A stretch of 64,000 nt of DNA from Acidisphaera sp. L21. Lineage in GTDB: Bacteria; Pseudomonadota; Alphaproteobacteria; Acetobacterales; Acetobacteraceae. Below, in pieces: positions 1-64,000 of this stretch. Made by a program: the position numbers and the translations under genes. Position 1 is the first letter of the stretch, and each line of letters starts with the position of its first letter. Location: positions 1 to 64,000 of the forward strand of contig NZ_LMUY01000052.1 of the NCBI RefSeq assembly GCF_009765685.1, read 5' to 3'. The notes under the pieces are model-generated. The model saw only the letters and a program-made list of their open reading frames with translations. It did no database searches and was not told the origin of the DNA.

Positions 1-243
1 CGGCGTCGGGCGTTTCGGGATGGTGCCGAGGTTGGGGTATGGCGCATCTGCCCCGGGGGGCGGGGGGCGTTGGGCGGCAATCGCCCCACCCTGAAGGTCA
101 TGATACAGGTCCACCGCGCCGTTCAGGGGCGCACTATTCCCGCAACCCGCCAGCCCTGCGACCCACGCAGCCAAGACCGCACGACCTGCCGCTTGCCGCA
201 ACAGCTTCGCACGCCTAATTCTTGATGAAGAAACCTCAAACAT
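1..243 (-). CDS. Lipoprotein, N-terminal part (runs off window edge)
   Basis: Reading leftwards from an ATG at 243, the frame stays open for 81 codons to the window edge. The N-terminus has an arginine-rich stretch, a hydrophobic segment and a lipobox L-A-G-C with the cysteine at about residue 34, so this is a signal-peptidase-II type lipoprotein precursor. After the cysteine comes a low-complexity Pro/Gly/Ala region containing the segment VDLYHDLQGG. I recall similar starts in Rhodospirillales cell-envelope proteins of unknown function, but the diagnostic C-terminal part is outside the window, so no function is assigned. It is divergent from the PHA synthase gene with a 65-bp gap. Confidence 0.7.
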   Translation of the reverse strand, partial: MFEVSSSRIRRAKLLRQAAGRAVLAAWVAGLAGCGNSAPLNGAVDLYHDLQGGAIAAQRPPPPGADAPYPNLGTIPKRPTP

Positions 244-308
244 AAGTCGGTGATCAGCCCCAGCCTTCGCACTGTCTAGCGGGGCGCGAACCCGACGGGA
301 AGGACGCC

Positions 309-2126
309 ATGCCGAACGATGGCAATCGAACACCTGATAATGCCCGACCGCCGTCCCGTGTGGCCGACCCGGTACAGCTTGGGCGATCCATGGCTGACAT
401 CGCCGAGCGGTCGCAGCGCATCGTTGGCGACTGGCTGAAGCGCCAGGGCGAGGACACCCCACGGGCCGACCCGCTGAACATCGGCACCGCGTTCATGGAG
501 ATGACCGCCAAGCTGATGGCGAACCCGGCCAAGCTGATGCAGGCGCAGATCGGGTTCTGGCAGGACTATATGACGCTGTGGCAGAACACTGCGCGCCGCA
601 TGATGGGGGGCCAAGATACGCCGGTGACCCCCCCAGTCATCCAGGCGGACCCCAAGGACAAGCGGTTCAAGGACGACGCCTGGAAGGAAAATGAGGTCTT
701 CGACTTCATCAAGCAGTCGTACCTGCTATCCGCCCGGTTCGTACAGGACGTGGTGGGCCAGGCCGAGGGGCTGGACCGCAAGAGCGCCCAGAAGGTCGAC
801 TTCTACTCCCGCCAGTTCATCGACGCGATGAGCCCGTCCAACTTCCTGCTGACCAACCCGGAAGTGCTGCGCAAGACGGCCGAGACCGGCGGCGAGAATC
901 TGCTGCGCGGGCTGAACAACCTGCTGGGCGATCTGGAGCGCGGCAAGGGCAAACTCGCCATCAAGATGACCGATATGGACGCGTTCAAGCTAGGCGAGAA
1001 CATCGGCGTCTCCCCCGGCAAGGTCGTATTCCAGAACGCGCTGATGCAGCTGATCCAATACTCGCCCACCACCGACCAGGTGTTGAAGCGGCCGCTGCTG
1101 ATCCTTCCGCCGTGGATCAACAAATTCTACATCCTGGATCTGCGCCCGAAGAACAGCTTCGTTCGCTGGGCAGTGAGCCAAGGCCATACCGTGTTCATGG
1201 TCAGTTGGGTGAACCCGGATGAGGCAATGGCCGAGAAGGGCTTCGAGGACTACATGATCGAGGGCGTGTTCGCCGCGCTGGCCGCGATCGAGCAGGCAAC
1301 CGGAGAACGGCAGGTCAACGCCATCGGCTACTGCCTTGGCGGTACGCTGCTGGCATGCACGCTCGCCTATATGAAGGCGCATGGCGACGACCGCATCCAG
1401 AGCGCCACCTTCTTCGTCACGATGACGGATTTCGCCGAGGCTGGTGAGCTGAGCGTGTTCATCGATGAAGAACAACTCGCCCAGTTAGAGGCGAAGATGG
1501 AGCGGCAGGGCGTGCTGCAGGGCGCCGACATGTCGACCACGTTCAACATGCTGCGCGCGAACGACCTGATCTGGTCGTTCGTGGTGAACAATTACCTGCT
1601 GGGCAACGAGCCGTTCCAGTTCGACCTCTTATACTGGAACAGCGACGCGACGCGCATGCCGGCGAAGATGCACAGCTACTATCTGCGCAACATGTATCAC
1701 GCCAACCGCCTGGCGAAGGGCGAGCTGGAATTGGCCGGGCAGCGCATCGACCTCGGCATCATCGATATCCCCGCCTATTTCATCTCCACGCGGGAAGACC
1801 ACATCGCCCCCTGGCGTAGCACCTATCGCGGCACCCAGTTGCTAGGCGGGCCAAAGCGATTCGTGCTGGCAGCCAGCGGGCATATTGCCGGCGTCGTGAA
1901 CCCGCCAGAGGGCGGCAAGTATAGCCACTGGCTGAACGAAGATCTGCCGGGGACACCGGAGGAATGGTTCGCCGGCGCGCAGGAGATGGCCGGGTCGTGG
2001 TGGCCGGACTGGCAACGCTGGGTCGTATCGAAAGCTGGCGAGATGATTGCCCCGCGTACGCCCGGCAGCGGCGCACTGCCCGCGATCGAGGATGCACCCG
2101 GCAGCTACGTCACCGTTCGCGCCTAA
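309..2126 (+). CDS. phaC: Class I poly(R)-hydroxyalkanoate synthase
   Basis: Polymerises (R)-3-hydroxyacyl-CoA into polyhydroxyalkanoate at the granule surface. The 605-residue length fits class I PhaC. The N-terminal PhaC domain is followed by an alpha/beta-hydrolase fold with the modified lipase box G-Y-C-L-G-G. The triad can be placed as Cys342, Asp497 (in REDHIAPW) and His525 (in SGHIAGVVNP). A GGGAAGGA ribosome binding site lies six bases before the ATG. No phaA, phaB or phasin gene is adjacent. A perfect GC-rich hairpin follows the stop codon. The family call is secure; substrate chain length is inferred from class only. Confidence 0.96.
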   Translation: MPNDGNRTPDNARPPSRVADPVQLGRSMADIAERSQRIVGDWLKRQGEDTPRADPLNIGTAFMEMTAKLMANPAKLMQAQIGFWQDYMTLWQNTARRMMGGQDTPVTPPVIQADPKDKRFKDDAWKENEVFDFIKQSYLLSARFVQDVVGQAEGLDRKSAQKVDFYSRQFIDAMSPSNFLLTNPEVLRKTAETGGENLLRGLNNLLGDLERGKGKLAIKMTDMDAFKLGENIGVSPGKVVFQNALMQLIQYSPTTDQVLKRPLLILPPWINKFYILDLRPKNSFVRWAVSQGHTVFMVSWVNPDEAMAEKGFEDYMIEGVFAALAAIEQATGERQVNAIGYCLGGTLLACTLAYMKAHGDDRIQSATFFVTMTDFAEAGELSVFIDEEQLAQLEAKMERQGVLQGADMSTTFNMLRANDLIWSFVVNNYLLGNEPFQFDLLYWNSDATRMPAKMHSYYLRNMYHANRLAKGELELAGQRIDLGIIDIPAYFISTREDHIAPWRSTYRGTQLLGGPKRFVLAASGHIAGVVNPPEGGKYSHWLNEDLPGTPEEWFAGAQEMAGSWWPDWQRWVVSKAGEMIAPRTPGSGALPAIEDAPGSYVTVRA

Positions 2127-2130
2127 ACCA

Positions 2131-2157
2131 CCGCGCCCCGGCATACCCGGGGCGCGG
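2131..2157. terminator. Hairpin between convergent phaC and S9 peptidase genes
   Basis: An 11-bp perfect GC-rich inverted repeat (CCGCGCCCCGG and its complement) with a 5-base loop CATAC sits between the two convergent stop codons. It has no clear T-run on either side, so it is a bidirectional terminator candidate by position and stem strength. Confidence 0.6.
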
Positions 2158-2164
2158 CTACGGC

Positions 2165-4198
2165 CTATTCCCAGCCGATCGCCTTGCGCAAGAACGCGAT
2201 CCCCAATGCGGAGAACGCAGCGACCTCCGCATTATCCTTGCCGTAGCCATGGCCGCCGGCAGCGGGTTCGTAGAAATGCGCGTTGTATCCCATCGCCTGC
2301 AGCTTGGCCGCCATCTTGCGTGCGTGGCCGGGGTGCACCCGGTCGTCCCGCCGCGCCGTGGCCAGCAGGATCGGTGGATAAGGCTGCCCCGGTGCGGCGG
2401 CGTGATAGGCGGAGATCGGGCCAAGGAAGGCCCAGTCGTCCGGTATGGCCGGGTCGCCGTATTCGGCAATCCAACTCGCCCCCGCCAGAAGCTGCGAATA
2501 GCGGCGCATGTCGATCAGCGGGATGGTGCAGAAGAGCGCGCCGAAGCGTTCGGGAAATCGCGTGAGCATGTTGGCGATCAGTAAACCGCCATTCGATCCA
2601 CCCTCCGCCGCGATGCGGCCTGGCCGGGTAATGCCGCGGCGCACAAGATCGGCGGCGACGGCGGCGAAATCGTCGTGCGAAAGTTTCTTACCTTCACGTC
2701 GCCCGGCATCATGCCAACGCGTGCCGAATTCGCCACCGCCGCGGATATTGGCGATGACCGTGGTGCCCCCGCGCTCCAACCACAACTTGCCAGTGCGGAG
2801 CGCGTAAGTCGGGTTGGACGTAACGCCGAAGCCACCATAGCCCGTCATGTGCACGGGTGCATCGCCGGTTTCGCCCGGCGGTCCCGACTGTACATAAGGA
2901 ATGCGTTCGCCGTCGCTGCAGATCGCTTCGTGCCGGGTCACGACTAGGCCGCTGGCGTCGAAGGCTGGGGGCGTGCGCTTCAACACGATCGGCGCACCCG
3001 GCCCCGGCGGTATCATCATCAGCGTGGGCGGTGTCAGCGGATCCTGCACGGTGGCCAGTAATGTGCCATCGGACTCGATATCCTCGATATCCAACCCCCA
3101 GGCGCCGGCGGTGCCGACGGCGGGCATGCCGTCCAGCGCGTGACTTTCCCAGGTGCCAGGTTGCACGACGAGGATGACTGGTCGCAGTTCGTCCAGGATG
3201 CCGATCAGCAGCACGCCACCGACCCAGCCAAAATTCTGCAAAGCGCGACGCGGCGCAGGCTCGAACAAAACCTTGAACGCGCGATCACCGGCTAGGAAAG
3301 CGTCGAGCCCAATCACCAGCAGCGTGTCGCCCGCGTAGGTCGTTTCGCCCACCGTCCAGGGCGAGCGCAGCTTGATCGCCATCCAGCCACGATCCCATAA
3401 GAAGTGGGAGTCGGATGGCAGATCGATTTTGCGGTTGGGGCCGTTGCGATCTCCGATGAACACGGCGCCGTTGAAGAAATCCGTCGCCTCACCAAACAGC
3501 AGCCAATCATTAACACTGTCATATTGGCCCCAGGCCGCCATGTTTGCGGCATCGGTTTGGAATAGCGCCGGCCCCGGCGCCTGCCCGCGCGACCAGAGGC
3601 GAACCGTGCTGGCGTAACCAGAATTCGTCACGCCCTGCGCGGCCGACGCCAGTAATACGGTGTCGCGATCAATCCACGCGGCGCCACCCTTTGACTCCGG
3701 CATATTGAAACCATCTGGCACGAAGCTGCGGTTCGTCATGTCGAACTCGCGCAGCACCACCGCATCGCTGCCGCCACGCGACAACCGCATGATGGCGCGA
3801 TCATGTGCAGGCGGCAGGGTGGCCGCGCCTTGCCACACCCAATCCTCACCTTCGTGCGTCGCGAATGCATCAAGGTCCAGCAGCACATCCCAATTGGGTG
3901 CATCGGTGCAATACGACGCCATGTCGGTGCGGCGCCACACGCCGCGCGGGTGCTGCGCGTCGCGCCAATAGTTGTATAGCAAACCGCCGCGACGGCCCGG
4001 CACCGGCAAATTATCCGGGCGATCCAGCAACGCACGCAGCGTATCGCGATCGGCCGCATAGGCCGCACCGCCGAACGCGCCGATCGTAGCGGCCGTTTGC
4101 GCATCGGCCCACACAGTTGCGCGGTCGCCCTCCACATCCTCCAGCCACAGCCACGGATCGTCGTCAGGCGTATCGAGTGTTGGGGCTGCATGCGTCAT
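2165..4198 (-). CDS. Prolyl oligopeptidase family serine peptidase (S9A)
   Basis: 677 residues with the two-part architecture of S9A peptidases: an N-terminal beta-propeller (about 1-410) and a C-terminal alpha/beta hydrolase. The nucleophile is Ser535 in the G-G-S-N-G-G-L motif. The acidic residue lies in ARRDDRVHPGHA near residue 617 and the histidine in AGGHGYG near 649. No signal peptide is visible, so it is probably cytoplasmic and cleaves short proline-containing peptides. Several family members act on acylated or modified peptides, so the exact substrate is open. It is convergent with phaC and divergent from the DUF1028 gene. Confidence 0.9.
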   Translation of the reverse strand: MTHAAPTLDTPDDDPWLWLEDVEGDRATVWADAQTAATIGAFGGAAYAADRDTLRALLDRPDNLPVPGRRGGLLYNYWRDAQHPRGVWRRTDMASYCTDAPNWDVLLDLDAFATHEGEDWVWQGAATLPPAHDRAIMRLSRGGSDAVVLREFDMTNRSFVPDGFNMPESKGGAAWIDRDTVLLASAAQGVTNSGYASTVRLWSRGQAPGPALFQTDAANMAAWGQYDSVNDWLLFGEATDFFNGAVFIGDRNGPNRKIDLPSDSHFLWDRGWMAIKLRSPWTVGETTYAGDTLLVIGLDAFLAGDRAFKVLFEPAPRRALQNFGWVGGVLLIGILDELRPVILVVQPGTWESHALDGMPAVGTAGAWGLDIEDIESDGTLLATVQDPLTPPTLMMIPPGPGAPIVLKRTPPAFDASGLVVTRHEAICSDGERIPYVQSGPPGETGDAPVHMTGYGGFGVTSNPTYALRTGKLWLERGGTTVIANIRGGGEFGTRWHDAGRREGKKLSHDDFAAVAADLVRRGITRPGRIAAEGGSNGGLLIANMLTRFPERFGALFCTIPLIDMRRYSQLLAGASWIAEYGDPAIPDDWAFLGPISAYHAAAPGQPYPPILLATARRDDRVHPGHARKMAAKLQAMGYNAHFYEPAAGGHGYGKDNAEVAAFSALGIAFLRKAIGWE

Positions 4199-4352
4199 GA
4201 GGGCACCATTGCGCAGTGGGTCGGGGCCAGCCTATCAGCATCGCCGGGGCAGCGCATCAAGCGCGCGAGTGGCCGGGCCAGCGGCTTTATGTCTCGACGT
4301 CATCACCAGCCATGCACAACACTGTGGCAGCAATATGGGAGAGCCTAACGCC

Positions 4353-5015
4353 ATGACCTTCTCGCTCGCAGGGCGCTGCGCCCGCACTGGCATGCTTGGC
4401 GCCGTCATCACCACGTCCAGCCCGGCCGTCGGCGCGCGCTGCGTGTACGCACGCCACGGACTGGGTGTCGTGCTGACGCAGAACCGCACCGATCCCCGCC
4501 TGGGGCCGCGCGGCCTGGCATTACTGGCAGATGGTTGCACGCCGGCGGAAACAATTGCGGCACTTGTCGCCAGTACGCCGGATGCCGGCTGGCGCCAATT
4601 GGCGGTGTTGCATGCCATGGGCAGCAGCGCGCATTTTTCCGGTCATAACATCAAGTCCAAACACGACGGCGTATCCGGAACCGATTGCGTTGCCGCCGGG
4701 AATATCCTGCGTGATCCCTGCGTACCCTCCGCGATGGTTGCAGCCTTCACCGAAGCGGCATCACAAAACTTACCAGAGCGTCTGCTGACAGCATTGGAGG
4801 CAGGTGACGCAGCCGGCGGGGAGCTTTTGCAATTGCGGTCATCCGCATTATTGATCGTGCACAGCCATAGCTTTGCTTACGCCGATCTTCGCGTTGATAG
4901 TTCGGCCGATCCAATCGCGGCCCTGCGTGCGCTGTGGAACGAATATGCGCCGGACGCGGATGATTACGTCGTTCGGGCGATTTCACCCGGCGATATTCCA
5001 CCGTTGTCGCCCTGA
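4353..5015 (+). CDS. DUF1028 family protein (putative Ntn-hydrolase fold)
   Basis: 220 residues starting MTFSLAG, the usual start of DUF1028 proteins, with the characteristic early V-G-A-R-C-V-Y-A-R-H-G-L-G stretch and a later LGPRGLALLADG segment. The family is predicted to have an N-terminal-nucleophile hydrolase-like fold, but its reaction is not established. GGAGAG precedes the chosen ATG by about ten bases. An alternative in-frame ATG six codons earlier (4335) is possible. The gene stands alone, divergent from the S9 peptidase; an amidohydrolase or peptidase role is only a guess. Confidence 0.8.
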   Translation: MTFSLAGRCARTGMLGAVITTSSPAVGARCVYARHGLGVVLTQNRTDPRLGPRGLALLADGCTPAETIAALVASTPDAGWRQLAVLHAMGSSAHFSGHNIKSKHDGVSGTDCVAAGNILRDPCVPSAMVAAFTEAASQNLPERLLTALEAGDAAGGELLQLRSSALLIVHSHSFAYADLRVDSSADPIAALRALWNEYAPDADDYVVRAISPGDIPPLSP

Positions 5016-5021
5016 TTTCAG

Positions 5022-5045
5022 TTTTGCACGACGGAAAGTGCAAAA
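5022..5045. terminator. Hairpin after the DUF1028 gene
   Basis: A perfect 8-bp inverted repeat TTTTGCAC / GTGCAAAA with an 8-base loop lies 6 bases past the stop codon. It is A/T-flanked and could act as a terminator. It also lies upstream of the H1-like gene, so an operator role cannot be excluded. Confidence 0.45.
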
Positions 5046-5162
5046 TAATGGTATGGACGCACCGTTATGCGATGATCTGTCGTGCGAATTAGGTTTTTCG
5101 TTGCACCGTATCGACTATATGTGCGGTACGATCACCAACGATCGCAATTGGAGTCGCGCACT

Positions 5163-5570
5163 ATGCTGAAAGCAGAGACCACGTCCACCCGCGCGCCGCG
5201 GGGCACCAAGCCGGTGTCGCAGGCCTTCTTCACCGCGCTTGAGTCAATTCCAGACGCCTCGCGTGCCGCCGTTGCCAAGGCTGCGATGGCGATGATCCGC
5301 GACGAGATGAAGGTCCGGAAGGATAAGATGAAGGCTGCGGCTGCGAAGGCCAAGGCCGCCAAGCCTGCAGCGCCGGCCAAGGTCTCAAAGACGCCGAAGG
5401 TTGCCAAAGCTGTAAAGGCTGTGAAGGCGACGCCGGCGCCGAAGACCGTCAAAAAGGCCGCGCCGAAGCCGAAGAAGACTGCCGCCGCGAAGGCTAATGG
5501 GGCAGAGCCGGTGACGGCCGCCGTAAAGCGCCGCCTCCGCAAGCCGGTGGAAGCCCCGACCACCGTTTAA
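5163..5570 (+). CDS. Histone H1-like Ala/Lys/Pro-rich DNA-binding protein
   Basis: 135 residues. Residues 1-55 are an ordinary, possibly helical head. From about residue 56 to the end the sequence is almost entirely Ala, Lys, Pro, Val and Thr, with repeated A-K-A-K-A-A-K-P, K-A-V-K-A-V and A-P-K-P-K-K units, typical of bacterial H1-like nucleoid proteins. Such tails bind DNA non-specifically through charge. The start is chosen at ATG 5163 because TTGGAG precedes it by about nine bases and upstream codons are not lysine-rich. It converges with the tailed HU gene across a shared hairpin. Confidence 0.8.
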   Translation: MLKAETTSTRAPRGTKPVSQAFFTALESIPDASRAAVAKAAMAMIRDEMKVRKDKMKAAAAKAKAAKPAAPAKVSKTPKVAKAVKAVKATPAPKTVKKAAPKPKKTAAAKANGAEPVTAAVKRRLRKPVEAPTTV

Positions 5571-5575
5571 AGTCA

Positions 5576-5611
5576 AAATGGTGCCGAGCGTTCAGGCGCT
5601 CGGCACCATTT
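5576..5611. terminator. Bidirectional terminator between H1-like and HU genes
   Basis: A perfect 15-bp inverted repeat (AAATGGTGCCGAGCG and its complement) with a 6-base loop TTCAGG fills the gap between two convergent stops. The A/T ends of the stem give a short U-tract on each transcript, so it should work in both directions. Confidence 0.85.
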
Positions 5612-5614
5612 GGG

Positions 5615-6085
5615 TCAGATAGCTTCTTTTAGTTCTTTGGCGGCCCGAAACGCGACCTTCTTGCTCGCCTTGATCTGGATCGATTCACCCGTGGCAGGGT
5701 TACGGCCCATACGCGCCGGCCGGTTCTTCACCTCAATGATGCCCAGCCCGCTGATGCGCACGCGCTCACCAGCCTTCAGGTGATCGACGACGGTGCCGAA
5801 TACATCGGCCAGCATGGCGTCGGCGTCGCGCTTCGTCATCTCGTGACGCTCCGCAAACGCGGCACCCATCTGCTTCATCGTGATCGTGACGACGGGAACG
5901 GGCTTCGCCGGAGCAGCAGCCTTGCCCTTCGCCGGAGCGGCCTTCGCCTTGGTGGCGACGGCGGCAGGCTTGGCGACTGCCTTCGTAGCAGCGGCTTTGG
6001 TGGCGACCTTGGCGGGCGGTGCCTTCGGTGGCGGCGGGGCTGCCTTGGCCTTGGCGGCAGTCTTGGTTACAGCGGTCTTAGCCAT
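5615..6085 (-). CDS. HU-family DNA-binding protein with Ala/Lys/Pro-rich N-terminal tail
   Basis: 156 residues. The first 62 or so are an Ala/Lys/Pro-rich low-complexity tail (A-A-T-K-A-V-A-K-P-A-A type). The HU/IHF fold follows, beginning near VTITMKQMGAAFAER, with the typical G-L-G-I-I-E-V-K-N-R-P-A-R-M-G-R-N-P-A-T-G core and the A-S-K-K-V-A-F-R-A-A-K-E-L-K end. Normal HU has about 90 residues, so this is an extended nucleoid protein with the tail on the N-terminal side, the reverse of mycobacterial HupB. AGGAG precedes the start. It is the convergent partner of the H1-like gene. Confidence 0.9.
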   Translation of the reverse strand: MAKTAVTKTAAKAKAAPPPPKAPPAKVATKAAATKAVAKPAAVATKAKAAPAKGKAAAPAKPVPVVTITMKQMGAAFAERHEMTKRDADAMLADVFGTVVDHLKAGERVRISGLGIIEVKNRPARMGRNPATGESIQIKASKKVAFRAAKELKEAI

Positions 6086-6204
6086 ATGGGGAAAACTCCT
6101 CGTTGCTCAGTCGTGAAAGCATAACGCGTATGCCAGACACACAAGCCGATAACTACCGAGCATGGCGTCGGGATGCATGCGCAAACATGCCATTTTGCTG
6201 TATT

Positions 6205-6864
6205 TTATGCGATACGGCGGGTTTTGCCTGCGCGTTTGCGGGGTAAAGCCCTGCCAAGGTCCAGCGTGGCACGCTCCGACTCGCCAAATCCATCATCGGC
6301 AAGCAAGCGCAATTGCACCGCAGCAACCCCTGGAATCGCAGGTGTTTCAAGAGGAATCGGCCATGCACACTCGGCATTTCCCCCCTCTCCCCGCAATGCC
6401 AGAAACACGACACGCTCTACCCCACCCTGCCCATTCGTCTCCACGGCAAGCCGGAACGCCAGTCCCTCTGCCGCGTCGTCGCCCAACGCCAGACCCAACT
6501 GACGCGCCTCCGCTTCCTGCCGGCGCAGCGTTCGCACCGTCGGGTCATCGGCCAGGCCGCGATAGAATCGGACCGGAACCTGGTCGATCAAGAAGACGAA
6601 ATGATGGCTATCATCCAGCACGGTCAGCCATGCGTGACCGCCTGCATCCGCCACGCGCCTCAGCCGCTGCTTACCAAACGCATAGGCGCGGCAGCCGACG
6701 GACCAGCTATCGTCACCCATATCGTAGGCAGCCAAAGCCAGTGCATCGCGACGGGCATTCGCCAGAAGCCGAGCGCACAGCCGCAACCGCTCCTCTGTCA
6801 GGGACGGGTGAAAATCCCAGGGTAGACGAGCCGGGACAACCGACTCGGGAGCGACACAGTCCAT
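6205..6864 (-). CDS. Hypothetical protein, unrecognised family
   Basis: 219 residues from ATG 6864 (MDCVAPESVV). An upstream in-frame ATG at 7071 would add 69 residues that overlap the start of the ABC operon, so the shorter form is preferred. The protein is mostly soluble and rich in Arg, Ala and Leu, with a central stretch (HAWLTVLDDSHHFVFLIDQVPVRFYRG) that looks like beta strands. No catalytic motif or signal peptide is seen. It is divergent from the peptide ABC operon. Codon use matches its neighbours, so it is probably real, but I cannot name it. Confidence 0.65.
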   Translation of the reverse strand: MDCVAPESVVPARLPWDFHPSLTEERLRLCARLLANARRDALALAAYDMGDDSWSVGCRAYAFGKQRLRRVADAGGHAWLTVLDDSHHFVFLIDQVPVRFYRGLADDPTVRTLRRQEAEARQLGLALGDDAAEGLAFRLAVETNGQGGVERVVFLALRGEGGNAECAWPIPLETPAIPGVAAVQLRLLADDGFGESERATLDLGRALPRKRAGKTRRIA

Positions 6865-7069
6865 GATCGAGTCTAGTTTTGCCCAGCGGCGCAAGCAACC
6901 ACGCTGGCGAAACGCGCCGAAGAACCAGGCATGCAAAACGGGGTTTGCCCGTTCCGGCGGCAGGTTCGGCCCCGCTGGACGATCTTCCACGACCAAGGCG
7001 CGCGGCGCTTGCTTGTCCGCCCCCCAGCGCTTGGCTAGCGTCCCCCGTGCCAGCAGGAGCATTTTCGTC

Positions 7070-8668
7070 ATGACCTATCCCACACGGCGCACGCTGATGA
7101 CGACGGCGGCCCTCGCCGGGCTCGCATCGCAATTCGTCATTCCCAGCCCAGTCCGGGCCCAAACCGCCGTGCCAAAGCGGGGCGGCACGCTGACCAGCCT
7201 GCTGACGCCAGAACCGCCGGTGCTCATCCCCGGCGTCAACAACCAGGGGCCGACGCTGATCGTCGTGTCTAAAATTTATCAAAGCCTGCTGGAATTCTCC
7301 GAAAAGCTTGAGCCGAAGCCGCTGCTGGCGAAAAGCTGGGAGTTGTCGGACGACCGGAAGACCTACACCTTCCATCTGCAGGATAATGTAAAGTTCCACG
7401 ACGGCACGCCGATGACAGCCGACGACGTGATCTTCTCGATCATGAAGTTCCATTTCGAACTGGCGCCCCGCGCCCGCGGCGTGTTCAGCAAGATCAAATC
7501 CGCCACCGCACCCGACCCGCATACCGTCGTGTTAACCCTGGATGCGCCGTTCGATCCGTTCCTGCTGATGTTCGACGTGACCACCGTGGCCATCATGCCG
7601 AAGCACATTTACGACGGCACGGACTACCGCAACAACCCGGCGAACCAGAAGCCGATCGGAACCGGCGCATTCCAGTTCAGCGAATGGCAGCGCGGCAACT
7701 TCATCGCGCTGAAGCGGTTCGACCAATACTGGAAGCCGGGCCAGCCCTATCTGGACGGCATCACCTACCGCATTGTCCCGGATAGCCAAAGCCGCGCCCT
7801 GGCGCTGCAAACCGGGCAAGTGATGATGTCCGCAGCCAACGATATCGAGCCATTCGACGTGCCACGCTTCCAGACCCAGCCCAATCTGACGGTTGAAACC
7901 GCCGGCTGGGAATATTTCTCCCCGCTGATGTGGATCGAGTTGAACCACCGGGTGAAGCCGCTCGACGATGCTCGCGTCCGCCAGGCGATGAGCATGGCGC
8001 TGGATCGCGACTTCATCCTCAAGCGCCTGTGGTTCAATGTCGGCAAGCTCGCCACTGGCCCGGTTGCCTCCACGACCAAGTATTACGACCCGTCGCTGAA
8101 GCCGCTGCCGCATGACATCAAGAAGGCGATCGCCCTGCTGGATGAAGCCGGAGTGAAGCCGGATGCGAACGGCGTGCGCTTCAAGATCCGGCACCTGACC
8201 CTGCCCTATGGCGAAATTTGGGCGCGACTGGCGGAGTATTTCCGTGCCTCGATGAAGCAGATCGGGATCGAGGTGACGCTGGAAAGCACCGACACTGGCG
8301 GCTGGGCCCGGCGCCTGTCGGACTGGGATTACGACACCTCCGTCAACTTCCTGTATCAATATGGCGACCCGACCTTGGGGGTTGAGCGAACCTACGTGTC
8401 CACCAACATCCAGAAGGTCGTGTTCACCAACACCGGCGGCTACGTGAACCCGGAGGTCGACAAGCTGTTCACCGATGGACGTAACGGCGCCGACCCGGCG
8501 GACCGGCAGAAGGCGTTCTTCGCCGTGCAAAAATTGCTGGTGGAGCAGATCCCGCAAATCTGGCTGCTGGAAATGGCATTCCCCACCATCCACGACACGA
8601 AGGTGAAGAACGTGATCACGCTGGGCACCGGCATCCACGCACCGTTTGACGACGTGACGATCAGCTGA
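7070..8668 (+). CDS. ABC transporter substrate-binding protein, family 5 (peptide/nickel type)
   Basis: 532 residues. It starts MTYPTRRTLMTTAALAGLAS, a twin-arginine-like signal with a hydrophobic core, and is cleaved probably after the A-Q near residue 32. The mature part opens with KRGGTLTSLL and carries the family-5 SBP signature region (LAKSWELSDDRKTYTFHLQDNVKFHDG style). It binds an oligopeptide, nickel or related solute in the periplasm and delivers it to the two permeases that follow. AGGAG precedes the ATG; a longer in-frame start at 6863 would break the signal peptide. It is the first gene of a five-gene operon. The substrate cannot be told from sequence. Confidence 0.92.
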   Translation: MTYPTRRTLMTTAALAGLASQFVIPSPVRAQTAVPKRGGTLTSLLTPEPPVLIPGVNNQGPTLIVVSKIYQSLLEFSEKLEPKPLLAKSWELSDDRKTYTFHLQDNVKFHDGTPMTADDVIFSIMKFHFELAPRARGVFSKIKSATAPDPHTVVLTLDAPFDPFLLMFDVTTVAIMPKHIYDGTDYRNNPANQKPIGTGAFQFSEWQRGNFIALKRFDQYWKPGQPYLDGITYRIVPDSQSRALALQTGQVMMSAANDIEPFDVPRFQTQPNLTVETAGWEYFSPLMWIELNHRVKPLDDARVRQAMSMALDRDFILKRLWFNVGKLATGPVASTTKYYDPSLKPLPHDIKKAIALLDEAGVKPDANGVRFKIRHLTLPYGEIWARLAEYFRASMKQIGIEVTLESTDTGGWARRLSDWDYDTSVNFLYQYGDPTLGVERTYVSTNIQKVVFTNTGGYVNPEVDKLFTDGRNGADPADRQKAFFAVQKLLVEQIPQIWLLEMAFPTIHDTKVKNVITLGTGIHAPFDDVTIS

Positions 8669-8671
8669 CCC

Positions 8672-9655
8672 GTGTCGCCGTTAAGGTTCCTGCGCTTCCT
8701 GCTGGCGCGGTTGGCGAAGATGATCGTGGTGGTATTCGCGATCATCTGCGTCAACTTCCTGTTGATCCACGCCGCCCCCGGCGACCCGGCAAGCGTCATC
8801 GCCGGGCAGTCCGGCGCGGCGGATGCCAAGTTTGTCGAGCAATTGCGCCACGAATTCGGCCTGGATAAGCCGTTGAGCACCCAATTATGGATCTACGTCT
8901 CCTCGGTAGCAGAGGGCGACCTCGGTATCTCCCACCGGCAGCAGAGGACGGTCCTAAGCCTGATTATGGAACGTCTGCCGGCAACGTTGCTGCTGACCTG
9001 CGTGGCCTTTGCCTTTGCCCTGATGGTCGGTATCGCATTGGGGGCGGCGGCGGCGCAGCGTGTGGGCACCTGGGCGGATAGCGTGATTACCGTCATGGCG
9101 CTGGCCTTCTACGCTACGCCGATCTTCTGGGTGGGGCTGATGCTGGTGCTGGTGTTCAGCGTGTGGCTCGGCTGGCTGCCGTCGTTTGGCATGAACACGG
9201 TGGGCGCGGATCTGCACGGGTGGGCCGCAATGGCCGACACGGCGCAATATCTGGTGTTGCCGGCGCTGACGCTGGGGCTGTTCTATCTGGCGGTGTACGC
9301 ACGGCTCACCCGCAGCGCGATGCTGGATGTCGCGGGCGAGGACTACATCAAGACTGCCCGGGCCAAGGGAGTGCCGGAGGGGCGGATCCTGCGCCGCCAC
9401 ATCCTGCGCAACGCATTGCTGCCCGTTGTGACGCTAGCCGGCATCCAGGCCGGGCAATTGATTGGTGGTTCCGTGCTGGTGGAAACCGTGTTCGCCTGGC
9501 CCGGCATCGGCCGCCTCGCCTTCGATGCGCTGTTGGCACGAGATTACCAGGTGTTGTTGGGCGTGTTCCTCACGACCTCCATCCTGGTGCTGGTGTTCAA
9601 CCTACTGACCGACCTGCTGTACCTGGTCATCGACCCGCGGATGCAGGCGCAATGA
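8672..9655 (+). CDS. ABC transporter permease, DppB/OppB type
   Basis: 327 residues from a GTG start three bases after the SBP stop. It has the N-terminal helix and long periplasmic loop of DppB-type permeases (F-L-L-I-H-A-A-P-G-D-P-A), about six membrane segments, and the EAA loop near YIKTARAKGVPEGRILRRH that contacts the ATPase. It ends I-D-P-R-M as is usual. It pairs with the next permease to form the channel of the peptide-type importer. Stop and next start overlap by 4 bases. Confidence 0.93.
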   Translation: MSPLRFLRFLLARLAKMIVVVFAIICVNFLLIHAAPGDPASVIAGQSGAADAKFVEQLRHEFGLDKPLSTQLWIYVSSVAEGDLGISHRQQRTVLSLIMERLPATLLLTCVAFAFALMVGIALGAAAAQRVGTWADSVITVMALAFYATPIFWVGLMLVLVFSVWLGWLPSFGMNTVGADLHGWAAMADTAQYLVLPALTLGLFYLAVYARLTRSAMLDVAGEDYIKTARAKGVPEGRILRRHILRNALLPVVTLAGIQAGQLIGGSVLVETVFAWPGIGRLAFDALLARDYQVLLGVFLTTSILVLVFNLLTDLLYLVIDPRMQAQ

Positions 9656-10485
9656 GGTCGTTCGCCCGCGCCTTCGCACGCAATCGTGGCGCCGTGGTGG
9701 GGCTGGCGGTCCTGGTGCTGGTGGCGCTCGTCGCTGCGCTGGCGCCGGTGCTGTTCCCGTTCTCGCCTTGGGACATGCAGGGCGCGCCGTTCGCGCCGCC
9801 GGGTGACGAGGGGTTTCTGCTCGGCTCGGACTCGCTGGGGCGTGATGTGGCGGCGGATATCGCCTACGGCGCCAGCGTCTCCCTCCTGATCGGCGCGGTC
9901 TCTACGGCGGCGGCGTTGCTGCTGGGCGTCGTGTTGGGTGCCGTCGCCGGGTATGCCAGTGGCCTGGTGGATGACATCATCATGCGCGTGACGGAGTTCT
10001 TCCAGACCGTCCCGTCCTTCATTCTGGCGGTGGTGCTGGTGGCAATCTTCACCCCCAGCCTATCCTCCATCGTCGCCGCCATCGCGCTGGTATCCTGGCC
10101 GCCCGTCACCCGCGTGGTGCGCGCTGAGTTCCTGACGCTGCGCACGCGCGAGTTCGTGCAGGCGGCGGAAGTGCTGGGCCGATCGCGCACCGCCATCATC
10201 TTCCGGGAGATTTTGCCGAACGCGCTGTCGCCCATCATCGTGCTGGCCAGCCTGATGGTCGCCAGCGCGATCCTGCTGGAATCCGCCCTGTCCTTCCTGG
10301 GGCTGGGCGATCCGAACCTAATGTCCTGGGGCTTCATGATCGGCGCCGGGCGCAGCGTCATCCGCCTGGCCTGGTGGATGAGCGTCTTCCCCGGCCTGGC
10401 GATCTTCCTGACGGTGCTGGCGCTGAACCTGGTCGGTGAAGGCCTGAACGACGCGCTGAACCCACGCCTGGCGCGGCGGCGATGA
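9652..10485 (+). CDS. ABC transporter permease, DppC/OppC type
   Basis: 277 residues starting at the ATGA overlap with the previous gene. One N-terminal membrane helix is followed by the H-x-L-G-x-D-like DppC segment (LLGSDSLGRDVAADIAYGA), about five more helices, and the EAA motif around REFVQAAEVLGRSRTAIIFRE. It is the second half of the transmembrane channel. It overlaps the ATPase gene by 4 bases, implying coupled translation. Confidence 0.93.
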   Translation: MRSFARAFARNRGAVVGLAVLVLVALVAALAPVLFPFSPWDMQGAPFAPPGDEGFLLGSDSLGRDVAADIAYGASVSLLIGAVSTAAALLLGVVLGAVAGYASGLVDDIIMRVTEFFQTVPSFILAVVLVAIFTPSLSSIVAAIALVSWPPVTRVVRAEFLTLRTREFVQAAEVLGRSRTAIIFREILPNALSPIIVLASLMVASAILLESALSFLGLGDPNLMSWGFMIGAGRSVIRLAWWMSVFPGLAIFLTVLALNLVGEGLNDALNPRLARRR

Positions 10486-12092
10486 CATTGCTCAGCATCG
10501 ATGGGCTGACAGTTTCGCTGCCGCCGGGTGCGGACCGGCCGAACGCGGTGGAAGACGTATCGTTCAGCCTGAACGCGGGCGAAATTCTGTGCATCGTAGG
10601 GGAAAGCGGGTCGGGAAAATCCGTCTCCGCCGCCGCATTGACAGGGCTGCTACCGCGCGGGCTGGGCGTAACCGCCGGCAAAATCGTGTTCGAAGGGCGG
10701 GATTTGCGCGGCGCTTCCCAGGCCGACATGCGCGCGCTGCGCGGCGCCCGCATCGGCACCGTGTTCCAGGAACCAATGACCGCGCTGAACCCCCTGATGC
10801 GCGTGCATGACCAGGTGGCGGAGGTGATGCAGGTGCATAACCGCCCCGTCGGCCGCCGGGTGCAGGAGTTGCTGGAGGCAGTGGGCCTTCCCGACCCGGC
10901 GCGCATCGCCCGATCCTATCCGCACGCTTTGTCCGGCGGGCAGCGGCAACGGGTGATGATCGCGGCGGCATTGGCGTTGGAGCCCGCGATCCTGATCGCG
11001 GACGAGCCGACGACTGCCCTGGACGTGACGACGCAGAAGCAGATCCTGGCATTGATCCGGGAAATCCAGTCACGCCGGGGCACTGGCGTGCTGTTCATCA
11101 CGCATGATTTTGGCGTGGTGGCGGAAATCGCCGACCGCGTCGCGGTGATGCAGCGCGGCCGGATCGTAGAGCAGGGTGCAGCAGCGGACGTGTTGAACCA
11201 GCCGCAACATCCCTACACACAGGCGCTGATCGCCGCTATTCCGCACCGGCCGCCGCAGGCGCGGCCCGATGCGGTGGGCAAGCCGGTACTGGAACTGGTG
11301 AGCGTGGGTAAAACCTACCATTCCCGCGGTGTGTTTCGCGCCGGGCGCACGGTGGCCGCTGTGCAAGCGGCGTCACTGCAAATCCGCCGCGGCGAAACGC
11401 TGGGGTTGGTGGGCGAAAGCGGGTCGGGCAAAAGCACGCTGGCGCGCTGCGTCGTGCGACTGGTCGTGGCGGATGAAGGTGCGATCCGCTTCGGCGACAC
11501 CGACCTGCGCCCGCTGTCCCGCGCCGATTGGAAGCCCTACCGCAAACGCATCCAGATGGTGTTCCAGGACCCGTTCGCCTCGCTGAACCCAAGGCGCAAG
11601 GTGGGCGATATCCTGATCGAGGGGCCGCTCGCCCACGGCACCCCGGCGGCAGAGGCGAAGGCCCGGGCCAAGGATCTGCTGGCGCTGGTGCAGTTGGACC
11701 CTGGGGCGGCGGACCGCTTCCCGCACGAGTTCAGCGGCGGCCAACGCCAACGCATCGGCATTGCGCGCGCGCTGGCGATGCAGCCGGAATTGCTGATTGC
11801 GGACGAACCCGTCTCCGCTCTGGACGTGTCGGTGCAGGCGCAAATCCTGGCCCTGCTGGAGGATCTGCGGGTCCGGCTGGGCCTGACGATGCTGTTCATT
11901 ACACATGACCTGCGGGTTGCGGCGCAGATTTGCGATCGTGTGGCGGTGATGCGGCGTGGGCAGATTGTCGAACAGGGCTCGACCGCCACAGTCTTCGCCA
12001 ACCCGGCGCACGAGTACACGCGGGCGTTGCTGGACAGCGTGCCCGGCCGCGGCTGGACTCCGCCCGACCAACCCACGGGAGCCACGACATGA
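10482..12092 (+). CDS. Fused dual ATPase of peptide-type ABC transporter (DppD-DppF fusion)
   Basis: 536 residues carrying two complete ABC cassettes. The first has Walker A GESGSGKS at 40-47 and signature LSGGQRQR. The second has Walker A GESGSGKST at about 311-319 and signature FSGGQRQR. Walker B motifs (LIADEPTTALD, LIADEPVSALD) are intact in both, so both should hydrolyse ATP. In many species these are separate DppD and DppF proteins. It powers the importer encoded just upstream. The stop codon overlaps the desaturase start by 4 bases. Confidence 0.95.
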   Translation: MTLLSIDGLTVSLPPGADRPNAVEDVSFSLNAGEILCIVGESGSGKSVSAAALTGLLPRGLGVTAGKIVFEGRDLRGASQADMRALRGARIGTVFQEPMTALNPLMRVHDQVAEVMQVHNRPVGRRVQELLEAVGLPDPARIARSYPHALSGGQRQRVMIAAALALEPAILIADEPTTALDVTTQKQILALIREIQSRRGTGVLFITHDFGVVAEIADRVAVMQRGRIVEQGAAADVLNQPQHPYTQALIAAIPHRPPQARPDAVGKPVLELVSVGKTYHSRGVFRAGRTVAAVQAASLQIRRGETLGLVGESGSGKSTLARCVVRLVVADEGAIRFGDTDLRPLSRADWKPYRKRIQMVFQDPFASLNPRRKVGDILIEGPLAHGTPAAEAKARAKDLLALVQLDPGAADRFPHEFSGGQRQRIGIARALAMQPELLIADEPVSALDVSVQAQILALLEDLRVRLGLTMLFITHDLRVAAQICDRVAVMRRGQIVEQGSTATVFANPAHEYTRALLDSVPGRGWTPPDQPTGATT

Positions 12093-12994
12093 ACACGTCG
12101 ACCCCACGCGTCTTATCCGGTGCCGAGGTTCGCGCGCTATCCGTTCGATCCGATGTGCAGGGCGCGATCCAGATCGGGCTGCACCTGGCGTTCATAGGCA
12201 TCGCGGGCACGCTGGTCGCGTTCTCCGGTCCGTGGACGGTGGTGCCGGCGATCATCCTGCTGGGGTTGTCGCAGTCGACGCTGTTCGCGCCGATCCACGA
12301 GACGATGCATCTGACGGCATTTCGCAGCCGCCGGGCAAATGCGGTGGTCGGCTGGCTGGCGGCCTGCCCGTCCACGCTGAACTGGCATTTCTACACCGTG
12401 TTCCACCTGGCGCATCACCGCTTCACCCAGGACCCGGAGCGCGATCCGGAACTGAGCCCGCGGCCGCCCGCCAGCCTGGATGGCTACCTGATGCGGGTGT
12501 TGGCGGTGAATTACTGGCGCGCCCGGGCCGTTGTGCTGCGGGATTGCTGGCGCGGTGATCTGTCCGCCTATCCGTATATTCCCACCACCTCTGCCCCCCG
12601 CGTGATCGCCAGCGTACGCTGGATGAGTGCGCTGGTCGCCGTGCTCGCCGTTGGGTCGGCGTGGCTATTCGGTTGGTGGGTGCCGTTCGTGTTCTGGCTC
12701 ATCCCACAGGCGATGGGCCAGGTGTTCCTGCGGCTTTACTTGCTAACGGAGCATACCGGCTGCGACGAAACCCCGAACGGGCTAGTCAACACCCGCACCA
12801 CGCTCACCAACCGCATGATCCATCTGCTGATGTGGAACATGAGCTATCACGCGGAGCATCACCTCTACCCCTCCATCCCGTTCCACCGCCTGCCGGATGC
12901 CCACGTCGCAGTGCGCAGCCGGCTGGGGGTGATCCAGGACGGGTATGCGCGCTGGCACGCGGCCTACTTGAAGGGTATCCTAGGCCGCGCGTGA
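12089..12994 (+). CDS. Membrane fatty acid desaturase family protein
   Basis: 301 residues with the three histidine boxes of membrane di-iron desaturases and hydroxylases: HETMH, HLAHH and HAEHH. Four or so hydrophobic segments surround them. It would use O2 and an electron donor to desaturate or hydroxylate a lipid or related hydrocarbon chain at the membrane. Its start overlaps the ABC ATPase stop in an ATGA, so it is translationally coupled to a transporter operon, an unexpected partner. Its 3' end overlaps the convergent ureG by 15 bases. Substrate and regiospecificity are unknown; carotenoid or sterol-type hydroxylases share these boxes. Confidence 0.85.
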
Positions 12995-13603
12995 CAGGCC
13001 GCCGGATTTCTCGACGAACGCGGTGATGGCATCCACACCGTCGCCGGCGCGGATGTTGGTGAACACGAACGGGCGATCGCCGCGCATCTTGCGACTGTCG
13101 CGGTCCATCACCTCCAGGCTGGCGCCGACATGCGGGGCCAGGTCGATCTTGTTGATCACCAGCAGGTCGCTGCGGGTGATGCCGGGTCCGCCCTTGCGGG
13201 GGATCTTGTCGCCGGCGGATACGTCGATGACGTAGATGGTGATGTCGGCCAGTTCCGGGCTGAACGTGGCGGCCAAATTGTCGCCGCCGCTTTCGATCAG
13301 GATCACGTCCAGCTTCGGAAACCGCGCGCACAAATCGGCGACGCCAGCCAGGTTGATGCTGGCATCCTCACGGATTGCGGTGTGTGGGCAGCCGCCGGTT
13401 TCGATGCCCAAAATCCGCTCCGGCGGAAGTGACCCGGCTCGGGTGAGGAACTGGGCGTCCTCCTTCGTATAGATGTCGTTGGTGATGGCGGCGATGTTGT
13501 AGTGCGGTGACAAAGCGCGGCAGAGCTTGTCCATCAGCGCCGTCTTCCCCGTGCCGACCGGCCCGCCGACGCCAACCCGTAATGGCCCGTGTGTACTGCT
13601 CAT
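12980..13603 (-). CDS. ureG: Urease accessory GTPase UreG
   Basis: 207 residues with the SIMIBI-class P-loop GPVGTGKT near the N-terminus (residues 14-21), the C-P-H nickel/zinc-site motif ([11 protein letters not shown]) and the [14 protein letters not shown] segment. It hydrolyses GTP during nickel insertion into the urease active site together with UreE, UreF and UreD. Start at ATG 13603 gives the family length and overlaps the ureF stop by 4 bases; it is the last gene of the ure operon. Its 3' end overlaps the convergent desaturase gene. Confidence 0.97.
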
Positions 13604-14259
13604 GTGCGAAATAGCCTCGTATATTGCGTCTCGTGCCGCATGGCGGCGATGTCGGAGCGGAAGCACGCCCCGCCGATATCATCCAGGCCGGCGGTGGCCG
13701 TGTCGTGGGCGATGGCGGTGATCAGCGGCGCCAGCCCAGCGAGAATGCGCAGCCCGGCGGTTTGTCCCAACGGCACCAATCGCACTGCCGCGGATACCAA
13801 ATTGGCGGCGAAGGCGTGCAGCAGCCCGGTGGTGGCGTCATCCTCCGCCACGCCGTGTGCCGCGGCCAGCGACCCTACCGCGACCGGATAGGCAACCTGC
13901 CCGGCCTGGGCGGCCAGCAACGGCGCACCCCATACCTTTCCCGCCAGGGCGAAGGCGGTGCCTTGCGCCAATGTCTCCAGTCGACGCTCGGCACATGGCT
14001 GCGCAGCAGCGGCTAGTTCGGCGATTTCGGCCAGTGTGTCAGCCGTCGTCGCTCGATGAGCATGGCGCAGCAGAATGGCGTCCGTGCGTCCGGCGCCATG
14101 CGCCAGCACATCGGCCAACCAAGCGGCGGCGGTGGCCTCGTCCGTTACATCCCGCGCCTCGATCGCCCATTCCAGGCCGTGGCTGTAGGCGTAGGCGCCG
14201 GTCGGGAAGGCGGGCGACAACCAAGTGAGCAGCAGCGGTAGAGTGGTGCTAGTCGTCAT
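13600..14259 (-). CDS. ureF: Urease accessory protein UreF
   Basis: 219 residues from ATG 14259 ([28 protein letters not shown]). The S-P-A-F-P-x-G-A-Y-x-Y-S-H-G-L-E motif near the N-terminus is diagnostic for UreF. It is an all-helical protein that bridges UreG and UreD on apo-urease and controls GTPase activity. An in-frame ATG 12 codons earlier is less likely because it lies deeper in ureE. It overlaps the ureE 3' end by 11 bases and ureG by 4. Confidence 0.95.
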
Positions 14260-14713
14260 GGTGGTGATGGTGACCGCCGCCCGAATAGGCGCCACCTTCG
14301 GGGTCGAACGGGGCGTCGATCGCGTGGGCGTGGCCGCCCAGGCCGTGAATCATGTCGGCGATCACGTGGTCGGCCCGGATACGAATGCGATCACCCAATA
14401 ATTGCACCGGCAAATGCCGGTTCCCGAGATGCCAGGCGATGCGCACCAATTCGGCTGGGCCATGCGCGTGGATTTCCAGCAGCGGTTCTGCCTGGGCAAT
14501 GACCTGGACGACCCGGCCATCCGCCAATTCCAGCCCGTCGCCGTCGCGCAGGCGCACGGCCTGCGGAAGATCCAGCAGCAACTCCGCCCCGGCGGCGGTG
14601 GATAGCAATATGCGGCGGCGGTGGCGGCGGTCGAAATCGATCAGAACGCGGTCGGCGATCTCGCGACCGGCCCAGGTTCCGGCGGGAAGGACGGCGGTGG
14701 CGTGCAGGGTCAA
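14249..14713 (-). CDS. ureE: Urease accessory nickel metallochaperone UreE
   Basis: 154 residues beginning at a TTG that overlaps the ureC stop (TTGA), the same coupling geometry as the rest of the operon, and giving normal UreE length. The middle has the UreE signature [16 protein letters not shown]. The C-terminus is a histidine tail ending [10 protein letters not shown], which binds nickel for delivery to UreG and urease. Any longer version of this frame runs far into ureC and is not credible. Confidence 0.93.
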
Positions 14714-16416
14714 AACAGGAAGTACCGCTGCGCCATCGGCAACTCGGTCGCCGGGGCGCAGGTCAGCAACACGCCATCGGCGCGCACCTCGTAGGTTTCC
14801 GGATCGACCTCGATATTCGGCATCGCGTCGTTGTGGATCATGGAGTGTTTGCCGATCCCGCCGCGCGTGTCCTTCACTGTGGACAGCATCCGACGCAGCC
14901 CCAGCGTGTGGGCCAGATCTGCCTCCATCGCCGCGCCCGACAGGAAGGTGATGCAGGTTGCCGCCAACGCGCCGCCGAGCGTGCCGAACATCGGACGGTA
15001 ATGCACTGGCTGCGGGGTCGGGATGGAGGCGTTCGGGTCCCCCATCGGGGCGCAGACGATCATTCCACCCTTGATCACCAGGTCCGGCTTCACGCCGAAG
15101 AACGCCGGGGACCACAACACCAGATCGGCCAGTTTCCCAGCTTCGATGCTGCCGACTTCGTGGCTCAGCCCCTGCGCGATGGCGGGGTTGATGGTGTATT
15201 TGGCGACGTAGCGCTTCGCCCGCGCATTATCGGCCGCGCCATCGCCGGGCAACGCGCCGCGCTGCAGCTTCATTTTATGCGCGGTTTGCCAGGTGCGGAT
15301 GATCACCTCGCCAACCCGGCCCATCGCCTGACTGTCCGAGCTGATCATGCTGATCGCACCCATGTCGTGCAGGATGTCCTCGGCCGCAATTGTTTCGCGC
15401 CGGATGCGGCTTTCGGCGAAGGCCACGTCCTCCGGAATGTTCGGGTCCAGATGGTGGCAGACCATCAGCATGTCCAAATGCTCGTCCAGGGTGTTGGACG
15501 TGTAGGGGCGCGTCGGGTTGGTGGACGATGGCAGCACGTTCGGCAGCCCGGCGACGCGCAGGATATCCGGCGCATGGCCGCCGCCGGCGCCCTCGGTATG
15601 GAAGGCGTGGATGGTGCGGCCCTTGAACGCAGCGATCGTGTCCTCCACGAAGCCACTCTCGTTCAGCGTGTCGGTGTGGATCATCACGGGAACGTCGAAC
15701 CGGTCCGCAACCGACAGGCAGCAATCGATCGCCGCCGGGGTGGTGCCCCAATCCTCGTGCAGTTTCATCGAGGACGCGCCGGCCCGCAGCATTTCCTCCA
15801 GCGCCGCCGGGCGGGAGGCATTGCCCTTCGCCGAGAAAGCCAGGTTCACCGGCAGCCCCTCTGCCGCCTGCAACATACGCGCGAGGTACCATGGGCCCGG
15901 CGTGCATGTGGTGGCCGACGTGCCGCTGGCCGGCCCAGTGCCGCCGCCGCACATGGTGGTGATGCCGGAGGCCACTGCCTCCTCCACCTGCTGCGGACAG
16001 ATGAAATGGATATGCGCGTCCACCCCGCCGGCGGTCAGGATCTTGCCTTCGCAGGCGATTACCTCCGTACCTGGGCCAATGATGATGGTGATGCCGGGCT
16101 GCACGTCCGGATTGCCGGCCTTGCCGATGGCGGCGATGCGGCCGTTGGTGATGGCGACGTCGGCCTTCACGATGCCCCAATGGTCCAGGATCAGCGCGTT
16201 GGTGATAACGGTGTCGACCGCGCCCTCCGCCTGGCTGCGCTGAGACTGGCCCATGCCGTCACGGATGACCTTGCCGCCGCCGAACTTCACTTCCTCCCCA
16301 TACAGGGTCAGGTCACGCTCGACCTCGATGAACAACTCCGTATCGGCCAGGCGCACTCGGTCGCCGGTCGTGGGGCCGTACATGTCGGCGTAGGCACGCC
16401 GGGTGATGCGGGTCAT
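14710..16416 (-). CDS. ureC: Urease alpha subunit
   Basis: 568 residues, the standard UreC size. The amidohydrolase H-x-H is in [14 protein letters not shown]. The lysine expected to be carbamylated and bridge the two nickel ions is Lys218 in [10 protein letters not shown]. The active-site flap region [22 protein letters not shown], with its mobile Cys and His, is intact. It hydrolyses urea to ammonia and carbamate in the cytoplasm. Overlaps of 4 bases with ureB and ureE show tight coupling. Confidence 0.98.
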
Positions 16417-16718
16417 AGCGCACCCATGATGTCGCCGCGGAAGCCGTAAACCTCACGAGCGCCACGGAATGGCACGAGCGTCACCTCTCGCGCCTGCCCT
16501 GGCTCGAAGCGGACGGCGGTGCCGGCGGCGATGTCCAGCCGCTGGCCGCGCGCCTTGGCCCGGTCGAAATCCAGCGCCTTGTTAGTTTCGGCGAAATGGT
16601 AATGGCTGCCCACCTGGATCGGGCGATCACCGGTGTTGGCGACGGTGACGGTGGTGCGGGGCTGGCCGGCATTCAGCTCGATATCGCCATCCAGCGTGAT
16701 GATCTCGCCCGGGATCAT
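16413..16718 (-). CDS. ureB: Urease beta subunit
   Basis: 101 residues starting MIPGEI, with the typical [17 protein letters not shown]-x-E-x-N region of UreB and the Y-G-F-R end. It is a structural subunit of the (UreABC)3 complex that packs against the alpha subunit flap. ATGA overlaps link it to both ureA and ureC. Confidence 0.97.
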
Positions 16719-17017
16719 CGGATCGGCTCGTGCACGGTGACGAGCTTGGTGCCGTCGGGGAACGTTGCTTCCACCTGAACGTCGGCAATCATCTCGGCAA
16801 TGCCCTCCATCACCTGGTCCCGCGTCAGCACGTGGGCGCCGTGCTCCATCAGGTCGGCGACGGTGCGGCCGTCGCGGGCGCCCTCCACCACGAAATCGCT
16901 GATCAGGGCCACGGCCTCCGGATGGTTCAGCTTTACGCCACGGGCCAGGCGTTTGCGCGCTACCTCGGCCGCCATGGCGATCAGCAGCTTGTCCTTCTCG
17001 CGCGGGGTCAGGTTCAT
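16715..17017 (-). CDS. ureA: Urease gamma subunit
   Basis: 100 residues from ATG 17017 ([13 protein letters not shown]), the canonical UreA start and length. It has the [31 protein letters not shown] core and ends [13 protein letters not shown]. It is a small structural subunit of bacterial urease. It starts 4 bases after the ureD stop. Confidence 0.97.
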
Positions 17018-17021
17018 CGGG

Positions 17022-17843
17022 TCAGCAGCTCCAAACTCGGGGCAGCGGGCGGTCGCCGCGCAACGTGGCCAATCCTGCCACGATCGCGGCCCGTGCACAG
17101 GCCCCATCGTTCGCAATGATGCGGGCAATCAGCAAACTCTGCATGACGGAGGCACCGGCCTGCCAGGGTTCCAGCGCGGCGCGCAAGGCATCCAGCCGGT
17201 CCGCCGCGTCTGGCGACGCGTAGATCAGCGTCGCCGCAACGTGGCCGCCAGCCGCGATCGCCGGGCGATCGAGCAAGTCTTGCACGGGGCCATGCAGTCT
17301 GATGGCATCATGCAACAGCAGCGCGCCGCCCTGGCGGACCTGGATGGTATCGCTCAGCATCGCGTGACGCAGGGTTTCGCCCATCAATGCACGGCCGAAC
17401 ACCAGGGTTTCGACGCCCAGGAACCAGGCATCCGGCGCAAGGTCGACGGCCAGCCTGCGGTCCAGCGCGCAGCCGTCGAACAGGATGGTTTCCTGCGGCA
17501 GCCATTCCAGCGCCGCCCCCGCCTCCACCGTCAACGCCGTGCGCACATGCGCCGGGTCGCCACCCGGGGAGCGATAGAACCGCTCCGCCGCCTGGCTGGC
17601 CACCGTCAGACGAGTGCCCGGCCCGGCGCGAATGGCGGTGTCCAACCGATCCCCTTGCGCCACCCCGCCCGCACTGTTGAGCGTGACGGCACTCGTCCAG
17701 CCGCCGCGTTCCGGCCGGGGCCAGCGCGCCTTCAGGCAGCCCTCCTGGCGAAACCGGTCCAGCACGGTGTCGCCATCCCGGTCCTTCACCGCGATCCGCA
17801 AGGCGCCAAGCGACCGCTGCAGCGTTGCCGCAGCCGCGGTCAC
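17022..17843 (-). CDS. ureD: Urease accessory protein UreD
   Basis: 273 residues. Diagnostic UreD features are the [11 protein letters not shown] motif after residue 50 and the A-A-E-R-F-Y-R-S region. UreD binds apo-urease and forms the path through which UreG-bound nickel reaches the active site. It is the first gene of the ure set here (order D-A-B-C-E-F-G) and begins 7 bases after the stop of a small lipoprotein gene. Sequence divergence of UreD is normal for the family. Confidence 0.93.
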
Positions 17844-17850
17844 GCGGGCA

Positions 17851-18237
17851 TCATCGCGTCAATTCGCGCTGCTGCTGGGCGACACTGTTGCCGTATTGAC
17901 GACCAAGCTGGTTCACGCCCGAATCCAGTTGCTGGCGATTGATCTGCCCCTTGTTGAATTGCTGCTGCAGCGCGACGACGCCCTGGTTGTGCTGCTGCTG
18001 CAGATTGCTGATCGACTGGTTATAGCGTTCCTGCCGCTGCCGCAGTTGAGAGTCACCCCGCCGGTCATCGGCCTCACGACGTTCCTCATACTGGCGCGGC
18101 GGCGGACGACCGCCATACCCGTAACCGTAGCCCGGCCCGCGATCATAGCCATATCCCTGGGCATCACAGCCGGTCGCCACGACGCTCATCAGCGCCACCA
18201 TTACGATACCGGCCAGCGAAACCGCGCGAATTGTCAT
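17851..18237 (-). CDS. Small Gly/Tyr- and Gln-rich lipoprotein between urt and ure genes
   Basis: 128 residues. It has a hydrophobic signal segment ending in a lipobox-like V-A-T-G-C, then a Gly-Tyr repeat (GYGYDRGPGYGYGYGGR), an acidic/basic stretch, and a C-terminal Gln-rich helical region with repeated L-Q-Q-Q units that could form a coiled coil. ATG 18237 is chosen for its GGGAG site; a GTG three codons earlier is possible. It lies in the same orientation between urtE (89 bp upstream) and ureD (7 bp downstream), so it is probably co-transcribed. Function unknown; an envelope location is inferred from the lipobox. Confidence 0.75.
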   Translation of the reverse strand: MTIRAVSLAGIVMVALMSVVATGCDAQGYGYDRGPGYGYGYGGRPPPRQYEERREADDRRGDSQLRQRQERYNQSISNLQQQHNQGVVALQQQFNKGQINRQQLDSGVNQLGRQYGNSVAQQQRELTR

Positions 18238-18326
18238 TGCCGCCACTCCCTGTCCAATAGATGACGGAATGTAACAGCCGAACGGGGCAGTTTCAGGGCA
18301 GGAACGTCTCTATCGTGGGTTCCGTC

Positions 18327-19022
18327 TTAGACGGAGAGACGGCGGCGCACGTCATCTTCGTCCAGAGTGCCTGCCGGGCCGCTCAGCACGATGTCGCCGC
18401 GATCCATGATCGACATGCTCTGCGCCAGTTCGCGGGCAAAGTCGTAATATTGCTCCACCAGAATGATGGCCATCTCGCCCCGCGTGCGCAGCAGGGTGAT
18501 GACGCGCCCGATATCCTTGATGATGCTGGGCTGAATGCCCTCGGTCGGCTCGTCCATGATCAACAGGCGGGGCTTCATGACCAAAGCGCGTGCGATGGCG
18601 AGTTGCTGTTGCTGGCCGCCCGACAGATCGCCACCGCGGCGCCGCAGCATGGTCTTCAGGATGGGGAACAGTTCGAACATCTCGTCCGGCACCCGGCGTT
18701 CGCGCCGGGGTAGCACGGCGAAGCCGGTTTCCAGGTTTTCCCGCACCGTCAGCAGTGGGAACACGTCCCTGCCCTGCGGCACCCAGGCGATGCCGCGGCG
18801 CGCGCGTTCGAAGGTAGGCATGCGCGTGATGTCCTGGCCCTCCCACATCACCTTGCCCGCGCTGACGGGATGGGCGCCGGTGATGGCCCGCAACAGGCTG
18901 GTCTTGCCCACACCGTTGCGGCCCATGACGCACGTAACGGCGCCGGGCACCGCTTGTAGCGAGACGTTGCGCAGCGCGATGGCGGCGCCGTAATGCAGGT
19001 TGACGCCTTCGACGCTCAGCAT
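18327..19022 (-). CDS. urtE: Urea ABC transporter ATP-binding subunit UrtE
   Basis: 231 residues, a LivF-like ABC ATPase. Walker A is GRNGVGKT at 34-41, the signature is LSGGQQQQ and Walker B is LLIMDEPTEG followed by IQPSII, a UrtE-typical stretch. With UrtD it powers the UrtBC channel for urea import. The preceding order A-B-C-D and the downstream urease genes support urea over branched-chain amino acids. It starts 3 bases after urtD. Confidence 0.95.
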   Translation of the reverse strand: MLSVEGVNLHYGAAIALRNVSLQAVPGAVTCVMGRNGVGKTSLLRAITGAHPVSAGKVMWEGQDITRMPTFERARRGIAWVPQGRDVFPLLTVRENLETGFAVLPRRERRVPDEMFELFPILKTMLRRRGGDLSGGQQQQLAIARALVMKPRLLIMDEPTEGIQPSIIKDIGRVITLLRTRGEMAIILVEQYYDFARELAQSMSIMDRGDIVLSGPAGTLDEDDVRRRLSV

Positions 19023-19025
19023 GGC

Positions 19026-19769
19026 TCAACGCCCAAGATAGACCTCCACGACGCGCGGGTCTTCGCTCACATGGTCGATGCTGCCCTCGCTGAGCACGCT
19101 GCCTTCGTGCAGCACCGTCACCTTCACCCCCAGCGCGCGGACGAAGCCCATATCGTGCTCCACCACCACGACGCTGCGGGTCTTGTTGATCTCCCGCAGC
19201 AGCACGGCGGTCTGCTCGGTTTCAGAGTCGGTCATGCCGGCGACCGGTTCGTCCACCAGCAGCAATTGCGGCTCCTGCGCCAGCAACATTCCGATTTCCA
19301 GCCACTGCTTCTGCCCGTGGCTCAGGTCGCCGGAGCGACGGTTGCGTTGGTCGGTCAGGCGAGTGGTCTCCAGGATGGATTCGATCTTACGCCGCTCCTC
19401 CGCGGTTTCCTTGGCAAACAAGGTAAAGCGCGGGCCCCGATCGCCCGCCAGCGCCAGCAGCAGATTGTCCCAGACGGTGTGCGGCTCGAACACGGTCGGC
19501 TTCTGGAATTTACGGCCGATCCCCAGCCCGGCAATGGCCGGCTCGTCCAGCCGGGTCAGGTCTGTCGAGCCGCCGAACAGCACGTCGCCGGTGTTTGGCC
19601 GGGTCTTGCCGGTGATGACGTCCATCATCGTCGTTTTGCCGGCGCCGTTCGGCCCGATCACCGCGCGCATCTCGCCAGGGGTCAGCACCAGCGATAGGGC
19701 GTTCAGCGCGCGAAACCCGTCGAACGTGACGGAGACGTTGTCGAGGTACAGCAATGTCCCGTTGCTCAT
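19026..19769 (-). CDS. urtD: Urea ABC transporter ATP-binding subunit UrtD
   Basis: 247 residues from ATG 19769, 5 bases past the urtC stop. It is a LivG-like ATPase with Walker A GPNGAGKTT at 39-47, the UrtD-type signature LSHGQKQWLEIGM (serine-histidine in place of SG) and Walker B LLLVDEPVAGM followed by T-D-S-E, all typical of UrtD. It couples ATP hydrolysis to urea import with UrtE. A much longer in-frame start inside urtC is rejected. Confidence 0.95.
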   Translation of the reverse strand: MSNGTLLYLDNVSVTFDGFRALNALSLVLTPGEMRAVIGPNGAGKTTMMDVITGKTRPNTGDVLFGGSTDLTRLDEPAIAGLGIGRKFQKPTVFEPHTVWDNLLLALAGDRGPRFTLFAKETAEERRKIESILETTRLTDQRNRRSGDLSHGQKQWLEIGMLLAQEPQLLLVDEPVAGMTDSETEQTAVLLREINKTRSVVVVEHDMGFVRALGVKVTVLHEGSVLSEGSIDHVSEDPRVVEVYLGR

Positions 19770-19774
19770 CGAAC

Positions 19775-20896
19775 TCACGAGACGGCTTCCTTGGCGGCGG
19801 ACTCGGCCGGGGTCGGTGGGTCGGCGGGCAGCGGTGGGTCGCCCTTCTCCCGCACCGGCATCAGTCCCAGCAGGCCACGCGGCAAGAATAGCGTCACGAC
19901 GATGAACAGCGCACCCAGGGCAAACAGCCAAACCTCGGGCAGCGCGCCGGTGAGGATCGTCTTGCCGAAATTGACCAGCACAGCACCCAGGATCGGCCCG
20001 GCCAGCGTACCGCGGCCACCGACGGCGACCCAGATCACCGCCTCGATCGAGTTGGCGGGCGCGAATTCACCGGGATTGATGATGCCGACCTGCGGCACGT
20101 ATAGCGCCCCGCCAATCGCGGCCATCACGGCCGACAGCACCCACACGACCAGTTTATACTGCTCCGGTCGGTAGCCGATGAAGCGGGTGCGGCTTTCGGC
20201 ATCGCGCACCGCGATCATCACCTTGCCGAAGCGCGATCGCGTCACGGCCCGGGCCAGCAGGTAAAGGAGCGAGAGGGCGATCGCTGTGACCACCAGCAAC
20301 CCGCAGCGCGTGGTTTCCGCGGAGAGCGAGAAGCCCAGCAATTCCTTGAAATCGGTCAGCCCATTATTGCCGCCGAAGCCCATGTCGTTGCGGAAGAACG
20401 CCAGCAGTAGCGCGTAGGTTAGCGCCTGGGTGATGATGGACAGGTACACGCCGGTGACACGGCTACGAAATGCCAGATAGCCGAATACCGCGGCCAGGAT
20501 TGCCGGCACCACGACCGCCATCAGCATGGCAAAGCCGAACCAGTTGAAGCCGTACCAGAACCACGGCAATTCCTTGTAGTTCAGGAACACCATGAAGTCC
20601 GGCAGGATGGGGTTGGCATACACGCCGCGTGCGCCGATCTGGCGCATGAGGTACATCCCCATCGCGTAGCCACCCAGCGCGAAGAACGCGGCGTGGCCCA
20701 GCGTGAGTATCCCGACGAAGCCCCAAACCAGATCCACCGACAGCGCCAGGATCGCGTAGGACAGATACTTGCCTGCCAGCGACACCATGAACGTCGACAC
20801 ATGCACCGGTGAACTGGCCGCGGTGCCGAGGTTCAGCACCACCATCAGCACCGATATCCCCATGACGAGGAAGACGGTGAGCGCAGAGGCCTTCAT
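19775..20896 (-). CDS. urtC: Urea ABC transporter permease UrtC
   Basis: 373 residues, LivM-like, with about eight to nine membrane helices and the conserved D-L-V-W-G-F-V-G-I-L-T-L-G-H-A-A-F-F segment. A UrtC-type insertion (YKELPWFWYGFNWFGFA) follows the third helix. It forms the inner-membrane channel with UrtB. Its start overlaps the urtB stop by 4 bases. The C-terminal 25 residues are a hydrophilic Pro/Ala tail. Confidence 0.95.
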   Translation of the reverse strand: MKASALTVFLVMGISVLMVVLNLGTAASSPVHVSTFMVSLAGKYLSYAILALSVDLVWGFVGILTLGHAAFFALGGYAMGMYLMRQIGARGVYANPILPDFMVFLNYKELPWFWYGFNWFGFAMLMAVVVPAILAAVFGYLAFRSRVTGVYLSIITQALTYALLLAFFRNDMGFGGNNGLTDFKELLGFSLSAETTRCGLLVVTAIALSLLYLLARAVTRSRFGKVMIAVRDAESRTRFIGYRPEQYKLVVWVLSAVMAAIGGALYVPQVGIINPGEFAPANSIEAVIWVAVGGRGTLAGPILGAVLVNFGKTILTGALPEVWLFALGALFIVVTLFLPRGLLGLMPVREKGDPPLPADPPTPAESAAKEAVS

Positions 20897-22521
20897 GCCT
20901 CCACCGCCCGGCCTTTAAGCGGGAACATCCCACGTGGCCGCCTTTGAATGAACGCGATCAGCAATACCAACACGACGATCTTGCCCAACACGGCGCCGGC
21001 AATCGGTTCCAGAAATTTGTTGACCACGCCCAGCACCAGCGCCCCCAGCGCCGTGCCCCACAAATTGCCGACGCCGCCGAACACCACCACCATGAAGCTG
21101 TCGATGATGTAGCCCTGCCCCAGATTCGGGCTGACGTTATCGATCTGGCTCAGCGCCACACCCGCCATGCCGGCAATGCCGGAGCCGAGGCCGAACGTCA
21201 TCGCATCCACCCAGGGCGTGCGAATGCCCATGGCCGCGGCCATACGGCGGTTCTGCGTGACGGCCCGCATTCGCAGACCCAGCGAGGTGTAGCGCAGCAC
21301 CGCCATCAAAGCGGCCAGCACCAGCACGGCGAAGATGATGATCGCCAGCCGGTTGTTGGTGATCAGCACGCCGCCCACCTGCTCCGCCCCGCTCATCCAG
21401 GCCGGGCTGCCGACGTTGCGGTTGTCGGCGCCGAAGATCGAGCGCACGGCCTGCTGCAGCACCAGCGACAAGCCCCAAGTGGCCAGCAGCGTTTCCAGTG
21501 GACGGCCATAAAGGAAGCGGATCAAACACCGCTCGATCGCGACACCCACCACGCCCGATACCAGGAACGCCATCGGCACGGCGATGAACAGGCTGGCGCC
21601 GAACAGGCCCGGCGCGTAGTTGCGGATTGCCTCCTGCACCACGAACGTCGTGTAGGCGCCCAGCATCACCATTTCACCATGCGCCATGTTGATGACGCCC
21701 ATCACGCCGAAGGTGATGGCCAGCCCAGCCGCGGCCAGCAGCAGCACGGAACCGAGTGAGACGCCGTAGAACGCGCCCTGCACCACAGTCCAGACCTTCT
21801 GCCAAAGGTCGATGCTGTCGATCGCTTTGCCTGCGGCAGCGGCCACCGGTGGTGACGGGTTGGGAATGCTGCTCATGAACGAGCGGGATTCCATGTCCCC
21901 GCGGTTCGACAGGATGGCGATGGAGGCGAGCCGGTCCGCGTCGCTGCTGCCATCCGTGCCCAGGAGGGAGGCAGCACGCGCCTCCTGCATGGTGCGCTTG
22001 ATGCCCGGCACCGTTTCCTGCGCGATGGCCTTGTCGAGCACCGCAATTGCCGAGGTGTCGCGTGAATGGAACACGGCCTCCGCCGCGGCGGCGCGTTGTG
22101 CCGGGTCGGTGGACAGTAGGCGCACGATGCCGAGCGCGGTATCCACCGCCACGCGCACGTTATTATTCACCCGCAGCGGACGGGCGCCCGGCGCCTCCGT
22201 TGGCTGCCCGGTGGCTGCGGACACTGTGCCCGTATCCGTCTTGATGTAGATTTGCTTGTCGGTGCCGACCAGCAGCCGGCCAGCCTGCAACGCCGCTAAA
22301 ATATCCCCGGCACGCGGATCACCCGACGCCGCCAGCGATCCCACACCCTGCTGGATCTGGCTAAAACTCGTGGACGCGAATTGCGATAGATCCGGCTCTG
22401 CCCGAGCCGACACGCACATCATGAACAGTGCGACGAGGACCCCCACCCCCTTGAGCAGGGAAGAAGGGGGCAACCGCCCCCTCCGAGGATCCAGGGGCTG
22501 CGCCCCCGGCCTTGCCCCCAT
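20893..22521 (-). CDS. urtB: Urea ABC transporter permease UrtB
   Basis: About 540 residues, with the long N-terminal extracytoplasmic helical-repeat domain that marks UrtB, followed by a LivH-like permease of about eight helices (G-L-A-I-T-F-G-V-M-G-V-I-N-M-A-H-G-E). The start is uncertain. ATG 22521 sits right after the urtA stop, but its first 16 codons translate a GC-rich palindromic repeat. A TTG at 22473, preceded by GGAGG and giving a normal signal peptide ending V-S-A-R-A, is at least as plausible. It forms the channel with UrtC. Confidence 0.93.
   Translation of the reverse strand: MGARPGAQPLDPRRGRLPPSSLLKGVGVLVALFMMCVSARAEPDLSQFASTSFSQIQQGVGSLAASGDPRAGDILAALQAGRLLVGTDKQIYIKTDTGTVSAATGQPTEAPGARPLRVNNNVRVAVDTALGIVRLLSTDPAQRAAAAEAVFHSRDTSAIAVLDKAIAQETVPGIKRTMQEARAASLLGTDGSSDADRLASIAILSNRGDMESRSFMSSIPNPSPPVAAAAGKAIDSIDLWQKVWTVVQGAFYGVSLGSVLLLAAAGLAITFGVMGVINMAHGEMVMLGAYTTFVVQEAIRNYAPGLFGASLFIAVPMAFLVSGVVGVAIERCLIRFLYGRPLETLLATWGLSLVLQQAVRSIFGADNRNVGSPAWMSGAEQVGGVLITNNRLAIIIFAVLVLAALMAVLRYTSLGLRMRAVTQNRRMAAAMGIRTPWVDAMTFGLGSGIAGMAGVALSQIDNVSPNLGQGYIIDSFMVVVFGGVGNLWGTALGALVLGVVNKFLEPIAGAVLGKIVVLVLLIAFIQRRPRGMFPLKGRAVEA
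22461..22519. repeat. GC-rich double-hairpin (REP-like) element at the urtA/urtB junction
   Basis: Two tight palindromes lie side by side: GGGGGC-AACC-GCCCCC (22466-22481) and GGGGC-TGC-GCCCC (22494-22506), with G/C runs between and after them. The style matches dispersed palindromic intergenic elements common in GC-rich alphaproteobacteria. Here it covers the apparent start region of urtB and may stabilise the urtA message or reduce read-through to the permease genes. A second copy was not found in the window. Confidence 0.55.
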
Positions 22522-22523
22522 GC

Positions 22524-23834
22524 TCAGGTCTTCCCGGCGCCGCCGCACTTGCCGAGCTTGACGTTGTAATTGCCGCAGGACATCGGCGGCAGCCAATCGC
22601 TGATCAGGTCCTTCGAGCCTTCAAGGTACGGCGACCAGGCTTCGGCGACGATGGTGCCCGGCGTTTGGCTGACGACGTTGAACTGGCCGTCCGCCTGGAT
22701 TTCGCCGATCAGCACCGGCTTGGTGATGTGATGGTTCGGCATCATGGTGGACAGGCCGCCCGTCAGGTTCGGCACGGACACGCCGATCATCGCGGGGATG
22801 ACCTTCGCCGGGTCGTAGCTCTCGGCCTTCTCGACGCCCTTCACCCACATGTTGAAGCCGATATAGGCGGCTTCCATCGGGTCGTTGGTGACGCGCTTCG
22901 GGTTCTTCGTGTAGGCGTGCCACTGGTCGATGAACGCCTTGTTCGTCGGGACATCCACGCTTTCGAAGTAGTTCCAGGCGGCCAGGTGGCCCACAAGCGG
23001 CTTGGTGTCGATGCCGGCCAGTTCTTCCTCACCGACGGAGAAGGCGACGACGGGGATGTCGGTCGCCTTGATGCCCTGGTTCGACAGTTCCTTGTAGAAC
23101 GGCACGTTGGCGTCGCCGTTGATGGTGGAGACCACGGCGGTCTTCTTGCCGGCGGATCCGAACTTCTTGATGTCGGCCACGATGGTCTGCCAATCGGAAT
23201 GACCGAACGGCGTGTAGTTGATCATGATGTCTTCGGACTTCACGCCCTTGGACTTCAGATAGGCTTCCAGGATCTTGTTGGTGGTGCGCGGATAGACGTA
23301 GTCCGTGCCGGCCAGCACCCAACGGGTGATCTTGTTTTCCGACATCAGGTAGTCGACAGCCGGGATCGCCTGCTGATTCGGCGCGGCGCCGGTGTAGAAC
23401 ACGTTCTTGCTGCTCTCCTCACCCTCATACTGGACGGGGTAGAACAGGATGTTGCCCAGTTCCTCGAACACTGGCAGGACCGACTTGCGCGACACGCTGG
23501 TCCAGCAGCCGAACACGGCGCTCACCTTGTCGACGGTGATCAGTTGGCGGGCCTTCTCGGCAAACAGCGGCCAGTTGGACGCCGGGTCGACGACGACTGC
23601 CTCCAGCTTCTTGCCGAGCACGCCGCCCTTGGCGTTCTGCGCGTCGATCAGCATGAGCATGACGTCCTTCAACGTCGTCTCGCTGATGGCCATCGTGCCG
23701 GACAGTGAGTGCAGGATGCCGATCTTGATCGTGCTGGCGGCGGTCTGCGCATTGGCGACGCGGCCGATTCCCATGGCAGCGGCGGCGGCAACCGCCATCG
23801 CCCCAAAATTCCGTCTAGTGACTGTGGGCTGCAT
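22524..23834 (-). CDS. urtA: Urea ABC transporter substrate-binding protein UrtA
   Basis: 436 residues from ATG 23834, preceded by GGGGAG. It begins with a twin-arginine type signal (T-R-R-N-F-G-A-M-A) and an A-N-A-Q cleavage site. The mature protein starts with I-K-I-G-I-L-H-S-L-S-G-T-M-A-I-S-E-T, the hallmark of UrtA rather than LivK, and has the F-Y-P-V-Q-Y-E-G segment that lines the urea site. It is periplasmic. It is the first gene of the urt block and lies about 28 bases downstream of the predicted sigma-54 transcription start. Confidence 0.96.
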   Translation of the reverse strand: MQPTVTRRNFGAMAVAAAAAMGIGRVANAQTAASTIKIGILHSLSGTMAISETTLKDVMLMLIDAQNAKGGVLGKKLEAVVVDPASNWPLFAEKARQLITVDKVSAVFGCWTSVSRKSVLPVFEELGNILFYPVQYEGEESSKNVFYTGAAPNQQAIPAVDYLMSENKITRWVLAGTDYVYPRTTNKILEAYLKSKGVKSEDIMINYTPFGHSDWQTIVADIKKFGSAGKKTAVVSTINGDANVPFYKELSNQGIKATDIPVVAFSVGEEELAGIDTKPLVGHLAAWNYFESVDVPTNKAFIDQWHAYTKNPKRVTNDPMEAAYIGFNMWVKGVEKAESYDPAKVIPAMIGVSVPNLTGGLSTMMPNHHITKPVLIGEIQADGQFNVVSQTPGTIVAEAWSPYLEGSKDLISDWLPPMSCGNYNVKLGKCGGAGKT

Positions 23835-23873
23835 TCTTATCTCCCCGTTGGTGTCCGAGCGTCGGGTTGAATG

Positions 23874-23889
23874 AGCAATGATCGTGCCA
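23874..23889 (-). promoter_or_regulatory. Predicted sigma-54 (RpoN) promoter of urtA
   Basis: Read on the minus strand this is TGGCAC-GATCA-TTGCT, an exact match to the -24/-12 consensus with the invariant GG and GC separated by 10 bases. Transcription would start near 23862, leaving a leader of about 28 bases before the urtA ATG. Sigma-54 control of urea uptake through NtrC is known in other proteobacteria, so the placement makes biological sense. Confidence 0.75.
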
Positions 23890-23951
23890 TCGCGAAAACG
23901 TGAGTTGGATGTCTGCATCCGGACCCGGCTGCCGCGTGTTTCGTCAGGCTG

Positions 23952-24006
23952 TGCTTAATTCAGGTGCAACACGGTCGGGCTATGTCGCTCTGAAAAATAG
24001 CTGCAC
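23952..24006 (-). promoter_or_regulatory. NtrC-like binding sites upstream of the urtA promoter
   Basis: A 17-base element TGCTTAATTCAGGTGCA at 23952-23968 matches the NtrC dyad (TGCAC...GGTGCA) at 9 of the 11 defined arm positions, and a separate TGCAC half-site is at 24002-24006. Their centres are about 98 and 140 bases upstream of the predicted start, the usual distance for NtrC enhancers. The match is by eye and the second site is only a half-site. Confidence 0.45.
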
Positions 24007-24069
24007 TCAAGCCGAGATGCGCGGCAACTGATGACCGCGCCCGTCGTGTTGGGTTGACCAGCAGGGCGT

Positions 24070-24834
24070 TCACTCGCTTCCGCCCTCCGAGCCCAACATC
24101 GCCCGCAGGCCCTTCGCCACGGCCGCGAACTCCGGCGAGGTGGGCAGGCGTGGGCGCGGCATGTCCACCATGACCTCCGCCGCCAATCGTCCGGGCCGTG
24201 GTGTGAAGACCAGGATGCGGTCGGCCAAGAACACCGCTTCCTCGATACTGTGGGTGACGAACAGCACCGTGGTTCGTTGCGATGCCCAGATGGACAGCAA
24301 TTCGGCCTGCAAATGGCCGCGGGTCTGCGCGTCCAGCGCACCGAATGGCTCGTCCATCAACAAGGCACGGGGATGCGTGGTCAGCGCCCGGGCGATGCCG
24401 ACGCGCTGGCGCATGCCGCCCGACAGTTCATGCGGATAGCTGCCGACAAAGGCGGTCAGCCCCGTCAGCGCCAACATGTCATCGGCCCGCGCGCGCCGGG
24501 CGGCCGGGGGGACGCGACGCGCCTTCATGTTGAACTCGACATTCGCCCGCACCGTCATCCAGGGGAACAGGCCGTGGTCCTGGAACACGATGCTGGTTTC
24601 GCTGGACGGGCCATCCAACACCTGACCCGCCACCGTGATCCGTCCGGTGGTCGGCTGTTCCAGCCCGGCGATCATTTGCAGCAACGTGCTCTTGCCGCAG
24701 CCGGATAGGCCAAGTAGGCACACGAACTCGCCTTCCGCACAGGCCAGGCTGATGCCCTGTAGCGCCTCCACCGGGCGTCCTTTGCCGGTGTAGGTTTTGC
24801 CAACGCCGGCGCAGGTGATAAAACCGCCGCTCAT
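24070..24834 (-). CDS. ABC transporter ATPase, NitT/TauT family
   Basis: 254 residues. Walker A GLSGCGKST is at 42-50, the signature is LSGGMRQRVGIARAL and Walker B is ALLMDEPFGALD, with the H-loop in VLFVTHSIEEAVFLADR. All are typical of the SsuB/TauB/NrtD type. Start ATG 24834 overlaps the permease stop by 4 bases; longer in-frame starts run into the permease gene. It is the last gene of a four-gene operon with a hydantoinase at its head, so the substrate may be a hydantoin, pyrimidine or related nitrogen compound. Confidence 0.93.
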   Translation of the reverse strand: MSGGFITCAGVGKTYTGKGRPVEALQGISLACAEGEFVCLLGLSGCGKSTLLQMIAGLEQPTTGRITVAGQVLDGPSSETSIVFQDHGLFPWMTVRANVEFNMKARRVPPAARRARADDMLALTGLTAFVGSYPHELSGGMRQRVGIARALTTHPRALLMDEPFGALDAQTRGHLQAELLSIWASQRTTVLFVTHSIEEAVFLADRILVFTPRPGRLAAEVMVDMPRPRLPTSPEFAAVAKGLRAMLGSEGGSE

Positions 24835-25595
24835 TCCCGTTCGGCCAACAGCCCCTCCTGCCAGCGGCATACCCGGGCGCGCAGGCGGCTGACGGATTGG
24901 TCCGCCACCAGGCCGATCGCGCCGATGACGATGATACCGGCGAAGATCAGTTCGGTGCGGAACGTCATCTGCGCGTTGAGAATCATGTAGCCCAGGCCGG
25001 ATTTCACGGCGATCATCTCCGCCGTTACCACCGTCAGCCAGCCGCCGCCGATCGCCAGGCGCAGGCCGGTGAAGATCGCCGGCAGCGCTGCGGGGAGTAT
25101 GATGTCGCGCAGCACCAGCGCCTCGCTCGCGCGGGCGGCGCGGGCCACCTTCAGCAGCGTCCGCTCGATCCCGCGCACGCCGAATATCGTGTTCAGCAAC
25201 AGCGGCCATAGCGCCGACAGAAAGATCAGCACGATCGCCGGGGTGTCGCCGATGCCGAAAAACAGCATCGCCAGGGGGATCAGCGAGATCGGCGGCACGG
25301 ATCGGAAGGCCTGGATCGACCAGTCGGTCAGCCGGTCCAGCGCCGGGTAGCGCCCGATCAGCAGCCCGGCCGGCACTGCCACGGCGAAGGCCAGCCCTAC
25401 GCCGATGACCACCCGCAACACGCTTGCGCCAGCATTGGCCAGGATGGTCGGCCCCCAGCGCACGAACGAGTCGGCCACCTTGGCCGGGGCGGGCAGCAAC
25501 ACGGGCGGATAAAGCTGCAGGGACACGGCCAATTGCCAGGCCGCCACCAACGCGACGATCGGCAGCAGCCCGGCAAGCCGGGACAAACGCGGCAT
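24831..25595 (-). CDS. ABC transporter permease, NitT/TauT (SsuC-like)
   Basis: 254 residues with about six membrane helices and the binding-protein-dependent transport loop (ERTLLKVARAARASEALVLRDIILPAALPAIFTGLR). It begins with a single arginine-rich turn and a hydrophobic helix, as SsuC/TauC proteins do. It lies 9 bases after the substrate-binding protein gene and overlaps the ATPase gene by 4 bases. It likely works as a homodimer in the inner membrane. Confidence 0.93.
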   Translation of the reverse strand: MPRLSRLAGLLPIVALVAAWQLAVSLQLYPPVLLPAPAKVADSFVRWGPTILANAGASVLRVVIGVGLAFAVAVPAGLLIGRYPALDRLTDWSIQAFRSVPPISLIPLAMLFFGIGDTPAIVLIFLSALWPLLLNTIFGVRGIERTLLKVARAARASEALVLRDIILPAALPAIFTGLRLAIGGGWLTVVTAEMIAVKSGLGYMILNAQMTFRTELIFAGIIVIGAIGLVADQSVSRLRARVCRWQEGLLAERE

Positions 25596-25604
25596 GAAGG
25601 CGGG

Positions 25605-26525
25605 TTAAATGAAGCTGGTGTTGATGAACTCGTTCCAGTCCGGTTCCTTGTCCAGCAACTTGTCGTCGATCATCATCTGGGCCAGTGATTTCAAACCGCT
25701 TTGGAAGGCCGCGCCGCTATCGGCATTGAAGAACAGGTTCTTCGTGCTGGCCACCGCAATATCGCGATCCATGTTGAACTGCTTGATGGTGGTTTCCACT
25801 GCGATGGACGGGTCGGTGCGCATCTTCTCCGTCGCCGCCACGTGCGCCTTCACCAGCTTGCCCACCAGTTCCGGGTTCTTCTTCACATAACTGGTGCTGG
25901 CGACAAAGCCGAGGTTGGTCTTGCCCATGGGCGTATCGTACGGGACCCACAGCCGTGTGCCGAACTTGTTCATCTCGGCGAAGGTGGAATACGGCTCGAA
26001 ACAGCAAATCGCGTCCACGTCGCCGCGGGCCAGCGGGGTGGGTTGGTCCTGGTTGTCCAGGAACACCAGTTCGACCTTATCCGTCAGCCCTTCCTGCCGC
26101 AGCTTCCAATTCAGGCTCACCAATCCGATGGAGCCGTTTTGCACGGCGATCTTTTTGCCTTTCAGTTGGGCGAAGCTGGTGATGCCGGGTTTGGCGATCA
26201 TCATCCAGCCGCCGTCGCAGCCATTGGCCAACACCGTCATCGGCAAGCCTTTGGTCGCGACCTGCATCGTGGCCGACAGCCCGCCGTTGCCCACATCCAC
26301 GCTGCCGGTCGCCACCGCCTGCATGCGCTGCACCAGGCTGGGGAAGCTGACGATTTCGGCGTCGATCCCCTGAGGCTTCAGCAGATCCGGCATCAGGAAC
26401 ATCGCGTTGGTGGTGGTGGTGAAGGCGGATCCGAGCTTCACCTTCTGCATCGACTGGCCAAGGGAGGCATGCGGAACGATCGCCGGGGCACACAGCAACC
26501 CGGCGGTGAAAAGGCGGCGTTTCAT
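25605..26525 (-). CDS. ABC transporter substrate-binding protein, NMT1/SsuA-like
   Basis: 306 residues from ATG 26525, beginning MKRRLFTAGLLCAPAIVPHA, a Sec or weak Tat signal peptide cut near A-S-L-G-Q. The mature part has the NMT1/THI5-like layout: a short strand start K-V-K-L-G-S-A, D-V-G-N-G-G-L-S-A-T, and the LARGDVDAICCFEPYS loop. Such proteins bind sulfonates, nitrate, taurine, pyrimidine precursors or similar solutes. The gene upstream in the operon is a hydantoinase, which hints at a cyclic ureide or pyrimidine ligand. Confidence 0.9.
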   Translation of the reverse strand: MKRRLFTAGLLCAPAIVPHASLGQSMQKVKLGSAFTTTTNAMFLMPDLLKPQGIDAEIVSFPSLVQRMQAVATGSVDVGNGGLSATMQVATKGLPMTVLANGCDGGWMMIAKPGITSFAQLKGKKIAVQNGSIGLVSLNWKLRQEGLTDKVELVFLDNQDQPTPLARGDVDAICCFEPYSTFAEMNKFGTRLWVPYDTPMGKTNLGFVASTSYVKKNPELVGKLVKAHVAATEKMRTDPSIAVETTIKQFNMDRDIAVASTKNLFFNADSGAAFQSGLKSLAQMMIDDKLLDKEPDWNEFINTSFI

Positions 26526-26599
26526 CAAGATGCGGCTCCCTGGCGACGTTGCCGTGCGCGAAGCAAGACGCGCGCCACGACGCCGCAACCAGCGGGCGG

Positions 26600-28042
26600 C
26601 TAAAACGCCGCCGCGTCGAACCCGTCCGGCAGCACGCCGCGTGGGCGGATCGCGTCATAGGCGGGCACGGGAATGTAGCGACCGCTGCCGGGCTTCGCCT
26701 GCACGACGCCGTCCTTCATCACCACCTGGCCGCGCAGGATGGTGGCGACGGGCCAGCCGGTCACCTCCTTGCCCTCGTACGGGGTGTAGTCGATCGCCTG
26801 CTGCATCAGCGCGTTGGTGATGGTGACTTTCTTCGCCGGGTCCCACAGCACCAGATCGGCGTCGGCACCCGGCGCGATCCGGCCCTTCGCCTGCAGGCCG
26901 AACAGCCAGGCGGGCTGCGTCGCCGTCAGCCGAACGAAGTCGCTGGGCGTGATGTGGCCGCCGGCCACGCCCTCGCTCCACAACAACGGCAGGCGCGCGG
27001 CCAGGCCGGGGACGCCGTTCGGGATCTTGGTGAACGGCGCATCGTCTCCCCCGGCCCGCTTGCCGCGCGCGCCGTCGTAGCACCAGCCGCTATGGTCGGA
27101 ACTGATGACCTCCAGCGTGCGCAGGCGGATTGCCTCCCACAGCGCCGCAGTGCCGGCGGCGTCGCGTGGGGCGGGGCTGCACATGAACTTGGCGCCCTCG
27201 AACCCTGGCCGGTCCATGTCTTCGGCCGTCAGCACCAGATATTGCGGGCAGGTCTCGCCCCACACCTTTACGCCACGGCGCTGCGCCCGGGCGATCTCCT
27301 CCGCCGCCTGGCTGCCGGAAACGTGGAATACCTCGATCGGCGTGTCCACCAACTCGGCCAGGGCGATGGCGCGGTGCGTCGCCTCCCGCTCGACCACTTC
27401 GGGGCGGGACCAGGCGTGGTATTTCGCCGCGGTGCGGCCATCGGCCAGCAGCGCTTTCGAGCGCCATGCGATGGCGTCGTAATTCTCGCAGTGCACCGTC
27501 ACCAGGCAGCCGAGCCGGCGGGCGGCGGACAGCACCTCCAGATACTCGCGATCGTCCAGGCGCAGCGGATCGTAGGTGAGGAACACCTTGAGGCTGCGCA
27601 CGCCGCTGGCCACCAGTTCGGGCAGTTCGGTGCGGATCACCGCCTCGGTCGCGTCGGTGATGATCTGGTGGAACGCGTAATCCACCATCGCCCCCGCCGC
27701 CGCCCGGCGGCGATATTCCGCCAATGGGGCCAGCACGCCGCCGCCCTTGAACTGGGTGGAGAAGGTGACGACGCTGGTGGTCCCGCCCGCCAAGGCCGCG
27801 GTGCTGCCGGTGAGGAACGTCTCCTCGTCCGCGCCGCCGCCGTCCTGCAACTGTTCGATATGGCAGTGGCTGTCGACACCGCCGGGCATGACGAACAGGC
27901 CGGTCGCGTCGATTTCTGGGCCGCCCTCCAGGCGGTCGGCGATCGCGGCGATACGGCCGGCCCGGATGCCGATATCGGCGAGGAATTGGTCGGATGCGGT
28001 CACAACGGTGCCGCCGCGAACGATCAGATCAAACTCCGGCAT
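26600..28042 (-). CDS. Hydantoinase/dihydropyrimidinase family amidohydrolase
   Basis: 480 residues from ATG 28042, preceded by GAGGAG. It is a TIM-barrel amidohydrolase with metal-binding H59-C-H61 in GGVDSHCHIEQ, the carbamylated lysine Lys152 in RSLKVFLTYDPL, histidines in VTVHCENYD and VFHVSGSQ, and the aspartate in SSDHSGW. It opens the ring of dihydropyrimidines or 5-substituted hydantoins to N-carbamoyl amino acids. No N-carbamoylase gene is present nearby. It heads the operon with the NitT/TauT-type transporter and is divergent from hutF across 65 bases. Confidence 0.9.
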   Translation of the reverse strand: MPEFDLIVRGGTVVTASDQFLADIGIRAGRIAAIADRLEGGPEIDATGLFVMPGGVDSHCHIEQLQDGGGADEETFLTGSTAALAGGTTSVVTFSTQFKGGGVLAPLAEYRRRAAAGAMVDYAFHQIITDATEAVIRTELPELVASGVRSLKVFLTYDPLRLDDREYLEVLSAARRLGCLVTVHCENYDAIAWRSKALLADGRTAAKYHAWSRPEVVEREATHRAIALAELVDTPIEVFHVSGSQAAEEIARAQRRGVKVWGETCPQYLVLTAEDMDRPGFEGAKFMCSPAPRDAAGTAALWEAIRLRTLEVISSDHSGWCYDGARGKRAGGDDAPFTKIPNGVPGLAARLPLLWSEGVAGGHITPSDFVRLTATQPAWLFGLQAKGRIAPGADADLVLWDPAKKVTITNALMQQAIDYTPYEGKEVTGWPVATILRGQVVMKDGVVQAKPGSGRYIPVPAYDAIRPRGVLPDGFDAAAF

Positions 28043-28107
28043 GGTAGTGCTCCTCATCGAGACGAATAGACCTGCACGTAAGAAGCCCGGGGCGATACTG
28101 TCCAGCC

Positions 28108-29481
28108 ATGATAGCGTCGCCAACCACATTGCTGTTCGACGAAGCGCTGTTGCCCGGCGGGTGGGCGCGGCAGGTGCGGCTGCATCTGGCCGCGGGACGG
28201 ATCACTGCGGTGGAACCGGATGCGACGCCGGGCGCTGGCGAGCCGCGCCACCAGATTGGGCTGCCCGGCCTGCCCAATCTGCACAGCCACGCGTTCCAAC
28301 GCGCCATGGCCGGGCTGACGGAGACGCGCGGGCCGGCGGCCGATAGCTTCTGGACATGGCGGGAGGTGATGTACCGCTTTCTGGGCCGCATGACGCCCGA
28401 CGACGTGCAGGCGGTGGCCGCGCAGGCCTATGCCGAGATGTTGGAGGGCGGGTTCACTCACGTGGGCGAGTTTCATTACTTGCACCACCAACCGGACGGC
28501 AGCACCTATGCCGAGCCGGCCGAAATGGCCGTCCGCATCGCCGCCGCGGCTGCGCAAACCTGCATCGGGCTGACGTTGCTGCCGGTGTTCTACGCCCATG
28601 GCGGATTTGGCGGGGCCGATCCGTCGCCGGGGCAGCGCCGGTTCCTGAACGATCTGGACGGGTTCGCCCGCCTGCTGGCGGGCAGCCAAAGCGCGGTCGC
28701 GGCGTTGCCGGGTGCGGTGGTGGGGATCGCCCCGCACTCGCTGCGCGCCGCCACGCCGGGCGAACTGGCCGAACTTGCGGCCATCGCACCGGGCACGCCG
28801 CTGCACATCCACGTCGCCGAGCAGACGAGGGAGGTGGAGGACTGCCTGGCGTGGAGCGGCCAACGCCCGGTGGAGTGGCTGCTAGACCACACGGCGGTCG
28901 ACGGGCGCTGGTGCTTGATCCACGCCACCCACATGACGGAGATCGAGGTCACGCGCCTGGCCACTACGGGGGCCGTGGCAGGATTGTGCCCGGTGACGGA
29001 GGCCAATTTGGGCGATGGCGTGTTCCCCGGCGTGTCGTGGCAGCAAGCCGGGGGCCGCATTGGCGTCGGGACCGACAGCAACGTGCTGATCGGCGCCGCG
29101 GACGAACTGCGGGAGATGGAATATGCGCAGCGGTTGACCGGGCGCGCCCGTAACGTGTTGGCGGGGGTGGAGGGCGTGTCCACGGGCCGTGCTTTGTTTG
29201 ACGCGGCTTTGAGCGGGGGCGCCCGGGCTATGGGCTGCGAGCAGCCCATCCTGCGAGTGGGTGCGCCGGCTGACATTGTTGCGCTGGATGCAGACCATCC
29301 GGCGTTGATGGAACGGCATGGCGACGCGCTGTTGAATGGCTGGATCTTTGCCGCCAACCGGCCAGCAGTTCGTTCCGTCTGGATGCACGGGCAGCAGGTG
29401 GTGGCGGATGGCCGCCATATCGACCGCACCGCCATTACCAATCGATTCCGACAGACCTTACGGACACTTCTCGGCAATTAG
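28108..29481 (+). CDS. hutF: Formimidoylglutamate deiminase
   Basis: 457 residues. It has the HutF signature PGLPNLHSHAFQRAMAG, with the metal-binding H-S-H, plus H-I-H-V-A-E-Q, the CLIHATHMT segment and GVGTDSNV. It converts N-formimino-L-glutamate to N-formyl-L-glutamate and ammonia in the five-step histidine pathway. No other hut genes are in the window, so the rest must be elsewhere. It is followed 8 bases later by a class V aminotransferase. TRZ/ATZ relatives share the fold, but the early motif is specific for HutF. Confidence 0.92.
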   Translation: MIASPTTLLFDEALLPGGWARQVRLHLAAGRITAVEPDATPGAGEPRHQIGLPGLPNLHSHAFQRAMAGLTETRGPAADSFWTWREVMYRFLGRMTPDDVQAVAAQAYAEMLEGGFTHVGEFHYLHHQPDGSTYAEPAEMAVRIAAAAAQTCIGLTLLPVFYAHGGFGGADPSPGQRRFLNDLDGFARLLAGSQSAVAALPGAVVGIAPHSLRAATPGELAELAAIAPGTPLHIHVAEQTREVEDCLAWSGQRPVEWLLDHTAVDGRWCLIHATHMTEIEVTRLATTGAVAGLCPVTEANLGDGVFPGVSWQQAGGRIGVGTDSNVLIGAADELREMEYAQRLTGRARNVLAGVEGVSTGRALFDAALSGGARAMGCEQPILRVGAPADIVALDADHPALMERHGDALLNGWIFAANRPAVRSVWMHGQQVVADGRHIDRTAITNRFRQTLRTLLGN

Positions 29482-29489
29482 GATCTACC

Positions 29490-30632
29490 ATGCTCCCATC
29501 GCAGCGCCATCTGTTCGACATCCCGCGGGACGTCGCCTATTTTAACAACGGGTCCTACACGCCCCTGCCCCGCAGCGTGCGGGAGGCCGGCGAGGCAGGC
29601 GTGGCGGTAAAAAGCATGCCGTGGCTGATGGACCATGACGCCATTGCCCAACGGGTGGAGGCGGTGCGCACCGCGGCCGCCGGGTTCATTGGTGCGTCAC
29701 CAGACGACATGGCGATCATCCACTCCGCCGCGTACGGCGTCGCCACTGCGGCGGCCAATTTGGACATCACCGCCGACACCCGAATTTTGCTGATCGAGGG
29801 TGAGTTCCCCTCCCAGTCCTTGGAATGGGCGCGCCGGGCGGAACTGACGGGGGCCATGATCGACCTGGTGCCGCGGCCGGACGATGGCGATTGGACGGCG
29901 GCGCTGCTGCAACGCATCGAGCAACCCGGCCTACCACCGGTGGGTATCGCGGCGTTGACGCCGCTGGTCTGGACCGACGGCACGCTGATCGACATCGAGC
30001 GATTGGCGCCGGCGCTGCGACAGCAGGGTGCCGCGATCATCATCGATGCGACCCAGGCCGCCGGCGTGCTGTCGTTGGACGTAACGCGATTGGGGGCAGA
30101 TTATTTGGTGTTCCCGACGTATAAGTGGCTGCTCGGGCCTTACACGCTCGCCTTCATGTACGTGGCACCGGCGCGGCAAAATGGAACGCCGCTGGAGCAA
30201 TACGGCACGAACCGTATCGACGGTGGCGACCCGTTTGCTGGGCACTTAGGCGCGTCCATCCCCACTGCCCGCCGGTTCGACATGGGCCAGCGCAACAATC
30301 CCGTCAGCCTGCCAATGGGATTGGCCGGGATGGAGTTGCTGCATCAATGGGGCACCGGGCCACTTGGCGAACGGCTGCGCGCCACCACCGACGGGATGGC
30401 AGAGCACGCGGAGATACGCGGGTTTCGCGCAATTCCCCGCCCGTTGCGGGCGCCTCATATACTGGGGCTGCGAACCCCGCCAGGGCTGGAAGCATCGGTA
30501 GTCGTGCCAGCCTTGGCAGCACGCGGCGTGCACGTGGCCGAACGGGGCGGCAACATCCGTATCGGCGCGCATGCGTATAACGACGACGAGGACGTCGCCC
30601 GCTTCGCCGACGCGATCGCTAGTTTCGCTTAG
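29490..30632 (+). CDS. Class V PLP-dependent aminotransferase family protein
   Basis: 380 residues. The Schiff-base lysine is Lys212 in the FPTYKWLLGPY motif and the cofactor-binding aspartate is in IIIDATQAAG. The N-terminal F-N-N-G-S-Y is typical of isopenicillin-N-epimerase and cysteine-desulfurase-like members. It starts 8 bases after hutF and is likely co-transcribed. It could act on an amino acid in histidine or related nitrogen catabolism, but substrate assignment within this large family is not possible by eye. Confidence 0.88.
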   Translation: MLPSQRHLFDIPRDVAYFNNGSYTPLPRSVREAGEAGVAVKSMPWLMDHDAIAQRVEAVRTAAAGFIGASPDDMAIIHSAAYGVATAAANLDITADTRILLIEGEFPSQSLEWARRAELTGAMIDLVPRPDDGDWTAALLQRIEQPGLPPVGIAALTPLVWTDGTLIDIERLAPALRQQGAAIIIDATQAAGVLSLDVTRLGADYLVFPTYKWLLGPYTLAFMYVAPARQNGTPLEQYGTNRIDGGDPFAGHLGASIPTARRFDMGQRNNPVSLPMGLAGMELLHQWGTGPLGERLRATTDGMAEHAEIRGFRAIPRPLRAPHILGLRTPPGLEASVVVPALAARGVHVAERGGNIRIGAHAYNDDEDVARFADAIASFA

Positions 30633-30644
30633 GGAGATCCAAAT

Positions 30645-30674
30645 GGCCCTGGCGAGGTTCTCCCCGCCAGGGCC
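30645..30674. terminator. Hairpin between the aminotransferase and fasciclin genes
   Basis: A perfect 10-bp inverted repeat GGCCCTGGCG / CGCCAGGGCC with a 10-base loop lies between the convergent stops. It is a bidirectional terminator candidate; only a weak T-rich stretch follows on the plus strand. Confidence 0.6.
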
Positions 30675-30683
30675 GCTTGTAGC

Positions 30684-31283
30684 TTAGTTCGGCACGAGCA
30701 CCGAGCTGACGACGTGGATCACGCCGTTGGACTGCATCACGTTCGGAATGGTGACTTCCGCCACGCCGCTCTTGGCGCCTGAGATGTAGATCTTCGAGCC
30801 TTCCATGCTGACGGTCAGCGGCTCACCCTGCACGGTCTTCAGCATCGCCTTGCCATGCCCGGCCTTGATCATCTTCATCAGGTCCATCGCGGTCAACCGG
30901 CCCGGAACGACGTGGTAGGTCAACACCGCCACCAACATCGCCTTGTTTTCCGGCTTCAGCAGCGTATCCACCGTGCCCGGCGGCAGCTTGTCGAACGCCG
31001 CATTGGTTGGCGCGAACACGGTGAACGGGCCGGGGCCGGACAGCGTATCCACCAGCCCGGCCGCCTTCACCGCCGCGACCAGTGTCGTGTGGTCCTTCGA
31101 GTTGACGGCGTTCTCGATGATGTTCTTGGTCGGATACATTGGTGCGCCACCAACGGTCACCGGGCCAGGCGCCATGATGGGCGTCTTCGACGAGGAGGTT
31201 GCCGTCGCCGCCATCACCGGCGTCAACGCGGTCGATACGGCAAGCGCCGCCAGCAGCAGCGCCGTCGAGCGAATCAGTTGCAT
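30684..31283 (-). CDS. Secreted fasciclin (FAS1) domain protein
   Basis: 199 residues with a signal peptide (MQLIRSTALLLAALAVSTAL, cut near V-M-A-A) and one FAS1 domain. The H1 and H2 boxes are visible as GPFTVFAPTNAAFDKLP and the C-terminal N-G-V-I-H-V-V-S-S-V-L-V-P. FAS1 proteins are periplasmic or surface-exposed and mediate adhesion or bind matrix, polyhydroxyalkanoate-related or porphyrin ligands in different bacteria. It is monocistronic, with AAGGGA before the start. The function here is not determined. Confidence 0.9.
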   Translation of the reverse strand: MQLIRSTALLLAALAVSTALTPVMAATATSSSKTPIMAPGPVTVGGAPMYPTKNIIENAVNSKDHTTLVAAVKAAGLVDTLSGPGPFTVFAPTNAAFDKLPPGTVDTLLKPENKAMLVAVLTYHVVPGRLTAMDLMKMIKAGHGKAMLKTVQGEPLTVSMEGSKIYISGAKSGVAEVTIPNVMQSNGVIHVVSSVLVPN

Positions 31284-31395
31284 CTTGGTGTTTCCCTTGG
31301 AGATCCCGCGCCCTTGCGGAGCCTGTGGTGATCTTACGGGCCGACAACCGAAGCAGATGCGCGGCCACCCACTAAAGTTTTAACCTTCTCGCAGC

Positions 31396-31839
31396 CTATG
31401 CGTCTTTCGATCGCAGGAACCGGTCGAACGCGGCAAGCGTGCCGTCGGAGACGTGATGCTCGATCCCCTCGGCATCGGCCTCGGCGTCCTCCATCGACAC
31501 GCCAAGCGCCACCAACAACCGCACCACCACGCGATGCCGGGCCCGCACGCGATCGGCCAAGGCCTGCCCGGCCTCCGTTAGGAACACGCCCCGATATGGC
31601 AACGCGGTGGCCAGGCCCTCACGCTTCAGCCGGGCGATGGTCTTGATGGCGGTGGCATGCGCGACACCCATGCGCCGAGCAATATCCACCGTTCGGGCCT
31701 CCCCGCCCGAGGCCAGCAGGTCGGCGATCAACTCGGCATAATCCTCCAGCAGGATTGCCGACCGGGCCTGGCGGGCGCGGTCGAACCGGTGCGCCTGCGC
31801 CGGCTCCTGCGGCATGTCACGCTTCATCGTCACGGGCAT
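31396..31839 (-). CDS. mntR: Manganese-responsive regulator MntR (DtxR family)
   Basis: 147 residues (143 if the second ATG at 31827 is used). It has a winged-helix domain with the A-R-R-M-G-V-A-H-A-T-A-I-K-T-I-A-R-L recognition helix and the DtxR/MntR dimerisation region with metal ligands (AEADAEGIEHHVSD: Glu, His, His). With Mn(II) bound it represses manganese uptake. It is divergent from mntH, and a matching operator lies in the shared upstream region. The long basic N-terminal extension (about 25 residues) is usual for proteobacterial MntR. Confidence 0.93.
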   Translation of the reverse strand: MPVTMKRDMPQEPAQAHRFDRARQARSAILLEDYAELIADLLASGGEARTVDIARRMGVAHATAIKTIARLKREGLATALPYRGVFLTEAGQALADRVRARHRVVVRLLVALGVSMEDAEADAEGIEHHVSDGTLAAFDRFLRSKDA

Positions 31840-31996
31840 ACCGCCACCTTCGCCCGCACCCGGTGTCCCGGCGCGCGCCTCAGCCGACCGGACGCCCGGG
31901 GCAAACCACAGGCAGGCAGCGCGTGATGCACCGTGCTGTGATGCCTTGGTCGCAAAGCCTGGTCAACTTGCCACTTGTGAGCCAAGGCAAGACCTC

Positions 31997-32010
31997 GTAG
32001 CTATGGCTAC
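31997..32010. promoter_or_regulatory. MntR-type operator upstream of mntH
   Basis: The 14-base palindrome GTAGC-TATG-GCTAC contains TAGC-N4-GCTA, the core of the enterobacterial MntR box (ATAGC-N4-GCTAT as I recall it). It lies between divergent mntR and mntH, 74 bases before the chosen mntH start. A further inverted pair CTTGCC/GGCAAG lies just upstream (31967-31991). Confidence 0.6.
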
Positions 32011-32083
32011 ACTTCTAAGCCATGACCAACAGCCATACCGAACGACGGGGGTAGGATTGAGCGAGGCGCGGGCAACCCACTCG

Positions 32084-33367
32084 ATGAGCGACCGTGCAAC
32101 GGTCGCCATTCGCGACGCCTTGGCCGGTCGCCGCCGCGGGCCGCTAGCGATGTTACCGCTGGCCGGTCCGGCGTTCATCTGCTCGGTCGCGTATATGGAT
32201 CCGGGCAATTTCGCGACGAACATCCAGGCCGGGGCGCGCTACAACTACTCGCTGCTATGGGTGGTGGTGCTGGCAAACATCGTCGCGATGCTGTTCCAAA
32301 GCCTGTCGGCCAAGCTGGGCATCGTCACCAACCGAAACCTGGCGGAACTGTGCCGCCTGCATTTCCCGCGTCCGGTGGTGATGGGCATGTGGATCGGCAG
32401 CGAAGTCGCCGCGATGGCGACCGATCTGGCGGAATTCCTGGGCGGTGCGATCGGCCTGGCGCTGCTGTTCGGCCTGCCGCTGATCTGGGGCATGGCGATT
32501 ACCGCAGTCATCACCTTCGGCATTCTCGCCTTTCAACGCGGCGGCTTTCGCCCGATCGAGCTAATTATCGGCGCATTGGTCGGCGTGATCAGCCTCAGCT
32601 ACCTGGTGGAACTGTTCCTGGCGCCGCCGGACTGGCACGCCGCGCTGGTCGGTAGCGTGGTGCCCCGGCTGCAGGACGGCGATGCGCTGATGCTGTCGAT
32701 CGGCATCATCGGCGCCACTGTCATGCCCCACGCCATCTACCTGCATTCCAGCCTCACGCAGGACCGCGCCCCAGCAAGGGACGACGGCGAACGGCGCCTA
32801 CTGGTGCGCTATTCCAATATCGAGGTGGTCGTTGCGCTGACGATCGCCGGGTTGGTGAACGTGGCGATGGTGATGATGGCCGCCACCGCCTTCCACCAAG
32901 GGCACGCCGACGTAGCGGAGATTGAGACGGCGTACCACACCCTGGTGCCGCTATTCGGCGTGGGGGCGGCTGCCGTGTTCATGCTGTCGCTGATCGCCTC
33001 CGGCATGTCGAGTTCGGCCGTGGGCACAATGGCCGGCCAGGTGATCATGCAGGGCTTCGTCGGCTTCCGAATCCCGATCTGGGTGCGTCGCCTGGTGACG
33101 ATGCTGCCCGCTTTCGCCGTGGTCGCCTGGGGCGTGAACGCGACGGAGGCCCTGGTGCTGAGCCAGGTGGTGTTGAGCCTGCTTCTGCCTTTGCCGATGG
33201 TGGCGCTTCTGCTGCTGGTCCGCCGCCCCGACATCATGGGCCATTTCACCAGCGGCCCGGCGGTGCGCACGGCCGCGGCGGTGTCAACCGTGCTGGTGGT
33301 GGCGCTGAACCTGCTGCTGGTGCTGCAGTTTTTCGGGGTGCCGATCCCTGGGTTGGCCGCCGGGTAG
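32084..33367 (+). CDS. mntH: Nramp-family manganese transporter MntH
   Basis: 427 residues with about eleven membrane helices. The metal-binding D-P-G-N motif is in AYMDPGNFATN (39-42) and the second ligand region is V-M-P-H-A-I-Y-L-H-S-S. It imports Mn(II), and often Fe(II), by proton symport. The start is uncertain: ATG 32084 is used; TTG 32057 with a purine-rich leader is possible. An ATG at 32003 overlaps the MntR-type operator and is unlikely. The gene is divergent from mntR and probably repressed by it. Confidence 0.95.
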   Translation: MSDRATVAIRDALAGRRRGPLAMLPLAGPAFICSVAYMDPGNFATNIQAGARYNYSLLWVVVLANIVAMLFQSLSAKLGIVTNRNLAELCRLHFPRPVVMGMWIGSEVAAMATDLAEFLGGAIGLALLFGLPLIWGMAITAVITFGILAFQRGGFRPIELIIGALVGVISLSYLVELFLAPPDWHAALVGSVVPRLQDGDALMLSIGIIGATVMPHAIYLHSSLTQDRAPARDDGERRLLVRYSNIEVVVALTIAGLVNVAMVMMAATAFHQGHADVAEIETAYHTLVPLFGVGAAAVFMLSLIASGMSSSAVGTMAGQVIMQGFVGFRIPIWVRRLVTMLPAFAVVAWGVNATEALVLSQVVLSLLLPLPMVALLLLVRRPDIMGHFTSGPAVRTAAAVSTVLVVALNLLLVLQFFGVPIPGLAAG

Positions 33368-33426
33368 CGGGTGGTTCATTCCCGCCTTTGCAAAATTGTA
33401 GCACTGGCGCTAGAGGTTCGCCCGCA

Positions 33427-33516
33427 GGAGGGGTGCCGGAGTGGCCGATCGGGGCAGTCTCGAAAACTGTTGTGCGTGTAAGCGTACCGTGGGTTCGAAT
33501 CCCACCCCCTCCGCCA
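33427..33516 (+). tRNA. tRNA-Ser (anticodon CGA)
   Basis: 90 bases including an encoded CCA. The acceptor stem GGAGGGG pairs with CCCCTCC, the anticodon loop is CAGTCTCGAAAACTG with CGA as anticodon, a long variable arm (about 20 bases) follows as in class II tRNAs, and the T arm is GTGGG-TTCGAAT-CCCAC. It lies 59 bases after mntH, independent of it. Confidence 0.95.
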
Positions 33517-33602
33517 GATGAGCATTCCGTACTAGGCCTGCGGTTACAGCATTACTGAAGTTGTTTTCGGCACAACCCGATGCATGCTGTCCACAGCGAT
33601 GG

Positions 33603-34898
33603 TTATTGCAGGCTGGAGAGCGCGTCGGCCATGGCCGGCCTGGCGGATGGGTTGGGTTGCAGGCAAGCGTGCTGCACGGCGCGCAGCCCACGGGCCATCC
33701 CCCCAGTCGCCTCACACCGATCGAGCAACTCGCCGAGCAGCAATCCCCATGCGCGCATCTCAATGCGCTGTAGGGAAGCGGCTTGGCCCGGTGGCATGAA
33801 TGACGCGGCACCGAAATCGGTCAGTACGCTGTCGCCGGCCGTGCCGTCCCATAGAATGTTATGGGCATACAGGTCACCGTGCGAGACGCCGCGGGCGTGC
33901 AGATGCGCCGTTGCCGAACCGACCCCACGGATGATCCGCAGAGCGGCGTCTGGATCGAGCGGTGTGGCCTCATCGTAGACGTCGCGGGTGCAGGATTCGA
34001 GGCTGGGTGGGCCAGCCAGCGGGCGCCAATGCGGCGGTAGCTTCTTCATCACCAGGCCACTCAGTTGCTGCGGATGATCCGTCACCTGGCCCAGGGCACT
34101 GCTCAGATTCGGATGCGCATCGGCGGCCAACAGAGCCGCCATTTCACGCTCCGGCAAGCCGTCGCTGGTCATCGTGCCCTTGAACAGCTTGAGCGCCACA
34201 TCATGCCCAGCCGCTGGCCAATATGCCTGGTGCACCTGGCCGGACGCGCCCTCGCCCAGCATGGCGCCTAGCTCCAGTGCATCCCAGGCGATGGTCGTGG
34301 GGGCGCGGGCGGCAGCGCGGTCGAATGGATTGCCGGCCCAGGCCAGCCAAGCCAAATTCGGGAGATCGGGCAACCAGCCCGGTAGTGCGTCGAACGCGTT
34401 GGCCGACAGCCGCAGCAATTCGAGGCTCGCCGCCCCGCCAAGGCTTTCCGGCAAATTTCGAAGCCGGTTACCGGCCAACATCAGCTTTTGCAGCGCCGGC
34501 CGCCGGCCCAGGGCGTCTGGCAGATGCTCGATCCAATTATCCGTCAGGGTCAGCCAACGCAGCGCCGGCGGGAGCGCTTCGGTTGGCACCTCTCGCAGGC
34601 CCACGCCACGAAATCCGATCTGCGTAAGCGCCAGACAGTCCCCGAGGCTCGGTGGCAGGCGATCGAAGCGATTGCCGGAGCAGAAGAGCACGCGAAGACG
34701 GCGAAGACGGCCCAAATCGGCGGGTAGGCTGGTCAATGCGTTGCCGCTCAGATCCAGCATTTCCAACGTATCGGCCAAGCCGAATATCTCAGGTGGAAAT
34801 TCGGTTAGCCCCGCCCTCAGGGTCAGCGTTCGCACGCCGGCCAGCGTGCCCTGCCGCAGCGCGTCCAACGTGGTGTCGATCGAAACAGCGTTTTCCAT
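33603..34898 (-). CDS. Leucine-rich-repeat / protein kinase fusion
   Basis: 431 residues from ATG 34898. Residues 20-210 hold about seven leucine-rich repeats of the L-x-x-L-x-L-x-x-N-x-L-x-x-L-P type. Residues 220-431 form a eukaryote-like kinase: glycine loop LGEGASGQVHQAY, lysine in VALKLFKG, glutamate in PEREMAALL, catalytic loop HGDLYAHNIL (Gly in place of the usual Arg) and D-F-G in LTDFGAAS. The activation segment is very short and no A-P-E motif is seen. There is no membrane helix, so it is cytoplasmic. Similar fusions exist in other proteobacteria; their targets are unknown. Confidence 0.88.
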   Translation of the reverse strand: MENAVSIDTTLDALRQGTLAGVRTLTLRAGLTEFPPEIFGLADTLEMLDLSGNALTSLPADLGRLRRLRVLFCSGNRFDRLPPSLGDCLALTQIGFRGVGLREVPTEALPPALRWLTLTDNWIEHLPDALGRRPALQKLMLAGNRLRNLPESLGGAASLELLRLSANAFDALPGWLPDLPNLAWLAWAGNPFDRAAARAPTTIAWDALELGAMLGEGASGQVHQAYWPAAGHDVALKLFKGTMTSDGLPEREMAALLAADAHPNLSSALGQVTDHPQQLSGLVMKKLPPHWRPLAGPPSLESCTRDVYDEATPLDPDAALRIIRGVGSATAHLHARGVSHGDLYAHNILWDGTAGDSVLTDFGAASFMPPGQAASLQRIEMRAWGLLLGELLDRCEATGGMARGLRAVQHACLQPNPSARPAMADALSSLQ

Positions 34899-34980
34899 GC
34901 CGCCCAGTCTAGCGGGTTCGCTGCGCAGGTGCTGCACTCGCATCACGCTGCGACGCCCTGTTGGCGTCGCTCGCCGGGAA

Positions 34981-35157
34981 TTAAGCCTCTGCGTTCACCG
35001 CGTGGCCATCACCCGGCGGCTCGGCCTGCGCATCCACGCCCGTGCCCACTTCGTCGGCGCACGCGGCGTTCAACAAAGCCTGATGCGCAGCCCTAGCCCG
35101 GGGATCACTCTCCAATGCCAAGTCTAATTCGGTCGGACGGATGCGATAACTGCTCAT
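34981..35157 (-). CDS. Small hypothetical protein (58 aa)
   Basis: 58 residues from ATG 35157 (MSSYRIRPTELDLALESD), hydrophilic, acidic at the C-terminal end, with an Ala-rich helical middle (ARAAHQALLNAA). No family recognised. It lies in an AT-richer pocket next to the LRR kinase gene and in the same orientation. A longer in-frame start at 35247 would add a hydrophobic segment but lies in the AT-rich intergenic sequence. Confidence 0.5.
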   Translation of the reverse strand: MSSYRIRPTELDLALESDPRARAAHQALLNAACADEVGTGVDAQAEPPGDGHAVNAEA

Positions 35158-35297
35158 AATCGTTCCGGGTAAGCTACTGCAGATTGAATACCGCCAAACG
35201 TAACAATTTACAACTAATTGCCAGAGAATTAACACCGACCGTGACAATATGGCAACGTATGTGCGAGAGTTAAAGGCATGAGATAATTTTCAGTTCT

Positions 35298-35525
35298 ATG
35301 TCTAAAAAAGATGTGGTTGTTGCTATCATGGTCCCCAAAGATCTCCCGGCACGAATGGCCCAGCGGTTGATCTTCACGCTCGGCGCTGCTGCAGAAGCAA
35401 CAGCGATGCAGAACGCGCTTGATACCCGCGCCGTAGGCGATACCGAGGCGGAGCAATATTGGCTCAGCGTGTACGAGGCGCTGCAGATGGACCATGACGA
35501 TAGAGGTTCGGCGGCCACCATGTGA
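35298..35525 (+). CDS. Small hypothetical protein (75 aa)
   Basis: 75 residues (MSKKDVVVAIMVPKDLPARM), a soluble, probably helical protein ending in an acidic patch. No family recognised. It is divergent from the 58-residue gene across 140 AT-rich bases that probably hold promoters for both. No strong ribosome binding site is seen, so the call is tentative. Confidence 0.45.
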   Translation: MSKKDVVVAIMVPKDLPARMAQRLIFTLGAAAEATAMQNALDTRAVGDTEAEQYWLSVYEALQMDHDDRGSAATM

Positions 35526-35580
35526 CCGAGCGCGTCTAGGCGGGTTCTGCCAGCAGGATCAACCGGCCTGGCTGCAGGTA

Positions 35581-35695
35581 TTAGGGGAAGCCTTCTCACC
35601 TGCGTTCAGATTGCTCGTGGCCGGACCTTACATAGGGAAACGTTGTGCTCGCGACGGCCGGGACGAGAATGCGGCCGGAGTTTGGACTCCCCTAA
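35581..35695. repeat. Long-range inverted repeat enclosing a non-coding stretch
   Basis: TTAGGGGA at 35581-35588 and its complement TCCCCTAA at 35688-35695 bracket about 99 bases with no convincing gene. Short GC-rich complementary patches occur inside. A structured RNA closed by this stem is possible, but no known RNA family was recognised, and an 8-base match could be chance. Confidence 0.2.
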
Positions 35696-35708
35696 GTAAC
35701 CGGCAGCC

Positions 35709-35927
35709 TCACGCGCCGTAGCGCGCGCAAAACCGGGCGGGTGTGGCGTCGTTCACCCAGCAGGCCGGATCGGCTTTGCTGCGGATGTGGGCGCCCGGAA
35801 GGCTAATGTTGCGCTTGCCGAGATTGACGAAGCCGTATGTCTTGCCGGGTTCGTCAATGTTCGCGTTGGTCGTCGCCGGGCACACTGCGAGCATGGCCAG
35901 CAGAGCCGCGATGGCTGCAAACTTGAT
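35709..35927 (-). CDS. Small secreted protein with an apparent ATC start
   Basis: A frame of 72 codons encodes a clear signal peptide (K-F-A-A-I-A-A-L-L-A-M-L-A-V-C-P-A, then T-T-N-A cleavage) followed by a 50-residue mature part with two cysteines and an N-x-x-L-P-G motif. There is no ATG, GTG or TTG between the upstream stop and the signal peptide. The best initiation point is ATC at 35925-35927, placed five bases after a strong GGGGAGG site. A start at ATG 35894 would cut the signal peptide in half. It may use a rare ATC start, be recently mutated, or hold a base error. Confidence 0.5.
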   Translation of the reverse strand: MKFAAIAALLAMLAVCPATTNANIDEPGKTYGFVNLGKRNISLPGAHIRSKADPACWVNDATPARFCARYGA

Positions 35928-35987
35928 GTCGTCCTCCCCTGGCGTGAAATGTCTGGCATTGCGGCCAAATCACCGATACTGCCAGGT

Positions 35988-36251
35988 ATGTCGAAGATCG
36001 CCCAAACGCCTTACACCGCGCTGGAGCGTCATGCGCCCGAGCGGGAGGACCTCTCCAACCTTGCCGACGTTTTAGGGTGGTTGGACGAGAATGCCAGCAC
36101 CTATGCGTGGCAGCCAAGGCCAAAGAAGAAGGGCGCGCCTGAACAACCCGGCGGCCCATGTTTCGACCTGCATTTCGGCGACAAGAACGAGGCCGCCGTA
36201 TTCAAGGCGCGATGGATCGGGGCAATGCACACGTTGGCGCGCCGCCTGTAG
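35988..36251 (+). CDS. Small hypothetical protein (87 aa)
   Basis: 87 residues from ATG 35988 (MSKIAQTPYTALERHAPERED). It is soluble with a basic patch P-R-P-K-K-K-G and the segment CFDLHFGDKNEAAVFKARW, which suggests a small alpha/beta fold. An in-frame ATG at 35949 would add 13 residues. It is convergent with the HpxZ-like gene, with 7 bases between the stops. Family not recognised. Confidence 0.55.
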   Translation: MSKIAQTPYTALERHAPEREDLSNLADVLGWLDENASTYAWQPRPKKKGAPEQPGGPCFDLHFGDKNEAAVFKARWIGAMHTLARRL

Positions 36252-36258
36252 CGCGGGA

Positions 36259-36666
36259 TCAAGCCCCAGCGCCAGGCGGCATGACCGAGACATGGGCCGA
36301 CACCACCTTCCAGCCTACGTCATCAAACCGCACCCAGGTTTGGCTTTGCCGCCCGACCTGGTCACGGTCACGCACCTTGAACTCCAGGTTTACGGTAGCG
36401 AGGTCCCGCCCAATCGTCAGGATTTCCAGCCGAATACGCCGTTCCTTCGTACCCTTGCCGCCGGGGCGCACGGCGACGCGATGTGCGTGAATGGCGTCGA
36501 ACCCGTAGCCGTTTTCCTGCAGGGCGTAGCGGATCGTGCAGGGGCTGTTCCAAAACGTGGCGTCCAACACGTCGACGTCACGGTCGATGAGGGCCTGCTC
36601 GTACCGTTCGAACAGCTTGGACACTTCGGCGACGATTTCGGGTAAGTTCAAGGCTGCGTCCATCAT
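36259..36666 (-). CDS. AtzH/HpxZ-like protein (DUF3225, SnoaL-type fold)
   Basis: 135 residues from ATG 36666 (an adjacent ATG at 36663 is equivalent). It matches the HpxZ/AtzH small-protein family: LFERYEQALIDRDVDVLDATFW, then L-Q-E-N-G-Y-G-F-D-A-I-H-A-H-R and a C-terminal T-W-V-R-F-D-D-V-G-W-K-V-V-S-A-H-V-S. HpxZ is linked to oxalurate (purine breakdown) and AtzH to triazine/biuret amidase clusters, where it is thought to support an amidase. No amidase is encoded nearby, so here it is an orphan. It follows a 101-residue unknown gene by 13 bases. Confidence 0.8.
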   Translation of the reverse strand: MMDAALNLPEIVAEVSKLFERYEQALIDRDVDVLDATFWNSPCTIRYALQENGYGFDAIHAHRVAVRPGGKGTKERRIRLEILTIGRDLATVNLEFKVRDRDQVGRQSQTWVRFDDVGWKVVSAHVSVMPPGAGA

Positions 36667-36679
36667 CGTCCCCGGGGCA

Positions 36680-36985
36680 TTAGAAAAAGTCGTCACGGCG
36701 CATATCGCCGGCCGTACGCCCCAGCAGGTCTGGATCATCCGGACGTCGCCGCTGGCCGTAATGGTGCACCAGACATGCTGCCGCGCGCTCCAGCACGTTA
36801 CGCGCCTGCTCGATCTCGGCAACCGAGGGAAGCTTCGGGGGGGCGACGCCGACAACCGGCCCGCGATATTCCGCTAGGGCTGGGTCGCGGTGAACTGCAT
36901 CCAGCAGGCGACCCACACTGTTCACATTGGCGATCTTCCAGCGAAGATCATCACGCTCTTCCGAGTCACGAAAAGGGAGAACCAT
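36680..36985 (-). CDS. Hypothetical protein upstream of the HpxZ-like gene
   Basis: 101 residues from ATG 36985 (MVLPFRDSEERDDLRWKIAN), hydrophilic, with a predicted helix in AEIEQARNVLERAAACLVHH and an acidic-basic C-terminus ending R-R-D-D-F-F. Codon choice matches neighbouring genes. The stop lies 13 bases before the HpxZ-like start, so the two probably form an operon. Function unknown. Confidence 0.55.
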   Translation of the reverse strand: MVLPFRDSEERDDLRWKIANVNSVGRLLDAVHRDPALAEYRGPVVGVAPPKLPSVAEIEQARNVLERAAACLVHHYGQRRRPDDPDLLGRTAGDMRRDDFF

Positions 36986-37041
36986 GCCCGTCAGATCGCC
37001 CCGCTCAACCCGGTGGGGCGGGCTGTCTGGGAAATCAGATC

Positions 37042-37055
37042 GGTGCGCTCGCACC
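37042..37055. promoter_or_regulatory. Palindrome upstream of putA
   Basis: GGTGCG-CT-CGCACC, a perfect 6+6 inverted repeat about 175 bases before the putA start and about 60 bases beyond the start of the divergent 101-residue gene. An operator is possible; no regulator gene is adjacent and PutA here lacks a DNA-binding domain of its own. Confidence 0.25.
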
Positions 37056-37227
37056 AAGGACGGGATCGGGCTAATTTCGCGTTTGTGGCGCGTGGCTCGA
37101 AAGGACAGGTTTCCAACATGACGGCGATCCCAGTCTTAATGCTTAAGCCGATACCGGAAATCATTCACGATTGCCACCCAGACGCAAACCGTTCGTTTTA
37201 ACCGCTACGACAAGGTAGATTGGTGAC

Positions 37228-40200
37228 ATGACCCTAGCCGCAAGCGCAAAACGAGGTCTATTTGATCAATCTGCCGGCGAAATTGTGTCGCCGACACCAT
37301 TACGGGCCGCGATCACTGCGCATACTCGCGCGCCGGAACCTGAATGTGTCGCCGCACTTGTTGCGGCCGCAACACAACCTGCGAATGTCGTGCAACAATC
37401 CCAGGCGACCGCGCGTCGATTGATCGAGGCCTTGCGCGGCAAGGGAACCAAGGGCGCCGTGCAAGGCCTGGTGCGCGAATACGATCTTTCCAGCCAGGAA
37501 GGCATCGCGCTGATGTGCCTGGCCGAGGCATTGCTGCGCATCCCAGACATGGCAACCCGCGATGCGCTGATCCGGGATAAGATCGCCGATGGCGACTGGC
37601 GTGCGCATGTCGGCCGATCCCCTTCCCTGTTCGTCAACGCCGCGACATGGGGGCTGGTGGTGACGGGGCGGCTGGTCGGTTCGGTCGACGAAACCGGGCT
37701 GGCCGCAGCGCTGAACCGGCTGATCGCACGCGGCGGCGAACCGGTGATCCGCCGTGGCGTGGACATGGCGATGCGGATGATGGGGGAGCAATTCGTTACC
37801 GGCCAAACCATCGACGAGGCGCTGGTAAACAGCCGCCGGTTGGAGGCGAAGGGCTACCAGTATTCCTACGACATGTTGGGCGAGGCGGCGACGACCGCAG
37901 CGGACGCGGCGCGATACTACCACGACTACGAAGCCGCGATCCACGCCATCGGCAAGGAAGCCGCCGGGCGCGGCGTGTATGACGGACCGGGGATTTCGGT
38001 GAAGCTGTCGGCCTTGCACCCGCGGTACACTCGGTTACAACGCGATCGCGTGATGACGGAATTGCTGCCCCGTCTGCAGGCGCTCACCCTACTGGCGCGG
38101 CGCAACGACATCGGCCTCAACATCGATGCGGAGGAAGCGGACCGGCTGGAACCATCGCTGGATCTGCTGGAGGCATTGTGTCTGGACCCGGAATTGTCCG
38201 GCTGGAACGGCATCGGCTTCGTCGTGCAGGCGTATCAGAAGCGCGCGCCTTTCGTCTTGGACTGGGTGATCGACCTGGCGCGCCGCAGCGGGCATCGGCT
38301 GATGATCCGGCTGGTGAAGGGCGCGTATTGGGATAGCGAGATCAAGCGCGCGCAGTTGGACGGACTGGCGGATTTTCCGGTCTTCACGCGCAAGTTGCAT
38401 ACGGATGTATCTTACTTGGCCTGTGCCAAGAAATTACTCGCGGCGCCCGATGCGGTGTTCCCGCAATTCGCAACCCATAATGCCTACACCGTCGCGGCGA
38501 TCCACAGCATGGCGGGCGAGGCATTCACGCCGGGTGACTATGAATTCCAATGCCTGCACGGCATGGGTGAGCCGCTATACGACGAGGTTGTCGGGCATAA
38601 TCGGCTGAACCGTCCGGCGCGCATCTATGCGCCTGTTGGCACGCATGAAACGCTGCTGGCGTACTTGGTACGGCGACTGTTGGAAAACGGCGCCAACTCC
38701 TCCTTCGTCAACCGCATCCAGGACCAGTCCTTTTCAGTGGCTGAACTGTCTGCCGACCCCGTGGCGTTGGCGGCGTCGTCACACCCAGTCGGGGCGCCGC
38801 ATCCGCGAATTCGCCTGCCGCGCGATCTGTTCATGCCGGAGCGGCCAAATTCAGCCGGGATGGATCTGACGGACGAGGATCAACTGCGCCGGCTGGTGGC
38901 ACCGCTGTCGGAGTCCGCCAGCCATCCGTGGACCGCCGGGCCCAATGCCTCGACGGAAATCCGCAACCCAGCAGACCATCGCGACCTGGTCGGCTATGTC
39001 GCGGAGGTGACGCCGCAGCAAGCATGGGTCGCGATCGGGCGAGCCGCCGCCGCGGCGGCTGCGTGGCAGACCATGCCACCGGACCGGCGCGCCGCCATCC
39101 TGATGCGGGCTGCCGACGCGATGCAGGCGGCAATGCCCTCCTTGCTCGGCCTGTTGGCGCGGGAGGCCGGCAAGTCCCTGTCCAATGGCATTTCCGAGGT
39201 GCGGGAGGCGGTGGATTTCCTGCGCTACTATGCCGCGCAAGTTCGCGACGGGTTCGACAATGCAACCCATCGCGCGCTGGGGCCGGTGGTCTGCATCAGC
39301 CCGTGGAATTTCCCGCTGGCGATCTTCACCGGCCAGGTGGCGGCGGCGTTGGCGGCGGGCAACACCGTCCTGGCCAAACCGGCGGAGCAGACGCCGCTGG
39401 TCGCGGCCCAGGCGGTCGCGCTGTTGCACGGGGCGGGGGTGCCGAACGATGTGTTGCAGTTGCTGCCGGGCCAGGGCGAACTCGGCGCGGCGCTGGTGGC
39501 GGATGCCCGCGTGCGCGGCGTGCTGTTCACCGGGTCTACCGACGTGGCGCGGCACATCCAGCAACAGCTAGCGCTGCGGCTGAACCCGAATGGCGCGCCG
39601 GTGCCGCTGGTCGCCGAAACCGGCGGGCAGAACGGGTTGATCGTCGACAGCTCCGCTCTGGCGGAACAGGTGGTGGCGGACGTGTTGGTGTCCGCGTTCG
39701 ACAGCGCCGGGCAGCGATGCAGCGCGCTGCGCGTGTTGTGCCTGCAGGACGACATCGCCGATCGCACGCTGGCGATGCTGAAAGGGGCGCTGGCGGAGTT
39801 GTCGGTTGGCAATCCGGACCGCCTGTCCACCGATATCGGCCCGGTGATCGATGCAGAGGCGCGGAACGGCATTCTGGCGCATATCGCCACGATGCGGGCG
39901 GCCGGGCGGCCGGTGCACCAGGCGCCGCTGCCGCTGGGTTGCGAGTACGGCACGTTCGTCGCGCCGACCATCATCGAACTCGACAGCCTGGCGACGTTGC
40001 AACGAGAAGTGTTCGGCCCGGTGCTGCATGTGCTGCGATTCCGGCGCGATGGGTTGGATGGGATGATCGACGCCATCAACGCCACTGGCTACGGCCTCAC
40101 CTTCGGCATCCACACCCGCATCGATGAGACCATTGCGCGTGTGGTGGCGCGGGCCACTGCGGGCAATATCTACGTCAACCGCAACCTGATCGGCGCCGTC

Positions 40201-40734
40201 GTGGGGGTGCAGCCTTTTGGCGGCCATGGTCTGTCCGGCACCGGGCCGAAGGCGGGCGGCCCGCTCTACCTCCGGCGGCTACTGGCAGGTCGGCCCGGCG
40301 GGTGGGTGCCGTCTGAGGTGGCAAACATGCTGCCGGGCCCGGTTGGCGAGGCCAATTTGTATCGGACGCAGCCACGCGGCACGGTGCTTTGCCTCGCCGA
40401 CACGCAGGAGGCGTTGTTGCGCCAAATCGACGCCGTGCGCGCCACCGGCAACCGCGCCGTCGTATCGCCGGGTCTGCTGAGCTCGCCGGTTGCGGGGGTC
40501 GTCGAGCAAGCAGAGTGGCAGGCAGCGAACTTCCAGGCGGTTCTCTTCCAGGGGGACGCGGCGACGTTGCTGGCCCTGGCGCGGGATGTCGCAGGCCGCC
40601 CCGGCCCGATCGCGCAGATCCATGTAGCAGGGCCAGACGGCGCTTATCCGCTGGAATGGCTGGTGCAGGAACGCAGCGTCAGCACCAACACGACGGCCGC
40701 GGGCGGCAATGCCAACCTGATGATGATCGGCTAG
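37228..40734 (+). CDS. putA: Bifunctional proline dehydrogenase / P5C dehydrogenase
   Basis: 1168 residues. An N-terminal helical arm is followed by the FAD-dependent proline dehydrogenase barrel (about 180-500; signatures DGPGISVKLSALHPRY and MIRLVKGAYWDSEIKRAQ) and the NAD-dependent glutamate-semialdehyde dehydrogenase (about 570-1030), with Glu797 in ETGGQN and nucleophile Cys831 in GQRCSALR. A C-terminal extension follows. The ribbon-helix-helix repressor domain of enteric PutA is missing, so this version is catalytic only. It oxidises proline to glutamate with electrons passed to quinone and NAD. It is convergent with a MaoC gene, overlapping by 4 bases. Confidence 0.97.
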   Translation: MTLAASAKRGLFDQSAGEIVSPTPLRAAITAHTRAPEPECVAALVAAATQPANVVQQSQATARRLIEALRGKGTKGAVQGLVREYDLSSQEGIALMCLAEALLRIPDMATRDALIRDKIADGDWRAHVGRSPSLFVNAATWGLVVTGRLVGSVDETGLAAALNRLIARGGEPVIRRGVDMAMRMMGEQFVTGQTIDEALVNSRRLEAKGYQYSYDMLGEAATTAADAARYYHDYEAAIHAIGKEAAGRGVYDGPGISVKLSALHPRYTRLQRDRVMTELLPRLQALTLLARRNDIGLNIDAEEADRLEPSLDLLEALCLDPELSGWNGIGFVVQAYQKRAPFVLDWVIDLARRSGHRLMIRLVKGAYWDSEIKRAQLDGLADFPVFTRKLHTDVSYLACAKKLLAAPDAVFPQFATHNAYTVAAIHSMAGEAFTPGDYEFQCLHGMGEPLYDEVVGHNRLNRPARIYAPVGTHETLLAYLVRRLLENGANSSFVNRIQDQSFSVAELSADPVALAASSHPVGAPHPRIRLPRDLFMPERPNSAGMDLTDEDQLRRLVAPLSESASHPWTAGPNASTEIRNPADHRDLVGYVAEVTPQQAWVAIGRAAAAAAAWQTMPPDRRAAILMRAADAMQAAMPSLLGLLAREAGKSLSNGISEVREAVDFLRYYAAQVRDGFDNATHRALGPVVCISPWNFPLAIFTGQVAAALAAGNTVLAKPAEQTPLVAAQAVALLHGAGVPNDVLQLLPGQGELGAALVADARVRGVLFTGSTDVARHIQQQLALRLNPNGAPVPLVAETGGQNGLIVDSSALAEQVVADVLVSAFDSAGQRCSALRVLCLQDDIADRTLAMLKGALAELSVGNPDRLSTDIGPVIDAEARNGILAHIATMRAAGRPVHQAPLPLGCEYGTFVAPTIIELDSLATLQREVFGPVLHVLRFRRDGLDGMIDAINATGYGLTFGIHTRIDETIARVVARATAGNIYVNRNLIGAVVGVQPFGGHGLSGTGPKAGGPLYLRRLLAGRPGGWVPSEVANMLPGPVGEANLYRTQPRGTVLCLADTQEALLRQIDAVRATGNRAVVSPGLLSSPVAGVVEQAEWQAANFQAVLFQGDAATLLALARDVAGRPGPIAQIHVAGPDGAYPLEWLVQERSVSTNTTAAGGNANLMMIG

Positions 40735-41213
40735 TCCGCCGGACGCTGCCGAACGAGGTAGCGCTGCCGACCCTCCAGCACCAGCACGCCCTTCTGGTTG
40801 TGCACCGTGCTGGCGAGGCCGACGACGCCGGTGGTGCGGTTGGGGGTTCGTTCATCCAGCGTCAGCGTGGGATACAGCGTATCGCCGACGAAGACGGGGG
40901 CACGGAACTGCGACGATTGCTCCAGGAAGGCGACCAGGCTGCCCTCCACCATGAAGGGGAAGGTGCCGGCGCCGGCGGCGGTCTGGATCAGCACCTGGAA
41001 GCCGTGGGCCAGCATGTGCGGCATGCCGTGGCGGCGGCAGTATTCCACGTCGTAATGCACCGGGTGGTTGTCGCCACTGGCGGCCTGGAAGGCGAGGAAC
41101 AGCGCCTCCGTCATGGTGCGGCTGGGGATGACGAAGCGCTCGCCAAGGGCGAAATCCTCGAACCAGCGCGTGTCGTAACGGCGGTGCTCCGCCGGGTCGA
41201 AGGGTGCGGTCAC
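40731..41213 (-). CDS. MaoC-like hot-dog dehydratase
   Basis: 160 residues from GTG 41213, preceded by AGGGA; an ATG 20 codons upstream is the alternative. It has the R-specific hydratase motif with catalytic Asp and His in AASGDNHPVHYD and the H-G-F segment. Such proteins hydrate or dehydrate enoyl-CoA thioesters; they can feed PHA synthesis, but that link is speculative here. The gene ends in a 4-base overlap with putA. Confidence 0.85.
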   Translation of the reverse strand: MTAPFDPAEHRRYDTRWFEDFALGERFVIPSRTMTEALFLAFQAASGDNHPVHYDVEYCRRHGMPHMLAHGFQVLIQTAAGAGTFPFMVEGSLVAFLEQSSQFRAPVFVGDTLYPTLTLDERTPNRTTGVVGLASTVHNQKGVLVLEGRQRYLVRQRPAD

Positions 41214-41307
41214 GTGCGGCGTTCCCTGTGTTTGACGCCAGTCTAGCAGACCGGTTTGACGCCGGGCATCCACCCCGCCATACGCGATCCATCGAAGGAG
41301 GGTCGCC

Positions 41308-42549
41308 TTGGCCGCGAAGTCCGTATTGGTCGTGGGGGCCGGGGTGATCGGCCTGGCAATCGCCTATCACCTGCTGCGCGAGGGCGCCCAGGTCACCATC
41401 GTCGACCGCGACCCGGCGGGCGACAAGGCGTCATTCGGCAATGCCGGGGGGATCGCCGTCACCGACGTGGTGCCCGCCGCCGCACCCGGTGTGGGTTGGA
41501 AGATCCCGCGCTGGCTGCTGGATCCGCTGGGGCCGCTTGCCATCCGGCCGGCGCATGCGCCACGCCTGGTGGGGTGGGGCATGCGGTTCATCCGCTCTGC
41601 CAGCGGGTCTGAACTGGCGCGGATCACCCAGGCGTTGGCGGCGCTGAATGGCCGGGTGTACGAGGATCTTCACCCGATGCTGGCGGCCACCGGGCTGGCC
41701 GGCGAAATCCATCAGCGCGGCGCGCTCAGCATCTACGAGAGCGAGGCCGGGTTCCGTCAGGCTGCCGGGGAATGGGCCGCCAAGCGGGCATATGGCGTCG
41801 CCACCCAAACCCTGACCCGCGCCGAGATGCTGGAGATGGAGCCGGCGCTGGGACCAATCGCGCAGATCGGCGTGTTTGCCCCGCAATGGTCCAACGTCAC
41901 CGACCCGAAGCGCATCGTGGACGGGCTGCGTGGGTGGCTGCTGGCACAAGGCGCCACCATCGTCACGGGTGCGGTGCAGACGGTCGTGGGCGGCGACCAG
42001 CCGTCGGTACGCTGCGCCGATGGCCGCATATTCGTGGCGGAGGCGCTGGTGGTGGCCACCGGGGCGTGGTCCGCCACGCTCGCCCGGCAGCTTGGCGACA
42101 AGGTGCTGCTGGAGAGCGAGCGCGGCTACAACCGCACCATCCCGCAGCCCGGCATCACGCTCGGGCGGCAGTTGATCTTTGCCGAGCGCAGCTTCGTCGC
42201 CTCCCCATTGAGCTGCGGCCTGCGGATCGGCGGCGCGGCGGAGTTCGGCGGGTTGAATGCGGTCGCCAACTACAAACGCTCTGCCGCACTGGTGACGCTG
42301 GCGACGCTGTATCTGCCCGGCCTGCGGAACGAGGGCGGCACGGACTGGGCGGGGCACCGCCCGACCACGCCGGACAGCCTGCCAGTGATCGGCGCCTCGG
42401 CGGCCCATCGCCGGGTGGTCTACGCGTTCGGCCACGGCCATCTGGGCCTGACGCAGGCGGCGACGACCGGGCGCCTGGTGGCAGACCTGGTGCAGGATCG
42501 CCCGGCGCCGATCGACATGGCGCCCTACGGGATCACCCGCTTCGCCTAG
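41308..42549 (+). CDS. FAD-dependent D-amino acid dehydrogenase-like oxidoreductase
   Basis: 413 residues beginning at TTG 41308 with a strong AAGGAGG site. A Rossmann FAD fold opens the protein (VVGAGVIGLAIAYHL, then an acidic residue after the second strand). The later ALVVATGAWSATLA and C-terminal FGHGHLGLTQAATTGRL motifs are typical of DadA/DAO-family enzymes. It probably oxidises a D-amino acid or related amine to a keto acid plus ammonia, passing electrons to the membrane. Glycine/sarcosine oxidase-like activity is an alternative. Confidence 0.87.
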   Translation: MAAKSVLVVGAGVIGLAIAYHLLREGAQVTIVDRDPAGDKASFGNAGGIAVTDVVPAAAPGVGWKIPRWLLDPLGPLAIRPAHAPRLVGWGMRFIRSASGSELARITQALAALNGRVYEDLHPMLAATGLAGEIHQRGALSIYESEAGFRQAAGEWAAKRAYGVATQTLTRAEMLEMEPALGPIAQIGVFAPQWSNVTDPKRIVDGLRGWLLAQGATIVTGAVQTVVGGDQPSVRCADGRIFVAEALVVATGAWSATLARQLGDKVLLESERGYNRTIPQPGITLGRQLIFAERSFVASPLSCGLRIGGAAEFGGLNAVANYKRSAALVTLATLYLPGLRNEGGTDWAGHRPTTPDSLPVIGASAAHRRVVYAFGHGHLGLTQAATTGRLVADLVQDRPAPIDMAPYGITRFA

Positions 42550-42625
42550 TGCCGCAACGGGTTCTAATATATCACCGGGTCTGCGCGCCGCCTCGGAAGA
42601 CTTCCATGCCAGTGAACAGTTTCCA

Positions 42626-44014
42626 GTGACCAATTCCACTCCGCCACCCGTTCACGATGGTCTTCAGGGCCCCGCCCGGACCCGCGCGATGTTCGCGGTG
42701 GGGCTGTCGATCCTGCTGTCGGTGCTGGATTACGCGGTGGCCAACGTGGCGCTGCCCAGCATCGCGGCGGATATCCACACCACCACCTCCAACTCCATCT
42801 GGGTCATCAACGCCTACCAGCTTGCCAACGTCATCGCGTTGCTGCCGCTGGCCTCGCTGGGGGAGCGGATTGGCTACGCGCGCATGTGCCGCATCGGTCT
42901 GGTGGTGTTCGTCGTCGCCTCGTTGGCCTGCGCGCTGGCGACCAATCTGCCGGTGCTGGCGGCGGCGCGGGCGTTCCAGGGGCTGGGCGGTTCCTGCATC
43001 ATGAGCGTGAATGCGGCGCTGCTGCGGTTCATCTATCCGTCGCGCATGTTGGGCAAAGGCATCGCGCTGAACGCCATGATTATCGCGCTCGGCACCGCAC
43101 TGGGGCCAACGGTGGCATCGGCGGTGCTGTCGGTCGCGAATTGGCCCTGGCTGTTCCTGATCAACCTGCCGCTGGGTGGGGCGGCATTGGCGTTCGCCAG
43201 CACGTCGCTGCCGGTGACCCCACGCACCAACAAACCGTTCGACGCGCAAAGCGCCGGGCTGAACGCACTGGCCTTTGGCGCCCTCATCGTTGGCGGCGAC
43301 CGCGTGGCGCATGGTAGCGACGCCATCGCGACGGTGGTGATCTTCCTGGTCGGGGTTATCAGCCTGGCGCTGCTGGTGCGCCGGCAATTGGGTACGACGG
43401 ACCCCTTGTTTCCGATCGATTTGCTGGCCCTGCCAGAGTTCCGGGTCGCAGTACTGGTGGGGTTTTTGAGCTTCATCGGCTCGAACCTGTTCATCATCTC
43501 CATGCCATTCATGCTGCAGGAGGGGTTTCACCGCACCGCCGTCGCGACGGGGTTGCTGATCACGCCATGGCCATTGGCGATCGTGCTGGTGGCGCCGCTG
43601 GTAGGCCGGTTGTCGGATCGCTATTCCGCGGGCGTGCTATCCAGCATGGGAATGCTGGTGAATGCGATCGGGTTCCTGCTGCTGACGCTGCTGCCGCCAG
43701 ACCCGAGCAATCTCGACATCATCTGGCGCATCGTTCTGGCGGGCGCCGGGTTCGGGTTTCTGCAGCCGCCGAACAACCGCGCCATGCTGCTGGCCGCACC
43801 CCGTACCCGCGCAGGCGGGGCCAGCGGCATGATCTCGATGACGCGGCTGCTGGGGCAGACGGTGGGCGCGATGTCGGTCGCATTGATCTTCGGCTTTATC
43901 GGCAGCGGCGCCACCCGGACCTGCCTGGGGCTTGCCGCGATGGCCGCCGTCATTGCTGCGTTAATGAGCGCGTCGCGGCTGTTGCGCAAACCCCGCGCCC
44001 CCGCCGCGACGTAG
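42626..44014 (+). CDS. MFS exporter, DHA2 (14-helix) family
   Basis: 462 residues from a GTG start. About fourteen membrane helices are seen, with the motif-A-like L-G-E-R-I-G-Y-A-R-M segment and the DHA2 motif C-like region GTALGPTVASAVL. The best-known relatives export drugs, dyes or organic acids in exchange for protons. It stands alone between the DadA-like gene and a small secreted protein gene. Substrate unknown. Confidence 0.88.
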   Translation: MTNSTPPPVHDGLQGPARTRAMFAVGLSILLSVLDYAVANVALPSIAADIHTTTSNSIWVINAYQLANVIALLPLASLGERIGYARMCRIGLVVFVVASLACALATNLPVLAAARAFQGLGGSCIMSVNAALLRFIYPSRMLGKGIALNAMIIALGTALGPTVASAVLSVANWPWLFLINLPLGGAALAFASTSLPVTPRTNKPFDAQSAGLNALAFGALIVGGDRVAHGSDAIATVVIFLVGVISLALLVRRQLGTTDPLFPIDLLALPEFRVAVLVGFLSFIGSNLFIISMPFMLQEGFHRTAVATGLLITPWPLAIVLVAPLVGRLSDRYSAGVLSSMGMLVNAIGFLLLTLLPPDPSNLDIIWRIVLAGAGFGFLQPPNNRAMLLAAPRTRAGGASGMISMTRLLGQTVGAMSVALIFGFIGSGATRTCLGLAAMAAVIAALMSASRLLRKPRAPAAT

Positions 44015-44073
44015 GATTCACCTAGCTGGCAGCACCCGGTGCCGCAGTGTCGAGGCTGCGCTTGCCGCTTTGC

Positions 44074-44337
44074 TTACCGCACCAATTGCCACACCAGGCT
44101 GTTTGTCGCTGCGGGAACTGAGTCGCAGGACATCGCGAATCCGCCCTGGTACAGGCGGGAGCCACGCGAATACGGAATGCCGTTATACAGGCAATACACT
44201 GTCGGTTCGAACGGATGAGCCTGTGTCGGCGGCGGCCCGGGGAGGGTCGGTAGTGGCGGCGCAGGCACGGTGGGCACCTGCTGGGCAAGCGCCACATCCG
44301 GCAGCACAACCATCAACAGGGTGGCTAGGAACTTCAT
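44074..44337 (-). CDS. Small secreted Pro-rich protein
   Basis: 87 residues from ATG 44337. A signal peptide (MKFLATLLMVVLPDVALAQ, cut after A-L-A) precedes a Pro-rich linker (V-P-T-V-P-A-P-P-L-P-T-L-P-G-P-P-P) and a short domain with two cysteines (TVYCLYNGIPYSRGSRLYQGG ... MSCD) that may form a disulfide. An upstream in-frame ATG at 44454 would add a non-signal extension. No family recognised. Confidence 0.6.
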   Translation of the reverse strand: MKFLATLLMVVLPDVALAQQVPTVPAPPLPTLPGPPPTQAHPFEPTVYCLYNGIPYSRGSRLYQGGFAMSCDSVPAATNSLVWQLVR

Positions 44338-44514
44338 GTGCGCAGTCCTCCGTGTGCGTCGCGCCGAGGCGGCCGGCGCAGCCGCCAGTTTGCCCAACTG
44401 CGCCCGGTGCGATCCCGGATCAGACCACCTTGTGTGCTGATGATCGGTCGACACGGTGCCAGATTATTGCAGCCGCCGATGCTTGTGAAGGCAAAGCAAT
44501 GAGGGCCGGCCGGG

Positions 44515-45789
44515 TCAGCTCTTTTCGAAGTCGGTCTTCTCGGTGACGGGCAGGCCCTGCAAGTGCCGGCGTAGGCAATCCAGGGCCAGTTCCACGGCGC
44601 CCAGCCGCACCCATTCCCGGCCGCCGAGAATGCGGGATTGGCGGGACACGACACCCGCCGCATCGGCGATGCCGAGGCAGATGGTGCCACCGAGATCCAT
44701 GCGGTCGGCGCCCTCGTCCAGGTCGATCAGCACGGCCAGGGCGTGCGTGGCGCCGGATTGCGCGCGGGCGGATTGCGCCACCGCCTCCGCCATGTCGGTG
44801 CTGACGGGCGAGGCCAGAGTGGGGAGGCCGAGCGTGGCGCCGATCTGGGCCAGGTCGCGGGCAACGATGCCGCTGCGAAAGACGGTTTCGCCGCCGGGCA
44901 ACGGGGCGATGCGCGCCGCGACCTGCCCGCCGGTGAAGGTCTCCACCACCGCGAGTGTGCCGGTGCGTTGCAGCAGGTCGGCGACCAGCACGCCTTCCAG
45001 AGTTTGGTCGTCCTCGCCCAGGATGAAATTGCCCAGGCGCTTGCGCACCTCCGCCTGCACGGGGGCCAACTTGCGATCGATCTCCGTCCGGTCGGCGCCG
45101 CGCACGGTGAGCTTGGTTTCCAGTTGCGGGTAATGGGCGCGGAAGCCCAGCTTGACGCTGCCATCCGGCACCAGGTTTTCCACCCCGGCCAACAGTGCAT
45201 CGACGTGGGATTCGCCTAAGCCGTAGGAGTGGAAGCGCTTCAGGTAGATAGCCGTCGGCTCACCACTGCGGGCCAGTAGGCGGGGGATGATCTGTTCCTC
45301 GACCATGCGGCGCAATTCGCGTGGCACGCCGGGCGTGAAGAAGAAGCGCGCCTGGCCAATGTCCAGCGCAAAACCGCAGGCTGTGCCGATCGGGTTGTCC
45401 AGCACCTCCGCCGTGGCGGGAAGCATCGCCTGTTTGCGGTTGTTCGGCGGCATGATGCGGCTGCGGCGGGTGAAGAAGCTTTCCATGGTGACGAGCCATG
45501 CCTCGTTCAGCACCAGTTCGACCCCCGCGGCCTGGGCAGCGATTTCCTGCGACAGATCATCCACCGTTGGGCCAAGGCCGCCGTTGACGATGACGGCGTC
45601 GGCGCGGGTGGAGGCTTGACGGAAGGCGGCGAGCAGGTCCTCCCGGTCATCGCCGACGGTGGTCTCCCAGCGGACGGAGAGGCCGAAATCTTCCAGCTTC
45701 TGGCTCATATAGCTGAAGTTCGTGTTGGTGATCTTGCCGGTCAGCACTTCGTCGCCGGTGCAGATGATCTCGATGCGCATGGTGGCCAT
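44515..45789 (-). CDS. CinA-family protein with divergent C-terminal amidohydrolase domain
   Basis: 424 residues. Residues 1-170 are the MoCF/CinA N-terminal domain (IICTGDEVLTGKITNTN, VIVNGGLGPTVDD, FFTPGVPREL), linked to ADP-ribose/NAD-derivative hydrolysis. The C-terminal PncC-like domain (about 265-420), normally an NMN deamidase, is degenerate: the usual E-S-C-T-G-G reads E-T-F-T-G-G and the G-P-G-G-G-T loop is absent. It starts 21 bases after nadE and is likely co-transcribed, which fits a shared NAD role. An ATG three codons in is equally possible. Confidence 0.88.
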   Translation of the reverse strand: MATMRIEIICTGDEVLTGKITNTNFSYMSQKLEDFGLSVRWETTVGDDREDLLAAFRQASTRADAVIVNGGLGPTVDDLSQEIAAQAAGVELVLNEAWLVTMESFFTRRSRIMPPNNRKQAMLPATAEVLDNPIGTACGFALDIGQARFFFTPGVPRELRRMVEEQIIPRLLARSGEPTAIYLKRFHSYGLGESHVDALLAGVENLVPDGSVKLGFRAHYPQLETKLTVRGADRTEIDRKLAPVQAEVRKRLGNFILGEDDQTLEGVLVADLLQRTGTLAVVETFTGGQVAARIAPLPGGETVFRSGIVARDLAQIGATLGLPTLASPVSTDMAEAVAQSARAQSGATHALAVLIDLDEGADRMDLGGTICLGIADAAGVVSRQSRILGGREWVRLGAVELALDCLRRHLQGLPVTEKTDFEKS

Positions 45790-45810
45790 GTCTTGGGATT
45801 TTCCTAATCG

Positions 45811-47862
45811 TCAGGCTTCGGGGACGTTACGGTCCAATTCGTCCAGCCAGATGCGGGCGTTACCATCGGATGGCGCGCGCCAGTCACCGCGGGGGGATAG
45901 CGCACCGCCGGCGGAGATCTTCGGGCCGTTCGGCATGGCGGAACGCTTGAACTGGCTGAATCCGTAGAAGCGCTGCAGGAACACGCGGAGCCATTTGCGG
46001 ATTTCCGGCAGGTCATACGCCATGCGTTGCGCCTCGGGAAACCCTGGCGGCCATTGGCCGGACGCGGTGTCGGCCCAGGCGTGCAGCGACAGGAACGCAA
46101 TCTTGGACGGGCGCATGCCATAGCGCAGGACGTGGAACAGGTTGAAATCCTGTAGTGCGTACGGGCCGATCAGCGCCTCCGTGCTCTGAATCGGCTTGCC
46201 CGCCTCGGCAGGGACCAGTTCGGGTGAGATTTCGGTGCCTAGAATGGCCAGCAGCGTTTCGGACACCTCGGGCGCGAATTGCTCCGAACTGACGATCCAG
46301 CGGATCAGATGCTGGATCATGGTTTTCGGCATGCCGGCATTGACGTTGTAGTGCGACATCTGGTCGCCAACGCCATAGGTGCACCAACCCAGCGCCAGTT
46401 CCGACAGATCGCCGGTGCCGATGACAATGCCGTCATGCTGGTTGGCCAGGCGGAAGAGGTAGTCGGTGCGCAAGCCGGCCTGCACGTTCTCGAACGTCAC
46501 GTCGTGCACCGGTTCGCCGCGGGAATATGGATGGTCCATATCCTTTAGCATCTGCCGGGCGGCCGGACGGATATCCAGTTCGGCGTGTGCCACGCCCAAG
46601 GTCCGCATCAGCGCCCAGGCGTTGCTTTTGGTGACGTCGCTGGTAGCGAAACCCGGCATCGTGTAGGCGAGAATGTCGGTCCGGGGGCGCTTTAGCAGGT
46701 CGAACGCACGCGCGGCGACGATCAAAGCCTGCGTGGAGTCCAACCCGCCGGACACGCCGATCACCACGCGCTTGATGTTCGCGGCACGGATGCGCTGCGT
46801 CAGGCCCGAGACCTGGATGTTATACGCTTCGTAGCAATCTTGCTGCAGCCGCTGCGCGTCGGCGGGGACGAAGGGAAACCGCTCCAACCGGCGGCGCAGG
46901 CCGATATCGCCCGTGGGCGCGTCCAGCCGGAACATCACCCGGCGCCAGTTGCGCGGCGCGTCCAGCCGGCTGGTGTCGTCGAACGTGCCCATGCGCATGC
47001 GTTCCTGGCGCAGCATGTCCAGGTCGATATCGGCGATGGCGCATTGGTCGTCTTCGGGGAAACGCTCCGTTTCCGCCAGGGTGGCACCGTTCTCGAACAC
47101 GCCAGCCTGGCCGTCCCAGGCGACGTCGGTGGTGGATTCCCCGGCGCCGGCGGCGGCATACAGATACGCGGACAGGCAGCGGGCGGACTGCGATTGGCAC
47201 AGCATGCGGCGCGTGTCGGCTTTGCCGATGGTGATGTTACTGGCCGACAAATTCGCCAGCACCAGCGCACCGGCCAGTGCGGCGGCGGAACTGGGGGGTA
47301 CGGGGACCCAGAAATCCTCACAGATCTCGGCATGCACGACCAGGTCCGGCAGGTCTTCGGCGGCGAACAGCAGATCCGTGCCGAAGGGTGCGTCGATTGC
47401 GCCGATGCGGATGGTTTGACCCGCGACGCCCGCGCCGGAAACGAAATGCCGCCGCTCGTAGAATTCCCGGTAGTTCGGCAGGTAGGTCTTGGGCACGACG
47501 CCCAGCAGGCGACCGCGATGAATGGCCAGCGCCACGTTATACAACCGCGCCTGGTGCCGCACCGGGGCGCCGACCAGCAGCATCGGCAGCAGCGTGGTGG
47601 AGGCGCGGACGATTTCCACCACTGCCTGCTCCACCGCGTCCAGCAGAATGTCCTGCTGGAGTAGGTCGCCGATGGAGTAGCCGGAGATGCCCAATTCCGG
47701 AAACACCGCCAGCGCCACGCCATCGTCGTGGCATCGTTGCGCCATGCGCAGGATCGTCGCGGCGTTGGCCGCCGGGTCGCCCAGGGCGACGCGCGTGGTG
47801 CAGGACGCCACCCGCGCGAAGCCGTGCCGGTAGAGCGAACGGAAATCCGAGGTCGAACTCAT
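45811..47862 (-). CDS. nadE: Glutamine-dependent NAD(+) synthetase
   Basis: 683 residues, the long two-domain form. The N-terminal nitrilase-type glutaminase has Glu in [10 protein letters not shown] and Cys in [11 protein letters not shown]. The C-terminal ATP-pyrophosphatase domain has the S-G-G-L-D-S-T P-loop ([13 protein letters not shown]). It amidates nicotinic acid adenine dinucleotide to NAD using glutamine. It is followed by the CinA-family gene, and is divergent from an MFS gene across 71 bases. Confidence 0.96.
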
Positions 47863-47933
47863 GTGGGCTCCTGCATCGGTGGCCGCGGTTTCCCGGGTTC
47901 ACCCGGCACCTAGCCTGCGGCTACGGTGCCGAT

Positions 47934-49175
47934 ATGTCGACCCTTCCCGCCAAATCCACCACGCCACGCGCCATGCCGCTCTGGGTGCTGGCGCTAGCCA
48001 CCACGCTAGGCATGCAGACGGTCGCGTCGTTTTTGGACCAGAGCCTGCCCATCATCGCCCCGCTACTGACCGCCGGGGCTGGGTTGGCGCCGGAGCGGGT
48101 GGGCAATCTGTCGTCGCTGAACTCCCTCGGGACCGTGCTGTTCCTGATGTTCGGCGGCCCGGTGCTGGCGCGGCTGGGCCCGGTGCGGATGCTGCAAACC
48201 GGGGCGATCATGGCCGTGACAGGCCTGCTGATCGCGTCCAGCAGCTGGTGGCCGGTGCTGGTGGTGGCAGCGACGCTGATGGGGGTCGGCTACGGCCCCT
48301 CCCCACCCGCGGGCAATCGCATCCTGGCCGCCACCGCGCCGCCGCAGCATCGCACGCTGATCTTCTCCATCAAACAGGCGGGGGCACCAGCCGGCGGGGC
48401 GTTTGCCGGGCTGATCCTGGCGCCGGCGGCAGCGGCCTGGGGTTGGCCGACCGCGCTGCTGGTGGCGATGGCGATCGGGCTGGCGGCAGCCGCCATCATC
48501 AACCCGGCGCGCGAACGGCTGGACACGGAGCGCGAGCCGGACCGGCCAATCGGGCTGCGCGTGCTGTTCAACCCGCGCAACGTCGCCGCGCCGTTCCTGC
48601 TGCTGAAGGCGAACCCGGTGCTGCTATCGGTGACCGCGCTCGCCTTCTCGTTCGCCATCGTGCAGGGGTCGCTATTCTCGTTTTCGGTCACCTATCTGGT
48701 GACATCGCGGCATTTGCCGCTGGCGACGGCCGGGATGGTCTATGCTTGCATGCAGTTCGCCGGGGTGTTTGCCCGCATCGGCCTCGGCTGGCTGGCCGAT
48801 CGCACCGGGCGACCCGCGCATAACCTAACCGTGCAGGCCTTCATCGCCGCTGGCCTGGTCGTGTGCTTCGCTAGCCTGCCGGACCTGCCGCCCTTTTGGG
48901 TTGCCGCGGGGCTGGCTGCCGCCACGGGGTGCTTCGGCGCCAGTTGGAACGGCATCTACATGGCCGAGGTCGCGCGCCTGTCCGCCGCCGAGCGGATTAC
49001 CGAGGCGACCACCAGCAGCGTGCTGGTGACGTTCCTGGGCTACGTGTCCGGGCCGTCCATCTTCTCCATTCTCGTCACGGCGTCGGGTGGATACTGGGTG
49101 CCGTTCCTGTTCGCCGCCGGCCAATTGGTGGTGATGGCAACCATCCAGGCCGTGGTGCTGGCCCGGCGCGCCTAA
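47934..49175 (+). CDS. MFS transporter
   Basis: 413 residues from ATG 47934, with twelve predicted membrane helices in two halves and a central cytoplasmic loop around ARERLDTEREPDRPIG. It has motif A-like L-A-D-R-T-G-R-P. A longer in-frame extension upstream overlaps nadE and is antisense noise. Substrate unknown. It is divergent from nadE and lies 83 bases before the RND pump gene on the same strand. Confidence 0.87.
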   Translation: MSTLPAKSTTPRAMPLWVLALATTLGMQTVASFLDQSLPIIAPLLTAGAGLAPERVGNLSSLNSLGTVLFLMFGGPVLARLGPVRMLQTGAIMAVTGLLIASSSWWPVLVVAATLMGVGYGPSPPAGNRILAATAPPQHRTLIFSIKQAGAPAGGAFAGLILAPAAAAWGWPTALLVAMAIGLAAAAIINPARERLDTEREPDRPIGLRVLFNPRNVAAPFLLLKANPVLLSVTALAFSFAIVQGSLFSFSVTYLVTSRHLPLATAGMVYACMQFAGVFARIGLGWLADRTGRPAHNLTVQAFIAAGLVVCFASLPDLPPFWVAAGLAAATGCFGASWNGIYMAEVARLSAAERITEATTSSVLVTFLGYVSGPSIFSILVTASGGYWVPFLFAAGQLVVMATIQAVVLARRA

Positions 49176-49258
49176 GCCGCCGCAACCCTTCGTGAACGCG
49201 GTCTGGGCAACTTCCCCAGCGGCCCCACGTCTGCGGTGCTGCACTGCGGGATACGGCC

Positions 49259-52200
49259 ATGGGGCTTGTGAAGTTTGCGCTGAAATTCCGCGTCACGATC
49301 TACGTGCTCTCGCTGCTGATCCTGCTTTGCGGTGTCGGCGCGATCGTGACCATGCCGAAGGACGTCCTGCCCAACGTCGATATCCCCGTCGTCTCCGTCA
49401 TCTGGACCTATACCGGGCTGGACACGAAGGAGATGGAGCAACGGGTTACCACCTACTCCGAATTCTCCCTGTCCAACAACGTGAATGGTATCAAGAATAT
49501 CGAGAGCCAGACGCTGCAGGGCGTCACGATCGAAAAGATCTACTTCCAATCCGATGTGTCGATCGATCTGGCGATCACCCAGATCGTGTCCGCCACCAAC
49601 TCGATCCGTGCGGTGATGCCGACCGGGATCCAGCCGCCGATCGTCGTGCGCTACAGCGCGTCCGCCGTGCCGGTGATCCAACTGGCGCTGTCCTCGGACA
49701 AGGAGAGCGAGCAGGCGCTATATGATTACGGCCAATACCGGGTGCGTCAGGCGATCACGTCGACGCCGGGCACGACGATCCCCTCGCCGTTCGGCGGCAA
49801 GCAGCGGCAGGTCATGGTGGATCTGGATCTGCACGCCCTGCAGGGATTGGGTCTGGCGCCGACCGACGTTGTGAACGCGATCAGCAGCCAGAACCTGACC
49901 GAGCCGAGCGGCATGGCCAAGATCGGCGCCACGCAATACCCGATGCAGTTGAACGCCATCCCAGACTCGATCGCGGCGTTGAACCGCATCCCGATCAAGG
50001 TGGTGAATGGCGCGCCGGTGCTGGTGCAGGACGTTGCCTACGTCCGGGACGGCAACCAGGTACAGCAGAATATCGTGCGCGAGAACGGGCGGCGCAGCGT
50101 GCTGCTGACGATCCTGAAAAACGGCAATGCGTCCACCCTGTCGGTGGTGAATGCGGTGAAGGGGCTGCTGCCCGGCATTCGTGCGGCGGCGCCAAAGGAT
50201 ATGAAGATCACGCCGCTATTCGACCAGTCGGTGTTCGTATCGGGCGCCATCAACGACGTATTGCGTGAAGGCGGGATCGCTGCCGGGCTGACGGGCATGA
50301 TGATCCTGCTGTTCCTGGGTTCGTGGCGGTCGACGCTGATCGTGATGGTGTCGATCCCGTTGTCGATCCTGACCTCGCTGGCGGTATTGGCGGTTCTGGG
50401 CAACACGCTGAACATCATGACGCTGGGCGGGCTGGCGCTGGCGGTCGGCATCCTGGTCGACGACGCGACGGTGGCGATCGAGAATACCTACCGACTGATG
50501 GAAGAAGGATCGGAGTTCAAGGAGGCCGTGGTGGAGGGCGCCAGCGGCATCGCCAAGCCGGCGTTGATCTCCACCCTGTCGATCTGCTGCGCGTTCGTGT
50601 CGGTGCTGTTCCTGAACGGGGCAGCAAAATTTCTGTTTACGCCGCAGGCGCTGGCGGTGGTGTTCGCGATGCTCGCCTCCTACGGGCTATCGCGCACGCT
50701 GGTCCCGATCATGATCGACGTGCTGGTGCGCAAGGAATACGACAGCCGCAAGGCGGAGAAGGAGCAGACGGACGAGCGGCAGGATCGCAAGCCCGGTCTG
50801 TTCCGCCGCATCCACGCCGGGTTCGAGCGCGGGTTCGAGCATTTTCGCGAGGGCTATAGTGCCCTGTTGCAGGTGGCAGTGCATCGCCGGTGGATGACGC
50901 TTACCGTCGCCGGGGCCACGCTTGTCGTGGGCGGCACGCTGTTCCTATTCGTGGGGGAGGATTACTTCCCGCAAATCCAGGCTGGCCAGTTGACGCTGCA
51001 TGTGCGCGGTCGCTCCGGCTTGCGGATCGAGGAAACGGAGCGGCTATTCCAACAGGTGGAAGACACCATTCGCCAGGAAGTGCCGTCGACCGACCTGGTC
51101 CTGGACAACATCGGACTGCCGGCGAACAACTATAACCTGGCCTTCACCGACGGCTCGACCGTGGCGCTGAATGATGGGCAGATCCTGATTTCGCTGAAGC
51201 CGGACCATCCATCGCCGGCCGGGATCATGCGGAGACTGCGCGTGGCACTCCGCGACAAATTTCCGAACGCGATCTTCTACTTCCAGCCCGCCGATATCAT
51301 CACCCAGGTGCTGAATTTCGGCCTGCCGGCGCCGATCGACATCCAGGTGACCGGCCGGGACAGCGTCAAGAACCTGCAAGTCGCACAGGAACTCGTACGC
51401 CGGGTGCGCGGTCTGAAGGGCGCTGTGGACGTGCATTTGCAGCAGATCGTCGATGCACCGGCGTTCTTCGTGGACGTCGATCGCATTCGCGCCCTGCAAT
51501 TGGGCCTTACGGAGGAACAGGTGGCGCAGAACCTGAACACCTCGCTGGCGTCATCCTACCAGGTGACGCCGAATTTCTGGACCGATCCGAAGACCGGCAT
51601 TCCCTACCAGTTCGCCGTGCAGACGCCGGAATACCGCACCGACTCCCTGTCGGACGTCGAAAACACGCCGCTGCTGGTGTCCAATAATGGGGCGAGCGCG
51701 CCAAATCTGCTGTCCAACCTGGCAACGTTGACGCGCCAATCGCAGCAGACGGTGGCGAACCATGAAAATACGGCCCCGGCGTTCGACGTGATGGCCAATG
51801 TGCAGGATAGGCCGCTGGGCAGCATCGAGTCGGATATCAAGCCCATCGTGCAGGATCTGCAGAAGCGGCTGGGGCCGGGCAACAAGATCGAAGTGCGCGG
51901 CCAGATCCTGTCGAAGGACGACGCGTTCACCGATATCGCGCTCGGCCTGGGTGTGGCGATGATCGCGGTCTACCTATTGATGGCGCTGAACTATCAAACT
52001 TGGGGCGATCCGCTGGTCGTGTTGCTGGCATTGCCAATGGCGTTCTGCGGCATTTGCGCCAGCCTGTTCATCACCCAGACCACGCTGTCCATCCCGTCGC
52101 TGATGGGGGCGATCATGAGCGTGGGGGTTGCGTCGGCGAACTCCATCCTGCTGGTGACGTTCGCCAAGGAGCATCGGGAGCAAACCGGCTGCAGCGCGGC

Positions 52201-52444
52201 GGAGGCGGCGATCGAGGCTGGGACGACCCGGTTGCGCCCGGTGCTGATGACGGCGGGGGCGATGTTCGTGGGGCTGATCCCGATGGCGCTGGGCCTGGGC
52301 GAAGGCAGCGAACAGAACGCGGCCCTGGCGCGTGCGGTGCTGGGCGGGGTCGCGGTTGGCACCTGCTCGACCCTGCTGTTCGTGCCGTTTCTCTACTCCG
52401 TGCTGCGTAGCAAGGAGATCAAGCCGTTGGAGGATTACATATGA
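49259..52444 (+). CDS. RND multidrug efflux permease (HAE1 family)
   Basis: 1061 residues, twelve membrane helices with two large periplasmic loops. The proton-relay aspartates are in GGLALAVGILVDDATVAIEN, in the fourth helix, and the second half has the matching M-G-A-I-M-S-V-G-V-A-S-A-N-S segment. It would export drugs or lipophilic toxins driven by protons. The gene order is permease first, adaptor second, joined by an ATGA overlap; the reverse order is more usual. No outer-membrane factor gene is in the window. Confidence 0.95.
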   Translation: MGLVKFALKFRVTIYVLSLLILLCGVGAIVTMPKDVLPNVDIPVVSVIWTYTGLDTKEMEQRVTTYSEFSLSNNVNGIKNIESQTLQGVTIEKIYFQSDVSIDLAITQIVSATNSIRAVMPTGIQPPIVVRYSASAVPVIQLALSSDKESEQALYDYGQYRVRQAITSTPGTTIPSPFGGKQRQVMVDLDLHALQGLGLAPTDVVNAISSQNLTEPSGMAKIGATQYPMQLNAIPDSIAALNRIPIKVVNGAPVLVQDVAYVRDGNQVQQNIVRENGRRSVLLTILKNGNASTLSVVNAVKGLLPGIRAAAPKDMKITPLFDQSVFVSGAINDVLREGGIAAGLTGMMILLFLGSWRSTLIVMVSIPLSILTSLAVLAVLGNTLNIMTLGGLALAVGILVDDATVAIENTYRLMEEGSEFKEAVVEGASGIAKPALISTLSICCAFVSVLFLNGAAKFLFTPQALAVVFAMLASYGLSRTLVPIMIDVLVRKEYDSRKAEKEQTDERQDRKPGLFRRIHAGFERGFEHFREGYSALLQVAVHRRWMTLTVAGATLVVGGTLFLFVGEDYFPQIQAGQLTLHVRGRSGLRIEETERLFQQVEDTIRQEVPSTDLVLDNIGLPANNYNLAFTDGSTVALNDGQILISLKPDHPSPAGIMRRLRVALRDKFPNAIFYFQPADIITQVLNFGLPAPIDIQVTGRDSVKNLQVAQELVRRVRGLKGAVDVHLQQIVDAPAFFVDVDRIRALQLGLTEEQVAQNLNTSLASSYQVTPNFWTDPKTGIPYQFAVQTPEYRTDSLSDVENTPLLVSNNGASAPNLLSNLATLTRQSQQTVANHENTAPAFDVMANVQDRPLGSIESDIKPIVQDLQKRLGPGNKIEVRGQILSKDDAFTDIALGLGVAMIAVYLLMALNYQTWGDPLVVLLALPMAFCGICASLFITQTTLSIPSLMGAIMSVGVASANSILLVTFAKEHREQTGCSAAEAAIEAGTTRLRPVLMTAGAMFVGLIPMALGLGEGSEQNAALARAVLGGVAVGTCSTLLFVPFLYSVLRSKEIKPLEDYI

Positions 52445-53712
52445 CCGACGAGCCGCGTCGTATTCCCCGGCGGCCGTTACTGGTCGCCGGGGTAGTCGTG
52501 GTCGCGCTGCTGGGCTGGGGCGCATGGGGGCAGTACGATCGTGCTGCGCTGGCGTCGCAAACACAGCAGAATACCGATGATTTCGTGCCGACGGTCCAGG
52601 TTGCCAAGGCCAAGCTGGAAGATGGGCCGGTGACGTTCACCCTACCCGGCACCGTCAGCGCGTTCGACCAGGCGACGATCTACGCCCGCGCCACCGGTTA
52701 CATCGCGGAGCGTAGGGTCGACATCGGCAGCCGGGTGAAGAAGGGCGATCTCTTGTTCCGAATTTCCGCGCCCGATCTGGACCAGCAATTGGCGCAGGCA
52801 AATGCCCAACTGGTTCAGACGCAGGCGGCGCTGGCGCAGTCCAACGCGCAGGTCGACCAGGCGAAGTCCAGCACCCGTCTGGCGAATGTGACGAACGGCC
52901 GCACCTCCACCTTGGCCAATCTGGGCTGGGAGACCCGCCAGAACGCCGATAATACCCGGCTGGGACTGGCCGGTTCGCAGGCAAGCCAGGAGGCGGCGCA
53001 GGCGGCGGTGAAGGTGGCGCAGGCAAATCTGGCGGCGCAATACGCCACCATGCAGCGGCTGCAGCAGCTGAAGGATTACGAGAACGTCACCGCCCCGTTC
53101 GACGGTGTGGTGACTAGCCGCAACGTCGACGCTGGCGATCTGGTGAGTGCGGATAGCAACGGCGCCGGCAACACGCTGCTGACCATTGCGCATGACAACG
53201 TGGTTCGCGTGCAGATCAACGTGCCGCAAAGCGGGGCGATCGGCATCCATGATGGATTGGATGCGAAGATCTACGTGCCGGAACTCCCAAACCGGGTGTT
53301 CACTGGCAAGGTGGCCCGCAGCGCGGTTGCGCTGGCGCAATCGTCCCGCACCATGCAGGCCGAGGTCGACGTTCCCAATGCCGATGGCACGCTGCGCCCT
53401 GGACTGTATGTGACGGTCGAAATCGCGATCCCGCGGACATCACCCGGCGTGGTCATTCCGTCCGAAGCGGTGCTATTCAACGGCGATGGGCTGCGCAGTA
53501 TGGTTGTCGGCGACGGGGGCGTGGTCCATATGCACGATATCGCCATCTACCGCGATTTCGGGACCAGCGTAGAAGTGAACAAGGGCCTGGCGGGTGGCGA
53601 TTCGGTCGTTCTCAGCCCACCGCTGACGGTTGCAGACGGTGGCCGGGTGAAAGTGCAACCCCCTGCCGAACAGCAGACGCCAAATAGCGCCAAGCCGGCG
53701 CCGCGGAGCTAA
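52441..53712 (+). CDS. RND efflux periplasmic adaptor (MFP)
   Basis: 423 residues with an N-terminal membrane anchor (V-A-G-V-V-V-V-A-L-L-G-W-G), a split lipoyl domain (GTVSAFDQATIYARATGYI ... ENVTAPFDGVVTSRNVDAGD), a Gln/Ala-rich alpha-hairpin between them (about 110-215), and a beta-barrel with the R-T-M-Q-A-E-V-D-V-P-N segment. It links the RND pump to an outer-membrane channel. It is coupled to the permease by a 4-base overlap. Confidence 0.94.
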   Translation: MTDEPRRIPRRPLLVAGVVVVALLGWGAWGQYDRAALASQTQQNTDDFVPTVQVAKAKLEDGPVTFTLPGTVSAFDQATIYARATGYIAERRVDIGSRVKKGDLLFRISAPDLDQQLAQANAQLVQTQAALAQSNAQVDQAKSSTRLANVTNGRTSTLANLGWETRQNADNTRLGLAGSQASQEAAQAAVKVAQANLAAQYATMQRLQQLKDYENVTAPFDGVVTSRNVDAGDLVSADSNGAGNTLLTIAHDNVVRVQINVPQSGAIGIHDGLDAKIYVPELPNRVFTGKVARSAVALAQSSRTMQAEVDVPNADGTLRPGLYVTVEIAIPRTSPGVVIPSEAVLFNGDGLRSMVVGDGGVVHMHDIAIYRDFGTSVEVNKGLAGGDSVVLSPPLTVADGGRVKVQPPAEQQTPNSAKPAPRS

Positions 53713-53714
53713 AT

Positions 53715-53906
53715 ATGCTGGAAATCGACGTTGTCGGGATGACCTGCACCCATTGCGTGCTCGCAGTGTCGGACGCTGTATCAGCCGTGCCTGGTGTGTT
53801 GGGGGTCGCGGTCGACCTCGCCACGGCGAAGGTGCAGATCCAGGGTGAACCTAACCCGAGCGCGGTCCGCGCGGCGATCGAGGAAGAGGGGTATTCGGTC
53901 CGCTAG
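53715..53906 (+). CDS. Small HMA-domain metal-binding protein (CopZ-like)
   Basis: 63 residues with the metal-binding G-M-T-C-T-H-C motif (Cys11, Cys14) and the beta-alpha-beta-beta-alpha-beta ferredoxin-like layout of HMA domains. It is the size of free copper chaperones. It starts 2 bases after the RND adaptor stop, so it is almost certainly in the same transcript; a role with a P-type ATPase or in copper delivery is inferred from the family only. Confidence 0.9.
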   Translation: MLEIDVVGMTCTHCVLAVSDAVSAVPGVLGVAVDLATAKVQIQGEPNPSAVRAAIEEEGYSVR

Positions 53907-53945
53907 GCGCCCCCAACCTGGCGGAAGGGAGCGCCGGGGACGCTG

Positions 53946-54176
53946 CTAGTAGGATGCGCCCTTGCTGTTCGGGACCGGGCCGGTCGTCGTCATACCGTTG
54001 CCAATCCCGACGCTTGGGATGCTGCCAAGCTGGCGCTGACCGCCGCCATTCGACGAAGTGACGCCGCTTGGCGCCTGGTTTGGCCCGTTGGCATTGGCGG
54101 TTCCCGGCCCCGTGCTTGCGCAGCCGCCGAGGCCGACGCATGCGACCAGGGCGATACCGATATACTTGTTGTTCAT
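53946..54176 (-). CDS. Small lipoprotein
   Basis: 76 residues. It has a short signal segment with the lipobox L-G-G-C near residue 19 and then a Gly/Asn/Ser/Pro-rich low-complexity tail. GGAG precedes the ATG by seven bases. It is convergent with the HMA gene. The sequence gives no clue to function beyond an envelope location. Confidence 0.7.
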   Translation of the reverse strand: MNNKYIGIALVACVGLGGCASTGPGTANANGPNQAPSGVTSSNGGGQRQLGSIPSVGIGNGMTTTGPVPNSKGASY

Positions 54177-54255
54177 AAACCCACTCCATTGGCCCCATTC
54201 GCTGGGGTTACGGTTACGAACGCAATCGATATGGTGGAGTTTGCCGGGGCAGTTG

Positions 54256-55764
54256 CTACAAATAGGCTTTGCCTGCCTCGCTAGCGAAGCGCGCCGGATC
54301 GCCCTCCCAGATGATGCGGGCGTGTTCCAGCACGTAGACGCGGTCGGCGTGCGGCAGGGCGAACGTCACGTTCTGCTCCCCCAGCAGCACGGTGATCGGC
54401 GTGGTGTTGCGCAAACGCTCCAGCGCGTGGCTGAGTTGTTCCAGGATGACGGGCGCCAGGCCGAGCGTAGGTTCGTCCAGGATCAGCAATTTTGGCTGCA
54501 TCATCAGGGCGCGGGCAATGGCCAGCATTTGCTGCTCGCCACCGCTCATCTTGCCGGCGGCCTGGGTCGCGCGGGATTTCAGGATCGGGAATAGCTCGAA
54601 CAGCCAGTCGAGCTTGGCCGTCCGATCGCCGTTGGAGAGGCGGGCGCCGCCGAGGTCCAAATTCTCCCGCACGCTCATCGTGCCGAATAGCTCACGGCTT
54701 TCCGGGCACTGCACGATGCCACCGCGCGCGATGCTGCCGGCGGTGCGCCCGGCGAGTGTATCGCCGCCCCAGACGATGCTGCCGCTATAGGGCACCAAGC
54801 CGGAAATCGCATTGAACAGCGTGGTTTTCCCCGCGCCGTTCAGCCCGACGACGGAGACGAACTCCCCCTCCCGCACATGGATGGACACGCTCTGCAGCGC
54901 CTGTGCCTTGCCATACAGGACGCCGACATCCTTCACCTCCAGCAGAGGCGGGCCGGGTTTCTGATCCAGCTCCGGACGGGCCGAGGTCTCGATGCTGCCG
55001 GCGCCGAGATAGACCTGGCGCACGGTCGGGTTTGCCATCACGTGCTCGGCACTGCCTTCGGCGACGAATTCACCCAGGTACATGGCCAGCACGCGGTCCA
55101 CCAAGGCGGCGACGCTTTTGACGTTGTGGTCGACCAGCAGCACGGCACGGCCTTCCTCGCGGAAACCGGCGATCAATTTGGAGAAGGCGGCGACCTCCCC
55201 GGCGGTCAATCCGGCAAAGGGCTCATCTACCAGCACTACTTTCGGGTTGCGCGCGATGGCCTTGGCCAATTCTAACCGGCGAAGGTCGGCGAAGGGGAGC
55301 GTTGCCGGGCGGCGATCGAACACGGCACCCAACCCGACGCGTTCGGCGATGGCGCGGGCCTTGCCCTCGACCGCCGGGTCGGCAAACAGCTTCAGCAGGG
55401 CGTCCGGCAGCAGGGCGAGCTTGATGTTCTCACCAACTGTTTGCCGGTGCAGCGGGCGGGAGTGCTGGAACACCAGCCCCACGCCCTGTCGCGCGATGCG
55501 GTGGGACGGCCAGCCGGCGACGTCCACCCCGTCGATGACGACGCGGCCGGCGTTCGGCCGTTCGATGCCCATGATCAGCTTCATCACGGTGGATTTGCCG
55601 GACCCGTTCGGCCCGATCAGCCCCAGGATCTCACCGGGTTTGATCGAGAAACTCATGTCCTTCACCGCCACCAGGCCGCCGAAGCGCTTGGTCAGGCCCG
55701 AGACCTGCAGCAGCCCGGTGGATACTGTTGAGCGGTCCGGACGCGGACGGACATCCACGTTCAT
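54256..55764 (-). CDS. Fused LivG-LivF ATPase of branched-chain amino acid type ABC transporter
   Basis: 502 residues with two ABC cassettes. The first (about 17-255, LivG-like) has Walker A GPNGSGKST at 51-59 and Walker B VVLVDEPFAGL, with a poor signature (LPFADLRRLELAKA). The second (about 268-502, LivF-like) has Walker A GLNGAGKTT near 303, signature MSGGEQQMLAIARAL and Walker B LLILDEPTLGL. Normally these are two genes. It is the last gene of the liv-type operon, overlapping livM by 4 bases. Confidence 0.93.
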   Translation of the reverse strand: MNVDVRPRPDRSTVSTGLLQVSGLTKRFGGLVAVKDMSFSIKPGEILGLIGPNGSGKSTVMKLIMGIERPNAGRVVIDGVDVAGWPSHRIARQGVGLVFQHSRPLHRQTVGENIKLALLPDALLKLFADPAVEGKARAIAERVGLGAVFDRRPATLPFADLRRLELAKAIARNPKVVLVDEPFAGLTAGEVAAFSKLIAGFREEGRAVLLVDHNVKSVAALVDRVLAMYLGEFVAEGSAEHVMANPTVRQVYLGAGSIETSARPELDQKPGPPLLEVKDVGVLYGKAQALQSVSIHVREGEFVSVVGLNGAGKTTLFNAISGLVPYSGSIVWGGDTLAGRTAGSIARGGIVQCPESRELFGTMSVRENLDLGGARLSNGDRTAKLDWLFELFPILKSRATQAAGKMSGGEQQMLAIARALMMQPKLLILDEPTLGLAPVILEQLSHALERLRNTTPITVLLGEQNVTFALPHADRVYVLEHARIIWEGDPARFASEAGKAYL

Positions 55765-56687
55765 GCTTCACTCCGACGATGCAGCAGCGTGCCGAGGAAC
55801 CCGGCGGGGACGAACAGGATCACCACCAGCGCGAAGGCCGACACGACGAAGGTGCTGAGCTGGCCGAGTGGCCGCAGCACCTCGCCGGCGCAGACCAGGA
55901 ACACGGCGCCCAGTATGGCGCCCAGGATGGTGCGGCGACCGCCCAGCACGGCGGCGATGATCACCTGCACACCCACGGCAAGGTCGATCACCGTGCCCGG
56001 TGACGCGGTGCCGTAGTAGAAGACCAGCAATGCCCCGGCGAGCCCGCTGAAGAACGCCGACACGCAGAACGCCGCCAGCTTGTGCTTGGCTACGTTGAAG
56101 CCCAGCGCCTGCGCCTCCACCGGGTCCTGCCCACAGGCCTGCAGGATGAGCCCCGCAGACGAGCGGGACAGGCCGAATAGAATAAGCCCGCTGATGGCCA
56201 TGAACCCGAGCGCAAAATAATAATTTGTGTTGTCGTCGATCGACAGCACGTCCGGGACGGTCAGCCCGATTTCGCCGCCGGTCCAGTGGGCGAACACCGT
56301 CACCATCTGCTGCAACAGCAACACGGCCACCAGCGTGATCAGCCCGAAATAGGGGCCGGACAACCGCAGCGCCGGCAGCGCCAGCAGCACGCCGCCGATG
56401 ATCGCCATCGCAGTGCCGAACACCACGCACACGGCAATTGGCCACCCGGTTTCCGCATCCAGGATGCCCGCACCATAGGCGCCCAGCCCGACGAGAAAGG
56501 TCGGTCCGAAGTTCACCTCCCCCGCAAAGCCGAACAGCAGGTCCCACGACATCGCGAAGACTGCGAAATAATAGGCCGGGATCAGCACGCCAAGGATATA
56601 GCCGGACACACCCAGCGGCAGCAGGATGGCGATGAGCAGAAGGCCCAGCACGCCCCAGAACAGACGGGAGCCCAATATGCCGCGCAT
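55761..56687 (-). CDS. Branched-chain amino acid type ABC permease (LivM-like)
   Basis: 308 residues from ATG 56687, which overlaps the stop of the livH-like gene. It has about nine membrane helices and the LivM pattern G-F-A-G-E-V-N-F-G-P-T-F-L-V-G-L-G-A-Y. A longer in-frame start inside the upstream gene is rejected. It is the second channel subunit. The solute could be a branched-chain amino acid, an amide or an aromatic compound. Confidence 0.9.
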   Translation of the reverse strand: MRGILGSRLFWGVLGLLLIAILLPLGVSGYILGVLIPAYYFAVFAMSWDLLFGFAGEVNFGPTFLVGLGAYGAGILDAETGWPIAVCVVFGTAMAIIGGVLLALPALRLSGPYFGLITLVAVLLLQQMVTVFAHWTGGEIGLTVPDVLSIDDNTNYYFALGFMAISGLILFGLSRSSAGLILQACGQDPVEAQALGFNVAKHKLAAFCVSAFFSGLAGALLVFYYGTASPGTVIDLAVGVQVIIAAVLGGRRTILGAILGAVFLVCAGEVLRPLGQLSTFVVSAFALVVILFVPAGFLGTLLHRRSEA

Positions 56688-57556
56688 CAGCGCCTCCCCA
56701 ACAGGCCCTGCGGCCGTAAATAGACCACGGCGACCAGCAGGATCAGCGATGGGATGTTCCGGTATGCCGGGGAGATGAGATACGAGGTGATCGTTTCCAG
56801 ATACCCGACGCAATAGGCGGCCACGAGCGAGCCGGACACGCTGCCCAGCCCGCCAAGCACCACGATCGAGAAGGCCGATGCCGTCAGCGTGCCGGCATTG
56901 TCGGACGACACGCCCAGGAAGGCGCCCAGCAGCACACCGGCTACGCCAGCCAGCACGCCGTAGATCGCCCAGACCAGCAGGTGGATGTTGGACAATTCGT
57001 AGCCCAGCAACGTCAGCCCACGGGGATTGATCGAGGCTGCCAGCAGCGCCTTCCCAGCCTTGGTCTTATTCACCAGCAGCCATAGCGCGCCGATCGTGGC
57101 CCAGCACAGCACCGCGGTCAGGATCTCGTTCGTGGGGGTGCGCACGCCGGCGATCTCCGTCACGCCGGCGATCAGCGGGCGCACGGTATGCGGGCTGGTG
57201 GTGGTGAAATAGGCGACCGCCTCCTGGATCATGATGCCCCACAGCAGTGTGCCGGTGAGCACGAAAATCTCGGTCTCCTCCCGCGGGATGGAGCGGGAGC
57301 GTTGGATCGGCCGCACCACCAGGAAATAGGTGGCGAACGCGGTGGCCATGCCAGCCGCCAAGCCGGCCGCAGCACCACCCAGCGCGCCCACCGTATCGGC
57401 GGCCAGCCAGGCCACGACGGCCGCCACCAGCATGGTGCCGCCATGCGCCAGGTTTAGCACACCGGACACGCCGAACATCAGCGTGAACCCGACCGCGCCC
57501 AAACCGTATAGCGCACTGATCGCAAAACCGTCGATGAGGACCTGAAGCGCTAGCAT
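56687..57556 (-). CDS. Branched-chain amino acid type ABC permease (LivH-like)
   Basis: 289 residues with about eight membrane helices and the LivH signature G-F-T-L-M-F-G-V-S-G-V-L-N-L-A-H-G-G. It is the first channel subunit; its gene lies 85 bases after the SBP gene with a hairpin in between, and it touches the LivM-like gene with a 1-base overlap. Confidence 0.91.
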   Translation of the reverse strand: MLALQVLIDGFAISALYGLGAVGFTLMFGVSGVLNLAHGGTMLVAAVVAWLAADTVGALGGAAAGLAAGMATAFATYFLVVRPIQRSRSIPREETEIFVLTGTLLWGIMIQEAVAYFTTTSPHTVRPLIAGVTEIAGVRTPTNEILTAVLCWATIGALWLLVNKTKAGKALLAASINPRGLTLLGYELSNIHLLVWAIYGVLAGVAGVLLGAFLGVSSDNAGTLTASAFSIVVLGGLGSVSGSLVAAYCVGYLETITSYLISPAYRNIPSLILLVAVVYLRPQGLLGRR

Positions 57557-57601
57557 GCTCCGGTCCTCCGCATGACCATGATTGGCATCGGCAACCCCTT
57601 T

Positions 57602-57627
57602 GCCCTCCCCCGGGTGTGGGAGAGGGC
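57602..57627. repeat. Hairpin between the SBP gene and the LivH-like gene
   Basis: GCCCTCCCC and GGGAGAGGGC form a stem of about nine base pairs with one bulge and a 7-base loop. There is no U-run. Such elements between SBP and permease genes often protect the upstream mRNA, giving more binding protein than membrane subunits. Confidence 0.4.
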
Positions 57628-57641
57628 GCTAATGGCCAGGC

Positions 57642-58865
57642 TCAGTTCGTCAGCTTGACGAAGCCGGGGAACTTCAGGGTGTTGCTGCCGGCGACGGAGG
57701 CGGGCCAGATCGGGACCTGCTTGCCGTCCTGCCACTGCACGAACAGGCCGCTCACGGCGTCCTTGCCGTATTCCATGGCGTGGGTGGACGGGTTGTCCTT
57801 GCCGAAGAACCGGATCTGGCCGACCGTGCCCTGCCAGTCCGTCTTCTCCAGCGCATCGACCATCTTGTCCGGGTCCGTGCTGCCGGCGCGATGGATGGCG
57901 TCGGCGATGTAATACACCTCGTCATAGGCGCCATAGCCGGAATAGGCCGGGGTGATGCCGTATTTTTTGATGTAGGCCTGGGCGAACGGCACCGTCTTCG
58001 GCGTGCTGGGCACGCTGTCCACGGCCACGAGTTGCAGCACGATACCCTCGGTCGCGCCGTTCGTGTCCTTCCAGAAGGTGGAGGACGTCGCCTGTGATGA
58101 AATTCCGAATTGCGGAATGGGGACCTGCTGGTTGGCCCACTGTACCGTCGGCTGCACGCCCACATGGCTGATGCCGGTGATGATGACGTCCGGCTTCTTG
58201 CCTTCGATCCCGTTATAGATCGGGGTGAAGTCCGTCGTATCGGGCGACATACGGATGTGGTCCAGCACCTTCAACCCGACTTTCGGCAGGCATTCGATGA
58301 ACCCGGCATCCAGCGGCGTGGTCCAGGCCGCGTCCTCGCTCATGATGACGGCGGATTTCATGTGGTATTTGCTGTCGACCAACAGGTCCTTCGCTGCGTC
58401 ACAGGTGGCACTCGCCAGGAAGCTGGAGGCCAGGTAGCCGTGGAAGAAATACTTCAGGTGGTCGTAATCGGCATGGATGCGCTTGCTGATGTCGTCGCTG
58501 GCCGCACCCGGCGTGATCGTCGGCATCTTCAGCCGGCCGGCCCACGGCTCCAATGCCAGGGCCACTTCGCTGGTGTAGCTGGCGATGACCGCGTTCACTT
58601 TGTCCTGGGTGGCCAAGCGCTGGATGGCGCGCACCGCGTCGGCGGCGGAGTTGTGGTCGTCATAGGCCACCAACTCGATCTTGCGGCCGTCGATCCCGCC
58701 CTTGGCATTGATCTCATCGGCGGCGATTTGCGCGCCATTGGGGATGGCGATGCCGGAAATAGCGGAGTTTTCCGCGATAATGCCGATCTTGATCGGGTCG
58801 GCCGCGGCGGCGGCTACGGGCAAGGCGAGCACGGCAAGGGCCGGTAGCAGTCTCATTACGGACAT
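57642..58865 (-). CDS. Branched-chain amino acid type ABC substrate-binding protein (LivK-like)
   Basis: 407 residues from ATG 58865 (or 58856). The signal peptide ends near A-A-A-A-D. The mature protein begins I-K-I-G-I-I-A-E-N-S-A-I-S-G and has the periplasmic-binding type I fold (VAYDDHNSAADAVRAIQRL). It binds an amino-acid-like, amide or aromatic ligand in the periplasm. It is the head of the operon with LivH, LivM and fused LivGF. No amino-acid-specific motif was recognised. Confidence 0.88.
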   Translation of the reverse strand: MSVMRLLPALAVLALPVAAAAADPIKIGIIAENSAISGIAIPNGAQIAADEINAKGGIDGRKIELVAYDDHNSAADAVRAIQRLATQDKVNAVIASYTSEVALALEPWAGRLKMPTITPGAASDDISKRIHADYDHLKYFFHGYLASSFLASATCDAAKDLLVDSKYHMKSAVIMSEDAAWTTPLDAGFIECLPKVGLKVLDHIRMSPDTTDFTPIYNGIEGKKPDVIITGISHVGVQPTVQWANQQVPIPQFGISSQATSSTFWKDTNGATEGIVLQLVAVDSVPSTPKTVPFAQAYIKKYGITPAYSGYGAYDEVYYIADAIHRAGSTDPDKMVDALEKTDWQGTVGQIRFFGKDNPSTHAMEYGKDAVSGLFVQWQDGKQVPIWPASVAGSNTLKFPGFVKLTN

Positions 58866-59014
58866 TTGGACACATATCCCCTGGTAAGCCGCCGGTTTGG
58901 CCCGGCATTGCCGCAACGCTAGTGCAAGCGTGGCGTGGGAGTAAATCGGCAATCGATGTCTGGCGTCTCGCCGGGCACAGGTTATGCTCAGCCCCATTCT
59001 GAAGGAGACCAAAG

Positions 59015-59713
59015 ATGGCGACGATTACGGTGCAGGCGACGGACGGCTCGGGCAGTTTCTCTGCCCTGGTGGTCGAACCGACGACCAAGCCGGCCGGCGC
59101 CGTGGTGCTGATTCAGGAGATCTTCGGTGTGAACGACGCGATGCAGGCGATCGCTGCCGAGGTCGCCGATCTGGGGTTCATCGCCATCTGCCCCGACCTG
59201 TTTTGGCGTATCCAGCCCGGCATCGTGCTGACAGATAAGACCGATGCCGAGTTCAAGCAGGCGCTGGAGTATATGGGCCAGTTCGACCAGGCGAAGGGCA
59301 TCGACGATTTGAAGGCGACGGTTGCGGTAGCCCGCGCCATGCCGGGCTGCAACGGCCATGTCGGGACGATGGGCTACTGCCTGGGCGGCCGGTTGGCGGT
59401 GATGATGGCGGTGTCGTCCGATGCGGACGTGAACGTGTCGTATTACGGCGTCGGGATCGATGACCAGGTCGCCGAGTTCGAGCATCTGCGCAGCCCGCTG
59501 GTGATGCATATCGCTGGCGAAGACGGGTTCTTCCCCGCCGCGGGCCGCGCGAAAGTGATCGCCGCGGCGAAGGGTTTGTCGCACATCCAGGCCTTCAACT
59601 ATGACGGCGCCGACCACGGGTTCGCCCGGGTCGCTGGCAAGCATTGGAACGGCCTGGCCGCCACCATCGCCAACGGCCGCAGCGCCGAAGCCCTGGCGGT
59701 GGCCCTGGGCTAG
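59015..59713 (+). CDS. Dienelactone hydrolase family protein
   Basis: 232 residues, an alpha/beta hydrolase with nucleophile Cys122 in the G-Y-C-L-G-G elbow, the acid in GEDGFF and the histidine in GADHGFAR, plus the early I-Q-E-I-F-G-V-N segment typical of carboxymethylenebutenolidase. It has AAGGAG before the ATG. It may hydrolyse a lactone in aromatic compound breakdown, but many members have other esterase roles. It is followed 5 bases later by a CoA transferase gene. Confidence 0.9.
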   Translation: MATITVQATDGSGSFSALVVEPTTKPAGAVVLIQEIFGVNDAMQAIAAEVADLGFIAICPDLFWRIQPGIVLTDKTDAEFKQALEYMGQFDQAKGIDDLKATVAVARAMPGCNGHVGTMGYCLGGRLAVMMAVSSDADVNVSYYGVGIDDQVAEFEHLRSPLVMHIAGEDGFFPAAGRAKVIAAAKGLSHIQAFNYDGADHGFARVAGKHWNGLAATIANGRSAEALAVALG

Positions 59714-59718
59714 CAGCG

Positions 59719-60912
59719 ATGCCGCTGAGCAAGGGGGCGCTGGCTGGGGTGAAGGTGGTGGACCTGACCCGGGTGCTGGGTGGTCCGTACTGCACGATGA
59801 TCCTGTCGGACCACGGCGCCGACGTGATCAAGGTGGAACCACCCCAGGGCGACGAGACCCGGGACTGGGGCCCGCCGTTCGACGAGGAGCACAACGCCAG
59901 CTACTTCCTGGGCGTGAATCGCAACAAGCGCGGCCTCGCGTTGGACATTAGCAAGCCAGCCGGGCGGGAGGTGCTGATGCGCCTGCTGCGGGATGCCGAC
60001 GTGCTGATCGAGAACTTCAAGCCCGGCAGCATGGAAAAATGGGGCATCGGCTACGGCTCGCTGGAGCCGCTGTTTCCCAAGCTGATCCACTGCCGCGTGT
60101 CGGGCTTCGGGGCGGAGGGGCCATTGGGCGGGCTGCCCGGCTACGACGCCATCGTGCAGGCCATGGTCGGGTTGATGAGCATCAACGGGCCGGAAACGCC
60201 GCTGCGCATGGGGACCGCCGTGGTGGACATGACCACCGGGCTGTATTCCACCATCGGCATCTTGATGGCGCTGCAGGAGCGTACTCGCTCTGGACAGGGG
60301 CAGTTCGTCGACATGACGCTGCATGATTGCGGCATGGCCTTGCTGCATCCGGCGGCAGCGAACTTCCTGATGAACGGCAAGCGACCGAAGGCGACCGGGA
60401 ACCCGCACAGCAACGTCACGCCATACGACGCGTATCCAACGGCGACCTGCCAGATCTTCCTGGCGATCGGCAATGACGGGCAGTTCCGCAAGCTGGCCGC
60501 CGCGATCGGCAAGCCGGACCTGGCAGACGACCCGCGTTTCGCCAGCAACGCCCTGCGCGGTGCCAATCGGGAGCCGCTGACTGCGGTGCTGATTGAGGCG
60601 TTCGCCACCGAGGACGGGCACGCGCTGAGCGACAGACTGGCCAAACTGGGCCTGCCCGCCGGGCCAGTGCTGCATGTAGATGAGGCTTTGGCGGCCCCGC
60701 ATACCGCCGCACGGCAGATGGTGACGGAGCTGGATGGGTATCGAGCGCTAGGCACCCCGATCAAGCTGAGCCGGACACCCGGCGGCACACGGTCGATCCC
60801 GCCCAAATTCGGGGAGCATGGCCCGGCTGTGCTGGGTGAACTCGGTTATTCCGAGCCGGAAATCGCCGGCTTGATCGACGAGGGCGTGCTCTACACGAAG
60901 CGAAAGAGGTAA
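59719..60912 (+). CDS. CaiB/BaiF family (class III) CoA transferase
   Basis: 397 residues from ATG 59719. The family start G-V-K-V-V-D-L-T-R-V-L-G-G-P and the catalytic aspartate in VVDMTTGLYSTIGILMAL are present. It moves CoA between carboxylic acids, often formyl- or succinyl-type. The gene is 5 bases past the dienelactone hydrolase stop, so the two form a small operon. Substrate unknown. Confidence 0.92.
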   Translation: MPLSKGALAGVKVVDLTRVLGGPYCTMILSDHGADVIKVEPPQGDETRDWGPPFDEEHNASYFLGVNRNKRGLALDISKPAGREVLMRLLRDADVLIENFKPGSMEKWGIGYGSLEPLFPKLIHCRVSGFGAEGPLGGLPGYDAIVQAMVGLMSINGPETPLRMGTAVVDMTTGLYSTIGILMALQERTRSGQGQFVDMTLHDCGMALLHPAAANFLMNGKRPKATGNPHSNVTPYDAYPTATCQIFLAIGNDGQFRKLAAAIGKPDLADDPRFASNALRGANREPLTAVLIEAFATEDGHALSDRLAKLGLPAGPVLHVDEALAAPHTAARQMVTELDGYRALGTPIKLSRTPGGTRSIPPKFGEHGPAVLGELGYSEPEIAGLIDEGVLYTKRKR

Positions 60913-60951
60913 GTTGCCGGTGTGGTGGGCTGCCTCACCAGCCCGGCAACT
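60912..60951. terminator. Bidirectional hairpin between CoA transferase and ahpD
   Basis: A 9-bp outer stem AGTTGCCGG / CCGGCAACT with an inner 5-bp stem TGGTG / CACCA lies between convergent stops. Strong and long enough to end transcription from both sides; no U-run. Confidence 0.6.
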
Positions 60952-60961
60952 CCGATCGGCG

Positions 60962-61498
60962 TTAGGCTGCGACGGCCAGTGCGTCTTCGCCATCCAGCAC
61001 GGCGGCGACGGCGTGGACCACGGCGGCGATGCGTACGGCGGCTTGCACCTGCTCCTGCGTCATCCCGGCCTGGCGAACCACTTTCTCGTGGCTTTCCATG
61101 CACATGGCGCAGCCGTTCACGGCTGAGACTGCGAGCGACCACAGCTCGAAATCGGCCTTCTCCACGCCGGGCCGGGCCATGATGTTCATGCGCAGACGGG
61201 CGGGCATGTTGGCGTAGTCGCCGCCGACCTGATGGGTGAAGCGGTAATAGACGTTGTTCATGCCCATGATCGCGGCGGCGGCCTTGGCGGCGGCCAGGGC
61301 CTCTGGCGTCAACTGGGCGCCGAACTCACCAACGATGGCGGCGGACACCTCGGCATTGCGGGAGGCGAGCGCGGCGGCCACGAAGGTTCCGGCGCGCTGC
61401 TGCTGCGACAGGCTCGGCTCCGTCGCCAGCGAGCCGAGGTTCAGCTTCAGATCCTTGGCGTAGTCGGGAATGCGGGCCTTCAGGGATTCGACGGACAT
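60962..61498 (-). CDS. ahpD: Alkyl hydroperoxide reductase AhpD (carboxymuconolactone decarboxylase family)
   Basis: 178 residues. The active site C-x-x-C-x-x-x-H is Cys130, Cys133, His137 in [11 protein letters not shown], the same spacing and numbering I recall for mycobacterial AhpD. AhpD reduces AhpC using lipoamide-linked dehydrogenases. It lies 55 bases after the AhpC gene on the same strand, with a hairpin between, so the pair is a working peroxide-reducing system. Confidence 0.93.
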
Positions 61499-61520
61499 TG
61501 CACTTGTTCCTCAGGCGGTT

Positions 61521-61545
61521 GGGGCGGTCCGTGAGGGACCGCCCC
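61521..61545 (-). terminator. Hairpin between ahpC and ahpD
   Basis: A perfect 10-bp GC-rich stem GGGGCGGTCC / GGACCGCCCC with loop GTGAG, 8 bases past the ahpC stop on the minus strand. No U-run follows, so it may act as a partial terminator that lowers ahpD relative to ahpC. Confidence 0.5.
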
Positions 61546-61553
61546 GGCTCGGC

Positions 61554-62108
61554 TCAGGCGGCGACTTGCAGGAAGTCGTCACCCTTGTTCCAGTTGCACG
61601 GGCACAGCTCGTCGCTCTGCAGTGCGTCGACCACGCGCAGCACTTCGGCTGGGTTACGGCCCACGCTATCGTGGTTCACGGACACGAAGCGGATGATGCC
61701 CTGCGGATCGACGACGAAGGTCGCGCGCATCGCAACGCCATCGGCCTTGTCCAGAATGCCGCAAGCGATCGACAGCTCACGCTTCAGGTCGGACAGCATC
61801 GGGATCTCGAGCTTGTTGAGGTCCTCGTGGTGCAGGCGCCAGTTTACGTGGGTGAACTCGTTGTCGATGGACACGCCGTAGACGACGGTGTCGCGGTCAG
61901 CGAAATCACCGGCCATCTTGCCGAATGCAACGATCTCGGTCGGGCAAATGAAGGTGAAGTCCTTCGGCCAGAAGAAGACGATCTTCCACTTGCCTTCGTC
62001 GGTCTGGTCCGTGATGTCGGTAAAGCAGGTCTTCAGGTTCAGGCCCTCGGGCCCACCCTTGACTGCCTTCAGGTTAAAGGACGGGAAGGTATCGCCAACT
62101 GTCAGCAT
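61554..62108 (-). CDS. ahpC: Peroxiredoxin AhpC
   Basis: 184 residues from ATG 62108, which has CAGGAG seven bases upstream; ATG 62114 is too close to the site. It is a 2-Cys peroxiredoxin with peroxidatic Cys55 in DFTFICPTE and C-terminal cysteines 169 and 171 in D-E-L-C-P-C-N-W, of which one is the resolving cysteine. The AhpC-AhpD type is found in actinobacteria and alphaproteobacteria and lacks AhpF. It removes peroxides and peroxynitrite. Confidence 0.94.
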   Translation of the reverse strand: MLTVGDTFPSFNLKAVKGGPEGLNLKTCFTDITDQTDEGKWKIVFFWPKDFTFICPTEIVAFGKMAGDFADRDTVVYGVSIDNEFTHVNWRLHHEDLNKLEIPMLSDLKRELSIACGILDKADGVAMRATFVVDPQGIIRFVSVNHDSVGRNPAEVLRVVDALQSDELCPCNWNKGDDFLQVAA

Positions 62109-62148
62109 ACTCATCTCCTGGAATCGGACAGGGTGCATTGTGCGCTGC

Positions 62149-62177
62149 ATCATAAGCGCTGCACTGCACAATATGCC
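62149..62177 (-). promoter_or_regulatory. Possible ahpC promoter
   Basis: On the minus strand, TATGAT (62154-62149) is a good -10 box, 17 bases after a poor -35 (GGCATA, 62177-62172). A weak -35 suits activator control. A dyad-like sequence CGATAGGAATTTCCGATCGG (62200-62219) lies just upstream at about -66 and resembles a LysR/OxyR-type site loosely. Confidence 0.3.
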
Positions 62178-62364
62178 AGCCCAATTGACCAAAAAACTCC
62201 GATAGGAATTTCCGATCGGTGCCTTAACCGTAGACTATGAAGCGCATGGTATGATGGCAAAGGGACCGTACCGTCGACGCAGTCGCGCCGCTTGTTTACG
62301 GTGTCGGCCTTTGCTGGCTTGATCAGCACGATAGGGTTTCGACGGCATGTTGTGGGAGCGCGTC

Positions 62365-64000
62365 ATGGGCCAGTCGTCCGCCTCGCCGATGCAGGTGCCG
62401 TTGCCCGGCGCAGCACGCCCATTGCTGGAGACATTCGCGACGAAGGAAGCCGGTTGCAGGTCGCGGCGCATCGCGTTGGTCATGTGCGTGCTGTTTCTGG
62501 TGCCGTCGCTTGCCATGCTGCCGGTCGTCGGCAACCCCATCCCGCCCGTCCCTGGATTTATGTCGCTGAACCAAAGCGCGCTGGTGCTTATCTACGGGCT
62601 GACCGCATGGCTGTTTCTGGCGCAATACCGACGTATTCGCTCCGTACCGCTGCTGGTGCTGGGGGCCGGTGGACTGTTCACCACCTTGATGGTGGCAGTG
62701 CAGTTGGTTTGCACCCCAAACTTGCTGACCAACGGGCTGCTGGTGGGCCGGGGGCCGGCGACGCTGACCTGGCTGTGGACCTTCTGGCACCTGGGGCCGC
62801 CGCTGTTCGCCCTACCGTATGCGATCATGGAGGGGGATGGCCGCGTTCGATACACCGCGCCCAAATGGGTCAGTCGCTCGCTCTGGGCAACGGTGGCAAT
62901 CGTGACGATCTGCAGTGCCGCCATCGCAGTGTTGGTGACCGAATACGTCGAATACCTGCCGAATTGCGTGGAGGCCGATGGCGGCTACCGCGCGCTCACC
63001 ACCTCCGGCGTTGGCCCGGCTCTGCTGTTCTTGAACGTAGCGGCGCTGGTGGTGCTGTGCTGGACCACGCGGCTGCGCAGTATGTTGCAGCTGTGGCTCG
63101 CCGTGTCGCTGTTCCTGCTGGTGCTCGACAACGTCATCACCGACGCGGCCGCGATGCGCGCCACGGTCGGCTGGTTCGCCGGCCGGATGGAGGCGCTGGT
63201 CGCCGCCCTGGTGATGCTGGGCGTGTATTTGCGGGAAATCGACTTCCTACACCACCAGGCCGAGGAGACCGCGCTGGAGCGCGAACAAGCCCGGGCCGAA
63301 GCGCAATCGGCGCGGGAGAACCTGGAGATTGCCCTGGACGCGAGCGAGATGGGCGATTGGGAGCTGGACATTGCCTCCGACACATCACGGCGCACGCTGC
63401 GGCACGATCGCATCTTCGGCTACGCGGACTTGCAGCCGATTTGGGGCATCGCGCACTTCATGTCGCACGTGCATCCAGCCGACCGCAACGCCGCCGGCGA
63501 CGCGATCGAGGCGGCATTTCGCGATGGCCGGCTGGAGCTGGAATGCCGCATCCGCCGGGCAGATGACGCGATCCGCTGGGTCGCGCTGTGGGGCCGCACA
63601 TCATACGACGCGGAGGGCCGGCCCGTCTCGTTCGCGGGGTGTCTGATGGACACCACCAAGCGTCGCGAAACGGAGGAGCGACTGCGATTGGTCGAGCGGA
63701 TGGAGGCGATCGGGCAACTGAGCGGCGGCATTGCGCACGACTTCAATAATTTGCTGACGGTCATTCTGGGCAGCCTGGACCTGATCGTTCGGCGGCCAGA
63801 CGACGCGGCGCGGGTGGAGCGGCTGGCCCGCAGCGCCTTCATCGCCGGGCGCCGGGGCACGGAGCTGACGGAAAAACTGCTCTCCTTTTCTCGTCGGCAG
63901 GTGTTGCAGACCGAGACGCTGAACCCCAACCGCCTGGTGGGCGAATTCCTGCCGCTGATGCAGCGCGGCGTGGGGGAGACGATCCAGATCCAGCTCGACC
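62365..64000 (+). CDS. MASE4-PAS hybrid-type sensor histidine kinase, 5' part
   Basis: At least 545 codons, open at the window end. About seven to eight membrane helices (residues 40-290) resemble the MASE4 sensory module (F-W-H-L-G-P-P-L-F in the middle). A coiled-coil linker (EETALEREQARAEAQSAREN) is followed by one PAS domain (about 325-430) and HisKA, with phospho-acceptor His458 in SGGIAHDFNNLL. The ATPase domain and any receiver lie outside. GGGAG precedes ATG 62365; an ATG six codons earlier is possible. It is divergent from ahpC. Confidence 0.88.
   Translation, partial: MGQSSASPMQVPLPGAARPLLETFATKEAGCRSRRIALVMCVLFLVPSLAMLPVVGNPIPPVPGFMSLNQSALVLIYGLTAWLFLAQYRRIRSVPLLVLGAGGLFTTLMVAVQLVCTPNLLTNGLLVGRGPATLTWLWTFWHLGPPLFALPYAIMEGDGRVRYTAPKWVSRSLWATVAIVTICSAAIAVLVTEYVEYLPNCVEADGGYRALTTSGVGPALLFLNVAALVVLCWTTRLRSMLQLWLAVSLFLLVLDNVITDAAAMRATVGWFAGRMEALVAALVMLGVYLREIDFLHHQAEETALEREQARAEAQSARENLEIALDASEMGDWELDIASDTSRRTLRHDRIFGYADLQPIWGIAHFMSHVHPADRNAAGDAIEAAFRDGRLELECRIRRADDAIRWVALWGRTSYDAEGRPVSFAGCLMDTTKRRETEERLRLVERMEAIGQLSGGIAHDFNNLLTVILGSLDLIVRRPDDAARVERLARSAFIAGRRGTELTEKLLSFSRRQVLQTETLNPNRLVGEFLPLMQRGVGETIQIQLD

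Follow-up and report, generated by a model that had tools for sequence, protein, structure and literature searches.

The window, by which we mean the whole 64-kb stretch of Acidisphaera sp. L21 DNA analysed here, carries genes for urea uptake (urtABCDE) followed by genes for urease (ureDABCEFG), with a small lipoprotein-like ORF between the two blocks (Table 1). From urtA to ureG all of these genes lie on one strand, and large gaps occur at the urtA-urtB and urtE-ureD junctions alone. The 235-base gap between urtA (ATG at 23834) and an ABC transporter ATPase gene that ends at 24070 holds a sigma-54-type element and an NtrC-type dyad. Genes for a dihydropyrimidinase-like enzyme and an NMT1-type ABC transporter lie upstream of urtA on the same strand (24070-28129, minus), so that two nitrogen-scavenging units may stand in tandem around urtA.

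Table 1. Genes and putative control elements of the urea uptake and urease region, in the order in which they would be transcribed
Feature	Position	Strand	Basis
NtrC-type dyad TGCACCTGAATTAAGCA, centre ~97 bases before predicted +1	23952..23968	-	Weight matrix trained without this locus
Weak second dyad TGACGAAACACGCGGCA, 22 bases downstream of the first, tentative	23930..23946	-	Score 7.0-7.3, below the cut of 10
-24/-12 (sigma-54) element TGGCACGATCATTGCT	23874..23889	-	Exact consensus and conservation
Predicted +1, plus or minus 2	23863	-	12 bases past the C of the -12 GC
Ribosome-binding site GGGGAG of urtA	23841..23846	-	Direct reading
urtA, urea ABC transporter substrate-binding protein	22524..23834	-	TIGR03407, 563 bits (cut-off 492.75)
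urtB (longest ORF; true start further downstream)	20893..22596	-	TIGR03409, 413 bits
urtC	19775..20896	-	TIGR03408, 440 bits
urtD (start approximate)	19026..19778	-	TIGR03411, 372 bits
urtE	18327..19022	-	TIGR03410, 337 bits
Small lipoprotein-like ORF between urtE and ureD	17851..18237	-	Cys in ATGC after a hydrophobic stretch, by eye
ureD	17022..17843	-	Position, and matches between urtE and ureA in relatives; no NCBIfam match
ureA (start approximate)	16715..17020	-	tblastn, 84-90% identity in the 7 close relatives that reach it, same order
ureB	16413..16718	-	tblastn, 75-84% identity in the same 7 close relatives, same order
ureC, urease alpha subunit	14710..16416	-	TIGR01792, 975 bits
ureE (start approximate)	14249..14780	-	tblastn, 58-69% in the 4 close relatives that reach it
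ureF (start approximate)	13600..14259	-	tblastn, 57-70% in the same 4 close relatives as ureE
ureG (start approximate)	12980..13606	-	TIGR00101, 344 bits

The small ORF gave no Pfam match in its 131-aa form, no NCBIfam match in its 128-aa form, and no tblastn match at 1e-4 in the stretches of 18 relatives. Opposite ureC, at 15983-16265 on the plus strand, there is an antisense match to Rfam RF02514 (5' ureB sRNA; E 1.2e-21), which may reflect just conserved urease coding sequence rather than an antisense RNA. Among the 20 largest direct and 25 longest inverted repeat families listed, nothing was tied to the promoter.

The -24/-12 element agrees with TGGCAC-N5-TTGCT at every position, with GG and GC at -24 and -12, and it is the sole exact match to the sigma-54 consensus in the window. 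Chance would supply 0.053 exact matches per window (300 mononucleotide shuffles), and the one observed is therefore ~19 times the expectation. Near-matches with at most two mismatches are not enriched (35 observed vs 38 expected), so that the exact, well-placed match alone carries the weight. The genome as a whole contains 14 exact matches, while a reversed control pattern occurs in it 6 times; by itself the motif is thus suggestive only. Both of these counts would suit a chance match in GC-rich DNA, but the position of the element, its conservation and the dyad with which it is paired speak so clearly the other way that we consider coincidence extremely improbable. By convention, sigma-54 promoters start 12 bases after the -12 GC, and the predicted start in Table 1 follows this rule. 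The initial annotation had reported an exact RpoN match about 28 bases from the urtA start; the match is indeed exact, but the element ends 39 bases before the ATG, and 28 is the distance from the predicted +1 (~23863) to the ATG.

That annotation had also suggested looking for the same promoter ahead of urtA in related genomes. When this is done, both the -24/-12 element and the NtrC-type dyad prove to be strongly conserved, with exceptions. We compared 105 loci, made up of 80 named urtA genes and 25 usable loci from other genomes (the window's own included), and called a promoter wherever a sigma-54 weight matrix, its weights set beforehand and not fitted, scored at least 11 between -200 and +15 of urtA. 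A site was found in 75 of the 105, again counting the window's own; in the controls, the same scan returned 5 sites for the reverse strand, 1 for coding sequence and 24 for 2100 shuffles. Please note that one locus with a missing N-terminus was left out of this count, and that some genomes are present twice under two names (one pair of loci has identical upstreams), which brings the number of distinct loci slightly below 105.

The 30 loci without a site comprise 22 of the 80 named and 8 of the 25 others, one of them with just 99 bases upstream, too short to judge. They include Ensifer, Sinorhizobium, Neorhizobium and Agrobacterium loci, three labelled Rhizobium, three from Azospirillum and both from Pleomorphomonas. 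Scanning these 30 to 1500 bases upstream gave same-strand matches in 3 (at -596 to -783) and opposite-strand matches in 8. The sigma-54 site, present in many other alphaproteobacteria, is missing from most urtA loci that carry a Rhizobium, Neorhizobium, Agrobacterium, Sinorhizobium, Ensifer or Rhizobiaceae label and from the three of Azospirillum (15 loci), and in these lineages urea uptake may be regulated differently; a metagenome-assembled genome labelled Rhizobium (L033) does have the site. In 6 of 8 loci of a second urtA clade in the window's own family (64-69% identity), the -24 reads TGGCAC and the -12 is a variant, either TCGCA or TCGCT. The sigma-54 element before urtA is real and conserved, but ordinary in kind.

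In NtrC-activated promoters the dyads lie roughly 100-200 bases upstream, and two or more good ones are expected. The initial annotation had described a near-complete NtrC dyad in this region by its likeness to the enteric form. The dyad at 23968-23952 stands, but the enteric consensus is a poor reason for calling it: TGCACCTGAATTAAGCA agrees at 9 of 12 positions, and 8.2% of shuffled upstreams score as high. As a detector the enteric consensus, TGCACC-N5-GGTGCA, has little power in general (10 of 74 loci reach at least 9/12, against that 8.2% of shuffles), and we replaced it with a TGC-N11-GCA box. This spacing came from a consensus-free count of TGC-Nk-GCA for k from 3 to 30, in which five near-duplicate or short upstreams had been removed (75 to 70, the window's own kept). 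The count peaks at k=11, with 26 of 70 loci against 3.0 in shuffles, and lies between 3 and 16 for every other k except k=27 (21 loci). The peak at 11 recurs in an independent set, in 24 of 51 loci, where any other k from 3 to 30 reaches at most 10; the one at 27, with 10 of 51 there, was dropped.

A symmetric matrix fitted to the upstreams without the window's locus (69 sequences) reads approximately TGCCYA-AWWWT-TRGGCA. On this matrix TGCACCTGAATTAAGCA scores 12.5, a value that was reached in 5 cases when the same stretch was shuffled 2000 times, and 12.2 after a refit. Fitting the box on shuffled sequences also gains members (0-36 of 69 over ten runs); in-sample counts (62/69) were therefore set aside, and held-out counts alone are taken as evidence. 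Across ten half-and-half hold-outs, 27-32 of the 35 test loci carried the box at a score of at least 10. The controls gave 0.2-2.6 for shuffles, 0-2 for coding sequence and 0-1 of 34-35 for far-upstream regions. Among loci fetched after training, 38 of 50 promoter-bearing upstreams had the box, whereas only 1 of 20 promoter-less upstreams did; the corresponding shuffles had it in 16 of 1000 and 10 of 400. This set comprises 71 of 77 loci, six having no tblastn anchor, and one promoter-bearing upstream within it was too short. At the cut used, 12 of the 50 promoter-bearing loci have no box. As the learnt box differs from the enteric form, scans with the enteric consensus may well overlook the majority of sites in the window's family.

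The window's dyad is weaker than that of many relatives, and there is no strong second dyad (best 7.0-7.3). An extra NtrC half-site had been proposed near 24006; registers through it score -0.4 at best, and this claim falls away. The dyad at 23946..23930 is a better, though still weak, candidate for a second site, judged by its score. All in all, the initial annotation was correct in the main and mistaken on minor points.

The genome encodes the proteins that such a promoter calls for. RpoN is present (PF04552, 2.4e-67), and near its end we read ARRTVAKYRD, which we take to be the RpoN box. One NtrC exceeds the TIGR01818 cut-off (693.8 vs 558.6 bits), with its GAFTGA loop intact. An NtrX-like protein, so named from its place after a histidine kinase, lies 2.3 kb from NtrC and lacks GAFTGA. 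There are at least three further NtrC-like proteins with GAFTGA-type loops (L017, GAFTGA; L019, GSFTGA; L020, GAFSGA), and one of the genome's other enhancer-binding proteins might then activate the sigma-54 promoter in place of NtrC. We think this very unlikely: the NtrX-like neighbour has no GAFTGA, the promoter follows NtrC and not RpoN across the family (see below), and the same type of dyad recurs before P-II and amtB genes, which are classic NtrC targets. Two of the three P-II genes have it, with AGCCTATTTGTTGGGCA lying 146 bases ahead of the one in front of amtB and TGCCTATTTCGTAGGCA 195 bases ahead of the other. The sigma-54-like sites before these two boxed genes are poor, with 3 and 2 mismatches respectively. 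Before the third P-II gene there is a sigma-54 site with a single mismatch but no good dyad.

In a first set of 22 genomes, with NtrC called at 1e-150, NtrC was missing from 5 and RpoN from 1, and the promoter was present in 14 of 17 NtrC-bearing vs 1 of 5 NtrC-less genomes. The single NtrC-less genome to keep the promoter is 82% complete (G033). The RpoN DNA-binding domain gave one full match in 20 of 21 family genomes searched and a split match in the remaining one (G007), and yet the promoter is absent from 6 of the 21.

We then counted more widely, searching 297 genomes of the family, at least 90% complete and overlapping with the first set, for urtA and NtrC. At 1e-150, urtA was matched in 150 other family genomes, of which 88 were used; the remaining 62 are the second urtA clade (64-69% identity) together with one genome whose match lacks the N-terminus. 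The cut that defines the window's urtA type, a bit score of at least 635, was set before the new upstreams were fetched, though the upstreams of the first relatives had already been seen; it keeps G007, whose UrtA is 67% identical and has ureABC downstream. The promoter is present in 64 of these 88 genomes, divided as 62 of 79 with NtrC vs 2 of 9 without (Fisher 0.0013, uncorrected for phylogeny). The two NtrC-less keepers are fragmented drafts, and other sampled members of their genera have NtrC. Counted by hand at the level of genera, and likewise uncorrected for phylogeny, the promoter occurs in at least one member of 26 of 31 uniformly NtrC-bearing genera vs 0 of 4 uniformly NtrC-less ones, with 3 genera mixed. 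Box counts for these genomes (49/62 and 2/2 of the promoter-bearing) mix training and new loci and were not used as evidence.

This co-occurrence points to a tendency for promoter and regulator to disappear jointly. The link is not an obligatory one, since 17 of the 79 NtrC-bearing genomes have no promoter; one of the 17 has a near-threshold site (10.2) and a good dyad. We would give an even chance to an evolutionary reading in which, within the window's family, the urea unit depends for its control on NtrC itself. Where ntrC was lost and rpoN kept, the urtA promoter and box would have decayed, and some lineages that kept NtrC would separately have freed urea use from nitrogen control.

How far a transcript from this promoter would extend is a question for the gene order. 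In all eight close relatives read (UrtA 76-85% identical, contig continuing beyond urtE), the urt and ure genes are contiguous, on one strand and in the same order: ureD follows urtE in each, ureABC are found in the seven that extend that far, and the small ORF is matched in none. Two of the eight (L138 and L142) keep the order with the promoter absent. This arrangement makes co-transcription as far as ureG likely. The initial annotation had placed urtABCDE, the lipoprotein and ureDABCEFG under general nitrogen control, which the promoter, the NtrC link and the gene order support; a single transcript through ureG is what the order of the genes makes probable.

It may be, on the other hand, that the sigma-54 promoter drives urtABCDE only, with urease either under a separate promoter or isolated by structures at the urtA-urtB or urtE-ureD junction. 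Between urtA and urtB (22400-22530, minus strand) there is indeed a stable GC-rich fold (z -2.84), with one exact copy of the arm sequence in the window; these hairpins could lower read-through, and could adjust how much binding protein is made relative to permease. The separation of urtE from ureD, ~490 bases, holds a gene not found in the relatives' stretches, and in the second urtA clade of the family none of the 8 stretches examined, each of 15 kb, has ure genes. Against such a division, urt and ure lie side by side on one strand in all eight close relatives, and our scan of 12500-28500 returned no sigma-70-type promoter on the minus strand, a single match on the other strand, and terminator-like sites at the level of chance (9 found vs 9.0 expected). 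We regard a transcript confined to urtABCDE as unlikely, though the most serious of the competing explanations.

Taken together, the exact and conserved element, the held-out box and the regulators encoded in the genome make it highly probable that urtA has a working RpoN promoter, activated by NtrC under nitrogen limitation, with a transcript that covers urtABCDE and probably runs on through ureDABCEFG; binding, activation, the start site and the extension to ureG are what we infer. Under nitrogen limitation, phosphorylated NtrC would bind the dyad at 23968-23952, and perhaps the weaker one at 23946-23930. It would then loop to the RpoN polymerase held at -24/-12 and open the promoter by ATP hydrolysis. 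A transcript starting near 23863 would cover urtABCDE and probably continue through the small lipoprotein-like gene into ureDABCEFG, and urea would thus be taken up and hydrolysed to ammonia only at times of nitrogen need.

Control of urt by RpoN/NtrC has been published before, in other lineages. For Bradyrhizobium sp. DOA9, the available text of one report (PMC13207237) gives a predicted -24/-12 element, TGGCATGGTTCTTGC, at -77 for urtA-B-C, and a fall in ureA-D and urtA-D expression in rpoN mutants; it contains no analysis of NtrC sites. The same TGGCATGGTTCTTGC element occurs in four Bradyrhizobium loci of our comparison; in contrast to the window, DOA9 has a different gene order, and the -12 of these four loci reads TTGCG. 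An NtrC regulog built by comparative genomics, the same kind of inference as ours, includes ureABC and urtABCDEF; the portion of that source available to us names Alteromonadales, Oceanospirillales, Rhizobiales and Rhodobacterales, and does not name the window's family (PMC5343134). Sigma-54 promoters at urease genes are predicted, again in a partial text, mainly from alpha- and betaproteobacteria (PMC12316311). The excerpt available on Caulobacter (PMC10274813) describes an NtrC motif related to, yet distinct from, that of E. coli; it also states that NtrC of Caulobacter and Rhodobacterales lacks GAFTGA, and that R. capsulatus NtrC is reported to act via sigma-70. The NtrC of our genome, also alphaproteobacterial, differs from these in having GAFTGA, and given the Caulobacter case the intact loop is worth stating. 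Among the literature matches listed, no title dealt with a sigma-54/NtrC promoter of urtA in the window's family, which is weak evidence of absence.

With the present analysis, one more alphaproteobacterial family would join those in which NtrC and RpoN govern urea uptake and urease, and the NtrC box put forward for it is both tested and suited to the lineage. Annotation should profit from this, as should predictions of the conditions under which such bacteria turn to urea. No established view is overturned, and a modest evolutionary twist is added to an ordinary kind of promoter.

The genes that follow other exact sigma-54 matches of the genome also deserve a mention. Those after 10 of the 14 sites were scanned against Pfam, and they include genes for a cyanate lyase, an amidase, an ABC substrate-binding protein and an ABC permease, as well as OsmC-like and luciferase-like proteins. 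The NtrC box scores below the cut of 10 before the first four (permease 9.5, cyanate lyase 8.9, substrate-binding protein 7.2, amidase 2.1). The exact sigma-54 sites before these four genes may belong to a wider nitrogen-scavenging regulon.
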